This document shows positions 1 through 64,000 of a stretch of 64,000 nucleotides of DNA, piece by piece. Each line of letters opens with the position of its first letter. The first letter of the stretch is position 1. Under the pieces are notes generated by a model, which saw only the letters and a program-made list of their open reading frames with translations, was not told the DNA's origin and did no database searches. A program made the translations under genes and the position numbers. The stretch spans positions 17,715,660 to 17,779,659 of the forward strand of contig OZ018414.1 of NCBI GenBank assembly GCA_963969595.1, written 5' to 3'. This stretch comes from Neckera pumila (taxonomy: Eukaryota; Streptophyta; Bryopsida; Hypnales; Neckeraceae).

Positions 1-608
1 TGTTGGATACACTCCGCAGTCTTCCATTGCTTCAGACATCCAATCCTCAAAAGTTGGTGTTTCAAGATGTAATTCCAGCTCTATACACCACTTTCTACAT
101 CAATAGACAAAAAAACTAGCATGAATTTAATGTGCTCATGAATTTTAAGTAATGTTCAAAACACTTACAACTTCTACAAGGTTTTTTTCTTATGCCACCT
201 TATATTCTTTTTGTGACTTTTGGGATTGGATTTCTTTAAAGTACAAGATGTGGCTCATATTTTTTGAAGTTACGTAGTAAATTAAAAAAAAGAACTAGCA
301 TACAAAAAATTGTGCTTTATAATACTTTTTAAACTTGCCACTTCTTATTATCACTTTTGTATGCAACCTATTGTGAAATAGCAATGTGTGATGGTGAGAA
401 CCCTAGGATGTGTGAGAAATCAATGGGACATTAAAGAGGTCGGAGAGTACATCGATGATATTCTGCATTCTCGAACACTCTGTCCAAATTGAAGCGAACG
501 GCCACGGTCATGGCGTGCTCGCCATAGCCTTAAATTTGGAGATCAGCTGCAGCAATCATTTAGCGAGGATCCGAGCGGAGGTTGTTAGGGACTCACATTT
601 GACATAGC

Positions 609-1803
609 GCTTCTGCGTTGAGGTTTGCGTTTTGCAGCTTGCAAGGTACATTGGTGAAATGATTGTCATAAGGAAAATTGATTTGCAACAAACGAGCTAA
701 GGAACTTGTGTATGCTGGATTCGAGATATTTGGAGAGTTTTCAAGCTGGAGAAATAAATTTTGATTGCTAATTGATTATATCATGCCCAAGTTTATCACA
801 AAATTTTTGCAGGCGCCGTTTCATAATTCTGTAGAGGTTTGAAACGAAAAAGACTCTGACGACCGCTGGAGATATGTAATCCGGTACAGAATCTTTCTTG
901 AATGCTGTATGTTTTTTGGAAGAAGTTGTAAAGTCTTCTTGGTTTGAGATGCGAGATGCATGCAATTCTGATCGATAATTCTGCAGTAAATTCTACATTG
1001 AGGATTAGCCTACACGATGCGGCAGAGAATTGGCTATGGTGGAATGATCGTTGTAGGTTGTAATATTGTTTAGCAGCAATGGAACTGAGGTGATAAGAGT
1101 AACCACAGTTGTCTGGATTTGAAATATTTTGGAGAGTTTTCAGCCTGGAGAGATGAATTTTGAAAGCTAATTGATTATACGATGGCCTAATTTGTGGCAA
1201 AAAGTTTACGGGCGCCTGTCAGTATATCTGTGGAGATTTGAAACGAACAAGACTGGGAGATCGCTAGAGATAAACAATCCGGTCAGAATCTTTCTTGAAT
1301 GCTGCAGCATCTATTTTAGACTATTTGTGGAGTCTTCTTGGTTCCGATGCCAGATGCGTGCGATTTTGATCGACAGTACTAAAATCAAACTCTACATTGA
1401 GGTTTGTGGTATGTAGTCTATACGGTACTGTGGCGAAATGATCGTTGTTGATTTTAGTGCTGTCTATTTCGTAGCAACAAAACTGAGGCGATGTGAATAA
1501 TCTTCTGTATTCTGGATCTGAGTTATTCGGATAATTGACAGACTGGAGAAGTGAAGTTTGATTGTTATTTGATTATACCATGGCCTAAATTATACCAAGA
1601 ACTTGCAGGCGCCGTTGAAAATTGTGTGGTGATTTGAAACGATAAGACTGTGGAGAGAAATTAAGGCAAGTGCAAAATCTTTCTGAAGGTGCTGTAACTT
1701 GCTTGGTGAAGTTGTGCAATCTTCTTGGTTTTGGATGCGATAAAGCATTCTTCGACGTTGATAGGATGTAGCACAGGGACAATCTCATGCGTTCAATTCT
1801 AAT
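609..1803. repeat. Three diverged ~365-430-bp tandem repeats upstream of the EF-hand-like gene (left arm)
   Basis: This is the mirror image of 9766-10960. Each unit contains, read on the minus strand, a CGATCAGAATTG-like start, an ACCAAGAAGA segment, a CAAGAAAGATTCTG segment, a GTTTCAAATC segment and a CGGCGCCTGCAA segment. Units differ by substitutions and small indels, so this is an old tandem triplication. The open frames called within it are not convincing genes. Confidence 0.7.
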
Positions 1804-1931
1804 CGATAGTACTGCAAAGTGTCGGTCAAACTTACTTCAAACCGAGTCCCTCGTTTTCGGTAGCTGCCACGCTTGCTTTAAATTTTACTGGTCGTATTCA
1901 GATTGACAACAAGTGAGGAGAACTAAACTCG

Positions 1932-2723
1932 ATGAGTGCCTCTCACAACGATGACGAACTGCGCTCTGAATCGCAATCACAAGTAGACATTCCAAAAGAC
2001 GATGACAAAGGCAAGCAACCTCTCGTAGAACAGCCTGTGCCGCAAGCCTCGACTTCCGCACCGCCGGCTACTGAGACCGCGCACCGCAATGAGTGCAGGG
2101 TTCGCTTTGAGAGCCTTCTTCGTGTTCGTGCAGATCCCGAAGCCACAACTATCCAAACTGGAAGTCTTTTGTTTTTTATGAAGAATTTGGGAATGGCATC
2201 TGAGGTTACGGTGGGTGTGCTATGCGACATGCTGAAGCTGTCAGGGCATGCTGACGAGAATGGTGCGTTAGACTTTGAACGATTTACCGTATTCGTTGAG
2301 GATTTTAAGCTTCTGGAATCAATTCGTTTGCACAAAAGTACACGTCATCTGAGGGAAAAGGTAGACCGAGGCCCGCTTGGAGATTTTTTTGGAGTTTTTG
2401 AAGCCGCAGATGAGATTGGTTTGATGAGTTTCGACTTCATCGAGGCTTTTTCCAGATTGGATGTGGAACTCACACCCGAAAATGCCGATAGCCTTGCGCG
2501 ATACTCTAATCTTCACTCAGGTGTTAATGTTTCCTTCGAACAGTTTTTAAAGGTGCTCGATGAGCAACACATGCAGCGCACTGGCGAAATGCCATTACCA
2601 CCAAGAACGAATGCGCTGGACAAAAGTCATCGCATCGGACGGTTAATGGCCTTCGCATCGGAATATACACGTGACCGTGCTAAAGGGAAAGCAGCAAGGG
2701 TGTTGGCTCCAATAGCAGAGTGA
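1932..2723 (+). CDS. Degenerate EF-hand-like protein (left-arm copy)
   Basis: This is an intact 263-codon, apparently single-exon frame starting at ATG 1932. Residues 1-55 are acidic, Ser/Pro/Gln-rich and probably disordered. Residues about 58-215 are predicted helical, with loops that resemble EF-hands. The clearest is residues 106-118 (HADENGALDFERF), which keeps Asp3, Gly6, a hydrophobic residue 8 and Asp9 but has His at position 1 and Arg at position 12, so calcium binding is doubtful. A weaker loop is at 192-205 (ends VSFEQF). There is no signal peptide or membrane segment. It resembles calmodulin-like or EF-hand adaptor proteins only in general pattern; the function is unknown. Arm identity means it is the same gene as 8846-9637. 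An expressed gene is likely but not shown. Confidence 0.7.
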   Translation: MSASHNDDELRSESQSQVDIPKDDDKGKQPLVEQPVPQASTSAPPATETAHRNECRVRFESLLRVRADPEATTIQTGSLLFFMKNLGMASEVTVGVLCDMLKLSGHADENGALDFERFTVFVEDFKLLESIRLHKSTRHLREKVDRGPLGDFFGVFEAADEIGLMSFDFIEAFSRLDVELTPENADSLARYSNLHSGVNVSFEQFLKVLDEQHMQRTGEMPLPPRTNALDKSHRIGRLMAFASEYTRDRAKGKAARVLAPIAE

Positions 2724-3128
2724 CATGAATCAGAGTTAGATCAATTTCCATAAAAAGCAAATAGGATGGAGCAACCTGAAGTCAATTCTTAGTGAGGACA
2801 ACACAACCAGAACGTTCGTCTTGAACTTCTCCTCTTGCGATGTTTTATGGTAGAACAAGGTCCCCGTGTAAGGACTTACCAAACTACAGGGATACCTCCA
2901 TGGAGTATTGCAGAGTGAGTGAGGATTTGCAAGAACGTAAAATCAGCCCTAGAGACCACGTGACCGTACTGCGTCTGGCAGGTAACGATTTCCCATAAGA
3001 AATTCAATCATTCGTTGCTATTGCAGAGTACTAGCTAGCTGCAGAGCTTGCACCATGACGAACGCAAACTAAGAACAAGAATGACATGAAGGTACATAGC
3101 TGCATGAAAATAGGTACGGCTGAACAAT

Positions 3129-3730
3129 GGTGCGTAAATGTACTTCTACTTGCTCACGTGTGTACCCAACCAGGTGCTCAAAGCCGCACGCATGATTCAC
3201 CGAGTAGTTTTTAATTTGAATCTCATCGATGACTGCCTGTGCTGCATTAAATGAGAAGAGTTTATTACAAACGTCAACATAAGGTTGATGCAGTATCACA
3301 TCTGCAACTTCGTAGAATAAATTACCAAAGGTCCGACTCTGGGTCAACAATAGAAATAATCTACGGCCATGCGTTCGAATAAGAATGTTGCGTACCTTGC
3401 TCGACGTGCTTTTGGAGATCCTTGAGTACATTGTCCACTGTCGATTCTTCATTGAACAAGGAAGAACTGTGTGAATCAAACGACAACCTGAATATTAGGT
3501 TTGGAACACGCAAGTGCTGGAATAGAAAATCGCAATGGAGCCGATGCCTTACACTTGACCATGACTGCATGATCCGTATGACAATGACGATACACTGCCT
3601 CAAGATTGATAAGCTTTCAGTCGCTCAGTGGAAATGCTGGCCAGTACTTGCGCTGGCCAACACGCTTGAGTTGTTGAGGGCTGATCTCCGAAACATTTCT
3701 GCTTCACAACCATGAGCATCTCATCAAACG
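3129..3730 (-). pseudogene. PAS-like multi-exon relic (left arm)
   Basis: This is the exact mirror of 7839-8440. The exon-like blocks fall at 3600-3730, 3396-3516 and about 3129-3241 on the minus strand, with the same broken first block and the same PAS-like GYTREQVE segment in the last. It converges with the plus-strand EF-hand-like gene at 1932-2723. Confidence 0.4.
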
Positions 3731-4394
3731 CTGCAAGTAGCAGCACACGAATGATGCTTACATCCCTCAATCTTCTTCTCGTTGTGTTCTGATATAAAGA
3801 ATGGGAGAATGGGCATCTATGCTTACATCCCTCAATATGATGTAAGCATAGATGTCCAGTCCATTGTTGCATATGACTAATTGAGTGCTCGTAGAACCAA
3901 GCAAGAACGACACTGGGCTAGTGCAGTATCTCAACATTTGTAAATAGAAAGAGCGCGGTGCTTCACTGGCTAAAAAAATGTGAGAAAGGGAGTTGCACTT
4001 TAACGAAATTGACGATTTTAGTCCTAACTTGCAGCTCAAATCTTGCCAGGTTTTGGTGGGACCTTGAGTTTGAGATGTAGGGTGAACCAGCCTTCAGTCT
4101 CACAATTCCCTATAAAGTAACTGCACCTAAAATTGCACGCTTCCTAAAATCGCACAGCGGATAATCTTGCCTAAAAGTGTACTCCCACTATTCATATGAC
4201 TCTATGATCACTTTTAGGTACACCTATTCTCAGCACTTTGAAAATTTGTAGTTTATTCACACGGTGTCCAAAAAATGCATCTTCAGAGAATTTAGAATCC
4301 CCTTTTGACTACCTATGGGACCCCACAATTTTTTTTCAATCTAATAGTGAAAACCATGCTAAATCATGCTGAATTGCTTAACTATGCAATTTAA

Positions 4395-7174
4395 CCCCTA
4401 AATGCACCAAATTTCTGTGCTGACAATACTTTAAATTAAAAGTAATTAAAATACTGACGTCGCGCTATCGTTGCGCTGACATGGCACTGACAGCACTGAC
4501 GTGGTCAAAATGTGACCACGTCACATTTGAATTTTGAATTTTGTTTTGTTTTGTTTCCGTAATATCCCTACAAGAGGCCAGGCTTAGCGGCTTCTGCAGG
4601 CCTCATATTTTTTGTAATTTTTTGTTTGAAATTTTAATTTTTCTTGAACTCCTCAGATTCTACATTGCTTGATCTTGGCAAGGAAACTTTAGTGCTTTAA
4701 TACTTAAAATGTATTCCAATTCGCAAAGGAAACTTACTTGTGCAAGCCGAAAGTGCATTACAACTACCAAACATGGTGTTTGAGAAACATTGTAAGGTGT
4801 GGTAAAGCTTCATGCTTTTAAGGCATTGCCCAGCCTAATTTTTAGATACTATGATTCCAAATTTGGGTTCTTTGATACCATTTACTCTTGGATGATTGAA
4901 CTGAGGACCATTTGATACAATAGTCAATTGTATCAAATCTTAAACAAGGTGGAATATGTACCAAGCATTGCTTTGTAGCTATGATGAAGCTCCAGGAATT
5001 GAAATTGCCTTTTGTTTTGAGTTCTCATTGCAAAACGTTATGTGGCTGCGTTGTGTATGTGTTGAGTCTATGTCTCTGTTGTGAAGCCTGTGTTGTGGGG
5101 GTGAATTAAACTTCATTACATAGTAGTAGATGAAAGTAAGATATTCAAAAAGCGTCAAGTATGCGTTTGACATCTAGAATTTTATAATAACATGATTCTT
5201 GAACTTCAAGGCTGGCATAGAGACCCTTTGCTTCCCATGTATTGCCATTCCTTTCCTGAATTCAAACTTGCCCATGAATCCAATGTCACTATAGTTGGAT
5301 TTATTCTATATATAGCAACAGCATAGAAGGTCCCCGAAATCTTCTTATGTGGATCTTAGCAAGAAAAGGCATTCAAAAAGTTTAGCATTTTCTATAATAC
5401 TCATTTTTTCTTTTGGGAGTACTTTAAAATTAGAAAAACAATTTTAAAAAAATGTAAGAAAATATGTTTAATGTCTACACCTTTTAAAAAAAGGTACACT
5501 AGGAAGAAAAAGCGTAGAAAAATTTTCTAAGTAGGAGAACTAGAAAAGTGCAAAATCTCACAAAAATGGATATCTTTACTTAATTTCACATTTTAATTTG
5601 TTAAAAATAGGAAAAGAAATTTAAAAAAAAACTAAAAGTTGGTCATTTAGGAAGAATTCATAGTGATGAGATTTTACTAGAAGATTAATTGATTTTAAAA
5701 CCATCTTCATTGTTCAAAAATTGCACGCAATGGGCGTGCTGTTTGCACTCATGTGGAGGACACAAATTAGTATATTTTTAGATTTTCTATAATAGAAATA
5801 TGCTTTCCTACTATGCAAATAGACCATGAAAATTTCAGCTCCAAATCATTCAATTTGGAGACTACCAATGTAGTTAAAAAACCTAAATTGCACCATGTGA
5901 CAAATTAATAAAAAAAAAAAGATTAAATATAAAATATTTTCTTTTAATTTCTAAAAAATAACCATAAAGGAATTTGATAACCATAAATTTTGATATCTTC
6001 AATAAAAATTTATGTTCATTGGATTTGTGCTTCAAAAATTATAGGAGATAACAAGAGAGGGTACCTCAAAGTGATGGAAAAGAGGACCGCACTTTCTTGC
6101 AATGACCTATTTCAATGTCAATTTCATTAAATTGACGGAATTTCAAATTAAACATTGTCACCTTTCAAAACAAGCGTTTTGAAACAGAAATCCAAACAAG
6201 TTCTAGAGTTTAGACTTATATACATATTTGTTGTTATTTTTGGTGCCTTAATTGTGCAAATTTAATGAAATAGACTGTATTTATAGTTGTAATGAAAACT
6301 TCCAAATGTTTGATTAACTTCTTAGGATGAAATTTGGGAATGGAGGAACTTATTAATTGCATCATTAGATGATCAAATTTGAAAATCATGAATTTATTGT
6401 TAACTCAAAGACCTCATATTACAAAAGAAGAATTGAGGATAACAAAATTAGCCTATCAAAAAATAGGGACGCTTTTGTACATTTATTCCCGACTCTTAGG
6501 TCGTGGTTTCCAACCATCAATTCCACCATTCTTGTATTGACACATGTATTTGGTTTGGAGTGCCAAAGTGAACAAGAAGCAGTCTCTTAAATGATTGGAA
6601 CTGAAAGACTCTATACAATGGACATAGGTCAAGGCCAACTCTGGGCTTTAAAAATTCATAGTAATTTCAATTCAAGTGATAAAATTATTAAATTTTTTCC
6701 AACCCTTGTCATTTCTTTAGATGCACCTTTGAAAATATTTGTTTTGTTTTGCACTATTCCAAATCATGTTGGAATTGCTTATTTGGTCGGTATGGGTGGT
6801 TCTACCTTAATATTAGTATTGTGAACTCTCAAATATTTCACTTTGAGTGGAAAATGCACAAACGTATAGTATTAATTAGCATCAAATGATCAAATTTGGA
6901 AGTTTTGGACTTAGATTTGGCCGTTTCAAAGACCCTCGAATAGCTTGAAGGCATCAAGAAGTACAAAGTTAGCCAACCTCAAAATAGAGACAATTTTTTG
7001 CATTTATTTCAGTCATCTTCCACGTAATCGGCCATTCCAAACAATGAACAATGAACCTCAAGTTCACATATTGTCTAGTATGAATAATATCTTGATTCCC
7101 AAATATCAATCTTTCCTATTCTAAACATTCAATTTTGGATTGTTACGCAATTTTGAGGTATAAGATAACTGACC
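4395..7174. other. Spacer of the inverted repeat, no gene seen
   Basis: This is 2780 bp of AT-rich sequence between the arms. Its first bases (CCCCTAAATG directly after TTAA) look like the end of the TTAA-flanked transposon family found elsewhere in the window. Positions about 4440-4618 hold part of a dispersed MITE-like family, recognised by the GACATGGC and CTGACGTGG motifs, the CCACGTCA motif and a terminal TTTTTTGTAA. The short open frames at 6369-6824 have no coding character I can support. Confidence 0.6.
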
Positions 7175-7838
7175 TTAAATTGCATAGTTAAGCAATTCAG
7201 CATGATTTAGCATGGTTTTCACTATTAGATTGAAAAAAAATTGTGGGGTCCCATAGGTAGTCAAAAGGGGATTCTAAATTCTCTGAAGATGCATTTTTTG
7301 GACACCGTGTGAATAAACTACAAATTTTCAAAGTGCTGAGAATAGGTGTACCTAAAAGTGATCATAGAGTCATATGAATAGTGGGAGTACACTTTTAGGC
7401 AAGATTATCCGCTGTGCGATTTTAGGAAGCGTGCAATTTTAGGTGCAGTTACTTTATAGGGAATTGTGAGACTGAAGGCTGGTTCACCCTACATCTCAAA
7501 CTCAAGGTCCCACCAAAACCTGGCAAGATTTGAGCTGCAAGTTAGGACTAAAATCGTCAATTTCGTTAAAGTGCAACTCCCTTTCTCACATTTTTTTAGC
7601 CAGTGAAGCACCGCGCTCTTTCTATTTACAAATGTTGAGATACTGCACTAGCCCAGTGTCGTTCTTGCTTGGTTCTACGAGCACTCAATTAGTCATATGC
7701 AACAATGGACTGGACATCTATGCTTACATCATATTGAGGGATGTAAGCATAGATGCCCATTCTCCCATTCTTTATATCAGAACACAACGAGAAGAAGATT
7801 GAGGGATGTAAGCATCATTCGTGTGCTGCTACTTGCAG

Positions 7839-8440
7839 CGTTTGATGAGATGCTCATGGTTGTGAAGCAGAAATGTTTCGGAGATCAGCCCTCAACAACT
7901 CAAGCGTGTTGGCCAGCGCAAGTACTGGCCAGCATTTCCACTGAGCGACTGAAAGCTTATCAATCTTGAGGCAGTGTATCGTCATTGTCATACGGATCAT
8001 GCAGTCATGGTCAAGTGTAAGGCATCGGCTCCATTGCGATTTTCTATTCCAGCACTTGCGTGTTCCAAACCTAATATTCAGGTTGTCGTTTGATTCACAC
8101 AGTTCTTCCTTGTTCAATGAAGAATCGACAGTGGACAATGTACTCAAGGATCTCCAAAAGCACGTCGAGCAAGGTACGCAACATTCTTATTCGAACGCAT
8201 GGCCGTAGATTATTTCTATTGTTGACCCAGAGTCGGACCTTTGGTAATTTATTCTACGAAGTTGCAGATGTGATACTGCATCAACCTTATGTTGACGTTT
8301 GTAATAAACTCTTCTCATTTAATGCAGCACAGGCAGTCATCGATGAGATTCAAATTAAAAACTACTCGGTGAATCATGCGTGCGGCTTTGAGCACCTGGT
8401 TGGGTACACACGTGAGCAAGTAGAAGTACATTTACGCACC
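7839..8440 (+). pseudogene. PAS-like multi-exon relic (right arm)
   Basis: Three exon-like blocks with good splice signals are visible. Block 1 starts after CTTGCAG at 7839 and encodes FDEMLMVVKQKCF-like sequence, but runs into a stop near 7967. Block 2 is 8053-8173, after TTCTATTCCAG and before GTACGC, and encodes a Ser-rich then helical stretch ending DLQKHVEQ. Block 3 starts at 8328 after TTTAATGCAG; the phases of blocks 2 and 3 agree. Block 3 encodes AVIDEIQIKNYSVNHA and then FEHLVGYTREQVE, whose asparagine and GYTREQ pattern resembles the helix region of PAS domains. Compared with the third copy, block 1 carries a small insertion that breaks the frame. I regard it as a decayed gene or gene fragment; the family assignment is tentative. 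Confidence 0.4.
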
Positions 8441-8845
8441 ATTGTTCAGCCGTACCTATTTTCATGCAGCTATGTACCTTCATGTCATTCTTGTTCTTAG
8501 TTTGCGTTCGTCATGGTGCAAGCTCTGCAGCTAGCTAGTACTCTGCAATAGCAACGAATGATTGAATTTCTTATGGGAAATCGTTACCTGCCAGACGCAG
8601 TACGGTCACGTGGTCTCTAGGGCTGATTTTACGTTCTTGCAAATCCTCACTCACTCTGCAATACTCCATGGAGGTATCCCTGTAGTTTGGTAAGTCCTTA
8701 CACGGGGACCTTGTTCTACCATAAAACATCGCAAGAGGAGAAGTTCAAGACGAACGTTCTGGTTGTGTTGTCCTCACTAAGAATTGACTTCAGGTTGCTC
8801 CATCCTATTTGCTTTTTATGGAAATTGATCTAACTCTGATTCATG

Positions 8846-9637
8846 TCACTCTGCTATTGGAGCCAACACCCTTGCTGCTTTCCCTTTAGCACGGTCACGT
8901 GTATATTCCGATGCGAAGGCCATTAACCGTCCGATGCGATGACTTTTGTCCAGCGCATTCGTTCTTGGTGGTAATGGCATTTCGCCAGTGCGCTGCATGT
9001 GTTGCTCATCGAGCACCTTTAAAAACTGTTCGAAGGAAACATTAACACCTGAGTGAAGATTAGAGTATCGCGCAAGGCTATCGGCATTTTCGGGTGTGAG
9101 TTCCACATCCAATCTGGAAAAAGCCTCGATGAAGTCGAAACTCATCAAACCAATCTCATCTGCGGCTTCAAAAACTCCAAAAAAATCTCCAAGCGGGCCT
9201 CGGTCTACCTTTTCCCTCAGATGACGTGTACTTTTGTGCAAACGAATTGATTCCAGAAGCTTAAAATCCTCAACGAATACGGTAAATCGTTCAAAGTCTA
9301 ACGCACCATTCTCGTCAGCATGCCCTGACAGCTTCAGCATGTCGCATAGCACACCCACCGTAACCTCAGATGCCATTCCCAAATTCTTCATAAAAAACAA
9401 AAGACTTCCAGTTTGGATAGTTGTGGCTTCGGGATCTGCACGAACACGAAGAAGGCTCTCAAAGCGAACCCTGCACTCATTGCGGTGCGCGGTCTCAGTA
9501 GCCGGCGGTGCGGAAGTCGAGGCTTGCGGCACAGGCTGTTCTACGAGAGGTTGCTTGCCTTTGTCATCGTCTTTTGGAATGTCTACTTGTGATTGCGATT
9601 CAGAGCGCAGTTCGTCATCGTTGTGAGAGGCACTCAT
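8846..9637 (-). CDS. Degenerate EF-hand-like protein (right-arm copy)
   Basis: This copy is identical in translation (263 aa) to the gene at 1932-2723 and divergently placed across the palindrome. ATG is at 9637-9635 and the stop at 8846-8848. The N-terminal 55 residues are low-complexity and acidic. The helical part carries one recognisable but imperfect EF-hand loop (residues 106-118) and one or two weaker ones. The 5' flank (9660 to about 10960) consists of about three diverged tandem repeats that may serve as promoter or leader. The gene converges on the PAS-like relic at 7839-8440. The third, diverged copy at 32498-33247 keeps most of the frame, which suggests past selection on the protein. 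Confidence 0.7.
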   Translation of the reverse strand: MSASHNDDELRSESQSQVDIPKDDDKGKQPLVEQPVPQASTSAPPATETAHRNECRVRFESLLRVRADPEATTIQTGSLLFFMKNLGMASEVTVGVLCDMLKLSGHADENGALDFERFTVFVEDFKLLESIRLHKSTRHLREKVDRGPLGDFFGVFEAADEIGLMSFDFIEAFSRLDVELTPENADSLARYSNLHSGVNVSFEQFLKVLDEQHMQRTGEMPLPPRTNALDKSHRIGRLMAFASEYTRDRAKGKAARVLAPIAE

Positions 9638-9765
9638 CGAGTTTAGTTCTCCTCACTTGTTGTCAATCTGAATACGACCAGTAAAATTTAAAGCAAGCGT
9701 GGCAGCTACCGAAAACGAGGGACTCGGTTTGAAGTAAGTTTGACCGACACTTTGCAGTACTATCG

Positions 9766-10960
9766 ATTAGAATTGAACGCATGAGATTGTCCCTGTGCTA
9801 CATCCTATCAACGTCGAAGAATGCTTTATCGCATCCAAAACCAAGAAGATTGCACAACTTCACCAAGCAAGTTACAGCACCTTCAGAAAGATTTTGCACT
9901 TGCCTTAATTTCTCTCCACAGTCTTATCGTTTCAAATCACCACACAATTTTCAACGGCGCCTGCAAGTTCTTGGTATAATTTAGGCCATGGTATAATCAA
10001 ATAACAATCAAACTTCACTTCTCCAGTCTGTCAATTATCCGAATAACTCAGATCCAGAATACAGAAGATTATTCACATCGCCTCAGTTTTGTTGCTACGA
10101 AATAGACAGCACTAAAATCAACAACGATCATTTCGCCACAGTACCGTATAGACTACATACCACAAACCTCAATGTAGAGTTTGATTTTAGTACTGTCGAT
10201 CAAAATCGCACGCATCTGGCATCGGAACCAAGAAGACTCCACAAATAGTCTAAAATAGATGCTGCAGCATTCAAGAAAGATTCTGACCGGATTGTTTATC
10301 TCTAGCGATCTCCCAGTCTTGTTCGTTTCAAATCTCCACAGATATACTGACAGGCGCCCGTAAACTTTTTGCCACAAATTAGGCCATCGTATAATCAATT
10401 AGCTTTCAAAATTCATCTCTCCAGGCTGAAAACTCTCCAAAATATTTCAAATCCAGACAACTGTGGTTACTCTTATCACCTCAGTTCCATTGCTGCTAAA
10501 CAATATTACAACCTACAACGATCATTCCACCATAGCCAATTCTCTGCCGCATCGTGTAGGCTAATCCTCAATGTAGAATTTACTGCAGAATTATCGATCA
10601 GAATTGCATGCATCTCGCATCTCAAACCAAGAAGACTTTACAACTTCTTCCAAAAAACATACAGCATTCAAGAAAGATTCTGTACCGGATTACATATCTC
10701 CAGCGGTCGTCAGAGTCTTTTTCGTTTCAAACCTCTACAGAATTATGAAACGGCGCCTGCAAAAATTTTGTGATAAACTTGGGCATGATATAATCAATTA
10801 GCAATCAAAATTTATTTCTCCAGCTTGAAAACTCTCCAAATATCTCGAATCCAGCATACACAAGTTCCTTAGCTCGTTTGTTGCAAATCAATTTTCCTTA
10901 TGACAATCATTTCACCAATGTACCTTGCAAGCTGCAAAACGCAAACCTCAACGCAGAAGC
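9766..10960. repeat. Three diverged ~365-430-bp tandem repeats upstream of the EF-hand-like gene (right arm)
   Basis: Units start near 9766, 10197 and 10594, each at a CGATYARAATYG motif, and share the ACCAAGAAGA, AAGATTCTG, TTTCAAATC and GGCGCCTG blocks in the same order. They lie directly on the 5' side of the minus-strand EF-hand-like gene. The same three-unit arrangement is kept in the diverged third copy at 33358-34560, so it predates the palindrome. Confidence 0.7.
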
Positions 10961-11568
10961 GCTATGTCAAATGTGAGTCCCTAACAACCTCCGCTCGGAT
11001 CCTCGCTAAATGATTGCTGCAGCTGATCTCCAAATTTAAGGCTATGGCGAGCACGCCATGACCGTGGCCGTTCGCTTCAATTTGGACAGAGTGTTCGAGA
11101 ATGCAGAATATCATCGATGTACTCTCCGACCTCTTTAATGTCCCATTGATTTCTCACACATCCTAGGGTTCTCACCATCACACATTGCTATTTCACAATA
11201 GGTTGCATACAAAAGTGATAATAAGAAGTGGCAAGTTTAAAAAGTATTATAAAGCACAATTTTTTGTATGCTAGTTCTTTTTTTTAATTTACTACGTAAC
11301 TTCAAAAAATATGAGCCACATCTTGTACTTTAAAGAAATCCAATCCCAAAAGTCACAAAAAGAATATAAGGTGGCATAAGAAAAAAACCTTGTAGAAGTT
11401 GTAAGTGTTTTGAACATTACTTAAAATTCATGAGCACATTAAATTCATGCTAGTTTTTTTGTCTATTGATGTAGAAAGTGGTGTATAGAGCTGGAATTAC
11501 ATCTTGAAACACCAACTTTTGAGGATTGGATGTCTGAAGCAATGGAAGACTGCGGAGTGTATCCAACA

Positions 11569-12650
11569 AATATTGATGAAGTGGATTGTTGGCTACTGTA
11601 TCGGAAGCCATTATAGAAAGCAATGCACTATACGAAAATGAAAACATATAATAACCATTTCTATATGGATGACAAATATACAAGCTAAATGCTTATATGT
11701 ATGATAGCAATATAGCCTTGATGTTTGCCATTTCAATACAGATCCTTGTGATATCTTAGTGAACTATGTCAGGGTTGTCCAAGTCATGTTATGTCAAGAC
11801 ATTAGGGGAGATTTGAGGCCTTTGGAAGACTGCAAGTTTCCCTATGTTCTCGGATTGCGGGAATGCAAGATAGCAACTGGCTAATGTGGTCAAAATGATG
11901 TCACGTCATTTTCAAAAAAATTAATTTTTCTTTTTTTTTGCCTAAAATGATATCTGGTGTATGTTTTTTTGTTTTTTTTCTTCTTGACTCAATGCTTATA
12001 TAAGATAAATTACCTCGTGACTCAATGCTTCTCGTCATAAAAGCGTATGCAATTCTTTGAACCAGCGGGGCCTTGAACTGGTGCACTAATCTATGCCATA
12101 CACATGGCTCTGGATTGAATGCATCATTGTACTATAGAGTCAACTATGAATTGAAATATAGCAATATAGTTGAGAATATAATGTTGCATAAAATTATTAA
12201 CCTTGAATTGAAACTAACACAACTACATTAAAATATCAAAAATTTAATACAAACCATAGTCTAAAATGTTTTTTCTAGCATGCATTTCTACTAGTTCCAC
12301 ATTGCTACCTCCTTTAATTTTTAATAATTGGCCAAAGAGTTTATTTTTGAAATTATTTCCTATATTTTACAAATCAGAACTTCAATGTGACTATTTCCTT
12401 GAGATTTTGAATTTTGTTTTCCTCCTTAAAGAATCATTCTATGCTTGATCTTTCTCAGCAACAATCTTCTTAAAAGTCTATATACTGGCTAAATATTTTT
12501 ATTTCCCTCATAAATGTTCTTTTAATTCAATGATTTTTGAGCGAAATGCAACAAAATCCATAAATTTGTTATGCAATTACGTAGGAACCAAAATTGCATT
12601 TAGAGTTGTTAGTGCTTTACAACACTCCTTACACTTGTTGTACATCATAT
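11569..12650. other. AT-rich intergenic DNA, no gene seen
   Basis: Low-complexity A/T runs and short chance open frames only. It continues directly from the right arm of the palindrome; since the matching left-arm sequence lies outside the window, part of this stretch may still belong to the arm. Confidence 0.5.
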
Positions 12651-12930
12651 TTAGGAAAAATTTCAGCCCTCAACAAGGCCGCTAGCCTTGCACCCCCGCA
12701 GTGCAATTAAGAAAAAAAAAAATGAAAAAATGAAAATTTGAAATGTTAGTGCCATGTCAGTGCCACGTCAGATTGAAAAGTTTTTTAATATATATATACA
12801 TATTTTTTAAATATATATGTTTTTTCATTTCTTCATTTTTTTTTTTTTTTTTTTTCTTGGAATTGCAGCTCGCAGGTGCCAAAAATCAGGCACTTGCAGT
12901 CTTGTTGAGGCCTAAAATTTTTTGTAACGG
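12651..12930. mobile_element. MITE-like element, family with CAGCCCTC ends
   Basis: The left end (TTAGGAAAAATTTCAGCCCT) and the reverse complement of the right end (TTACAAAAAATTTTAGGCCT, ending at 12930) are imperfect inverted repeats of about 60 bp. Both arms carry GCACC or GGTGCC blocks followed by TGCAATT. The centre has the GTGCCATGTCAGTGCCACGT motif and an AT microsatellite at 12788-12818. Related copies are at 13611-13905, 21155-21433 and, partly, 4440-4618. Confidence 0.55.
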
Positions 12931-13610
12931 TTTATAATAAAGTGTAGCATTAAAATTTAGCGACAAAAATAGCAAGAGTACCTGGCAGCATAGTTGCCTC
13001 AGGGACGCTTTGCACTTCTTTGATTCCCATTCATCCAAAATTTGTATTGAATTGTTGATGACATTGTTACACAACACAACAACAGGAATTCAAAACCAAA
13101 GTTGTTTGAACGTGAGCTTGTTTGAATTTGCAGTGAGATTGAGCTTGTTGAATGAGAGTATGTAACTCTTGGAACTATTCCACTTTGTGAGATTGTGTGT
13201 TAAACGGATGAAGTTGATGACGCCATTCCATCCGTGAATGTGTCATTTAAATTTTTTTGTGTTAGGTACATCATTTTTAGGATGACACTTGATGTGGAAT
13301 GTAATATTATTAATAGCTCTGGTTTGTGGCTCTCATGTATAACAATGGGATGATGGAGGCATTCATGTGAGTGAAGTTTAGTTTTTGGTAGAATACTATT
13401 TCATTCCTACAGAGAAGCAAAATCTTCCTTAGATTGTTATTTTGTCATGGCATTCTTGAAGGAAGGAAAAGGCCTTTTATAGTGTCATTCTACAAACAAT
13501 TGTTCTTAATGTAGTGATCCATAAATTTACAATTTATGGGCCAACGTTAATTTAAGAACTTTTACAGTCTATAAAAGAAGCTTCATTTCACAAGAAGAAA
13601 AGGGTCTGCA

Positions 13611-13905
13611 TAACAAAAAAATTCAAGCCTCAATAAGATTGCGAGTGCATGATTTTTGGCACCCGCAAGGTGCAATTACGAAAAAAAAAAAAAAAAAAAT
13701 CTTTTCAAATTATTATTATTATTTTTTTAAATTAAAAAAATTAAAAAAATTGACATTGCACTGTCTTTGTGCTGACATGGCGCTGACGTGGTCAAAATGC
13801 AACCACGTCACATTTTGAATTTTGAATTTTGAATTTTTTTTTCCTGTAATATTATTGCGGGGGGCAGGCTTAGCAACCTTCTGCAAATGTCATATTTTTT
13901 GTAAC
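13611..13905. mobile_element. MITE-like element, same family
   Basis: It begins AACAAAAAAATTCAAGCCTC and ends TCATATTTTTTGTAAC. The centre holds GCTGACATGGCGCTGACGTG and then the complementary CCACGTCA, which forms a small hairpin. Poly-A and poly-T tracts flank the core. There is no coding capacity, so it would need a transposase supplied elsewhere. Confidence 0.55.
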
Positions 13906-14820
13906 ACTACCTTGAATTTACAAGATTTATCAACTTATGATCTTTGGTCTTGCATTATTTATTATGCAACATTCTTTCTTAATAGGAGTAATATAGATTA
14001 ATAATAAGACTTGATAAAAAAAAACAAAGGTAATGATTTTGTTCATGATGATGTTTGTAATGGTATATATGGACATTCAAATGTGATATACATCTAGATT
14101 TTTTAATCTTTACAGAGTGATTGTTTCCATAAAATTTGGAAAATGTATCTAGGATGCAATTGCAATCTTTATTATAGTGCCATAAATAAAATTCTTAGAA
14201 TTATTTTCAATAAATAAAATGTCAAAAGTTTGAAGGATATTTTCTATAGATCTAAGGTATACCAACCTATAATAGGAAGAATGAGTGTTTTACTTTGTTG
14301 CAATTAGCAAAAGAATTCAGATTTTTTTCCATACAAAGGAAAATGTGAGAAATAAAGAAACAATTGAGTTTTTATTTTTTTTGATAAAGTATGAATTTCT
14401 TATAAATTTTTGAAGTGAGTTGTCCAATTGGCCCAAAAGAGTCTCTAGACTACCCCAAAACCAGCAAAAATTGTATGCATAATGGTCATCCTACTATCTA
14501 AAGCAGCTACAATATTTCCTAACTTGGTTACAATATTTCCTAACATGGTTATAACGTGAAGGAATAAAAAAATCACTTTGATGAATTGACACTAAAAAGG
14601 TAGAAGTTCCAGAATCAATCACTAATAACTCCATCACCATCATCCAACGCATTGATTTTGGCGAATAACCAACCACATGTAGTCCTAATTTCATTTATTA
14701 GAAAAGTTTGCTCTGAGTTGATGCAAGACTATAATGGGCCATAATGCCTGTTATTTGCGGCTTGCCTATCATTGGCAAGTCCAAAGCACCTACCATATAT
14801 ATTTTAATTTTTGCATGCCT

Positions 14821-15104
14821 ATTAGAAGAAAATTGCATTTTACTTGTCAAAACTAGATTATAGTTGATACAAACTGCGTTTTATTCATTAGAAAGTGTGG
14901 AGGGGATTCTGTTGAGTCTTCCCTTTGTAATGCAAAATTTTTCAATCCAATGTTTCAACACATAATTTGACAAGTAAAACGCAAGATTTTGTGTTACAAT
15001 GCAAAATTTTGCGTTACAAAGGGAGAACTCAACAAAATCCCCTCTATACTTTTTTGTTGAGTAAAATCCAGTTTTTGACAAGTACAACGCAGTTTTCTTC
15101 TAAT
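14821..15104. mobile_element. 284-bp hairpin MITE
   Basis: The outer inverted repeat pairs 14821-14854 (starts ATTAGAAGAAAATTGC) with about 15071-15104 (ends TTTTCTTCTAAT). A second, inner pair lies at about 14892-14935 and 15012-15050 (GAGGGGATTCTGTTGAGT against its complement). The transcript would fold into a long imperfect hairpin. No open frame of note. Confidence 0.6.
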
Positions 15105-17707
15105 GGCCTAAGCCAAAATTAAATTTTAGTAAGAAAGTGGGTTGATGGTCTATTATAGTAACTTGCAAGAACTAGCTGATCAGAAAAGACATCCATGTAA
15201 ACAAAAATAGTATTTATAAAAGATAAGCTCAATGCTACTAATGTTATGTTGGTCACAAATTTGTCATAATATTTAAGATAGTGATAATTCTATTGATATT
15301 GCATTATTTTCAAAGGACAATACATTCAAAGTTGTAATAGAGCATATTAGCCCTTGAAGGGCCTAAAAGGGCCTAAAAGCCCTTTGCGGCCATATAATAT
15401 ATTGTGAATTTAGAAAAACATTGACCAAATAATATTCATTTTCAAATAAACTAATGATTATGATAGTACAAAAATAACAATACATTGCAATTCATATATT
15501 AAACTACAATTGAAGAATTCTAAGGCTAAATATGATTCATTTAGAGGGATCCCAAAATATAATAGTACACGTGATGGCAAACTAATAAATGATTTTTTGT
15601 CTTTTATAAGATGGAAGATTGTTGATGACCAATAGATACCTCATACAACCAACTAATTAACCAACTAAGGTCTTGGATAGCAACTCGCAATAATTGAAGC
15701 TTGTAGTTGGCTTGGATCATTGTTTGCATCATTGAATTGTATGCACTACAAGTGGAAGATTTGTCCTATTGCATGGCAAGGTTCATTTCAAGATAAAGAT
15801 GGCTTCAATTCTATGATATAAGAAGCAATTATTGATCAAAGTTTGTAGATGTCATGTATTTTTGGATTACTAGGAGCAAACAACAACATTAATGTATTAT
15901 ATCAAAGTCTAGCCATTGGTAGCAAATTTTTTAATGAAAGAATTCCAAGGTATGGTTTTGAAGTTAATGCTCATTGACATCCATAGTACTATTTACTAGT
16001 AGTAAGATGAGATATATCCCAAGATGTTCAAACCATTGATGATCCCCAAGGGGAATAAAGACAACACAATGCTAAAATACAAAAAACTATCAACAAAGAC
16101 GTGGAGCATTGTTTTGGAGTTCTACAATCAAGATGGGCAATAATTTGAATTCCAAATCAACAGTAGAATCAATATATCATAAACGATATTTTAATGGCAA
16201 ATCCAAGATATACATAGTAAGATAATTTAAGACAAAAGAGACCAACTTGAAGCCCATTAATCCACCTCAGTATTGACATGCCACCTTGGAGATGTGGATT
16301 AATATTTTAAGATTTTGTATGTAAAATTGATGTGATTTACAATCAAGATATGTACACACTATACTATATAGTTAGAAATGACCTCATTGAACATTTGCAA
16401 GCATTGAAAGGAAGGTCTTAGAATTCAAGGTATATGTTGATAACATTAGTTTATAATTTTTTTTTCCATTAAATGATGATAAAATTGGATACAAATATAG
16501 GTGTAGAAAATATAATGAAACTATAATAATACATCTCATATGAATACAATTATATTCCATGGTACTTGCAAACAATTTAATGAATATAATAATACATTGT
16601 TAAAGATTTTATTAATAAAATTGGTTATTAAAGTCATCATTAACTTTACTTACCTAGTTTATTACATTTCTTATGATAGGTATCTCAAGCGTATTCTACT
16701 TGCTTTTAAAAAATTGATATCTACATTACATCAATATCTATATTTATGGACTACATTTAGTATGTAAATGTATTATTTAGGTAGATGTATGAAACTTCAA
16801 ATTCTTTATTTGAAAAAAATACAATTATCCTTAAAATGAGTTTAAAAGAGTATATACTATATAAACCACTAATCTCACTTAATTAACCCTGCAACACTAG
16901 CAAGGATTAGAAACATCTTTTTGACAAATGTAAATAGCTATTGGCCTATTGTAGGCGTATAAAAGCAAATTTTCATTAATTTTTTTGAGAGTTTCTTAAA
17001 CGCACATGCAAAGATTAGTGGTGGAATTTCCCTCATTGAGGTATTATTGATTTTTTTACATAAGAAAATGCTTAAGAAACAAATTAGCAAGGATGATTTC
17101 TTAGTGTATATTGGCAATTCTTAGCTCTTTGCTTTATATTTGAATTTTGTTTATAAAAATGATCTTTTTTGAATTTGAATCCAACTAATGAAATGAAGCT
17201 TACTAAGTCTACTTTCTATTCCAATGTAAAATTTAATTTCAAAAATTTTCTAAAAAATGAATTTTTCATTACACTTTAAAATTCGCATATATAATCACTT
17301 TCAATTTGAATTTCTTATTATAAAATGACATAGAAGTTTGATTTAAATGATGTTTTGAACTATAATTGATATAATATATGAGCAATATAAAAGTTTCAAA
17401 TTTTTTATGAGTATTTTATAATTGATATGAATTTTTTGCATTTTTTCTTGAAATACCACAATAATTTCAAATTTTTACATTTTCTTTTAAAACTTATGCC
17501 AAATAGGAGACATGTGATTTTATCTTTGAAAAATTGAAAATAATCTATTTATAAGATTTATTTGCAATACATTAGAAATAAAATTGAGACCACAATAGGG
17601 CCTTTTGCTTCTAAAGGCATTAAAATAGGCTAATACCTAATGGTCCAAATGAATATTTTTTGGTTGTTGCTTCTTTTTATAAGTTGCTTGTTTCTAAATT
17701 TCAAATT
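15105..17707. other. AT-rich intergenic DNA, no gene seen
   Basis: About 2.6 kb of A/T-rich sequence with many stops in all frames. The open frames at 16384-16767 are low-complexity and overlap on opposite strands without splice or codon support. Confidence 0.5.
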
Positions 17708-18643
17708 TTAACCCCTGAAGGCCCAAGTGTCCGTTCCACAGACAAGTGGGATTTTGGGCAGGTACCTACGGGCTGAAATTTTGTCCTGATTCTTTGCAAC
17801 TTTTTTAGAAGATAGGAAAATTGATAAGCTTAGTTTGTGGGAGTATAATTTTTTTTTCAGTCGGTGCCCGGGAAAAAAAATTATGCCCAAATAAGCTCAA
17901 AACAAGGGAGAGCGGGCAGCAAAAAAAATTTTGCAAAAAATAATTTTTTTTTTTCAAATTTTTTTTCCCATAGATTATATTTTTGTCTATCTAGAAAGCT
18001 TTGATTCATTTCATTTGGATTTGTTATGAGAAAGTTATGGACATTCTTGTTTTTCGTGTAGTTAGAGCATCTCCTTGAAAAAAATAAATTTGTAGGACTC
18101 ATTTTTCAATGAAATTTTTCAAATTTTTCAAATTTTTTTATTTGGCATGATTTAATTTACTTGCTAGAACAATCTCACCATTGGGATTAGTGCATTTTAA
18201 TCCCATCTAAAATATATGAATATTTTAGATTTTCCTTCTATATCGTACCTAATTCTACTCAACAATTTTTTTAATAATGAAAATTAGTTTTTTTTGAAAT
18301 TTTTTTTTTTGGGCAGATTGTCAACTCAATTCTCCACTATAAACATCTAAAGCTCAAAACTCTGTAGTGCAAAAGTTTTAAGCTAAAAATGTTCAAAGTC
18401 AAAAAATCCAATCCCACAATGTACTGAAAACCTTGTTTTTTTCACTTTAAACGTAGATATCTTGCAATCTATGCGGTCAAAAATTCTGAAATTTTTTCCA
18501 CACATTCTTATACTAGTTAGGTGTAAGATCCTATGGTTAGATGTGCAAAAAAACACTTTTAATTTTTTCTTCACTCTTTACTAAAAAATGGCAGTTTTGG
18601 ATGTTTTTTGGTAGAAAAAAGGCCTTGGGCCTTTAGGGGTTAA
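17708..18643. mobile_element. TTAA-flanked TIR element, copy 1 (928 bp)
   Basis: The element 17712-18639 begins CCCCTGAAGGCCCAAG and ends with the complement of CCCCTAAAGGCCCAAG (15 of 16 match). It is flanked on both sides by TTAA (17708-17711 and 18640-18643). TTAA duplication with CCCT-type ends is the hallmark of piggyBac-like transposons. There is no transposase frame, so it is non-autonomous. Internal blocks such as TGGCAGTTTTGGATG near 18588 recur in the other copies. Confidence 0.75.
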
Positions 18644-19264
18644 GAAGATATTATTTCTAAAAAGTAGATTGCATTAATTACTTATCAGTGGTGGTAGTTA
18701 AATTTTGAGTTAAATTTTGCCTTGTGGAATTCTTTTAAGTTTTCAATGAGTAGTGTAGTATAATGCATGGCCCATGATTTTTGGTTTAGTTTAGGTATAA
18801 ATTGAATAATCAACCAACCAATGTGATTCATTACAAAAAATCTAAGGCCTCTAGAGGGCTGCTCCACAACCTTCCAAGGTCCCCAAAGTTTCTCTTAAGA
18901 GGGCTTAGGAAATTTTTTCCCCTTCTATATCTGCTCGGCTTCTGTCGATTTTTAAGATGACTATCACCAATTTGAAATCCAAGTACAAGTGTTGAATAAT
19001 CAAGGTTAAGATACTCTAATTCACCTTAACCCTTATTTTTACAGATTTATGTTGAAATCAACAAAACAATGACTAGGACAACGTGTCCAAATCAACAGAG
19101 TTTTGTCAAAATTCCAGCATTTTCTACTAGTGATAACTTAAACACAGATGCACCTTGCACACTAAATAAGTTGTGGAAATGCAAGCAAATGTCCAAAATA
19201 TTCTATTGACCATCTACCTCCCAATTTTTTTTATGGCAATGTGAAACAATTATTTCATGGACAT
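18644..19264. other. AT-rich intergenic DNA, no gene seen
   Basis: Nothing beyond short chance frames and A/T runs can be recognised. Confidence 0.45.
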
Positions 19265-19893
19265 TTGATGAAACTGAAGATGAAAAAAGAAGCACTTTAT
19301 ACAAGTTGAGTAGTAGTAGTGAACACAATCCATGTAGAATATGTAAATTAGGTTGAATAGAAGATCAACCACTCATAGTTAAGTAAAATGCACGAATTGT
19401 GTTAAAAGTAAAATTTTAGACCTCATTTAGGCATAGTAGAGTAATTGTTTTGAAAAAACTTTGAACTGAAAAAATTTGAATAATTAAGCTAAGTCTATCT
19501 TTGGAAATTGGTTTGAGGTTTAGAGCCTCCAAATAAAGTTATGAACAAAATTTAGAGAAGGTGTTTGAAAATGTCAAAAAAATTGTCCCATCTAATCCCT
19601 CCCAGAATTTTGTCTATAACTTTTAGTTGAGTCTCAAAACCTCAAACGGATTTTGGGAGATGGAATTTAGCTTAATTAAACTACTTTTTTCAGTTCAAAA
19701 TTTTTTCAAATTTTTTTTTTTCCATGCCTAAATGAAGTCCAAAATTCAGTTTTTAGCTCAATTCTTGCATTTGGCCTAACTATGAGTAGTTGAGCTCCTA
19801 TAATCCTAATTTACATATCCCATATGGATTGCTTGACCTACTACGACCCCACTTGTATAAAAATATCTTTTCTTCTCATCTTCAAACACCCTA
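19265..19893. mobile_element. Long imperfect hairpin (~290-bp arms, ~50-bp loop)
   Basis: The left arm, about 19265-19552, pairs with the reverse complement of about 19605-19893. Matched blocks include ATATGTAAATTAGG, CTCATAGTTA, CATTTAGGCAT, TTTGAACTGAAAAAA, AATTAAGCTAA and GTTTGAGGTTT, in the same order in both arms. A transcript from either strand would form a long stem-loop, so it is a candidate foldback MITE or small-RNA source. Confidence 0.65.
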
Positions 19894-21154
19894 AACTAAG
19901 TGCTTCAAAAGCTAGCTGAAAAACGTAAGAGTTCTCTAATTAGTTTGGCAACTAGCTTGAAAATCCTGCTTTATTTCATTGAATTGATTATTTGCCAAAC
20001 TAACCACCTTGTATGATTATTAAATAGACTTCTACTACACCCTCATTATTGGAGTCTTGATGTCTTTCGCAAAAATCACACACTTTGACTACACACAAAT
20101 GTCAAAATTCATACACTTTCTAGACCTCAAAGAATAGATTGAATTGTCACTCTCTAGCGGCCCAGCCAAGGGCTGCTTTTTTCTCCAATGGTTGCTCGCT
20201 TCAAAAAGGGCAGTTTTCCAAGACGATCAAGGAGAAGACAAGTATGCCCATTGATATTTTTGTTACAAACACTACTCTTATTGCAGTGACCACCATGCAT
20301 TGCAAGCTCCACCAAAAATTGCAAAATGCTCAAAGGTTGTAAAATTTTAGATGAGCATTCTCAAATATCAATTCTCTTGTCTTTCACTCAATATAAAAAA
20401 TTCATTTTTTTGAAAAATTCTCAATAAGATATGCTCATATGCTCCTTCCAAGTGCGTTGTTTTATTTTTCCATTGATCCAAATAAAAATTCAAACTTAAA
20501 TATCTACTAAATTGTATGGTTAAATAATTTGAATTTTTTTTGAAGTGCTCACTCTCAATGTTAGTTACAAGATCCAGTGATTACATTCTATCCAATCTCA
20601 ATTAAAAATGAGCAAACAAATTGCACTAGGTTCTTGGTAGTTTTGGCCCATTTTGAAAATATTGTTTGCCCTCCTTTGAAGTTTGAATCATAGGTGTTTA
20701 TGAGGTGTTGAATGCTTATTTAAGGAGCATTCAATGGAGAATACTCCTCCAAAATGATTAAGACAACCTTTGTGGCATTCTAAAGAATGATGACAAACAT
20801 ATATAGTTGGTATTGAATTGGATCAATGTGGCACTAGAAATCAATAATGGCCTCTATGTTGGTGCCATAATCAATGCATGGTGGCACACTCAAACTAGTT
20901 TGTCCCATCATAAATGTCATTTGACACTAGTGTGAAGTGTCACATGCCACTCCAAAGTAGAGTAATGAGTGACAATTATTATAATTGGAAGATGAGACCC
21001 TCTTTTTACTCCAAACTCTTCCTAATGTAAGAGTATTTAGAGTGAAGAGTTTGAATCGTGGTCATAAATCCATCTTTCTAGGGTTTAGTAGAAATTACAA
21101 CCTATTGATTTTATGTAAATTCCAAGCTACCAATAATACATTTTCACCTTGTTA
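19894..21154. other. Intergenic DNA, no gene seen
   Basis: Contains a short segment near 20155-20190 (GGGCTGCTTTTTTCTCCAAT) similar to one end of the hairpin elements at 22.5 and 23.7 kb. Nothing else can be supported. Confidence 0.45.
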
Positions 21155-21433
21155 GCATTACAAGAATTCTGAACCCTGCAAGGGGCTGCTAGTTTTTGAT
21201 TTTCGGCACCCCCGCAATGTAATTACAGAAAAATAAAAAAATATTTTTTTTTGAAAAAAAAAATATAAAAAAAATAAAAGATCTGACATGGCGCTGACGT
21301 GGCACCAGTAGTGCCATGTCAGCACCCAACTTTTTTAAAATAAAAAATAATTTTTTATTTCTATTTTTTTTCCTAATTGCACCTCGGGGGTGCAAAACTT
21401 GCAACTCCTTCGAGGGCTGAAACTTTTCCTAAT
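21155..21433. mobile_element. MITE-like element, family with CAGCCCTC ends
   Basis: The left end has GCATTACAAGAATTCTGAAC and a GGCACCCCCGCAATG block. The right end has CACCTCGGGGGTGC and then GGGCTGAAACTTTTCCTAAT. The centre contains CTGACATGGCGCTGACGTGG and the near-complement GTGCCATGTCAG. This is the same layout as 12651-12930. Confidence 0.55.
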
Positions 21434-21632
21434 GTGGCTTCTTAAAAGGCCTTAGTGGAGTTGTTCTCTTTTCCATAGTAAAAAAAGATGATGTCCCAAT
21501 CTTTTCAAGTCAATTTTGGGCCTTGTTTTTCAAGCCCAATGGTGATGTTTTTATTAGAGCGACTCCATCGTACACTTCAACGCAAGTGTGACCGATATTG
21601 TTATAGGAAGATGACACTTTCAAGGTCCATGT

Positions 21633-22810
21633 CACTATAAGAAAATAGGGGTACAAATGACTCCAGAGTCATTTGCGCCTCCACGAAATGACTATGGTAT
21701 GATTATACCTCTTCAATTCACTATAAGAATTATAGTGAATTAAGATGTTTTATTGAACATTATTGTTGACATAAAAACATGGGTTGTCAATTGTAATGTC
21801 TACAAAAATGCGTTCCAAAAAATAGTGAAAACATCCTAAAAAACATGGGCTTCTTATAGTGATTACACCCTCTAGCCTTTGTCGACAATGTCCAAGTGAT
21901 TTACCAGTCGTAGTCACGACTAGGGGATGAAGACGCAATGAAAGCTAGACTTCTTTTGCTTGTTTTTGTTGAGGGTTCATTTGTTTTCTTGTTGTGGAAG
22001 TCACAGTAATTTTCTATGACTTGGTGTCACTGATCTGCAACTTGCAAATGACTTCTTTTTCACTAAAGCCGCTTTTGAAGGAATTTAACGTTGCCTATAT
22101 GGATTTTGTTGCGCTAATGTGTCGAGGTTTGGGAATGAGTCATTTTCTAGTCGCTTTCTAATTACATGTGTTAGTTATTTTTTAACCATTTTCAACACCA
22201 CCAAAAAATTCAGCTTTTCTGTTAATTTGATTGCATAGATTTGATTTACTTTTTTGTTGAGTGGAGAGTAATTTGTTGATTTGGATAGAAACCATCAAAA
22301 AGTGGATCAAATCAATGCAATCAAATCAATTAAAAACCTAAATATTCTAATAGCGAAGCTAGTCGTTTACTAGGTGCTTTTAAAACAGGTATTTGTTGTT
22401 TTCTAGTCATTTTTTAGTTGCTTCCAAAGTTCCCATTTTTCTTATATCAATTGTCCCATATCAATTATAAAGAATACCATTAGGTTGGACATGTAGGATT
22501 TGTAAGTTGTTGTTGCTCCGGTGAGCAGTCAGAAACTCTGATTGCTCATCAAGAGCATTTTCAAAGTTGACAGGCCATGCAAAGAATAGCATGGCATGTC
22601 AACTTTGGACAGCCCTCGAAGGGGTTGATTTTTTCTCTAATGGATAATAAACATTGAAGTCATTTATAAACAACTTCTCTACAATGATAGAATGACTTTA
22701 GGGGACTTGAGTCATTTTTAGTCAACTACGTCCAAAATGACTACCTGAAGTCACTTTTGAGTTATTTTTTGGCTTTTTGTAGTCATTTACACATCCAATT
22801 TCTTGTAGTG
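21633..22810. mobile_element. CACTA-type non-autonomous element with nested hairpin
   Basis: It starts CACTATAAGAAAATAGGGGT and ends with the complement of CACTACAAGAAATTGGATGT; the inverted ends continue into AAATGACT on both sides. CACTACAAGAAA-like ends are typical of plant CACTA (En/Spm) transposons. No transposase frame is present. A clear 3-bp target duplication was not found. The element contains a ~120-bp hairpin unit at 22521-22642 and possibly a smaller CACTA-like piece near 21719-21863. Confidence 0.55.
22521..22642. repeat. ~120-bp double-hairpin unit, copy 1
   Basis: Starts GTGAGCAGTC and ends TTTTTTCTCTAATGG. It contains two stems: GAGCAGTC with GATTGCTC, and AAGTTGACAGGCCATGC with GCATGGCATGTCAACTT. 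A second copy lies at 23646-23770 inside a different transposon. Confidence 0.6.
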
Positions 22811-23460
22811 CACTGCATCACTGCTAAAGGCTTTTTGTTTTTTCTTGGCAATGCTATAATGCTCCGTCCACATCATTTTTGTAGTCTTTTGCACACACAG
22901 AAGAGTTCCCCACACGGCTGAACCCTTGGACTATGGAGGTATCATTCTTTTCCATTGCATCATTAATGATGTAAAACAAGTTGGATAATGGCCCATTCCC
23001 ACTTGATTTTATCTAAAATGGCTAAGTTAGTTTTAAAAGCTACACCAAACTTAATACAAAATTCATTTTACAGCAAGGCAAGCCTTGATATTAATGTGCA
23101 TATTAGTAGGTAATTAGCTAGAACAACCCATTTCTACTTGGGAGCTTATCCAAAAATCAATCCCACTTAATGGCACCCTTAAACCTCTTAGCAATCCCAT
23201 GTTGATAAGAGCGCCTGATAAAATCTCACATCTACGTTTTTTGAAGATTGTTGAGTTTTAGTTAATGACTACTTTAGAAATAATGGGCCTCAAACTATTC
23301 CTCATTAAGTGGCCATACTACTTCTGTTGTTAACTGCATGCCATATCATATGCCATCTAGGTTTGGCATTTGCTAACATACACAAATGGGAATGCACTTC
23401 TATTTATAAGTCATTTACAACTCAAACACCGCCCCCTTAAGACCAAGTGGGAACGCATTC
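22811..23460. other. Intergenic DNA, no gene seen
   Basis: No convincing frame, RNA gene or repeat could be recognised. Confidence 0.45.
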
Positions 23461-24450
23461 TAATCCCTAAAGGACCAAACATTGTTTTTTAGCAACATAG
23501 CAATTTTAGGCAACTCACTACGAATGGAGTTTTTATTTTTTTTTCTTTGAAAATTTAACACAACATTTTTCTAAGGTGAATTTAGCTTTAAGGCCCAACA
23601 ATTTTCATAACTTTTGACTAAGAATTGTGAAGTCTCACTGCTTTGGTGAGCAGTCCTACACTCTGACTGCTCATTGGGGGTACTTTTCCAAGTTGACAGG
23701 CCAAGCTTGAAATAGCTTGGCATGTCAACTTGGAGCGGCCCTCCAGAGGGTTGATTTTTCCTCTAATGCTTGGGCAACCCAAAAAGCTTCTTTAAAAATC
23801 CCATTTAAAAAAAATAAAATTTTGAAATTGGTTCACTAGATTTATACATACGTTAAAAGCTTTGAATCATTCTATTTTTATTAATGATATGAAAGTTATG
23901 AGGAGTTTTAGTTCGGGGTTGTCTACACATAGTTATGAAATCTGCACTCTAAAATAAACTTTAAAGTCCTTTTTTTAACTCAATTTTGGCAATTTCCAAT
24001 TATTTAAATAAATGGTTAAAAATTTAGTATTTTGAATCATTTTCTACTTCTTTCTATTTACTATTTTTTCCTATATGTTTTACAATTTCAAATGATTTGA
24101 AATTTTTCAAGCATGTAGTCAACTTGCCTTGAAGAATGAATCCAAAGAGTAACCACCATTTTGACATTTTTTCATACAAACGTGACCTTATGAAGTGCAA
24201 CTACCCAAATTTTAGCAAGGACAAAAAAAGGATTTTTGTCAATTCAAACGCTGTTATCTTGTAATCCCCAAGGTGGAAATTTCTGAAAAAATTTTCCACA
24301 ACATCTGGAACTACTTTACTACAAGAATACAAGATTCTACGGTTACATATGCCCAAAAATGTTTCTTTTCTAAAATTTGGTATTTGTATTAGAAATGACA
24401 ACTTTGGAGCATTTTTGGTGAAAACATATAAAAAAACCTTTAAGGGTTAA
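23461..24450. mobile_element. TTAA-flanked TIR element, copy 2 (with nested hairpin unit)
   Basis: The left end reads TAATCCCTAAAGGACCAA and the right end CCTTTAAGGGTTAA, the inverted form. Internal blocks match copy 1, including a phrase around TTCCACA and an ACAAGATTCTACGGTTA segment equivalent to one at 18525 in copy 1. The left TTAA is mutated. A ~120-bp hairpin unit is inserted at 23646-23770, which accounts for the larger size. Confidence 0.6.
23646..23770. repeat. ~120-bp double-hairpin unit, copy 2
   Basis: Starts GTGAGCAGTCCTACACTCTG and contains the stems GAGCAGTC with GACTGCTC, and AAGTTGACAGGCCAAGCT with AGCTTGGCATGTCAACTT. The two stems are kept with compensating changes relative to copy 1 (CCATGC/GCATGG against CCAAGCT/AGCTTGG), so the fold itself is conserved. 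Confidence 0.6.
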
Positions 24451-25860
24451 GACACTAGCAAGGGGTGAAGCGTGGATTGCTGTGCGACATCACTCTGTGA
24501 AAACCATGTCACGTTCCTATTCACATTGATGTTCACATTCATGCAGTGGAGCTGCTCTTAGAACGCAACCACATGTAGTTGCAGACACCATTATTTTACT
24601 GTGGCTTCCCATCTTGACCCTCCCACACAATGATGGGAATGACAGGAAAAAGGGCTACTTTCTTGTCGGTTTTGAATTTTTTTTTCTCCCTATGAAATTC
24701 CGTTTAATTTGTGTCAAAAAGAAAAAATAAAAAAAAATGGAAAAAGGCTACTCAAAAAATATCCCAACGCTGCCTGGTACAGACATTTCATATCCCAACA
24801 CTGGTACAGACATTTCAGATCAGATTCGCAAGAGCCCCACCCCAAATAAAAAAGAGCTACTAGTCTACACGACATCCACGCGACTCATAACCGACACAGT
24901 CCACTTGATGCGAGTACCCTTCCGTAGCTAGTTCCGTACACATTTGCTAAACTCCGAAGTTTGACTTGTGCGTCTCCAGCGTACAAAGGCAGCAATCCGG
25001 AGCATGAACTTGAGTTGAATCGGGAGTTGAATGACGGAGACTTCAGTTGGTGAAGCCTTGCCTTACATTTACGAACTTATCCCATCTATTGAGGGATGGA
25101 TCCCACCCACTCAGACTTTCAGTTCCCCGGTAGGCACCGTCCTTACTGAACTATAATGACGTGAAACAATGGTTCTATTACTAAAATGTCACGAACTGCG
25201 CAATTGGCAGAATTCTAGAAGGCTGTCTAGAACGGTCAGATCTGCATCAGTCCTGTTTTTTAAAGGTCTGTGCACCAACTGCGCTTGGATGTCACGGTTT
25301 TGGAGCATTGGAATATCCTACTGTTTACCATATAGGCATGATACCGTTATCATGACTGTTTTGCTTGGGCCCATGTACAACTGCACTGATGGTGTACGTG
25401 TTTTCACACAAGGATATAATCCATAGGATTTGGTGGTGGATTTGTGGGCACCTTCAAGCACCGTGAGTGGCTCTTGGGCTTGAGAAATTATTAACCCTGT
25501 AATGGTACGTGAGGCAGCCTACAAGTGGACCAAGTGGCCTACAATAATATAGCTTCGGTTGCCTCTCGACGAAGTTGTACCCTACCTTCCAATTACCCCG
25601 GAGTGCCGGACTGGCCGAGTTCTACCGATTACCGCCTGAATCACGCGCACTACCAAGGGCATCACGTAACACCCGGCTTGCGAACATTGTCATTGTACTC
25701 AAAACACCCTCCAAAACACTTCTCTCACAGAAACAGCGTGCAATGATCAGCAAGTAACTTGTTCAGCAGTGAATGGTCGAATATGCATTTCCGCGTGCTG
25801 GGAGGTGACCTGGTCAGTTCACGGACCTGGTTCGTTCTTCAGAAGGAAGATAGGTACTAA
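24451..25860. other. Intergenic DNA upstream of the neprosin-type gene
   Basis: Base composition becomes less A/T-rich toward 25 kb. A short direct repeat (GGTACAGACATTTCA) occurs at about 24775 and 24803. The open frames at 25169-25757 lack codon or domain support. It probably includes the promoter of the gene that starts near 25.9 kb. Confidence 0.45.
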
Positions 25861-25867
25861 CTAAAGC

Positions 25868-25875
25868 TATAAAAG
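25868..25875 (+). promoter_or_regulatory. TATA box of the neprosin-type gene
   Basis: TATAAAAG in an otherwise mixed-composition stretch lies 258 bp upstream of the chosen ATG. Transcription would start near 25900, giving a 5' leader of about 225 bp. No other comparable TATA motif is nearer the gene. Confidence 0.5.
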
Positions 25876-26125
25876 CAACAACACAACGAAGCACAGATCA
25901 GGTCAGGTCGCAAATCTATCTGTGCTGTGCGTGTTGCGAGAGTAGATGGTATAGCAGCGTTGCCGTCGTTCGGGAGGCATCCAACGATCATTATGACTCA
26001 GTTGAAAGCTTGATTGCATACTAATCCATGTACTAATTAACGGGTTAGCACGGACTACACTTCTCAATTGAATTGAATTTCAGAATCTAGACAGTCCGTT
26101 GTCAGTGATCGACAGTCCCAGCGCG

Positions 26126-27869
26126 ATGGCTTCTCGAGCAGGGGGTGAACGGGGGTGCGGAACTGGAGCGGCGTCTAAACTTTGGTTTGCACTGGTCCTG
26201 GTGTTGATGGTGGGTTCAACCCAAGCAAGCAGGCGGTTGCAGGAGCAAGAAGGTGCCAAGGGGGTACGCTTGCAAGCGTACTTTGATCCCGGTTGCAACG
26301 AGGCCCGGCATGCGCCACCAGTGAAGTCGTTCCTGGTGTCTGATGGAAGTTGGGTCGACTGCATCCCAATTGAAGGCCAAATTGCGGCTCACCATCCGTC
26401 TCTCAAAGACCACGTCATTCAAATGGCGCCGTCTCTGGGACCTCGCAGGCCTTCGGAGAGTCATCCTCAGGCCTTTGCCCGGGAGCACGGGGGATGCCCT
26501 GCAGGCACGATTCCGGTGCTCAGAGACGACCCTAGCGGCAAATTCATGAAAAAGGTGGCCCCGCCCGTGTCGTGGAGGGCGCCTGGTCCCGTCGGCGTCA
26601 AGAGTGTGGACCCGGCAGTGGACACGTTTAAGCATGAATATGCAATCACAGGTACGTATGGCATCCTCTTCCTTTCAAGTTCCCAATTGCCAGAATTTGA
26701 GAATTAAGGTAGAGGTTCCATTGACCATGCAGGTGTCAAAACTAATTTGATTTGTGCTAAGTGTAGAAACGCTCAATCTATTGACATTCTATTTCATATA
26801 AAGCCTAACACAAAATAAAAGTGCAGATTTTAGATGGCGCAAGTTTCAGGTTTCTAAATTGTTAGACTGTTGTAAACAAAACTGCAAAATTCTCAAAGTA
26901 CTTCACCTGTTTGGTGCACGGAACCCCTTCGTGTATATTCGGTAAATGGAAACTTTACATTCGAGGACTGGAACTGCCTACAGTTCAGCACACAATTGTC
27001 CCAAAGTTTGGTATTTTAAACTGGCAATTCTTGCTAATTTGTTTGCAGAACTCCCGGTAAGCGCGTCCTCCTACTCTGGAACAAAATCGACCTTCAGCGT
27101 GAACGGTCCCACCCTAGGCTCCGAGAACGAGATGACCCTTTCTCAGTTCTGGCTCATAGATGGCTCCTGGGACGACAACAGCCTGAGCACCATCGAAGTC
27201 GGCTGGCAAACGCAGCCCGTTCTACACCCTAACAACGACCCCGACGCTCCGCACCTCTTCATCTACTGGACGACCGATGCCTACACCGGCACCCATGGTG
27301 GCTCCTGCTACAACATTAATAAATGCCCAGGCTTCGTCCAACAGAGCAACACCTGGGTTATTGGGGGCGTCATGCCAGAGTACACCACCCTCGCCGGGAA
27401 CTCCAACTCTGAGGTCGAAGTCACCATCGAAGTCCTCTACAAACCCAGTGATGGAAACTGGTGGTTGTACCTGGATGACGAGGCGATCGGATACTGGCCG
27501 ACGTCGATCTACCTGAACGGGCACCTGCAAGGGACGTGTAATCTAGTGCAGTGGGGAGGGGAAGTGGCGCTTGATGTGCAGAAAGGGCAGACGACGCATT
27601 CGACGACGGCGATGGGATCGGGGGCGTTTCCGTCTGATGATTATCCAAAGGCCGCCTACCAGAGGAACATTACTTACTTTGATGCCAGTGGGACGTTAGT
27701 CGAACCAGACCCGACAGCTTTGTATAAAGCCAGGCGGTTTGATAATCCGCTTTGTTATGATATCCAAGTGCAGCAAAGCAATTATGGCAATTGGGGAACG
27801 TACTTCTTCTTTGGTGGCCCTGGAGGAGCGAACTCTGGCTGTTACTACAATACTACCCTAAACCCTTAA
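26126..27869 (+). CDS. Neprosin-family secreted glutamic peptidase (DUF4409 + DUF239), two exons
   Basis: Exon 1 is 26126-26651 (ACAG before GTACGT) and exon 2 is 27049-27869 (after TTTGCAG); the 397-bp intron splits a Glu codon and keeps frame, giving 448 aa. The second ATG is chosen because it puts a signal peptide (hydrophobic core about residues 19-34, LWFALVLVLMVGSTQA) near the N-terminus; the upstream ATG at 26099 adds nine residues. Residues about 60-160 match the neprosin activation-peptide domain (VDCIPI, HPSLKDHVIQM, GCPAGTIPV, HEYAITG). Residues about 190-448 match neprosin (SQFWLIDGSW, EVGW, FIYWTTDAYTGTHGGSCYN, GFVQ, GNWWLY, GYWP, WGGEV, FFGGPGG). Glu225 (EVGW) and Glu347 (GGEV) are the likely catalytic pair known for Nepenthes neprosin. 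A secreted prolyl endopeptidase role is inferred from the family. No frame damage is seen. Confidence 0.9.
26652..27048 (+). other. Intron of the neprosin-type gene
   Basis: GTACGT donor, TTTGCAG acceptor, A/T-rich against GC-rich flanking exons. Skipping it joins residues AITG and ELPVS in frame. Confidence 0.8.
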
Positions 27870-29106
27870 AATCCCGGAACAGTGTAAGATCTGTTTGTAT
27901 GAAAGCGCCCATGGTGTTCCAGAGGCTGATCCTAGTACATGGGCTCTGCGTGCACACCTGCCCTAAATATGAAATTGTGCTGAAGGATTTGAATTTCTCA
28001 CAATGTTGATTATTGAGTTTTAAACCTCCCACTAGGAAAAATGGTTCGAGAACTTGCATATCTCGTGCTTTATGTATCGATGCATTTTTATGATAAAACA
28101 TCCGAAATTTGGACATTAGAATCAAGTGCTTCTCCTTTACCAAACATAGTTGAATTTACACTTACCAAAAGAGTACTAAAGTTGATCATGCAATATTGTT
28201 GCCTGCAAAGTTGATCCGTGACCGTGAGGAAATTGTGGGTAGAATGGTAAATTGAGTGCACAAGAAGGAACCGGAACTTAATTTCTTATAACATGAAAGA
28301 AAATTTCTAACCACAGTTCACGGCTTCACGCTATTGGTGAGGTTAAGCTTATTGACTGTGTGGAAAAGGGAACTGAAAGTGTGCTGTAAATCTATATAAT
28401 AATACAATAAATGGCATTACATATGTTCACAGACGTATGCAATTACATTTACAGACATAATGCATGTCTACCCAACATGTTGCAGACAAATTCACGAACG
28501 AGCTTCGAGTGTATTTTGCTTATGAAGCTCGGACTTCATGAGTAATTCCGGCCATTGCTAATTATCAGGTTCATGTTTTCAATAGTGAATTTCATTGCAT
28601 GATTCTTAATGCTAACTAGATTGTGAAGTTGACTTGTAAATAACGTCAATTTTGCCTAATTGGCTTCAAACCAAATTTTTTGACATACATGTTCACAACA
28701 GGGTGATCGCAGGAAACACTTGTTAGTACTACTTGGAATTTTTTTCTTAGAATCAATTTTTGGAATTAGTATGACACTGAAAATTATATACTCCCCAAAA
28801 TTCAAGCCTGAAAAAAATATTCTCTAAAATTTATGGAAAAAAAGAGAAACTGAAAATAGTGAATCTTTTCATGTTTGTATTTTTACAAAATAGAAAAGTT
28901 TCAAAAAAATAAAACAAAAAATGTTCGTTTTTCAACCTAAAATATGGCAAAGCAAAGCAGCGAAAGCTTAACGATCTTTCAACAGGAGCTGAGGAGCTTG
29001 GTAATATGGTACTGAGCACAATTCTATATCAAAAGTCTTGCTAATGCTCCCTCGTGAACTTACCGATTTGAAACTTAGCAACCGAAGTCTGCAACTCACT
29101 TCATAA
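27870..29106. other. 3' flank of the neprosin-type gene, nothing else seen
   Basis: AT-rich. An AATAAA at 28406-28411 is the only canonical polyadenylation hexamer noted, rather far (about 540 bp) from the stop. No further gene is supported. Confidence 0.4.
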
Positions 29107-29403
29107 CATTTTTTAGGCAGTGAAGCACCGCAGTCTTTCTATTTACAAATGTTGGGATATTGCACTAACGAAGTGTCGTTCTTGCTTGGTTCTACAAGCA
29201 GTCATATGCAACCATGTACGCCTACGCTTACATCATTTTTTCTTACATCCCTCAATCTTCTTCTTGTATCCTTATATAAAGAACGGAGAATGGGCTTCAT
29301 AATTCTGCTAGATTCTGGACATCATGACCAATTCCAAGGACTGGTGTCTTAGGGGCCTTCGTAAAGAATGTTATGCTGATTCATTGGTGTGCTGCTACTC
29401 ACA

Positions 29404-30000
29404 GCAATTGATGAGATGCTCATGGTTGTGATGCAGAAATGTTTCAGAGATCATCCCTCAACAAGCGTGTTGGCACAAGTCCTGGCCAGAAAATCCTAGT
29501 GAGCGAGCGACTGAAAGCGTATCAAGAGGCAGGGTATCGTCATTGTCATACGGATTATGCAGTCGTGGTCAAGTCTAAGTAATAAGCTCCAACTGCGATT
29601 TTCTATTCCAGCACTTGCGTGTTCCAAACCTAATATTCAGGTTGTTGTTTGATTCACACAGTTCTGTCGTGTTCTGTGAAGAATCGACATTCGACAATGC
29701 ACTCTAGGATCTCCAAAACCACGTCCAGCAAGGTAAGTAACATTCCTAGGTATTCGAACTCATGGCCGTATTTTAAGGTGGATTTTTTCTACTGTTGACC
29801 TAGGATCGGAGCTTTTGGTAATTTATTCTATGAAGTTGCCTCAACCTTATGTTAACTTTTGTAACCCTGCTCATAATGCAGCACACGCACTCATGGATGA
29901 GATTTAAAAACTGCTGAGTTAAGCAAAATGGAATCATGTGCGAGGATTTAAGCACCTGGTTGCGTACCAATGTTTTGACTGAAGGGGATGGAACTTCTGA
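29404..30000 (+). pseudogene. PAS-like relic, third copy
   Basis: The block equivalent to 7839-7969 lies at about 29414-29590; here the reading frame KAYQ continues into GYRHCHTDYAVVVK, which the palindrome arms have lost through an insertion. The 121-bp middle exon is at about 29612-29732 (after TATTCCAG, before GTAAGT) but holds an in-frame TAG. The last block near 29880-29965 is strongly decayed. Clearly non-functional, but it helps recover the ancestral exon layout. Confidence 0.4.
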
Positions 30001-32050
30001 AAAATAATGCACAAACTGCTGATATTGGTCAATGAATGAATTTTCCACAAAAGAGCGGAGACTGGGCAAACAGCTGGATGTCGTGAACAGGTACGTACCC
30101 TTCCACTCTATCAAACTTGATCCTCCATAACATTCCTAAAAGGAGCTCCTCGCACCTCAGTCTGCAAATTCTAGGAAGAATCAGCCAGGGTATTCAAGAT
30201 GCTTTGATCCTCAGACATGTTCTTTCTTTGCATTGACATGCATCCACTTACATCTTTTCAAGTATTCTGGCCTGGAGAAAAAAGACCTTATATCAATTTC
30301 AATTAATTAGTCCCCAGATTCACTCTTGTGAGCAAGTAGAAGTAACATTTGCACACCATTGTTTCAGCCGTATTCGTTTGACAGAGTTTAAACAGCATTC
30401 GGTTTTTTTAAATGATGTCAGATGAATAGTAAGTTGAGTGCACCTAAAGAACAACTTAAGAATGTTATGTAATTGCCCTGAACGAGTCTTCTTTGGAATT
30501 TGTGGCTTGAAAAAGAAGAAGAACTCAGCACGGATGATGGGTCACGTTGATTGTCCAGCCCTCCATACAAGTAACCTCCCCAGAGACTAAAGTGCGGGAG
30601 TTGTTCACACCAGACTATGTGACGACTATGGCAGCCATCTATGCCATGCTACAAGACTTCACCAGCCAGGCAGGTCTAGTCCAGTTCGCATTCTCTAAGG
30701 AAATGTTCTCAAGAACCAGAGATTGTTTCTTGCCCATTCGGAAGCCGTTGCTCTATATTTTTAGCCTTACGGTTTGGTTTGACTTAAGTCATAGCTATTT
30801 CTATCTGGGGAACACCCACCATATCTGTCATTTTCATTGAAGCGTTTGTGCTTATCACACGTACGGGGTTCAAAATCAGAAATCTCTAAAAGGAAACCAA
30901 ACTTGTAGTGAACTTCGAATGTATTTTCTGTGAATTTCATAATAGAGATCCCCATTGGTGTATTCAGAGTCTTAATTTTCTTGGTAGGGACGAATACAGG
31001 TCGACGGAAACAGTGGGTGTTCCTTCCTTCTTTTGATGAAACAAACTGTTATAAACTCTTAACATATGCAATTTCAAAAGTTCTCTAGTAAGGCTGAGGG
31101 TTGGTTGCAAACAGGAAAGGGTGGTGGGTACTCTTGGACTAGACTTGTCATCTGAGCTTCTACAAAATACCATATATGATATGGACGTTACGGCCTTCCG
31201 TGGACGAATCTGTTGTGGAAGGAAGCTCTCAGATGGACCAGATCATTCACAGGTTTTTGAGGAAATGAATCCAGGTGGCGGTGCTCATTACTGAAAGGTG
31301 GGCGAATTCAAGCTGCTGACATCAACTAGAGGCTTGGGGTAGCCAGCAGTCACAATCTCTGTCATGGGATTGATATGATGATGGCTCATCGCTTGGCGTA
31401 TTTCATACAAACGGTTCGCAGATCTGTTCAGACGAAGTGGTGGTTACCTCATTACACACTAACGTACGTTGGAGAGGACTTATTTAAGTATTCTGGTCGG
31501 TGCAGTCCTTGGATTCAGATATTGGTTTCTGAGAATGTTCACTTCACAGCTGAGTTAACACCACTCTGATTCTGATATTCCTCAATCTTTGGCGTATAGT
31601 TTTGTTAGATTGTGCAAATAACATAATTATCATTGATCTGAGAAAACTCCTGGACTGTACAGGAAAGTGTACCTACAGTGTCGGGGCTTTTTGGAAATAT
31701 ACATGACGTACAGTGAATGATCCAAGAAAAATACTGTTACGGGTAGTGCTATGTTCGTAGGTGTGCACAAACCCTAAGGATATTAGTTGTGAATGGAATG
31801 AGTGCTTCACAGTGCAAAGCTCTGCAGTATGCATGCAAACTGAGAACAAGCCAATGACTTGAAGGTAGGTAGCTGCATGATAATCGATACATAAAAATTG
31901 ACAAAGGAACAAGTAAGAAGCTTTCACAACTCTTCCATTCCTTCACAATCAATATCCTTGAGTTTGTGCGCTCCTATGGACGGAGCAGTACACCTAACAG
32001 TACATATGTTCCTTGGATCACTTTCAAGTATATCTTCAAAAGGGTGATAG
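29970..32050. other. Inserted sequence inside the third copy
   Basis: Relative to the palindrome arms this stretch is mostly extra. Around 30320-30385 a short arm-like piece (TGAGCAAGTAGAAGTA) reappears, and 31820-31900 holds arm-like sequence in reverse orientation, so the insertion was followed by rearrangement. An exon-like GC-richer frame lies at about 30560-30680 (encodes VRELFTPDYVTTMAAIYAML and onward, ending before a GT); I do not recognise it. Confidence 0.45.
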
Positions 32051-32497
32051 CTCAGCTATGTACGTTCATGATGTCATTTTTGTTCTCAGTTTGCGTGCTG
32101 CACAGTACTTACAAACACTACGTATGTAGCAAAAATAGCGAGTGATTGAATTTCGAAAGGGACATACACCGTTACCTGCTAAAAGCAGTATGATCACGTG
32201 GTCTCCTGGGCTGATTTCATGGTCTTACAAATCTTCACTCTGCAATACTCCATGGAGGTATCACTGTAGTTTGCTAAGTACACGGGGACCTTGTTCTAAC
32301 ACAAAACATCGCGAGAGGAGCGGGGAGAGGAAAAGTCCAAGACGAGCGTTCTGGTCGTGTTGTCCTCACTAAGAACTGACTTTAGAGTGCTCCATCCTAT
32401 TTGACTGTTTGAATGTAAAGGAATCTAACTCGATCTGATTCAAGTCACTCTGCAGTTGGAGCCAGCGCCGTTGCCGCTTTCTCTGTAGCTAGCACGG

Positions 32498-33247
32498 TTA
32501 ATTACGTCGTGTATATGCCGATGCGAAGGCCAATAACCGTCCGATACAATGGTTTTTGTCCAGCGCATGTGTTCTTGGTGGTAATGTTCTTTCGCCTGTG
32601 CGCCGCATCTGTTCCTCATCGAGCACCTTTAAAAATTGTTCGAAGGAAACATTAACACCTGAGTGGAGATTAGAGTATCGTGCAAGGCTATCGGCATTTT
32701 CGTGTGTGAGTTCCACATCCAATTTGGAAAAAGCATGGCTAAAGCCGAAAGTCGTGAAACCTAGCTCTTTACCGGCATCAAGAACTCCGAAAAAGTCCTC
32801 AAGAGGATCTCGGACTAACTGTCCCTGCAGCTGACGTTTAAGTTTGTGCGCACGAATTGATTCCATAAGCTTAAAATCCTCAGCGAATACGGTAAATCGT
32901 TCAAAGTCTAAGGCACCATTCTCGTCAGCATGCCCTGACAGCTTCAGCATGTCGCATAGCCCATCCGCCGTAACCTCAGATGCCATTCCCAAATGGTGCA
33001 TCAAATACCAAAGTTTTCCAGCTTGGATAGCTGTGGCTTCGAGATCTGCACCAAGAAGAAGAAGTTTCTGAAAGCAAGTCCTGCACTCATAGTGGTGCAC
33101 GGTCTCAGTAGTCGGCGGTGCGGAAGTCGAGGCTTGCGGCACAGGCTGTTCTACGAGAGGTTGCTTGCCTTTGTCATCGTCATTTGGAATACGTACTTGC
33201 GATTGCGATTCAGAGCGCAGTTCGTCATCGTGGTGAGGGGTAGTCAT
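32498..33247 (-). CDS. EF-hand-like protein, diverged third copy with shortened C-terminus
   Basis: Starting at ATG 33247-33245 (MTTPHHDDELRSES) this gives 249 aa. Most of the 263-aa arm protein is aligned without gaps, including the loop HADENGALDFERF (unchanged) and VSFEQFLKVLDE. Differences are concentrated in residues 55-90 and 130-175. The C-terminus differs: an altered stretch after AYTR ends the protein at RRN, and the following residues of the arm copy are lost. Conservation of a long frame despite heavy divergence suggests it was under selection; whether it still is cannot be said. The three upstream ~400-bp repeats are also kept. Confidence 0.6.
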   Translation of the reverse strand: MTTPHHDDELRSESQSQVRIPNDDDKGKQPLVEQPVPQASTSAPPTTETVHHYECRTCFQKLLLLGADLEATAIQAGKLWYLMHHLGMASEVTADGLCDMLKLSGHADENGALDFERFTVFAEDFKLMESIRAHKLKRQLQGQLVRDPLEDFFGVLDAGKELGFTTFGFSHAFSKLDVELTHENADSLARYSNLHSGVNVSFEQFLKVLDEEQMRRTGERTLPPRTHALDKNHCIGRLLAFASAYTRRN

Positions 33248-33357
33248 CGAGTATTCACTTGCTGTCAATCTGAATACGACCAGTAAAATTTAAAGCAAGC
33301 GTGGCAGCTACCGAAAACTAGGAACTCGGTTGAAGTGAGTTTGACCGACACTTTGCA

Positions 33358-34560
33358 GTACTATTGATTAGAATCGGATGCATGAGATTGTCCTGTGCTA
33401 CATCCTACCAACGTCGAAGAATGCTTTCTCGCATCCAAAACCAAGAAGATTGCACAACTTCACCAAACAAGTTAAATCACCTTCAGAGAGATTCTGTACC
33501 TGCCTTAGTTTCTCTCCAATCTTATTCGTTTCAAATCACCGTGGACAGAATTTTCAACGGCGCCTGCAAATTCTTGGTATAATAATTTAGGCTATGATAT
33601 AATCAAATAACAATCAATGCAAACTTCATTTCTCCAGTCTATAAATTATCCGAATAGCTCAGATCGAGAAACAAAAGATTATTTAAATCGCCTTAGTTCT
33701 GTTGTTGTGAAACAGACAGTACTAAAATCAACAACGATCATTTCGCCATAGTCCATTCTCTGCTGCACTGTATAGACTACCTACCTAAAGCTCAATGTAG
33801 AAATTGATTTCAACACTATCGATCAAAATCGCACATATCTCGCATCGGAAACCAAGAAAACACCACAAATCATCCAAAGTAGATGCAGCGTCATTCAAGA
33901 AAGATTCTGACCGGGTTATATATCTCTGGCGATCTCCAGTCTTGTTCGTTTCAAATCTCCACAAAATACTGTCCACGCCTGTAAACTTTTTGCCAGAAAT
34001 TAGGCCATCATATAATCAATTAGCAATCCAACTTCATTTCTCCAGGCTGAAAACTCTCCAAAATATTTCAAATCCAGACTACAGAAGGTTATTCTCATCA
34101 CCTCAGTTCCATTGCTGCGAAACAGTATTACAACCTACAGCGATCATTTCACCATAGCCAATTCTCTGCCGCATCGTGTAGGCTACATTACGCAATCCTC
34201 AATGTAGAATTTATTGATCGATCAAAATGGCATGCATCTCGCATCTCAAACCAAGAAGACTCTACAACTTGTTCCAAAAAACATGCAGCATTCAAGAAAG
34301 ATTCTGTACCGGATTATATATCTCTAGCAGTCTTCTGAATCTTTTTCGTTCAAACCTCCATAGAATTATTAAACGGCGCCTGCAAACATTTTGTGATAAA
34401 TTCGGCCATGATATAATCAAGCAGCAATCAAAGTTAACTTCATTTCTTCAGCTGGAAAACTCTCCAAATATCTCAAATCCAGCATACATAAGTGCCTTAG
34501 CTCGTTTGTTACAAATCAATTTTCCTTATGACAATCATTTCACCATTGTACCTTGCAAGC
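33358..34560. repeat. Three diverged ~400-bp tandem repeats upstream of the third EF-hand-like copy
   Basis: Same unit order as 9766-10960: CGATYARAATYG-type starts near 33363, 33818 and 34215, with AAGAAAGATTCTG, TTTCAAATC and CGGCGCCTG blocks. Open frames in this stretch (for example 34227-34634) are repeat translations, not genes. Confidence 0.65.
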
Positions 34561-34888
34561 TGCAAACGCAAATCTCGACGCAGAAGTCCTATGTCAAATG
34601 TGAGCCTGACAACCTCCGCTCGGATCCTCACTAAATGATTGCTAGAGCTGATCTCAAAACTTAAGGCTATGGTGAGCAGGCCATGACCATGGCCGTTCGC
34701 TTCAATGTTGCTGCTTCAATTTGGATAGAGTGTCGATGTATTTTGCGACCTCTTTAATGTCACATTGATTTCTCTAGTATCACATCCTAGGGTTCTCACT
34801 ACCACACATTGCTATTTTGCAAAAGGTTGCATACAAATGTGATAAAAAGAAGTATGACAAGTTTAAAAAGTATTATCAAGTACAACTC

Positions 34889-35306
34889 TAAATGCAATTT
34901 AGGTCCTATCTAATTATTATAAAATAGATTTGATTATTTTGTTGTATTTTATTTTATAAAGAGTACTGAATTTCAAAAAAATATTTTTTTTGGAAAAAAA
35001 TTGGCCAATGTTTAAATTCTAAAGAAGGTTGTTTTTTAAATAAGAAGAGTAAGCGTAGAATGATTCTCCAAGTCAGTAGGTAATCAAAATATAAATCTTG
35101 GAAAATTTGTATTTTGAAGTTTGAATTATAGCAAATAACAAAATAATTTCAAATTGAATAAATCTTTTGCCATTTGTAAAATCTCCAAAGAGATAGTAGT
35201 TCACAATTAGAACCACCACAATGGTGTTTTTACATTTCAAAACATATACAGAGATAAATATAATAATTCACTTGATAAACTTTTGTGAAACATGAAAGTA
35301 ACTCCA
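34889..35306. other. AT-rich intergenic DNA, no gene seen
   Basis: Only A/T-rich sequence and chance frames. Confidence 0.4.
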
Positions 35307-36505
35307 TTAACCCTTAAAGTGTTGAAGTTAGAGAGTGACTTTAGTTAGGAGCTGTTTGTAGCCAACCAAGGTGTTATTAGAGAGGGACAGCGTGATATTA
35401 GAGAGGGACAGTGTGATATTAGAGAGGGGCAGCCTTCTATGTTGATATAACCCATAAGGTTAGTCATGGCACTTGTTAGTAGAGTAGTATAAAAGGGCAA
35501 CCCCTTGCTTGAGTTTTTTAACCTCTTCCTTGTACTTGTTTGTGTCCTCTTTTCATTGGAATACAAAGCCTTTGTGTTCTTCTTACAACATAAAGTTCTA
35601 TGACTATGCTTTCACCAAAAATGCTCAAAAATTGTCATTTTTAGTACAAGTACCAAATTTTTGAAAAAAAACTTTCTTGACACATGCAACCATAGGATCT
35701 TGTACTATGTTGACTTGAGAATATGTGGTAACAATTTCAGAAATTTCTATCGCATGAATTGTAATATATAAGCATTCAAAGTCACTAACACCATTTTTTT
35801 GGCCCTGCAAATAACAAATCAATTGCACTTCACAAGCTCATTGGTCTATGAAAAAATTGGTCCAAAATGGTGGTGTTTCTTTGCATTCTTTTTCCTAAAT
35901 AGGTTTGCCACATGCTTGAAATTTTTCATATCATTTAGAATTGTATAAAACATATTGGAATAAAATAGTAAGAAAGTAGATAATGATTCATAATATTAAA
36001 TTGTTAAGAATTTAATTATGGAATTGGAAAATGCCAATCCCAATGGTTGCAATGTTTTGATAAACAATCTATATCTTATGATTTTTTCTCTTTAAAAAAG
36101 CAATGAAAATTGATTAAGATAAAGGACTTCAAAGTTTATTTCTGAGTAGAGAATCCATAATTGCCCGCAAACAAAATATCCTCATAATTTTTGACTCATT
36201 GATCAAAACGGAATGATTCAAAGCTTTCCGCATATATATAACTCTAGAAAACTAATTTCAATTTTTTGTTTTGGAAAGGGATTTTGTCTTATCTGCTCGG
36301 ATTGCCTTTACAAATAGAAGTAACATATTAGGCCATACCTTTTGACTTGTATCTTCAAATGCTGTAAAAGTTAGAGCATATGGAAGATATTCCTTGTTTC
36401 CACCTTCTATTAAAATTTGGGCAAAAAATATGAAAATCTCTATATACATAGTTCCCCAAAGTTTTTTTGTAGCCAAAAAATGCATGTTGGTCCTTTAGGG
36501 GTCAA
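35307..36505. mobile_element. TTAA-flanked TIR element, copy 3, interrupted by a solo LTR
   Basis: The left end is TTAA (35307-35310) followed by CCCTTAAAG; the right end is CCTTTAGGGG followed by TCAA (36502-36505). Removing the solo LTR at 35320-35590 and one TAAAG copy leaves about 915 bp, the same size as copies 1 and 5. Internal blocks (ATTTTTAGTACAAGTA, CATAGGATCTTGTAC) match copies 1, 2 and 4. Confidence 0.65.
35320..35590. mobile_element. Solo LTR of an LTR retrotransposon
   Basis: 271 bp beginning TGTTGAAG and ending TTACAACA (TG...CA, with TGTTG/CAACA inverted tips), flanked by the 5-bp target duplication TAAAG (35315-35319 and 35591-35595). It holds a TATA-type motif (GTATAAAAG near 35489) and three near-identical copies of a GATATTAGAGAGGG unit at about 35371-35432. 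A solo LTR arises by recombination between the two LTRs of a complete element. Confidence 0.8.
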
Positions 36506-36929
36506 AATTCTCTCATATAATAGTTGCTAGATTACTAGAAGACCATAAGCATTCTTGTCCACATTTCAATTTCTAATTTTTTATACTTGATGCTCAATAC
36601 TATTTCAAATCCTTGAGATTGCAAGTGTGATTCTTTTTTGAAAAATGATCTTTTCTACTATATTAAGTTTAGAAAAAAAAATAAAGAAATGTAATGATTA
36701 AGTTCAAATGATCATATCTACTTTTAAATTTATTATGATATGCAACCGCATTGAATCATAACTCTCAAAGTTGTCTTTGGAATTAAAGCATTTCAATACA
36801 CAAGGAATGCTTGTGTGACAAAGATATAAAATTTTTTTCTTGCAAATGGCATTCTCTAAGATTCATAATATTTCTTTCATGTCAATTTTTTACAACACTG
36901 CATTGACACAAGACTAGATATGAAGAAGC

Positions 36930-37199
36930 TTAACCCCTAAAGTTCCATGACTATGTTCTCACCAAAAACGTTCAAAAACTGCCATTTTTAGTACAAGTAT
37001 CCAATTTTTGAAAAAAAAAACTTTTTTTTGACACATGTATTTCCAAATGTCATGAAATTTGGTGCATTTGAAAGATAATTATTCCTTGCCCCCACCTTCT
37101 TTTAAAATTTCAGCCAAAAATATGGAAATCTCTAGTTGTACGTACCTGCCTAAAATTTCTATACGGCCAAAAAATGCATGTTGCTCCTTTAGGGATTAA
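36930..37199. mobile_element. TTAA-flanked TIR element, copy 4 (262-bp deletion derivative)
   Basis: TTAA (36930-36933) then CCCCTAAAGTTCC; the right end is CTCCTTTAGGGA then TTAA (37196-37199). Both subterminal regions match copy 3 (for example CTGCCATTTTTAGTACAAGT and AAAAAATGCATGTTG), but the middle is missing. Confidence 0.7.
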
Positions 37200-37757
37200 G
37201 AACGTTGAAGAATCTTAATGTGAAGCTATATTTTTGAATCAATAAGTTTAAGAATGTTGTTTCTCATTAAAATATTTACATTGATGGAATTGAATAATTT
37301 AATAAATTGATACATTGATGTAATTTAACTAATCAAAAAATTCTATAGACTATAAGATAGTACAAGTGGCTACCAAGGTTTGCAAAATTATGTGAAGAAA
37401 AGAGTCGTTTCTTGCATTCTTGAAAGTTTTATCTTAGCACTTTGAATATTCTTGGATTGAAATTTTTATAGTGAAAACATAAGCTTTTTTAAAGTTTGTA
37501 ATAAAATTTGATAGAAAATCTTAAGTATAAAGAAAAGACTTTGTTTTCATTGTTTGAAAACACTTTAAATATTCTTCTCTTTTTCTCTCCTACTCATCCA
37601 CCTTTGCTAGTTATATTTGAGGCGTTGTTGATTTGGTTGTGAATGGTTCAGAAAATCATATAAGTGCAAACCCCAGAAGCCAAAGCCGTAGCTCTTAGCA
37701 CTCAGAGATTATAATGAGAACAAGGCAAAGATTTAGAACCCGAGTAACTTAACTTAG
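37200..37757. other. AT-rich intergenic DNA, no gene seen
   Basis: No repeat or gene recognised. Confidence 0.4.
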
Positions 37758-38015
37758 TACAGTAGAACCTCTCTTAGTGCACACTCTGTTGGTGCATAAT
37801 ATGCACTAAGAGAGATAGTACTTTGAAGCCTTTATTGATGAACAGTGATTGGAGGCCTTGTAGTTAGAAGCCACGTGGTTGAAGGCCCTGTAGTTAGAAG
37901 CCACGTTAGGCAGTGAACAATACTGCACCTCTCCAAATGCATAAACCTCTCCTAATGCATAAACCTCTCCTAATGCATAATCCTTGCACTATGCACTAAA
38001 AGAGATTCTACTATA
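37758..38015. mobile_element. pogo/Tc1-mariner-type MITE, copy 1
   Basis: The element 37760-38013 starts CAGTAGAACCTCTCTTAGTG and ends ACTAAAAGAGATTCTACTA, flanked by TA on both sides. CAGTAGAACCTCT-type ends with TA duplications are like plant Emigrant/Lemi1 (pogo group) elements. Internal TGCATAA and TGCACTAAGAGAG repeats would allow multiple foldings. No coding capacity. Confidence 0.65.
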
Positions 38016-38247
38016 CTTGGATAGGAGGAGGCTTTCACAAAGCACTTGGAGCTTGTAGAACCCAAGTTCTGACCCAAGGATGAGGTCCCAGGACCCCAAG
38101 CCAAGCCTCAATTCCGACAGACCAAGTTTCAGACTCAAATGGACCAAAACTCAGTCAGGACCTCACCCGAGGGTTTGAGACCTCAATCTAATGGCTTGAA
38201 ACCTCAATGGTAGCCTTATGACCTACTGTTTGTGCTTGAACTTCAAC

Positions 38248-38457
38248 TATAGTAGAACCTCTCTTAGTGCATACTCTCTTAGTGCATAATATGCAGAAAG
38301 AGAGGTCGTACTTTGAAGCATTTATTCGTGAATGGTAGTAGGAAGCCCCATAGTGAGCGGCTACATTAGCCAAAATTTAGTACAAAACCTCTCCAACTGC
38401 ATAAATCTCTCTTAGTGCATAGTCCCTACACTATGCACTAAGAGAGGTTCTACTATA
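38248..38457. mobile_element. pogo/Tc1-mariner-type MITE, copy 2
   Basis: The element 38250-38455 has nearly perfect inverted ends (TAGTAGAACCTCTCTTAGTG and its complement) flanked by TA. The first base C seen in copy 1 is T here. Copies 1 and 2 lie only about 235 bp apart in the same orientation. Confidence 0.65.
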
Positions 38458-41400
38458 CAAGTTTTGGTCTCATGAATTGGTTACTAACTGAACCCTATTT
38501 TGGGGGATTTTTTTGAGGTTTTCTAGCAAATCACTTACAATAACAATTCTAACTTTTAATGTATTTGGGTTTTGGATCTTTTCTCTCAAACTAAAACTAA
38601 AATAAATTGTAATTTTCAAATTCAAGCGTATTTTTTGGGATTTTTGGGAATTTTTTCCTAAAGCAAACTAACAAGCAGAAGTCTATAACTAAGGTTTTGT
38701 GATTTTAGCATAAATCAAAGACAAAATCAAGCAAATTCAAGTGGAAAGAAGGGAAGCCAATTTGGCACTTTTGGGACTTAAATAGCCTTGGTCAAGCCCA
38801 AAATTCAACAAATGGTATTTCTACCACAAATGTCAGAGATCTTCAAGAAAAATGTAAGTGATTTTTTGGTCAAAGCTTTGCCGTAGGAAGCAACCCAAGG
38901 GCAAAATTACTTCAAAAGTGAAGATATTCCATCTTGGGACTCTTTAATTTTGAATGTTATAGTTCAAAGTTTTGCCTTGCGAGAGTAATTCAAAGCTAAA
39001 CCTTGTTAAAAAAAACAGTATCCAATGATTTAACTTCTAAAGTACACATGACAATGTTTAAACTAAAATTTGGAGGTTAATGAACTTAATCTGAAAGTAT
39101 CCAAATTAATTCCTAAATGAGGTACACATGATAGCGTTTAACAAAAGTTTAGGAATTAATCAACCAACCTACGAATGCTGGCAAAGTTTTAGTTTAGAAC
39201 CTTTTGGCAAAGTCTAGCTTCGCAGCCTTAAGCTTTCTAAACTAGATTCTATTATATATGCCACAATTTGGTTAATATTATTACAAAAAAATCAAATTTG
39301 GGGGACTAAACCTCCCAATAGAATTTAGTGTGGACGTCGTTCCTAAAGGGAACCCTTCATCTTTTAAGCCAAGTCTCTTAGAGATATAGGAATTGAGTAG
39401 AAATTGACTTGATCTTGGCTTCAATAGATAATCCCGACAATGTGTTGGTGAGCAAAATTAAGGTTGTGGGTCTTCCAGTACAATATTGGGAGTAGAAATG
39501 GGGTTGCCAGAAACCTCAAAGGGAGACCTTATATATTTTATAGCAACATATTCGTCTTCTTACTCTAAGATTTTTTAAAACTAACCTTAACTAACTCTTA
39601 AATATTTTCTAATCTATCCTAAAATAATTTCAAAATAACATTTGTTTAATCCAAAAATCTTTGAGAACAAACCTCATTTAGCCATGAAATCTTGTCTAAA
39701 TCAAATCTAGAATTTTTCCCAAAGATATTTTGAAAATTCACCTAATTAAGCTTGTGATATTTTGTGAATAACCGCAAGATATTTTCATATCTAACATCTC
39801 TTTTCCTAATGCAAACTTCAAAATAGTTAAGGAAATCATGTATTATGGAACTATTTAGAATGTTCTTAGTTTAATCAAAGATGGTTTTTTCAAGAAAGAT
39901 TTGAAATCTTAGCCGAATCCAATCTTTAACTTTTTCCAAGATATTTGGCAATTTAACCTGGAATTACCACAAATTACTCCTAAAAAGTCAAATCTATTGT
40001 TGAACCCTCTCTATCTTTTAGAGAACAACTCAAAATCAAAAATTGATTGTGCCATTTTGTTGAGAAGATTCAAATTAATGTTCAGATCCCTCATACCCCC
40101 TTCTTCTAAGCCATCCGTGCTTGTAAAAACCACTAACAATAATTCCAAAGAAAAGTCAAAAGTTCAAAATTCCAACTATTAGAATTTGCAATTTTCAAAG
40201 AAAGTAACTAGTTAGAGTTGTCTGAAAGGTTTGTGGAAGTAAGAAAAGACCTCTCATTTACAACATTTGGACACTATAAGCTCCTAATACGCTGATCAAC
40301 TCGCCGCCACATTGTAAATTTTCTTGAAATTTGATGTTGTTGCTGATTCTAGTACTTATGGTTATCAGAAAGTTATCAAACTTAATGAAGCGCTTTATTA
40401 GCACACAAAATGTTGTATTATTTTTTAGTGAAGTCTTACCGCACTTTGGATAATTTCTATGAATTTATCATTAATTTCAAAGGCGGTTGACTTCTCATGA
40501 AGTCATTGTGGAATTTCATAAAATCCCAAAAAAATTTGAGCAACTTCTAAGAAGCTTCTAAAATCTAAGTGCAAAGTCAAAATTGAAGTTGCACTATTCA
40601 TGAGGAGGCTAAAATTAACAACTCCTTTACAATTTCCAACCGAGGGAGAAATCATTCTAGTATCGAGGGGTATTATGGATGACCAGCTCCTATGTCGACC
40701 TCTTGGCATGCTTTTACTCTAAAAGCTCTTCTTTATATGCTCCAATTGTCTCTCCCTCCATCTGCTTTGCATTTTGGTTTAGGTATTTTATACATTCCAC
40801 ATTTTTGAAAGGACATCTTATAGAATTGGTAGGGACTTCTACCAAATCTCCTAGTCAACCACTTATTTTATGCCTTTTTACATAAAATTACATTAAAAAC
40901 TTAATGAAAATTGCAAAAAATAAACCCAGAATTTCAAGTGCTAATTTAAGGTTTTACAAAGGTCACTAAGTAGGTATCGACATTGTAGCATTGGGAACTA
41001 TGAACAAACGCTCCAGCAATGAAGTTGTTGTGCAATCTATTGTTCTTGCTTTGATGGACCAAGGAGAAGCTAAGCTTTGAGAACCTGTAGCCTACTATTT
41101 GTATGTTGGTCTTCTTCTTTTTTCCTATCGGGAGCAAGTATAATTTTTTGCGGTTGTCTTTTTTCTAAAGAATATGATGTCACTCTTCAAAAATGCAGAT
41201 GGAATATAAGTGCTATGTCTTCATAGTTTATATTCACTAGTGTTTTTGAAGTGGCATGGAAATAAAAAGTTCTGTAAATCTAATGTGCATATTTATGTAG
41301 TTAAGCTTTGTAAAAATTGTGTGTTGAGCCATGGACTTTGTAGGTAACGGATAAGTTGGGCGTCGATGGAGTATGCTGGAAGTAAGTAGGAAGCCACCAA

Positions 41401-42621
41401 TGGAATGACGGAAGTGGCCAGAAAAAAACCCGATTGTGATTTGAAAACATTGGCTAAAAAAACGATGGAAAAGTTCTAAATTTTTTGTTTTGAATAGAAA
41501 ATAGAGAAAAAGAGAGAAAATAACCGGACTCAGTACTTAAGAAACCGGTTTAGTATGGAAATTAGAGGAAACTAGCTGATAATCTTCAGAAATTTCCTGG
41601 ACCCTGGCAACCACAATGTACTCAGAGATTAGAGTGACGGACTGACGGTTGAGGAAGACGGGCAATAGCACATCCTCTTTGACCCTTTCCATGCAACAAT
41701 CAATCTTTACATGAAGCTTTGTAAATGTTTTTACTATTGCATGGAAAAGTGAGATGTTTGCTATAGAATGTGCAGGGTGCATCAATATGCATTCTGCAGT
41801 CAACGATAATTAGGATTGCATGTTTGCATTGTGGTCGTGCTAACTTTTCCATATTTCGTTTCATAGTCCTTTGAAGGGTGAAGCAACCATTGATCTTTTT
41901 TATTGCAGATTAGAGCATGCAGCACTTGTGCTTCTAAGATGGGTCCAGTTACCAGACAAAGGTTATGGCACTTTACAGTGACAACCAGTGCAGAGTGAGT
42001 AGTGCTATATGGTAGAAGGCACAGAAATTGCTCATCTAAGGCTGGTCTGTTTTTTTTGTGCATTTACGTGGATGGGAACATTTTTAGCTCATTTTTCAGA
42101 CATAGAGAATTAGAAGAGGAATCTAACACAAGTGGTTTCATATTTTTTGAAGCATTATTGAATTAGTTATGAATTTTCAAACGAGATGTGCCGGAGGTGC
42201 CTATTTATGACCCTAGGTCTTTCATAAACCGCTCACTTGCAAGTCTAAGGAAAGATAGGGAAAGCAAAGAGAATGATTGTCTCTTGCAATTAATAATGCT
42301 TGTTTCCTTGATTCATTCAATGACTATAGAGGTCAATTTTAGAACCACCTCATATCTATTTCACAACCATTTATAGGGGCGGTTCTTAATGCCCGTGCGA
42401 TTTCAGAGCCTTCTACTATATATCTCGTTGAAATTAAATGGTCATTTGTATTCTGGTTACAATCATCATACTACTAAAATCACAAGGGCCTCTATAATGT
42501 CACATTTTACACTATATGATATTATAGAGGCACAATCCCTCTGTAATATCACAATTTTATCATCATACTACTAAAATCATAACTCGCTTTGTAATATCAC
42601 AAATGCTACCATTAATAATAG
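38458..42621. other. Long AT-rich stretch without a supported gene
   Basis: About 4.2 kb. Two overlapping minus-strand frames at 41537-42063 (88 and 87 codons) have a slightly coding look (SEYIVVARVQEISEDYQ) but no start, splice or domain evidence; they could be a decayed gene fragment. At 42460-42600 the phrase CATCATACTACTAAAATCA occurs twice together with several CTNTRTAATRTCAC motifs. Nothing else can be supported. Confidence 0.4.
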
Positions 42622-43243
42622 GGGCTCATGCTTGCTATGCTATGCATTCATTTTATTACATATTAGTAAAATTTTGATACATTTGAATAGAATGCATAAT
42701 AATGATTTCAATAAGTCTTTGAAATAATGGATTTTAATATTTTGTAAAAATATTTTCAATCATGCATAAATAAAATAATATTTTCATACAATGTTATATT
42801 ACAGAAATAGAATAGTAGTTTGCAATCACCTCTATAATATCACTTTTACAACTTTTATGATTTCAAAATTCTATTGCTACTACCAAATGATTTGAAAATT
42901 CAATTGAAGCAATTTTGGATTTCACAACAATTAAGTTGTTCATGAGGTTTTTTTCAATTGACCAAGTTTTTGGGTTGCCATTGTTTGTAATAATTGACTC
43001 ACTTTTGAATGCGCTACAATAAATGTGTATCTTTTACAGTATTCACAATTGCATATATTTTATTCATCATTCAATAAATTTCTATTGTACATTTCAATAT
43101 ATGCTTACTTATAAACAATATTATACAAAGATTTTAGTAATTTTTATTTGAAGATCTATTAAAAATTTTGTTCTGCTTTTTATCTAATACATAAAAATTC
43201 TAATAAATTCTAATGATGAATGCGTAGCATAGCAAGCGCCAAC
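42622..43243. mobile_element. ~620-bp TIR element
   Basis: The left end holds GCTTGCTATGCTATGCATTC-like sequence (from 42630) and the right end its near-complement (GAATGCGTAGCATAGCAAGC, ending near 43237). The interior is extremely A/T-rich with no frame. No clear target duplication found. Confidence 0.5.
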
Positions 43244-43724
43244 CACTAGTACACTACTAATATCAATTCTCTGAATGGAAGGTCGGATTCACAGATGTTA
43301 AATTTTGTACATCATTCTCCTTCCCCTGAGGATCTCTGTAGAAGATCTTCAAAGATATATACAAATGTAGAAGGGAAATTTGTTATTCATAGAGGACGAG
43401 TTCCAAGCCTCGGAAGACCATAAGGGAAGTACTACCAATGGGGCATTAGGAAGATAGTTTTGAATCATATAGTAGAATGAGACATTTGAGGCACGTTGTA
43501 GGCTCTGTAAATGCAAAGATTCTTATGCCTCAATGAAAAGTTCTGCCTCAATGACAAAGTAACCCTTTTTTTTTATACAAATTTTCATTGAATTACAAAA
43601 TCAAGGAAACAACAAGTGAGAATACGGCATAACTTCATGTAGAGTTTCCATGCCAAAGCTTCTATTGTTGTTGCACAATATTAAAAGAAATTTACAAAGC
43701 AGTCTAACAAATTCTACATTGTAA

Positions 43725-43893
43725 ATACACTAGAAGAAATCCACATTGGTCTAAACAAAAAATGTGGACTGAAATTTGTTGAGATTCATGTTTTCAATGT
43801 TAGAATCCCATAATTTTGCGTTGGAAACATAGTTTTGAACAAATTTTAACCTACATTTTTGGTTTAGACCAATGCGGGGTTCGTCTAGTGATA
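43725..43893. mobile_element. CACTA-type MITE (163 bp) with ATA target duplication
   Basis: The element 43728-43890 starts CACTAGAAGAAATCCACATT and ends with the complement of CACTAGACGAACCCCGCATT; the inverted ends extend about 40 bp through TTGGTCTAAAC. It is flanked by ATA at 43725-43727 and 43891-43893, the 3-bp duplication expected for CACTA elements. Confidence 0.7.
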
Positions 43894-44239
43894 CTAGTTC
43901 CAGGTCAACAGGTTTGCCATGTCAATGAGTTCAATAGATGAATTTATATTTAATAGAGTTTCAAACCAACAAAAGAAATTTACATTTCTGGAAGCAAGTA
44001 TAGAAATTTGTTGAATCTTATAAGTCATGTCTACTGGTACGCAAAGCAACATATATTTGTTAGTTATTGTTAGATTATTCATTACTTTCTAGTAGTGCAA
44101 TGAGGCTGTCCAATGAGGTCATTTGGCCAACTCATCAAGGCCGTCCTATCTGCCGCACATGAGAAGGTTGTCCACTGAAAGCTCCCAATTTTGTTATTTA
44201 GGACTCAAGTTTTCTTTTCTTCAAAGCTTTGCAGTTTAA

Positions 44240-44630
44240 GGGGGAATGCTGACATGTGAGCATGGAGCGGTGAGCGGTGAGCGGGAAGCGGGGATTGGTG
44301 AGCAGGGAGTGTCTGAAATTTGGAAGAAAAAGAAGAAGAGAAAAATTGATGAAAAATTGGATGGAAATTGGTGGAAATGTGGGCAATTTTTGCTAGAATA
44401 AAATCTAGAAATTGGGCTGAAGAAATAAAGAAAAGTGGATGGAGGAGTGGGATGAAAGTCTGGAAAAAAATTTGTTGAAAATGGATGGAGGAAATGGATG
44501 AAAGTCGTGGGAATAATGGATGAATGTATTTTTTGAAATGGATGGAAGTCATTCAAAAAATGGATGAATGTACCCTTAAAAATGGATGGAAGTCATTCAA
44601 GAAATGGATGAAACTTGCTTGAGCGGTTTT
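44240..44630. repeat. Simple and short tandem repeats (GGTGAGCG, ATGGATGRA)
   Basis: At 44260-44310 GTGAGCG/GGAAGCG units repeat; at 44410-44615 ATGGATGGAAGTCATTC-like units repeat about five times. The minus-strand frames over this stretch (44198-44556) are purine-strand artefacts rich in Ser, Phe and His. Confidence 0.6.
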
Positions 44631-46692
44631 GATGAAAGTAGGTGAAAATAGGCATAACTGAATGAAAAGAGAGAGGGCATGAAAGAAGAAGGATTCCCCC
44701 CCAAAACTTTAAATAGCAACTTTTCTTCAAAGCCCGTTTACAAGGAGTTAATTTGCTTGTATGACCATGGAGAGTTCCTACAACCGTGCATTTAGGAATT
44801 AGGACACATTTTCAAATTCACAATCAATTTTGACACTGCAACTTGTAAGGACAAAATATGACCAAATTGGTGATGTTTTGGTGCTACAAAAGGAGACTTT
44901 GGCCATTGCATAAGAGAATCATCCGAGTACTACTTCATCCATAAGAGGGTGAGACAAGCAAACAAAATTGAACTGAATCAATATAGTGAGAACATTAAAA
45001 TTTGTAAGAAACTGGATGTGCATTGTTAATGTAGCCTGAAATAAAGCTAACAATTTGAGGAATTCGGTTTTGGAATATGGTCGTCCTTTGCGGTTTGTGC
45101 ATCAATGTTGTGCTTAGTACAATGACAATCTTTAGGCTGATGGTAAGGATGTTACACCTCCACTTTCTGTCATAATGACTTAATGAATTTTTGGCAAAAC
45201 TATGGCATTCAATCCTAAAGAATCATTATTTGCTGCATTATCATTATATGCCCACTAGCTCACCATCTTCTTGACATTCATCGTGCATTCCCTACAGCAG
45301 ACGACGAACTCATCCACTAAAACCAAAAACTTAATGAATTGCATGATCAAGGGACCAGAATCTCACAAGCGCTTGTTCTGGTGGTCAAGAGAGGAAACAA
45401 TTCACAAATTCAGAATTATTAAACGAGGAGTTTGTCGTCTGGCTGAAGAAAATGCATGATGAATGTCAGTAAGGTGTTGAGCGGGTTGGATAATGATTGT
45501 AGTACTCATGAGGAGAAAAAACAACTAAGCAGAGATGATATTGAACATTGGATGAGTAGAAGAGACAGTCACTAAAACCAATGTAAAATGAACTCTCCGG
45601 GAGTGCTATCAACTAGAGGCACTAAAAGTACTATACCAACATCAACAATACGTCAGTAGAAGTGGGATTTTGAAGCAAAATCTCCTCTATGAGATATCTA
45701 AGACCCAAGTATTACAACACAAACATTGTGACAACTACATATATGCTATAACTCATAAGGGCGTCAAAGATAGCGTCATCCTCTGAAACCGACAGGAATG
45801 CCCGACATGTGGCATGGAGTGATAAGGTTGTCATAGATTGCCTAATCCTCTTGAAAAGCTACAACAACAAGACACGCAGCATAAAATCCTTAGAAAGATG
45901 CACCACGTGGCATCATATCCTAAGAATGAGATGACACTTGGCATCCAAAATAGGTTCCCCTCTTCAAAAGCCACTTCCAAGACGATATGTAGTAATACAA
46001 ATTGGAAATCCATATCCAAGACAACATTATCAGTATTTGGTGCATGTTGAAGAGAGAATTGGCGTAAATAAGAAGACTCGGCTACAACTAAAGAGGCACC
46101 TAAAACTGTCAAAATAAGGAGTTCAACATAGGCATTGGGGTTTAGGGTTGTAAAAATAAGGAATTCAACGTTGGTGGGGGAACTCTTCTTTCAAATAGTA
46201 TTTGTTTACGTATTAGTGAATGAAACTTTTGAATATTAAGAAAATAAATAAAAGATTAGGTGGCACTATGTAATGTCTAGGATTCAAATGCGATTTTACA
46301 GTTGGAATATAAAAATGTTAGGGCACATTAATGAATGCTTATGGACAGATTTGGGGACAATAAATGGTCTACTCCATGTAAGCAGGTACAGGGAGAAAAT
46401 GGTGATATATTCTTAGTCAAAAGGAAATTCATATTTTTATAGATTGGCTCGTGAAAATCAAAGAACCTGAAAGGAAGCTCATGCGGAAGCAATACTATTA
46501 TGAGGAAGGTACATAAACATTCAGATACAAAGCATGCCGAAGGAAAAAATCCATTACTGAGATTGCATCATCCAAGTCAAGAATACAGATAATTCAAATA
46601 CAAATAACATAATTTAGCATCTGCATGGGAATCCCAAAAATGTATTGAAAACAATCATAGTAAAGCACGGTAATACTACAAAGACATTGGGT
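44631..46692. other. Intergenic DNA 3' of the ParB/methyltransferase-like locus
   Basis: Opposite-strand frames at 45831-46112 overlap each other and have no domain match. No gene is supported. The 3' untranslated region of the minus-strand locus would lie at its right edge. Confidence 0.4.
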
Positions 46693-46939
46693 TCATGACA
46701 AACTATCCTCACTGTCTGCTGCCGTCAAGTCTGAATCTATAGCACAGTCATCTACATACTTCAGAACGCGAGGATGTACCAAACCTGCTCTAGGAGCTGG
46801 TCTAGGGTTTAAGGCAACTAAATCCCTAGCCACTGCGTCTGCGTATATAGGGAGCTGAAATGATTTTGGTGGGCTTGGGAAAAATCCAGCTCTAGCAAAA
46901 AATGGAACGTGTGTGACTTTGGTCACTTCTTGGATTTGC
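46693..46939 (-). CDS. Exon K: C-terminal exon
   Basis: After GGTGTGTAG the exon encodes QIQEVTKVTHVPFFARAGFF, PPKSFQLPIYADAVARDL and an acidic tail ending DLTAADSEDSLS, then TGA at 46695-46693. It follows the methyltransferase-like domain and is probably a solvent-exposed tail. No polyadenylation hexamer is obvious downstream. Confidence 0.55.
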
Positions 46940-47025
46940 CTACACACCAATTAATCACATATTAGATCACATGAATTTCATGTTCATTGTGTACCATCAA
47001 AAGAAGATCTTAAAGGGAAACTTAC

Positions 47026-47157
47026 TTACTGAATCGGTTGGTCTTCACAATACGTTGGATTGGTACTTCTTCTTCATCCAAATCTTTAACTGCAACTTCA
47101 GGGATTGATGGTTCAAGACACAGAACTATTGATGCACGCATGACCGGAGCAATGAGG
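47026..47157 (-). CDS. Exon J (3' part), separated from its 5' part by an insertion
   Basis: Across the 3388-bp insertion the frame resumes exactly once one target-duplication copy is removed: DKAIFDA on one side, LIAPVMRASIVLCLEPSIP on this side, ending NRFSK before GTAAGT (two bases of the Lys codon). Without the insertion exon J is 208 bp and its phases fit exons I and K. Confidence 0.6.
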
Positions 47158-48184
47158 GCATTTGTCGCAGCACAGGGCAAGCAATTTCCCAGTTATACTA
47201 CCAAAAACCACTTTAAAGTATAACAAAGTGACTCTAAAGATCGAACCCGCGAGATTCTGTGAAGTAGATAGCCCTATTTGGTCTCTAAGCTAAGTCAGTA
47301 CCTATATTTCCTCTTTCGGTTCCAACACACAACCGGAAATACAACAACACCCAGAACTCCAATCAGACCCTTTCTTATTTCTCCGATCCGGTCTACGTTC
47401 TGATTGAGTCTGATCACTCTCATCCGCTCACACTACTACCCGGTTTAGTTTTACCTCTGTTTCACCATCAGAGGGATTGCCCCTTGTTTTTGAGAGCGGC
47501 AGGCCCGCCGCTCCTTCCGTGAATTATAGTGGCTGAAGACCCACTTCTTCTTCCTCCAATTCTCTACACTAACCCGGACCCGGTTTGATCCTTCACAACA
47601 ACCCAGAAAACTTCTCCGGATCACTGGTCACACAAAGACCCCCCGTACGGCCCTTCCATACTACAACGACCTTGGCGTTCCGTTCCGTCTGTGCGAAGCC
47701 AGGCGGCTGCAAGAGAACCCGTCCGTTCCAACATCTACTAAAGTTCTTCCGTTTGCCCCAAATGAGGCGGCGAGATCTCTCAGGAGATCGGACACTCAAC
47801 CGGATTTCACATCCAGGAGTTCTAGCGCGACTAAGGAATCCCTCCCTATCCGCCTAGCCTAACAACGGTTGTCTCGCTCGGAATTCTAAACTCTAGAGCT
47901 GCTGAGGAACTGGAATCCCCTCCCAACGCTTACGCAACCCGCTCACCTGCACATAAGACCGAAAACAAACGCGCCAAAGGGAGAAATCACACCTACATCA
48001 GCGCGCGCCTTCCTAACTCCTCACTCCACGACCCTGCCTCACACGGGAGAGACACACAACAAGTAGCCAAGAGAAGACGTACGCGAAAATAAGATGAAAG
48101 AACTCCCAGCTCCCAAGCGGGGGCTGACTTATATACAACTTGAGTACAAAGCAAAAAGGGACCTCGAAATCCGCGCTGGAAATT

Positions 48185-48272
48185 CGGACCCGATCCTAAC
48201 AAGCCAGACCGGATAGTCATCCGATCCGGTCCTAACAAGCCAGACCGGATAGTCATCCGATCCGGTCCTAAC
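48185..48272. repeat. Two ~41-bp tandem units rich in CCGGAT/ATCCGG inside the inserted element
   Basis: The phrase CAAGCCAGACCGGATAGTCA followed by TCCGATCCGGTCCTAA occurs twice in tandem. Similar ATCCGGTC units recur at 50279-50340. Confidence 0.7.
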
Positions 48273-48311
48273 TAACTTACAAATAATTTACATTCCTACT
48301 AATTTCCTATC

Positions 48312-49973
48312 CTACTCTCCAATTCCCCCACCTAGCGTAGGACTCCTAGGCTCCTCGGGCAGTTGATTGAAGACATCCGCCAAGTTCCGGCTCCGTTCAC
48401 CGGCAGCTGGATCCGGAAGATCTGACTCGGGCGATGAATCTATCTGGATTGGCTGCCCCGTTCCAGGTCTTTTGAGACTCTTCCGTGACTCGGGAGTATG
48501 ATCCTTGCGCTCACCCGGATTTGATCCTCCTGCTGGAAACAAATCCGGCATCGAAATGTCAGAGAGGTGGATTTCCCGGGAAAACAAGGACCCTTTCAGC
48601 TTCTGACTGCTGACGTCCATCCGGTCGGCCGCCTCTCGTGCTGCCACTAAGGATGTTTCCACCCGATCGGTGAAGTCACTGAGGATTTGAACTATCTGGG
48701 AACCGGATACCTTCTTCTCCTCGTGCACCCCTTGGTCAAATAAGGCCGCCTTGACTGCGGCGGTTCCGGACTCTCCAAGAGTGTCCTTCATCGACTCAGC
48801 CACCTTCCGGGTTGCCTCCGCCATCTCCCGGACTGCTGCCTTGTCTTCCCTGAGGGTGACCATGTCCGCCCTCAGAGTATCGACTTCCTCCTGAAGTCAA
48901 CGGATCTCCGTTTCCTGTTTCCGATTCTCTTCCGGATCGGCCAGGAATTGCCCCACCTTACCCGGCAAATCGCTATAGGCCGGTGCGCCCACTAGTTCAG
49001 AGATAGTGGTCAAGGTCCTTCGCTTGACCTCCTAGTCCGCCCGGATTCCGACCAGGACAACCGTTAACTGGTTGAACGGGTCGTTCGGATCCTTGAGATC
49101 CGGCATCTCAACATCCGGTCCCTGTTCTGGTGTGGACCGGGGGTTTGACGGGGGTCTTCTCTTATGAGGAGGAGGCGTCTTCTGACGCTTCCTCTGTCGA
49201 GACGGCTCTTCCTCTTCCTCTTCTTCCATCTCGGGTTCGGATTCGGTCTGCTCCTCTAACTCGTCATCCGAACCCAACTCCCCATACTTCAGGATCGATT
49301 CCTGAACACCCCACGTCTTCTCCTCAGTAGGAGTGAGAAGTTGGTTCCGCTGGTACAAGTGGAAAAGGTAGGGACTCAAAGGAGTGGCCCTACTCTTTCC
49401 AATCCTCGTCACCAACTGGGACACCAGATCGGAAAAGATCCGGGCCTAGTTCACCTTCCGTTCCCCGCTCAGGGAACCGAAAATGGTGTTGTCGAGGGTC
49501 ATCGTCACCCTCGTCAGCTTCTCCGGGTGGACGATCGGAACCAGAAACTGAAGGAGGTTACGATGCCGGTCGTTCTTACAATCTGCGACCGCGTACCCGT
49601 CCTTGTTACTCGGTTCCCCATGAAACTTGTCATGGATGAACTCGTCCTTCCGCCTGGCCATACCGGAACCTCCCATCCGGAAGTTGTAAACTTCCCTCCA
49701 CCGTTTTTCTTCCCATTCGGTCGGGCGGCCACGGAGAGTGTTGTCGAACTCGTTCGACACCTTGCACTTTATCTCCCTCACCATCCGCTCCTCATGAAAC
49801 CCCCAGGGTTTATCCATCAGGACGAGGCACCCCATCGCGTTGAGATCCTCTACTAACTCAGTCCGGGCCGGTTCCTCCATAGGAATGACCGGAACTATCT
49901 TCCGGAGTTTAATATCGGAGGAGGAGTTGGGAGCGCCCGGTCTGGCCTTACGCAGCTGAGGCATGGACACCAA
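48312..49973 (-). pseudogene. Single ORF of the inserted element (gag-like or plant transposon protein), three stops
   Basis: One continuous frame of about 554 codons interrupted by TAG (49448-49446), TAG (49034-49032) and a TGA near 48896. The N-terminal half (KLRKIVPVIPMEEPARTE, WEEKRWREVYNF, IVHPEKLTRVTMTLDNTIFG, ATPLSPYLFHLYQRN) resembles the unnamed proteins carried by plant gag-only or transposon-like elements. The middle is acidic then basic (EPEMEEEEEEEPSRQRKRQK). The C-terminal part (TLREDKAAVREMAEATRKVA and onward) is a predicted coiled coil. No reverse transcriptase, integrase or zinc knuckle is seen. All three stops fit C-to-T changes (CAG or TGG-type and CGA codons). Confidence 0.55.
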
Positions 49974-50278
49974 ATAACCACTGGACCCTTACCGATTGCT
50001 ACCTCACACTCTCCTAGCCGTACGTCCCGTTCTTCACTTTCTCTCGTCCGATCTCAACCGGAAGGCACTCACAAAACCTGCAGCCCACACGTTCTTTACT
50101 CTTCTTACACTCTCAGACACACCCAGCCGGAAGCGCACATGCATCAATGGCTTTGGTGCGGACAGAGGCGAGAAAGCGCTCAAGGTCAGCTCCAGAGCTC
50201 AAGGGAAGTAAAGGAGTGAAAATGAGGACGACCAGCCCTTATATACTCTCAGGACCCCTGGCACGTCATCATGACCTT

Positions 50279-50340
50279 TTTCCGGTCCGGTCCATATGGA
50301 TCCGGTCTTTATGGATCCGGTCCATATCGATCCGGTCCAT
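50279..50340. repeat. Short GGATCCGGTC-type repeats inside the inserted element
   Basis: Four near-copies of a ~16-bp unit containing ATCCGGTC separated by TATATGG/TTTATGG-type spacers lie just upstream of the TATA motif of the element's frame, so they may be promoter elements. Confidence 0.6.
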
Positions 50341-50550
50341 CCCTAATCTGTTCTGAGGTGAAGTCCGGATAAAATTTCGCTCCTGAATACTAACATTCTG
50401 ATCGGAACAGATACAGTTTTCTCCTTACTGGATTATCGCTGCCTATCCGTAGTTTTCTTCTGTCCTTTTAACCGGATACGGATGCTAACTACCGGTTTCC
50501 GTTCCGTTATTCAGACAGTTAGAGAAAAACCACAAATTCTGGTTGCGACA

Positions 50551-51446
50551 GCATCAAATATAGCTTTGTCTTCCCCAAAGGCTAAAATATGACGACGAGC
50601 AGCACGGCAAGCTTGAATGCTTGAACCTGAAAATATACAAAACAAACAAAGAAAACGCTGCATAAGATATATGACCAAGTTCAAGCATGTAATCTAACAT
50701 TGTGGAAATAGTAAAATGGCAAGCACACAATACCTATAGATGCTGTGCAGTCCACCACAACGTCTCCTGGTTGAGTGAGCCCTTCCACAAGCATCTGCAT
50801 GAACTCCCGAGCCTTCTCTCGGGGACCACGCCATGGTTTTGGCCCATTCATGCTCACGTCTTCTTTATTGCAGAAGTTCTGCAAAATGTCATCTCGGCCC
50901 ACCGTGACACCCATCGCTTGATGGGATGCGACAAATTGGAAAGGAAATTCCAAATCGGTCTTAGGTCCACATTCCTTGACCACAAGAGCAATGGTGAAGT
51001 GCATAGTCTGCAATACAAATGAAGTTAACACTGTCACTATAGTGTAGGTGATAATTAAATGGAGACTTAAATGGGGGTAGAGTGCTTGTTACCGTCTTTG
51101 TTGGATTTGCCGGTTTTGTCAAATGGAGATGATTCATGCTAGTCCAAGTGACAAGGAGTCTAAATTTGTATTCGGTGCAACATCCAAGGAGGTGGCTTCT
51201 GTGCTATCGAGATTGGAAGGGATACATCACCAGTAAGGGCGCGCCGTCATGAAGGTACTCTTGAGCAAAGTCAAACACGGGTTGCAGGTACTCAGTAGGA
51301 TTGAAGTCATTCCACTTCGGAATTGGTTCTGGTGGAGCCGAAATCGAAGGCACATGGAGTCCTTCGGGAACATCTACAATGATGAGGTCCACGGCTGACT
51401 TCGCGATCATTTTCCCTTTGAAAGATCGGTCCTTATCACAGGCATG
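50551..51446 (-). CDS. Exons H-J(5'): methyltransferase-like domain, motif IV then motif I
   Basis: Exon H 51446-51093 encodes VDLIIVDVPEGLHVPS (51392-51345), the position of the catalytic (D/N/S)PP(Y/F/W) motif; here it reads DVPE, lacking the aromatic residue. An in-frame TAG at 51206-51204 follows VMYPFQSR; the frame continues into CCTEYKFRLLVTWTSMNHL. Exon I 51007-50734 encodes HFTIALVVKECGP and later GPKPWRGPREKAREFMQML, then QPGDVVVDCTASIG; exon J begins SSIQACRAARRHILAFGED. That is the motif X/motif I arrangement of beta-class N4/N6 amino-methyltransferases (compare GDxVLDPFxGSGT), but the first Gly is Ser. Catalysis is doubtful. Exon J is cut by an insertion at 50551. Confidence 0.6.
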
Positions 51447-51573
51447 CTGTATAAGACATGAAAATGAAATAAAATTTGATTAAAGAAATTATACAGTTAT
51501 TGACTGAGAACATGTGTAATGTCATAAACCAGTAATTCATATATATGGAGGCCAGATCAATAGAATTTCTTAC

Positions 51574-52231
51574 CATTTCCAAGAAGGCCTCCACATCAGC
51601 CATGGCTGTAGAATTATTGGGCAAATTACCCAAGGACAAGTTGAGGATGCATTCATCAATGTCAGCCACGGGTGCCAAGTTCATCAATGTAGGTGTAAGC
51701 CCATGTACTAAGCGCTCCTGAGGGAGGGAGAAACCCGAAGATGTGTCCTTCATGTCCGCTGCACTTATCTAAGGTTCATGAATAGGTATCTCAGCCTTCC
51801 TCTTTGTGCCCTTCTTCTTGGCCTTTTCCTCCTCCTTCTCAGTTTTAGATGCCATCCGCTTTTTCTTGGTTTCTTCCGTTTTCTTCTTCGCATCCTCCCA
51901 TCTCCCCTCCTTTTTCTTGTCGGCTGCCCCCCTTCGCACAACAGCCTTAGCTCTAGCCTCTGGATCTAGTCCAGTGAACTCGTCAAACTCTGGCTCTTCG
52001 GGTGCGGCGGATTGAAGTGTGTTGAAGAGAGTCTCCTCCTCTGGTGGCGTGGTTCCAAAAACACACTCGAGGTACCACGGGCATGCCTGCAAATGCGATG
52101 TGGTCCAATTCTTAATCTGTGAGTCAGAGAACATGCAATCTGGGGAGGTCCTATCTAACCAGGTAGTCAGAAATGGGGGTAGGTCCGTCTTCTGGATGGC
52201 TTTCTTTGCGTACAACTCACACTTGAAATAC
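51574..52231 (-). CDS. Exon G: linker with Lys-rich segment and an in-frame TAG
   Basis: Starts after TTATTGCAG with the base that completes the Arg codon of exon F, then YFKCELYAKKAIQKTD. The middle (about 51830-51960) encodes a strongly basic, Lys/Glu-rich stretch (KKKTEETKKKRMASKTEKE and KKKGTKRKAE) that could serve as nuclear localisation signal and coiled linker. TAG at 51771-51769 interrupts the frame, which continues in phase with ISAADMKDTSSGF to FLEM before GTAAGA. The continuity on both sides argues for a nonsense mutation rather than a gene end. Confidence 0.55.
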
Positions 52232-52394
52232 CTGCAATAAAAGCAAGTTCAAGAGTGTTGTATCCAATCAGATTATAGGGGAAAAAATGAAATGTAGAAG
52301 CTCCACCAAGACCTGGGAATTTAACTAGCAGTCAAGACAAACTAGAAATGAACAAAATGGAGATGAAAGCGTCTCTCAAATCCCTAGAAATTGT

Positions 52395-52410
52395 CTTCTG
52401 GGCCCGAGAG
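52395..52410. repeat. Isolated relative of the 16-bp palindrome, in the intron
   Basis: CTTCTGGGCCCGAGAG followed by GACCT, preceded by AAATTGT; this corresponds to the AATTGGTCTCTCGGGCCCGAGAGGACTC context of the array at 60.1-64.0 kb. Confidence 0.6.
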
Positions 52411-52679
52411 GACCTGCATTAGGTGGCTAACGATCTGAAATTGGAAAGAGGTCCTAAGATTCATGCCAAGAAATTGGGAGACAATGGACAGAGAACTAGC
52501 TAATCATGATCCCGGTTATCAAACACAAAGGGGAATGGGTATTCTCTTGAGGATCAAAAATTTATTCATAAAGGCCTAAGTTGTCAATATCGAACGTCCG
52601 GGACCAATTCACGTCCAAAATCCGGACGTCCGAACGCGGTGGGTAAAACCGTCTTTAAAAAAAATTACCTTAGGTAATT

Positions 52680-53045
52680 TGGACGCCGCGGTCGGTCTGA
52701 CGACCGCGTTGGTTGACTGACGGCGGTTAGTCTGACAACCGCGTCGGACGGCAGTTAGTTTGACGACCTTGTCGGACGACTGTCGGTTTGACGACCTCGT
52801 CGGACGGCTGTCGGTCTGACGACCGCGTCAGACGGCTGACGGCGGTTAGTATGACGACCCCGGCGACCGCTCCAATGTGACCGACCGCCCGAACCGGAAA
52901 ACCCAACTGAAAAAGCCATCCAAACCTGACACGGTAGTTTTAGGGTACGCCGACCGCTTCGGACGCCTGCCGGGGCCGACCGCCTCAGACAACCGCATAC
53001 ACCGACCGGCTCGGACGGCCGACCGGGCCGACCGCCTGAGTTGAA
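52680..53045. repeat. Left GC-rich array (GGTCTGACGACCGCGTCGGACGG units)
   Basis: Units of about 24-33 bp built on GTCTGACGACC, GCGTCGGACG and GGCGGTTAG are repeated at least five times at 52690-52860, then give way to scattered CCGACCG motifs up to 53045. Strong contrast with the surrounding A/T-rich DNA. Frames called here are repeat translations. Confidence 0.7.
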
Positions 53046-53216
53046 TAGAGAACAAGACCGATCGTGGGATTCTACAGTTCGCAATAAATCTTGATTCGTT
53101 TTTATATTGGATGCTTCCTTTAAGAAGCATCCAATGTAGAATTCATGTAGAACTTATGTGTAAGTGTGATTCATTTTCTTTTTTCACGCTTTAATCCTCT
53201 TCCCTAAATAGTATTT

Positions 53217-53240
53217 CCTAAACCCTAAACCCTAAATCCT
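53217..53240. repeat. Interstitial telomere-type repeat
   Basis: CCTAAACCCTAAACCCTAAA followed by degenerate AAATCCT units. This is the plant telomere repeat (TTTAGGG complement), at most two and a half perfect units. Confidence 0.8.
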
Positions 53241-53333
53241 ACACTTTAAATCCTAATTTCAATGCACTGCAATGTGAAACAATTAAATGTTTCTTTAGTT
53301 TTTATTTCAGATCCAATGGAAGGACCAATTGTA

Positions 53334-54265
53334 TTAACCCCTAGAGGACCAAGGTGATATTCCTATCAAAAAACACTAAAAAATGTCATCGTTATTGCAA
53401 AGAGTAAAGAATCATGAGAACTTTTTTTTTTTGCATATCTAACTATAAGATCTTTTCTTTAACTAGTATATGAATACGTGAAAGAAATTTCAAAAAATTT
53501 GACTATGTAGATTATAAGATATATGCATTTAGAGTGAAGAATATAAGTTTTTTGGCACCTTGCTTAACTATATTTTTTTGCTTTGAATCTTTTTAGTTCA
53601 AATTTCTAACACTAATGATTTGGATTTTGTCTTTCTTTACATTAAGTACTTGAGTTCAGAATGTACCAAAAAAAGTTAGGAAAAAAACCACTTCATTTTC
53701 ACTCATTACAAAATTGTTAAGTAGAGGTGAATTTAAGATGGAAGAAAAAACGAAATTGTTAAAAACTTTTAGATGGAATTGGATCACAATAATCTCAACA
53801 GTGAGATTGTTGTAGCAAGGAAATCTAAGATTGTCTAACAAATTCCTTGGGAAAATTCTGAAAATAACATCCAAAAGTGAAACATCAATTTTTTTTTGAC
53901 CACAGATTCTTCTCTAAACCCAAAAACTAAGATTGTGAAGAACTTTCTCATTATTAGTCCAAATTGAATGAAACAAAGCTTCACATGTAGACAAAAATGT
54001 AGTCTTTGAGAAACAAATTTGAGGATAAAATTAGTTTCACTTTCTCTTAATATTTTTGGTGCGGTCTGCCAAAACTTGTTTTTGCATATTGTGTCATAAC
54101 TCTAACTTCCGGGCATCAATTAAACTAAAAATTAAATATCCTCAAATTTCTCGCAAAATCACACAAATTCCACAAATCACAAAAATTTCACTTCATATTG
54201 AGACCATAGGTATTTGCTTGACTTAGTCTGTCCCCCAAGGGGACAAGCGGCCTTCTAGGGATTGA
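53334..54265. mobile_element. TTAA-flanked TIR element, copy 5 (924 bp), nested
   Basis: TTAA (53334-53337) then CCCCTAGAGGACCAAGG; the right end is GGCCTTCTAGGGA then TTGA (54262-54265). The interior matches copy 1 (AACTATAAGATCTT, CTAGTATATGAATACGTG). It lies within the 4.87-kb intronic element, so it was inserted later or was carried along. Confidence 0.65.
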
Positions 54266-54289
54266 AAGGAAAATGAACACTCTACTTCG

Positions 54290-56590
54290 AACGTTATTTG
54301 AACTACCAAAACTCAATTGCATTCAAATTTCCTTTATATAAGAGTGTTTGAGGTGTCCTACATATCTATCTGAAGTACAACTCAAGCACACTTTACTTTT
54401 CTCATTCCACTTCAATCATGATTCAAACTATAAATTATATTCAATTTGTTTGGAAATTTCACAAGTGCACTTGAGGTGTGCTTGATGTGGTCTTTACATA
54501 TAGGATGAAACGTTTATCTCACAAGTAAAGCGCACCATTGCTTTTCTCATTTAATTGGAATCAAAATTTTCCCCCAAATTGTATAGGAAAAATATATTTT
54601 ACAAGTGATGAGCAAACAACTTTGCTTAATAAACCTCAAGCTCACATAAAACACACATTGGAAAACCACATCTAATAAAATCAAGTCACGAGTTTTTTGT
54701 TTTCAAATAAAATAGAAATACTAAAGACATGTAGATAGACTTGAAGCACACCTCAATCACAACGTTTTTAATTTTAATGCATTTTAAACTAAGAGAGAAT
54801 TTTTCATATGAACTTAAAGTTCACATGTAGGGTACCTTACTTTCCACCCCTTCAATCATAAATTGAAATAAATATAATTCTTGTTCTTTATAAATTCAAG
54901 TACAACAGAAATTTTAAGAATGTGCTTGAAGGTTGCTTGTTTAGTTGAAGTAAACCTTAAGCAGTTAAGCATGGTAGGAGCACACTTCAAGCACTTTATT
55001 ACTTAAGTTTAATTTCTAAACCAAAAAAAATTTCAAATTAAAATTTTTTTAATACAAAGAAATCTCAGTAGTAGGAATGTGTTTGAGGTGAACTTATGGT
55101 AGACCTCAAACGCATTTGAAGCCATTTCATTTATACTTTAAATTTTGAAAAATATTTTTTTTTCAGGAGTTTCTTCTTTCAAAACCAGTGAGAATAGTAG
55201 AAACTTACGGTAGGTATATTTCAAGTACAGGTCATGCACATGTGAAGCATACTTCAAACATTTTTTAATAAAATTTAAAATCTTGAGAAGAGGATTCTAT
55301 TATCTTCAGATTTATTTAATTTGAAATGAATGAAAATAGTGAAAATGTATACTAGATGTGCTTGAGGTGTACCTGAAGCATATTTCAAGCATTTGATGAT
55401 TTGATATTGAATTATTCAATATCAGATTTAAATTTAAAATCATTTTTAGGATCCAAAGTATTTTGAATAGTAAAAATGTGCTTCAACCTTCAGGTGAGCT
55501 TGAAGTAGACCTGAAGCACACCTTCAGCTTTTTTATTTATTTTTGAAATTTGATCTTCTGGTCTAGCTTTCTTTCAAAGCAATGAAAATAAAAGAGACAT
55601 ACTTTACGTATGCTTGAGGTCTTCGCAAAGCGTACTTGAAGCAACTTGTGATTTTCTTTGGTATGTATTGTAAAAGATTTCAATTTGAAGTTGTCTTTAT
55701 AATCCAACATAATTTAAACGGTACAAATGTGCTTGAGCGCTTCAGGCATGTTTGACGTCTATCTGAAGCAGACCTCAAAAACTTTTTTTTTTTTCCCTTT
55801 TAGATTTGAATTTTTTTTCGGCTTCTTTATAAAGCAATGAAACAAGATAAAGTATACTGCCCAATCGACCTTAGGTCTACACTCTACAGTCTACTTGAAG
55901 CACGCTTCAACCTTTTCATGATTTAGATTCGCATTTTTATCAGAAGAATTCAATTTTTTAAATAAAAATAAAAATTATTCAAGGTATCTTGACAAGATGG
56001 TATTTGCTTGAGATATGCTTGAGCTAGACCTCAAGCACACATCAATCACTTTTACTTACGCTTTAAATTTTGGAAATAAGCATTTCATTTTAAAATTTTT
56101 CATCATTTCAAAGCAATGCAAAAACAAGAGATGTTTTGTAGATGTGTGTGAGGTCTACTGTAAGCACACTTCAAGGACCTTATGATTTCATTTCGTATAT
56201 GTAGTAGAAGATTTCAATTTTGAATTGCTTTTATTATCCAACCATAAGATAATAGTGGAAATGTACTTCAAGTGTGCTTCAAGGTTACTCCATGCAGAAC
56301 TCAAGTGTTGTTAATCCAAGTTAAATTTTTCATAGCTTCTTATTCCAAGGTAATTTCAGCAGAGGAAGTGCGCTTCAGGTGTGCTTTATGTGTTCTTGAC
56401 ATGAACCTCAAGCATATCTCAAGCACACCAAAGCATTTCTAGTCCAATTTGAAATTTTTGAAGAACGTTTTTAATTTTTAGGTGATTGTTTTTTAAAGGC
56501 AATTATATTAGTGGAAGTGTGCTTTAGGTGCGCTTGATGTTTACCTCAAGCACATGTGAAGCACAAAGTCATTTGAGACTGAATTTGGAA
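54290..56590. repeat. ~130-bp satellite with CTTGAGGT / ACCTCAAGC signature
   Basis: A GTGCTTGAGGTGTGCTTGA-like block followed by a complementary ACCTGAAGCACACCTCAAGC-like block recurs at roughly 125-135-bp intervals (for example near 55080, 55212, 55345, 55476, 55595, 55728, 55850, 56000, 56130, 56260, 56370 and 56510), separated by A/T-rich filler. About 17 strongly diverged units. Each can form a short hairpin. Confidence 0.65.
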
Positions 56591-56689
56591 CTTAAAAAAC
56601 TTGTTTGAACTTTGAACTTTGAGTTCCTTTTTGTCCCCTAAGATTTCATTAGTACAACTGTGGTGCATTTTTGCTGGAGGTTTATTCTC

Positions 56690-57320
56690 CGGACGGATTT
56701 CCCAACCGACCGACCGATTCCCCGATGGCCGTCCACACCGCTCGGACGACCGCTCGAGAAGCCGACCGAAAAAGCCGACGGACCAAGAACCCGACCGAAA
56801 GCCTGACCGAAAACCGGACCGACCGAAAACCTGACCAAAAATCGGACCGACCGAAATCCAGCCTCAAAACACGACCGAAAACGTGACCGAAAACCTAATC
56901 GACCAAAAACCAGACCAAAAGCCCGACCGAAAACCTGACCGACCGAAAGCCTAACCGAACGATCCAAAACCAGACTGAAAACTCGACCGAAAACCCGACC
57001 GAAAACCTGACCAAAAAACTGACCGCCCGAAAACCCGACCGAAAATCAGACCGACTGAAAACCAGACCAAAACTGAAAACCGGACCAACCGAAAACCTGA
57101 CCGAAAACTTGACCAACCGAAGACCCGACCGGAAACTTGACCGACCGAAAACTTGACCAACCGAAGACCCGACCGGAAACTTGACCGACCAAAAACTTGA
57201 CCGACCGAAGACCCGACCGAAAACCAGTTGCCGCGGCCGCAGTCCGGTTGGGTTTTCGGTTGGGTTTTCGATCGTTCGGTTGTGTTTTTGGGTCGGTCGG
57301 ATTTTCGGTCGGGTTTTCGG
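56690..57320. repeat. Right GC-rich array (CCGACCGAAAACC units)
   Basis: A 10-22-bp unit, consensus (ACCGACCGAAAACCTG)n with AAA/TTG variants, runs almost unbroken from 56810 to 57220, then flips to its complement (GGTTGGGTTTTCGGTCGGG) at 57240-57320. The Arg/Ser/Phe- and Pro/Lys-rich frames here are artefacts of the repeat. Confidence 0.8.
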
Positions 57321-57656
57321 TCGCGGAATTTACCATGTAGGTAAAAAACGTAAAAAGTGAATGTCACAAGACATTATAGGGGCAGCGTCCCCGGACTCTA
57401 GACGTTCGTCCGGATGTTCGGACGTCCTGACAACTCAGATAAAGGCCTATGTACCACTTCATGCAACCATGACAAGTTCCAAAAATAGCAAATTAAATCA
57501 ACAGATGACCAATACAAACAACAGAAAATGAAATGAAGTTCAGAACCACTAAAGAATATGTACAATGCAAAGCATGGAAAAAGTCCTATGGTAAACAAAC
57601 ACTAGGACTATCAACTACTGTTGATTGCAAAGAAATTCACGCACATTCCACAATAC

Positions 57657-58542
57657 CTGTATATCAACCGCTTCACAGCCAACATGGCCCCCCTAAAGTC
57701 CTTGAATGACTCAGACTTCTTGAAGGAGTCCGATCCCTTAAAGCTACCTGTGTACGCCATGTCCCACAGCTTCGTTCTCCAACACTCAATGTATTTGTGA
57801 AGGGTTTGCGGCTCCGTTTGAACAGACATGTCGATTGGAATGTTATTCAAATGGCTGATGCTATCAAACATCTCCGTAGCTGCCTCTTCCAGCTACAGGG
57901 AAAATTGGCATGCAAATGGTGGATGAAATGTTAGCTTGTACTAGTCTACCAATACTAGGAGTGAAAGGCAAACGCAGCAATGTATGTAGAATGTAAACAC
58001 ATGAAGCTGAAATATATAGAATGTCTTATTATAGTAATATGTACCCTGGCATACCAACATGCCTTTGCAAGGAATGTCAACAGTCTATCCTCGTTAACTA
58101 GACAAGGAGGAAACCACCTGGCTTCCCGAGTCGGATTGGAGGAATTCATCCACTTTAGCCACTTAATCTTGTGTGCTGGATTGACATTGGATGTTGAAAT
58201 CATATTCAACTTCTCCAGTGTCAACTCTGACACTGCAAAAAGGTTCCAGTGCCTCTCGATCTGTAGCAATGATACAAATATTGATGAGAGAACAATTTAC
58301 ATGGACAATTGAGTAATTGCAATGGTTGAATAGAACATGGTACTCACTTCTTGTAGCCACTCGGGGCCTAGACTCGGGGCGGCCACTGACACAATTTTTG
58401 ACAGTTTTTGATACAACAGTCTTGTCGAATCTTTGATAGAAGTCTTCATTGCATTGGCTACTCCTTCCTTTGTAACTTTGGCGCCAGGCGTATCTTTGTT
58501 ATACTTACGAACTGCTTGATCAGTAGCTACAGAAATTTCTTA
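57657..58542 (-). CDS. Exons D-F: middle region, first codon a TAA stop
   Basis: Exon D 58542-58348, exon E 58260-58045, exon F 57892-57657. Exon D follows GATGTCAG and its first codon in the conserved frame is TAA, then EISVATDQAVRKYNK; a C-to-T change of CAA would explain it. Exon D ends WLQE before GTGAGT; exon E encodes ERHWNLFAVSELTLEKL and EARWFPPCLVNEDRLLTFLAK; exon F encodes helices with FDSISHLNNIPIDMS and KYIECWRTKLWDMAY and ends two bases into an Arg codon completed by exon G 5.4 kb away. I do not recognise a domain here; it is Trp-rich and helical. Confidence 0.55.
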
Positions 58543-58643
58543 CTGACATCCAAGATGTATCACGGAATTAGCTAAGAATAGATTCATTGATTAAATTATC
58601 AATTAAATTAAGATCATGAACTGATAAAGGCTAAGCAATATAC

Positions 58644-59872
58644 CTTGAAGATGAAAGACGTGAAGACCTCAAGGGGCATAGTGTACCACTTGGTTCTTGT
58701 CGTCTGTAAGCAGGTCTTAACCTCTTTGGGGCTAAGAAGCTCTTTGAACTTGTCAATTTCCATAACACCATATTTTTGAACTTGATAGAGGGTGTGCACC
58801 AGGTTTGTCTTGACGTGATAGTTCTCGGTGTGCCTGCCATACACATATCATTCGAAATTGCATGAGCATTATCAAAGCACATGCTAGTGAGGACGGGATT
58901 CAATCATGAAATTAGGAACACATAGGAGAAGACAACAAATGGAATGTTGCAAAATCATACTTGTTTATGTCGTGCATGGCTTGCATTGCCACTCCAATCC
59001 GATTCCGCGTATCCAAAATGATGGAATCCACAGCAATATGCCAATTTGGTTCGGTTGAATGAAGCCGCTTGATATGATTCATCCAAGCTATGCGTCTATG
59101 ATTTCCATCGTAGACATATAGCTTGAAATTGACCAAGTGCTTCAGCGCAGGCTGGGACACCAAATACTTGTTGAACTTGTCATTTGCCGAATTCCAAATC
59201 GGTTCCCATTCAAGTTTCTCAGCATCGGAGAATATTGCAGTCCGTCCAGCCTCATCACAAATTGATACATAAAAGACACAAGCCCCCTCCTCATATCCTC
59301 GAGTGAACTGATTCTCTAGCATAGTGAGGTCACAGGTGAGTGTCGGATGAACAATTGGCATAGGCACCATCCTGCATAGTGGAATTTTCATTCTAGAAAA
59401 CTCGTTCGAAATTAATCGTAGACCTTGGAGGATTGAAACAGTATCTAAGGTCTGGGTCCTCCGGATGTCGTCCTCCATGAAATCCTCGCAAATTCCGGGA
59501 AGTTGGTCTTCAGATATCTCGTCCATCTCCACATCAGTGCCAGCTTCCAATTGGAGTCCGGTAACATCCATTGCTGTCAGGGTTGTCCTAGAATGGTTTG
59601 CCATTGAACCGGTTTCCACAGTATTCTGTAAGAAGGCAAGAATATGTAAAACAATTAGAACTGGAAAATCCTCTCTTCACAAATGTAGTTAGAGAGCAAA
59701 AGTGACACCTAAATTTGAAACAAATGACGAATCCCACCAGACATACCCTAAACGGATGGACAGGGAGGTCTGTAGCAGCTATCGCCATGGCCCCGGATGG
59801 AGTATTGTCTTCAAGAACCTCCACTGCACCTTGCGATAGGGGATTATTAGTTTGCCTACTGACCCCCTGTCC
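58644..59872 (-). CDS. Exons A-C: acidic N-terminus and ParB/sulfiredoxin-like domain
   Basis: Exon A 59872-59747 (ends before GTATGT; an acceptor GAACAG precedes 59872, so 5' exons may exist upstream), exon B 59625-58961, exon C 58833-58644. Residues about 20-70 are acidic (EMDEISEDQLPG). From about residue 90 a ParB-like layout follows: KIPLCRMVPMPIVHPT, a long insertion, then KLYVYDGNHRRIAWMNHI at 59066-59119 (the G-x-H-R signature of ParB/Srx folds), then helices including NKHTENYHVKTNLVHTLYQV, where ParB proteins have their N-x-x-R/E-rich helix. The exon B/C junction splits a Lys codon. In ParB proteins this fold binds CTP and partner DNA-binding helices; the activity here is not predictable. 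No internal stop in these exons. Confidence 0.6.
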
Positions 59873-60131
59873 CTGTTCAATATATCAATAGATTAGCCAA
59901 CGGATAGAAATCCTGACAACATGATCAAATACGATGAAAAGCATGACTACGAACTTGGTGATTAGATCCCCTCCTACACTAACTGGTTCAAGGATAGCAA
60001 TTACATATAAAGCGAGTAAAGCAAATCTGTGAATAAGAAGATGAAATCCGTTTTTAGAGTGACGGCTAGCTTCCATGAAGATCAGCATTTGGCAGTGTTA
60101 GGATTCCCTCTCCTGGCTCGCCAGAATTGGT
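59873..60131. other. Stretch between exon A and the tandem array
   Basis: A/T-rich with stops in the frame of exon A (TGA near 59886), consistent with intron or 5' flank. No promoter motif could be assigned. Confidence 0.4.
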
Positions 60132-63100
60132 GTCTCGGGCCAGAGAGACCTCATGGGGTCCGCGAGTGGAGCAACAAGATTGACCTATTTGGACGCAGTA
60201 TCATCGAAAACGAGCCTGGTTTGCGTAATACTTCCACCATTAATAAGAAACATTGTTCAAATGCAACAGCTCCCACATGGATATTCTAACGGGAACCAAC
60301 AGAGATTCTGACAATGTAATGCATCTTGTTCTGACTCTAGAAATTGGTTGAGATTATATTGAATAATTTGGTTTAGGGGTTGTAATCAGTCACTGTGATT
60401 TCAAGGTCGGACCCCTTAAATTAGAATATAGACCCTCTCCCGGGACCCGAGATTTGGTCTCTCGGGTCCAAGAGGACTCCGGGAGCTGCACGCTGTTGCA
60501 TTAAAACATTCCTGCGACCAATAGCAAAGCAGTCACAGAAGTTCATCGGGGAGGATAATGACTGGAAGAACATTGACAATTTCGTTCATTAGATCATTTA
60601 GACAACAAGAACACCCTCTCCGGTGCGACGAGAATTGGTCTCCTGGGCCCGAGAGTACTCCTCGATCTGTCACTTGTTGCAACCGAAACAACCTCGCCAA
60701 TGTCTAGTTACTTAGAATAATGCAGATAAATGATATCACATTCAACTGTAAAGTTTTATAATAAGATTATCTCTTTGAAGAAGACGAAATGAAGCCGACA
60801 TCAATATGAATAAAATCCTACAACATTCGTCCGGGGATCGTTATCACTAGAATCAAGTCTACGTAATACGAATATTCTGACGTATTGGCGTTTAACAGCA
60901 GCAAATAAGGACTCGTATGTATTGGCTTAGAGTTTCCAACATTACTGACAAATTCCTCACTTGGGGCCCAAGAATTGGTCTCTCGGGCCCGAGAGACATC
61001 TGGGACCTGGATGCTGTTGCAACAATATCATTCCTCGCCAGTATAAGAAGAGCAAAACAACACAAAATCAACAGTTCATAGCCATCTGGAATATTGCTCA
61101 AATCAAGCATTGCTCTGTACAATAATAATGAAAGAACGTTCGTCAAAATCAATACAATCAAAAATATTCAACGGTGAGGATCATTACTGGGAGCAGCATC
61201 GGGAATTCGGTTCCTTGTATTCCTTAACAAACAAAAACTTCCTCTCTTGAGACCCGAGAATTGGTCTCTCGGGATCAAGAGGACTCTGGGATGTGTCACC
61301 TCATGCACCAAAACTGCCTCTCCATCATCCATATTATTCAGGACAATGGGAAATAAAGAAATCGCATTCAACTGCTAACATAAAAACCATCCGACAATCT
61401 TTTTGAAGGAAACAAAATGAAACGTAGATAAATATGAATTTAATCTTGGATCATGCGTCCGGGGATCATTATCACTTAAATCAAGATCACGAAGTGTGAT
61501 TGTTCTGATGTATTAGCCAAGACCAGCACCAGAAATGATTCGGATGTTCTGAATACAAGTATGCAGTAATCCGAAAAGGACCCTCTCCCTTGGCACGAGA
61601 ATTGGTCTCTCGGGCCCGAGAGACATCTGAATGCTGCATGCTATTGCAACGGAATCAATCCTCTCCACCATCCGAAACCAGAACCATGCCAAATCAAAAG
61701 TTCACATTCATTTGATATTTTGATCTAGACGAGCATCGCTCTGTACAAAAAGAACCATGACCGCAATCAAACTCAATTTTATCAAATGAAAACTTATAGT
61801 CAAGATGACCTCAGGAAGAAGCACTAGAATTTAGCTTCGTTAAAACAGTTAGCGAACCAAACCTACCCTCTCCTAGGACCTGAGAATCGGTCTCTTGGGC
61901 CCGAGAGGACTCTGAAGGCTATAACTAGATGCAACAAAAACTACCTGCCTAACGTGAAGTAATTAAAGACACCGCAAAAGTATGAAATCACAATCAACTG
62001 CAGTGACCTAAAATATGACAACATCATAGAGTAAAAGGAAATGTAAGCGAGATCAAAACCAAATAAATCCTAAGACATTCGTCCAGTGTTTGTTATCACT
62101 AGGATCAAGTCAACGTAATGTGTTTGTTCGGTTGTTTTTAGGGTGTAACAGCAGCAAGAAATAGGTCGGCAGTTTTGCCCTCAAGCTTCAAAATTTATTA
62201 AAAAACTCCTCTCCCGGTGCCCGAGAATTGGTCTCTTGGGCCCGAGAGACATCTGGGACCTCCATGTTGTTGCAACAAAATCAGTCCTCTCCACCATCCG
62301 AAACCAAAACCATGCCAAATCAAAAGTTCACATTCATTTGATATTTTGATCTAGACAAGCATCGCTCTGTACAAAAAGAACCATGACCGCAATCAAACTC
62401 AATTTTATCAAATGAAAACTTATAGTCAAGATGACCTCAAGAAGAAGCACTGGAATTTTGCTTCGTTGGAACAGTTAGCGAACCAAACCCACCCTCTCCT
62501 AGGACCCGAGAATTGGTCTCTCGGGCCCGAGAGGACTCTGAGGTCTATAACCTGATGCAACAAAAACTACCTGCCTAACGTGAAGTAATTAAAGACACCG
62601 CAAAAGTATGAAATCACAATCAACTGCAGTGACCTAAAATATGACAACATCATAGAGTAAAAGGAAATGTAAGCGAGATCAAAACCTAATAAATCCTAAG
62701 ACATTTGTCCAGTGTTTGTTATCACTAGGATCAAGTCAACGTAATGTGTTTGTTCGGTTGTTTTTAGGGTGTAACAGCAACAAGAAATGGGTTGGCAGAT
62801 TTGCCCTCAAGTTTCAAAATTTATTAAAAAACTCCTCTCCCGGTGCCCGAGAATTGGTCTCTCGGGCCCAAGAGACATCTGGGACCTCCATGTTGTTGCA
62901 ACAAAATCAGTCCTCTCCACCATCCGAAACCAAAACTACGCAAAATCTAAAGTTCATATTCATTTGATATTTTGATCTAGACAAGCAGCTCACCGTACAA
63001 AAAGAACCATGACCGCAATCAAACTCAATTTGATCAAATGAAAACCTATAGTCAAGATGACCTCAGGAAGAAGCACTAGAATTTTGCTTCGTTAAAACAG

Positions 63101-64000
63101 TTAGCGGACCAAACCTACCCTCTCCTAGGACCCGAGAATTGGTCTCTCGGGTCCGAGAGGACTCTGAAGTCTATAACCAGATGCAACAAATACTACCTGA
63201 CTAACGTGAAGGTACTCATCACACCATAGAAGTATGAAATGACAATCAGCTGCACTGTTCCAAAATACAACAACATCATTGAATAAAGGGAAATGTAAGC
63301 GAGATCAAAACCTAATAAATCCTAAGACATTTGTCCAGTGATCGTTATCACTAGGATCAAGTCAACGTAATGTGTTTGTTCGGTTGTTTTTAGGATGTAA
63401 CAGCAACAAGAAATGGGTCGTCAGATTTACCCTCAAGTTTCAAAATTTATTAAAAAACTCCTCTCCCGGTGCCCGAGAATTAGTCTCTCGAGCCTGAGAG
63501 ACATCTGGGAGCACCATGGTGTTGCAACGAAATCAGTCCTCGCCACCATCCAAAACCAAAACTATGCAAAATCTAAAGTTCACATTCATTTGATATTTTG
63601 ATCTAGACAAGCATTTTTATGTACGGAAAGAACTATGACCGCAATCAAACTCAATTATATAAAAAAAAAACTTATAGTCAGGATGAACACTGGAAGAAGC
63701 ACTGGAATTTCACTTTGTTGGAACAGTTAGCGAACCCAACCTACCCTCTCCTAGGACCCGCGAATTGGTCTCTCGAGCCCGTCAGGCCACTGGGCGCCGC
63801 AACCTCGAGCACTCTTTCCTCAGTCTACTGTAAATCAGCGTTACTGCTGTCCATCCCCGAAAAGACAAAAATGTTGAAGAGGAGTACACTCTCGAGGCAA
63901 CCCTTTCTGGCCCACCTAATTCACAGGAAAACCTTATAAACATTCTACATTTTAAGACCTTGAATTTCACTCTTGACGCCGGTGCAGTTCTGGTCTGTGG
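60132..64000. repeat. Tandem array, 626-bp dimeric unit with alternating 341/285-bp palindrome spacing
   Basis: Cores of CTCTCGGGCCCGAGAG (or one- to two-base variants) start at 60640, 60980, 61266, 61607, 61892, 62233, 62518, 62859, 63144, 63485 and 63770; steps are 340, 286, 341, 285, 341, 285, 341, 285, 341, 285. More diverged cores lie at 60132 and 60459. Cores of one type are preceded by TCCTAGGACCCGAGAATTGG and followed by GACTCTG; the other by CTCTCCCGGTGCCCGAGAATT and followed by ACATCTGGGA...GTTGCAAC. Upstream CCCGAGA can also pair with TCTCGGG, so two alternative hairpins exist. Outer units are the most alike (62.2-63.8 kb). The array runs off the window. Short frames inside are repeat translations. 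Confidence 0.85.

Follow-up and report, generated by a model that had tools for sequence, protein, structure and literature searches.

A disrupted ParB-methyltransferase gene in the window

The window, the whole 64,000-nucleotide stretch of Neckera pumila DNA analysed here, carries a minus-strand gene that runs from an ATG at 59788 to its end at 46693 (about 1,095 codons) and encodes, in this order, a ParB/sulfiredoxin-fold domain and a beta-class amino-methyltransferase-like (MTase) domain. The coding part of exon 1 (59747–59788) has its ATG in the context GCCATGGCG, which a single search string recovered in four of six other copies of the gene, and exon 2 (58961–59625), supported by relatives, alignment and predicted fold, holds the ParB/sulfiredoxin-fold domain with the motif DGNHRR. 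The following exons, all on the minus strand, were placed by frame and by comparison between copies: exon 3 (58644–58833), exon 4 (58348–58542), whose first codon is an in-frame stop (58542), exon 5 (58045–58260), exon 6 (57657–57892), exon 7 (51574–52231; a linker and charged stretch with one in-frame stop), exon 8 (51093–51446; the MTase motif IV region, in which DVPE replaces DPPY, with one in-frame stop), exon 9 (50734–51007; the motif X/I region, PGDVVVDCTASIG), the first part of exon 10 (50552–50626; the end of motif I and the next helix) and the last exon with the stop codon (46693–46939). Alignment to the copies revealed an inserted minus-strand element of 3.4 kb (47162–50551) that splits exon 10 and has TG...CA ends and a 4–5 bp duplication (by eye); the exon 10 remainder beyond it (47025–47161) was placed by frame. 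An insertion of about 4.9 kb also lies within intron 6 (52577–57438) and is missing there in three of the six copies (D, E and F).

The original prediction had read these letters as a plant gene in one continuous open frame, and its minus-strand exons, their phases and the motifs that it quoted are all present in the sequence. The frame is interrupted three times by stops, at the first codon of exon 4 and within exons 7 and 8, and the proposed junction 50551/47162 has no GT/AG, being the inserted element at a place that is unbroken in all six other copies. The window gene, with these stops and the 3.4-kb and 4.9-kb insertions, is dead, one copy of a gene that a transposon carries as an accessory. 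Its splice signals (AG/GT) are retained at most junctions in the six other copies, so that the ParB and MTase halves form one gene. Two separate genes were considered and ruled out, gene order and splice signals being conserved in all six.

The ParB-fold domain

Structure prediction of the ParB exon gave a ParB/Srx fold; a profile of the exon searched against the PDB returned only two unrelated chains (E 0.14 and 0.3), so the fold assignment is a reading of the model. By its position in this predicted fold, DGNHRR is the P-motif (Box II) with its conserved arginine. We found 195 relatives of the exon at E≤1 (231 candidates), and an alignment of 64 rows, made up of the window and 63 of 120 listed relatives, showed DGNHR to be almost invariant, with D173, G174 and R177 conserved in at least 90% and N175 and H176 in every row. 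The only profile match to the ParB region was phrog_1033 (E 0.049). Pfam ParB_N (PF02195) did not match the window protein, nor either of two candidates in the whole genome, and a profile search identified no helix-turn-helix after the ParB-fold domain. No relatives of the exon were found in viral contigs (two scans), in prokaryote contigs or in phages (tblastn), and the full-length query gave no match at E≤1 among 7,992 candidates scored from 5.8 billion proteins. Among the closest copies, dN/dS of exon 2 was noisy (0.23 to 2.36).

The methyltransferase-like domain

The MTase part of the window copy matched the N6_N4_Mtase profile at E 0.0037 (17.7 bits vs a Pfam cut-off of 26.7), a close copy at 1.8e-4 and the best family row at 7.6e-7; matches were obtained for five of ten family rows, the MTase part being present in six, and two hand-typed reversed-sequence controls gave none at E≤1. 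DpnA matched the MTase part at E 0.0052, and the CcrM alignment (8–225 to 31–252) was weak (E 0.73). Seventy-seven phage records also matched (best E 0.02), and the 20 listed comprised 14 annotated as methyltransferase, four unannotated, one hypothetical and one 'DNA replication/modification protein'. Judged from these matches and from its motif order, IV then X/I, the MTase part is a beta-class amino-methyltransferase homologue. The earlier reading of a ParB-like domain joined to an amino-methyltransferase-like one, with motif IV ahead of motif I as in the beta class, is thus upheld by the predicted ParB/Srx fold and the N6_N4_Mtase matches; of the two Pfam profiles that it had proposed to search, N6_N4_Mtase was found (the window copy staying below the cut-off) and ParB was not.

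The catalytic motif of beta-class amino-methyltransferases is [D/N/S]PP[Y/F/W]. It was absent from all 31 loci read in the moss's own genome (four of them identical, one being the window copy), where DVPE, DVPK, DIPE, DIPK, DVSE, DVLE, DCPE, DCPK or DCLE stood instead, and two metagenome relatives (P0001 and P0002) have DVPE at the same position. The loss of catalysis suspected for this copy therefore holds as far as the motif is concerned and is not peculiar to the window. Compared with three divergent copies, the MTase part gave dN/dS of 0.14–0.25; between subfamilies the domain is under purifying selection despite the missing catalytic motif.

The gene belongs to a DNA transposon

Alignment to the six copies (A–F) located both ends of a minus-strand transposon copy, whose 3' terminus lies at 44240 and which fills the window from there to 64000 and continues to about 70879 (C7:17786538). 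The interval 46693–59872 of the original prediction thus covers the gene and falls short of the unit, which reaches from 44240 to beyond 64000. At the 3' terminus a comparison of ends showed an imperfect terminal inverted repeat of about 60–70 bp (44240–44310), flanked by the target-site duplication GCAGTTTAA (44231–44239, by eye); the opposite duplication, GCAGTTGAA, outside the window, is identical to it at 8 of 9 positions. The six copies share sharp ends, and element length is about 17.5–20.7 kb. Target duplications of 9 bp, read by eye, are exact in five of the six, the sixth and the window copy having one mismatch each; a 10-bp duplication is possible for copies E, F and the window if the end is placed otherwise.

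The paralogues sought in the moss's own genome were plentiful: at least 150 matches to the ParB exon (42–100% identity), of which the window copy, taken before as a single plant gene, is one. Each of the eleven large contigs carries copies, many of them broken. Stop codons occur in the compared exons of A, C and E; of the other three close copies, B matches exon 7 incompletely, F has lost its exon-4 acceptor and D alone is clean, with an interrupted transposase frame. We are nearly certain that the ParB-MTase gene belongs to an abundant DNA transposon; a transposon family had been one option offered beforehand, and it is borne out by the ends, the target duplications and a divergent transposase-like gene.

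This transposase-like gene, apparently of DDE/SWIM type, stands head-to-head with the ParB-MTase gene in all six copies. Of the 150 listed ParB exons, 64 face a listed transposase match head-to-head at a distance of up to 25 kb (median 7.5 kb); six have another arrangement and 80 have no partner in the list of 150 transposase matches. Random placement put any transposase within 25 kb of a mean of 3.1 exons (maximum 10 in 500 draws). The 9-bp target duplication and terminal inverted repeats are those of Mutator-like elements (MULEs). Mutator-like motifs are defined as D...D...CxxH...E and SWIM CxC...CxH, and candidates for both were noted by eye in the transposase, without profile support: no Pfam profile, the MULE transposase profile (PF10551) included, matched it at E≤10, and none of 29 MULE matches in the genome overlapped the 150 listed transposase matches (by eye).

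Palindrome arrays

Upstream of the ParB-MTase gene, between it and the transposase-like gene, lies a tandem palindrome array (60132–63817) with 11 sites at no more than two mismatches to the 16-bp palindrome CTCTCGGGCCCGAGAG (0.00 expected). Genome-wide, CTCTCGGGCCCGAGAG has 131 sites in 339.5 Mb and its reversed control none; all 50 of the listed sites, which come from contigs C1–C4 only, have, no more than 10 kb away, a ParB exon 80–94% identical to that of the window (by eye). A divergent subfamily has, at the corresponding location, a 149-bp array with a different palindrome, GTCGGATCCGAC. The extended form of this motif occurs at ten sites genome-wide; by eye, nine are flanked by a listed ParB exon on one side and a listed transposase on the other, and the tenth is less than 7 kb from a listed transposase. 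In the one element read from an intermediate subfamily (69% ParB identity), 1.5 kb contained no tandem array and just three sites at no more than two mismatches to CTCGGGCCCGAG; an array in every subfamily was accordingly rejected as a general statement. One palindrome site is also found inside the transposase intron.

Relation to known systems

The literature already describes ParB-MTase transposon proteins in brown, green and red algae; PMC12477816 was the sole description of them that our literature search found. The original prediction could name no multi-intron plant version; proteins of this make-up were already on record, and the moss gene is a variant of them and not a new kind. In Ectocarpus, the giant transposon Sola1-1_Ec32 (21.5 kb) encodes such a protein of 1104 aa; likened by description, it and the moss protein both combine a ParB-like domain with an N4/N6 MTase at similar length (1104 aa vs about 1,095 codons), and in both elements, of about 20 kb, the accessory gene is on the strand opposite the transposase (PMC12477816). 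The Ectocarpus element is a Sola1, whereas the moss element has 9-bp duplications and a transposase of putative SWIM/CxxH type; in the moss the MTase catalytic motif is lost, and the available account of the Ectocarpus element makes no mention of palindrome arrays, which in the moss are subfamily-specific (PMC12477816). In phages and bacteria the identical domain pair, a ParB-CTPase fold with an N6_N4 methyltransferase, is described, often on mobile elements (PMC12704722), but that fusion is prokaryotic, and the scans of viral and prokaryote contigs found no relatives of the moss ParB exon. Bdelloid N4CMT, like the moss protein, is eukaryotic with a beta-class N6_N4_MTase domain, but differs as an active 4mC writer with a chromodomain (PMC8885841). 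A ParB domain is likewise annotated in the plant ParB-DCD protein, where the partner is DCD and not a methyltransferase and where the source, as available, mentions no transposon link (PMC1182354). ParB-parS and VirB-virS, VirB being an antisilencer, resemble the moss system in pairing a ParB-fold protein with palindromes near promoters, divergent ones included (PMC10770331); unlike them, the moss protein is without an identified helix-turn-helix. VANDAL elements of Arabidopsis are, like the moss element, DNA transposons with accessory genes, and their noncoding tandem repeats contain short motifs that vary from one subfamily to the next; DNA binding is shown for VANC (PMC5735166, PMC10398659), whereas for the moss protein it is a prediction.

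Proposed function

We propose that the protein is a self-targeting DNA-binding factor of its own transposon family. In bacteria the ParB fold acts as a nucleotide-dependent clamp; here the domain would load onto cognate palindromes, with GTCTCTCGGGCCCGAGAGAC and GTCGGATCCGAC as candidate targets; the MTase-like domain, without its catalytic motif, would serve as a DNA- or base-recognition module and not as an enzyme; and the protein would start from the promoter region common to both genes, spread along the element, counter host silencing and so keep its own family active. To our knowledge, neither a ParB nor an MTase domain occurs in VANC. Precedents for such a role are VANC for VANDAL elements and the ParB-type VirB against H-NS (PMC5735166, PMC10398659, PMC10770331). 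From the sequence evidence, binding of the protein to cognate palindromes is rather probable, though these could instead be bound by the transposase; the whole account, a transposon accessory gene encoding a self-targeting anti-silencing factor, we hold to be evenly balanced, and anti-silencing as the main purpose, argued by analogy, falls a little below that. Quite tentative, and rather unlikely as a whole, is a eukaryotic ParB-parS-like module as the anti-silencing device, in which a ParB-fold clamp joined to a dead base-binding MTase would load at the arrays of its own subfamily and spread, protein and palindrome co-diversifying between subfamilies. The palindromes offer a concrete candidate target site for a protein class that the available account describes by domain content only (PMC12477816), and our proposal suggests that a bacterial clamp fold and a catalytically dead methyltransferase were recruited in a eukaryote for self-recognition. 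With subfamily-specific palindromes, it can be tested whether other transposons evolve sequence-specific anti-silencing like VANDALs.

The protein might instead assist transposition (synapsis, pairing of ends or arrays, copy-number control) and play no part in silencing, as the head-to-head pairing with the transposase gene, the array shared between both genes and the site in the transposase intron would suggest. The array is internal, away from the termini, and the subfamilies differ in motif much as VANC targets do, a pattern compatible also with a cofactor, a role that we consider possible but on the unlikely side. Modification of the element's own sequence is what the Ectocarpus paper suggests (PMC12477816), and beta-class homology and motif order would fit an active DNA amino-methyltransferase that places 4mC or 6mA on the transposon encoding it; replacement of the catalytic motif at 31 of 31 own-genome loci, and the DVPE of P0001 and P0002, make this improbable. 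A domesticated host gene that is multicopy by chance would be expected to show the purifying selection that the MTase-like domain is under between subfamilies, but we give this reading hardly any credence against the defined ends, the target duplications, the spread over all eleven large contigs and the many broken copies.

Structure and state of the gene

The gene that joins a ParB/sulfiredoxin-fold domain to a beta-class amino-methyltransferase-like domain (ParB-MTase) lies on the minus strand, beginning with the ATG at 59788 and ending in a stop codon at 46693, and its reading phase is continuous from the ParB-like exon 2 (59625-58961, minus strand) through the intervening exons to the methyltransferase-like exons 8-10. 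The original prediction had set the 5' boundary of exon 1 at 59872; the acceptor there is not conserved in A, B and D, three of six close copies (A-F) found elsewhere in this genome, and the ATG in the context GCCATGGCG is a better gene start. The window copy is dead: exons 4, 7 and 8 contain in-frame stops, a 3.4-kb insertion (47162-50551) divides exon 10, and intron 6 holds another insertion, of 4.9 kb.

Across copies A-F most exon junctions retain AG/GT signals, but F lacks the acceptor of exon 4 and A that of exon 8. Copy A has stops in exons 3 and 7, copy C in exon 3, and copy E in exons 2 and 5; exon 2 is truncated and the last-exon match incomplete in E, as is the exon 7 match in B. When exons and splice signals are compared, only copy D is clean.

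The element that splits exon 10, on the minus strand, has TG...CA ends, and two of its ORFs, when tested, gave no Pfam match. Minisatellites lie within the intron-6 insertion at 56751-57220 and 52719-52838, with units resembling CCGACCGAAAACCTGA and GACGGCTGTCAGTCTGACGACCGCGTCG.

An accessory gene of a large transposon

For the methyltransferase part, a search of the genome (339.5 Mb, 18 contigs) returned at least 208 matches, with 140 of 762 candidates scored; for the ParB exon there were at least 150, with 150 of 443 scored. All eleven large contigs carry matches. The six close copies have sharp ends at identical sequences, 17.5–20.7 kb apart, with imperfect terminal repeats and flanking 9-bp duplications that, read by eye, are exact in five and differ by one mismatch in the sixth. 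Both ends of the window copy were located, at 44240 and C7:17786538 (window-equivalent 70879), and its duplication matches at 8 of 9 bp. One broken element fragment is present four times within about 160 kb (C2:36592649, 36623509, 36673201 and 36753030; L022-L025), each time with equal score and the same stops, which marks a local segmental duplication.

The opposite strand at the other end of the element carries a transposase-like gene with at least two exons. All six copies have this gene, though in A, D and F it is interrupted; that of the window copy lies just beyond the window (C7:17782923) and is broken. The transposase-like gene bears D...D...CxxH...E and CxC...CxH patterns, which we take to be MULE/SWIM-like. 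Because the Pfam MULE profile does not recognise the gene, the label "Mutator-like" rests on the 9-bp duplications together with these patterns. Among the 150 ParB exons listed, 64 are head-to-head with a transposase, 6 show another arrangement and 80 have none among the 150 transposases listed (of 592 candidates); random placement, with the length of contig C10 assumed and small contigs excluded, gives about three ParB exons with any transposase within 25 kb. Some transposases that are about 68% identical and keep long open frames (C10:15034443, C2:31028468 and C7:11713560 among them) have no listed ParB exon nearby, and may belong to elements that carry a different accessory gene or lack one.

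Subfamily-specific palindrome arrays

A tandem array sits between the two genes, in units of 285 bp in copies A-F and in 626-bp double units in the window, every unit having a conserved core around CTCTCGGGCCCGAGAG. In 106 array units from A-F and 14 from the window, conservation is 1.04 and 1.11 bits per base, respectively, in the 40 bases that follow the palindrome and took no part in the selection, 0.77 and 0.83 in the 40 bases that precede the palindrome, and 0.43–0.57 in more distant stretches. Genome-wide the 16-mer palindrome has 131 sites (reversed control, none), and the 50 of these 131 that were listed, on C1-C4, all lie no more than 10 kb from a ParB exon 80–94% identical to that of the window. 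One palindrome (up to 2 mismatches) lies inside a transposase intron in copy A (L033, relative position -13569), and copies B-F each have one site at a similar position.

The two elements examined from a divergent subfamily (ParB 50 and 53% identical) carry at the equivalent position a 149-bp array in which GTCGGATCCGAC occurs perfectly 3 and 4 times, and have no site within two mismatches of the first core. The extended GTCGGATCCGAC motif has 10 sites genome-wide. Nine of them have a listed ParB exon (48–53% identity) on one side and a listed transposase on the other; the tenth is less than 7 kb from a listed transposase. In a third, intermediate element the array is absent from the 1.5 kb examined, which holds only three near-matches to the first motif. 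Accessory gene, transposase gene and palindrome array, the last different in two subfamilies, travel together.

Proposed function and relation to known proteins

The ParB-MTase protein would bind the palindrome array and, a role to which we give less weight, would counter silencing; if it does both, the methyltransferase-like domain would be a recognition or scaffold module. A precedent for binding the element's own tandem-repeat motifs against silencing is VANC, described as binding motifs within the noncoding tandem repeats that VANDAL21 carries and as causing loss of methylation (PMC5735166, PMC10398659). For ParB-type antisilencing the precedent is VirB, described as a sliding clamp of the ParB type, loaded at the palindromic virS site and acting against H-NS (PMC10770331).

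The kind of protein is already known, transposon proteins of this domain make-up having been described in brown, green and red algae (PMC12477816). A 2025 survey of the ParB fold describes phage proteins in which it is fused to N6_N4 methyltransferases, and gives sulfiredoxin as the commonest eukaryotic form (PMC12704722); a 2005 paper describes one protein in which a ParB domain precedes a DCD domain (PMC1182354). A literature search, in which the algal proteins were covered through PMC12477816, found no report of a ParB-MTase version from a plant-like genome that is flanked by 9-bp duplications, of family-wide loss of the catalytic motif, or of subfamily-specific palindrome arrays as candidate targets.

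Other features of the window

Adjoining plus-strand reading frames at 26072-27869, with a neprosin activation-peptide and a neprosin domain, are an ordinary plant-type secreted protein gene. The support for a plant genome consists of this gene and the general character of the sequence. Positions 1-4394 and 7175-11568 form a 4,394-nt inverted repeat, 100% complementary and reaching the window edge, which is either a recent palindromic duplication or an assembly artefact; a degenerate relative occupies 29109-34706.
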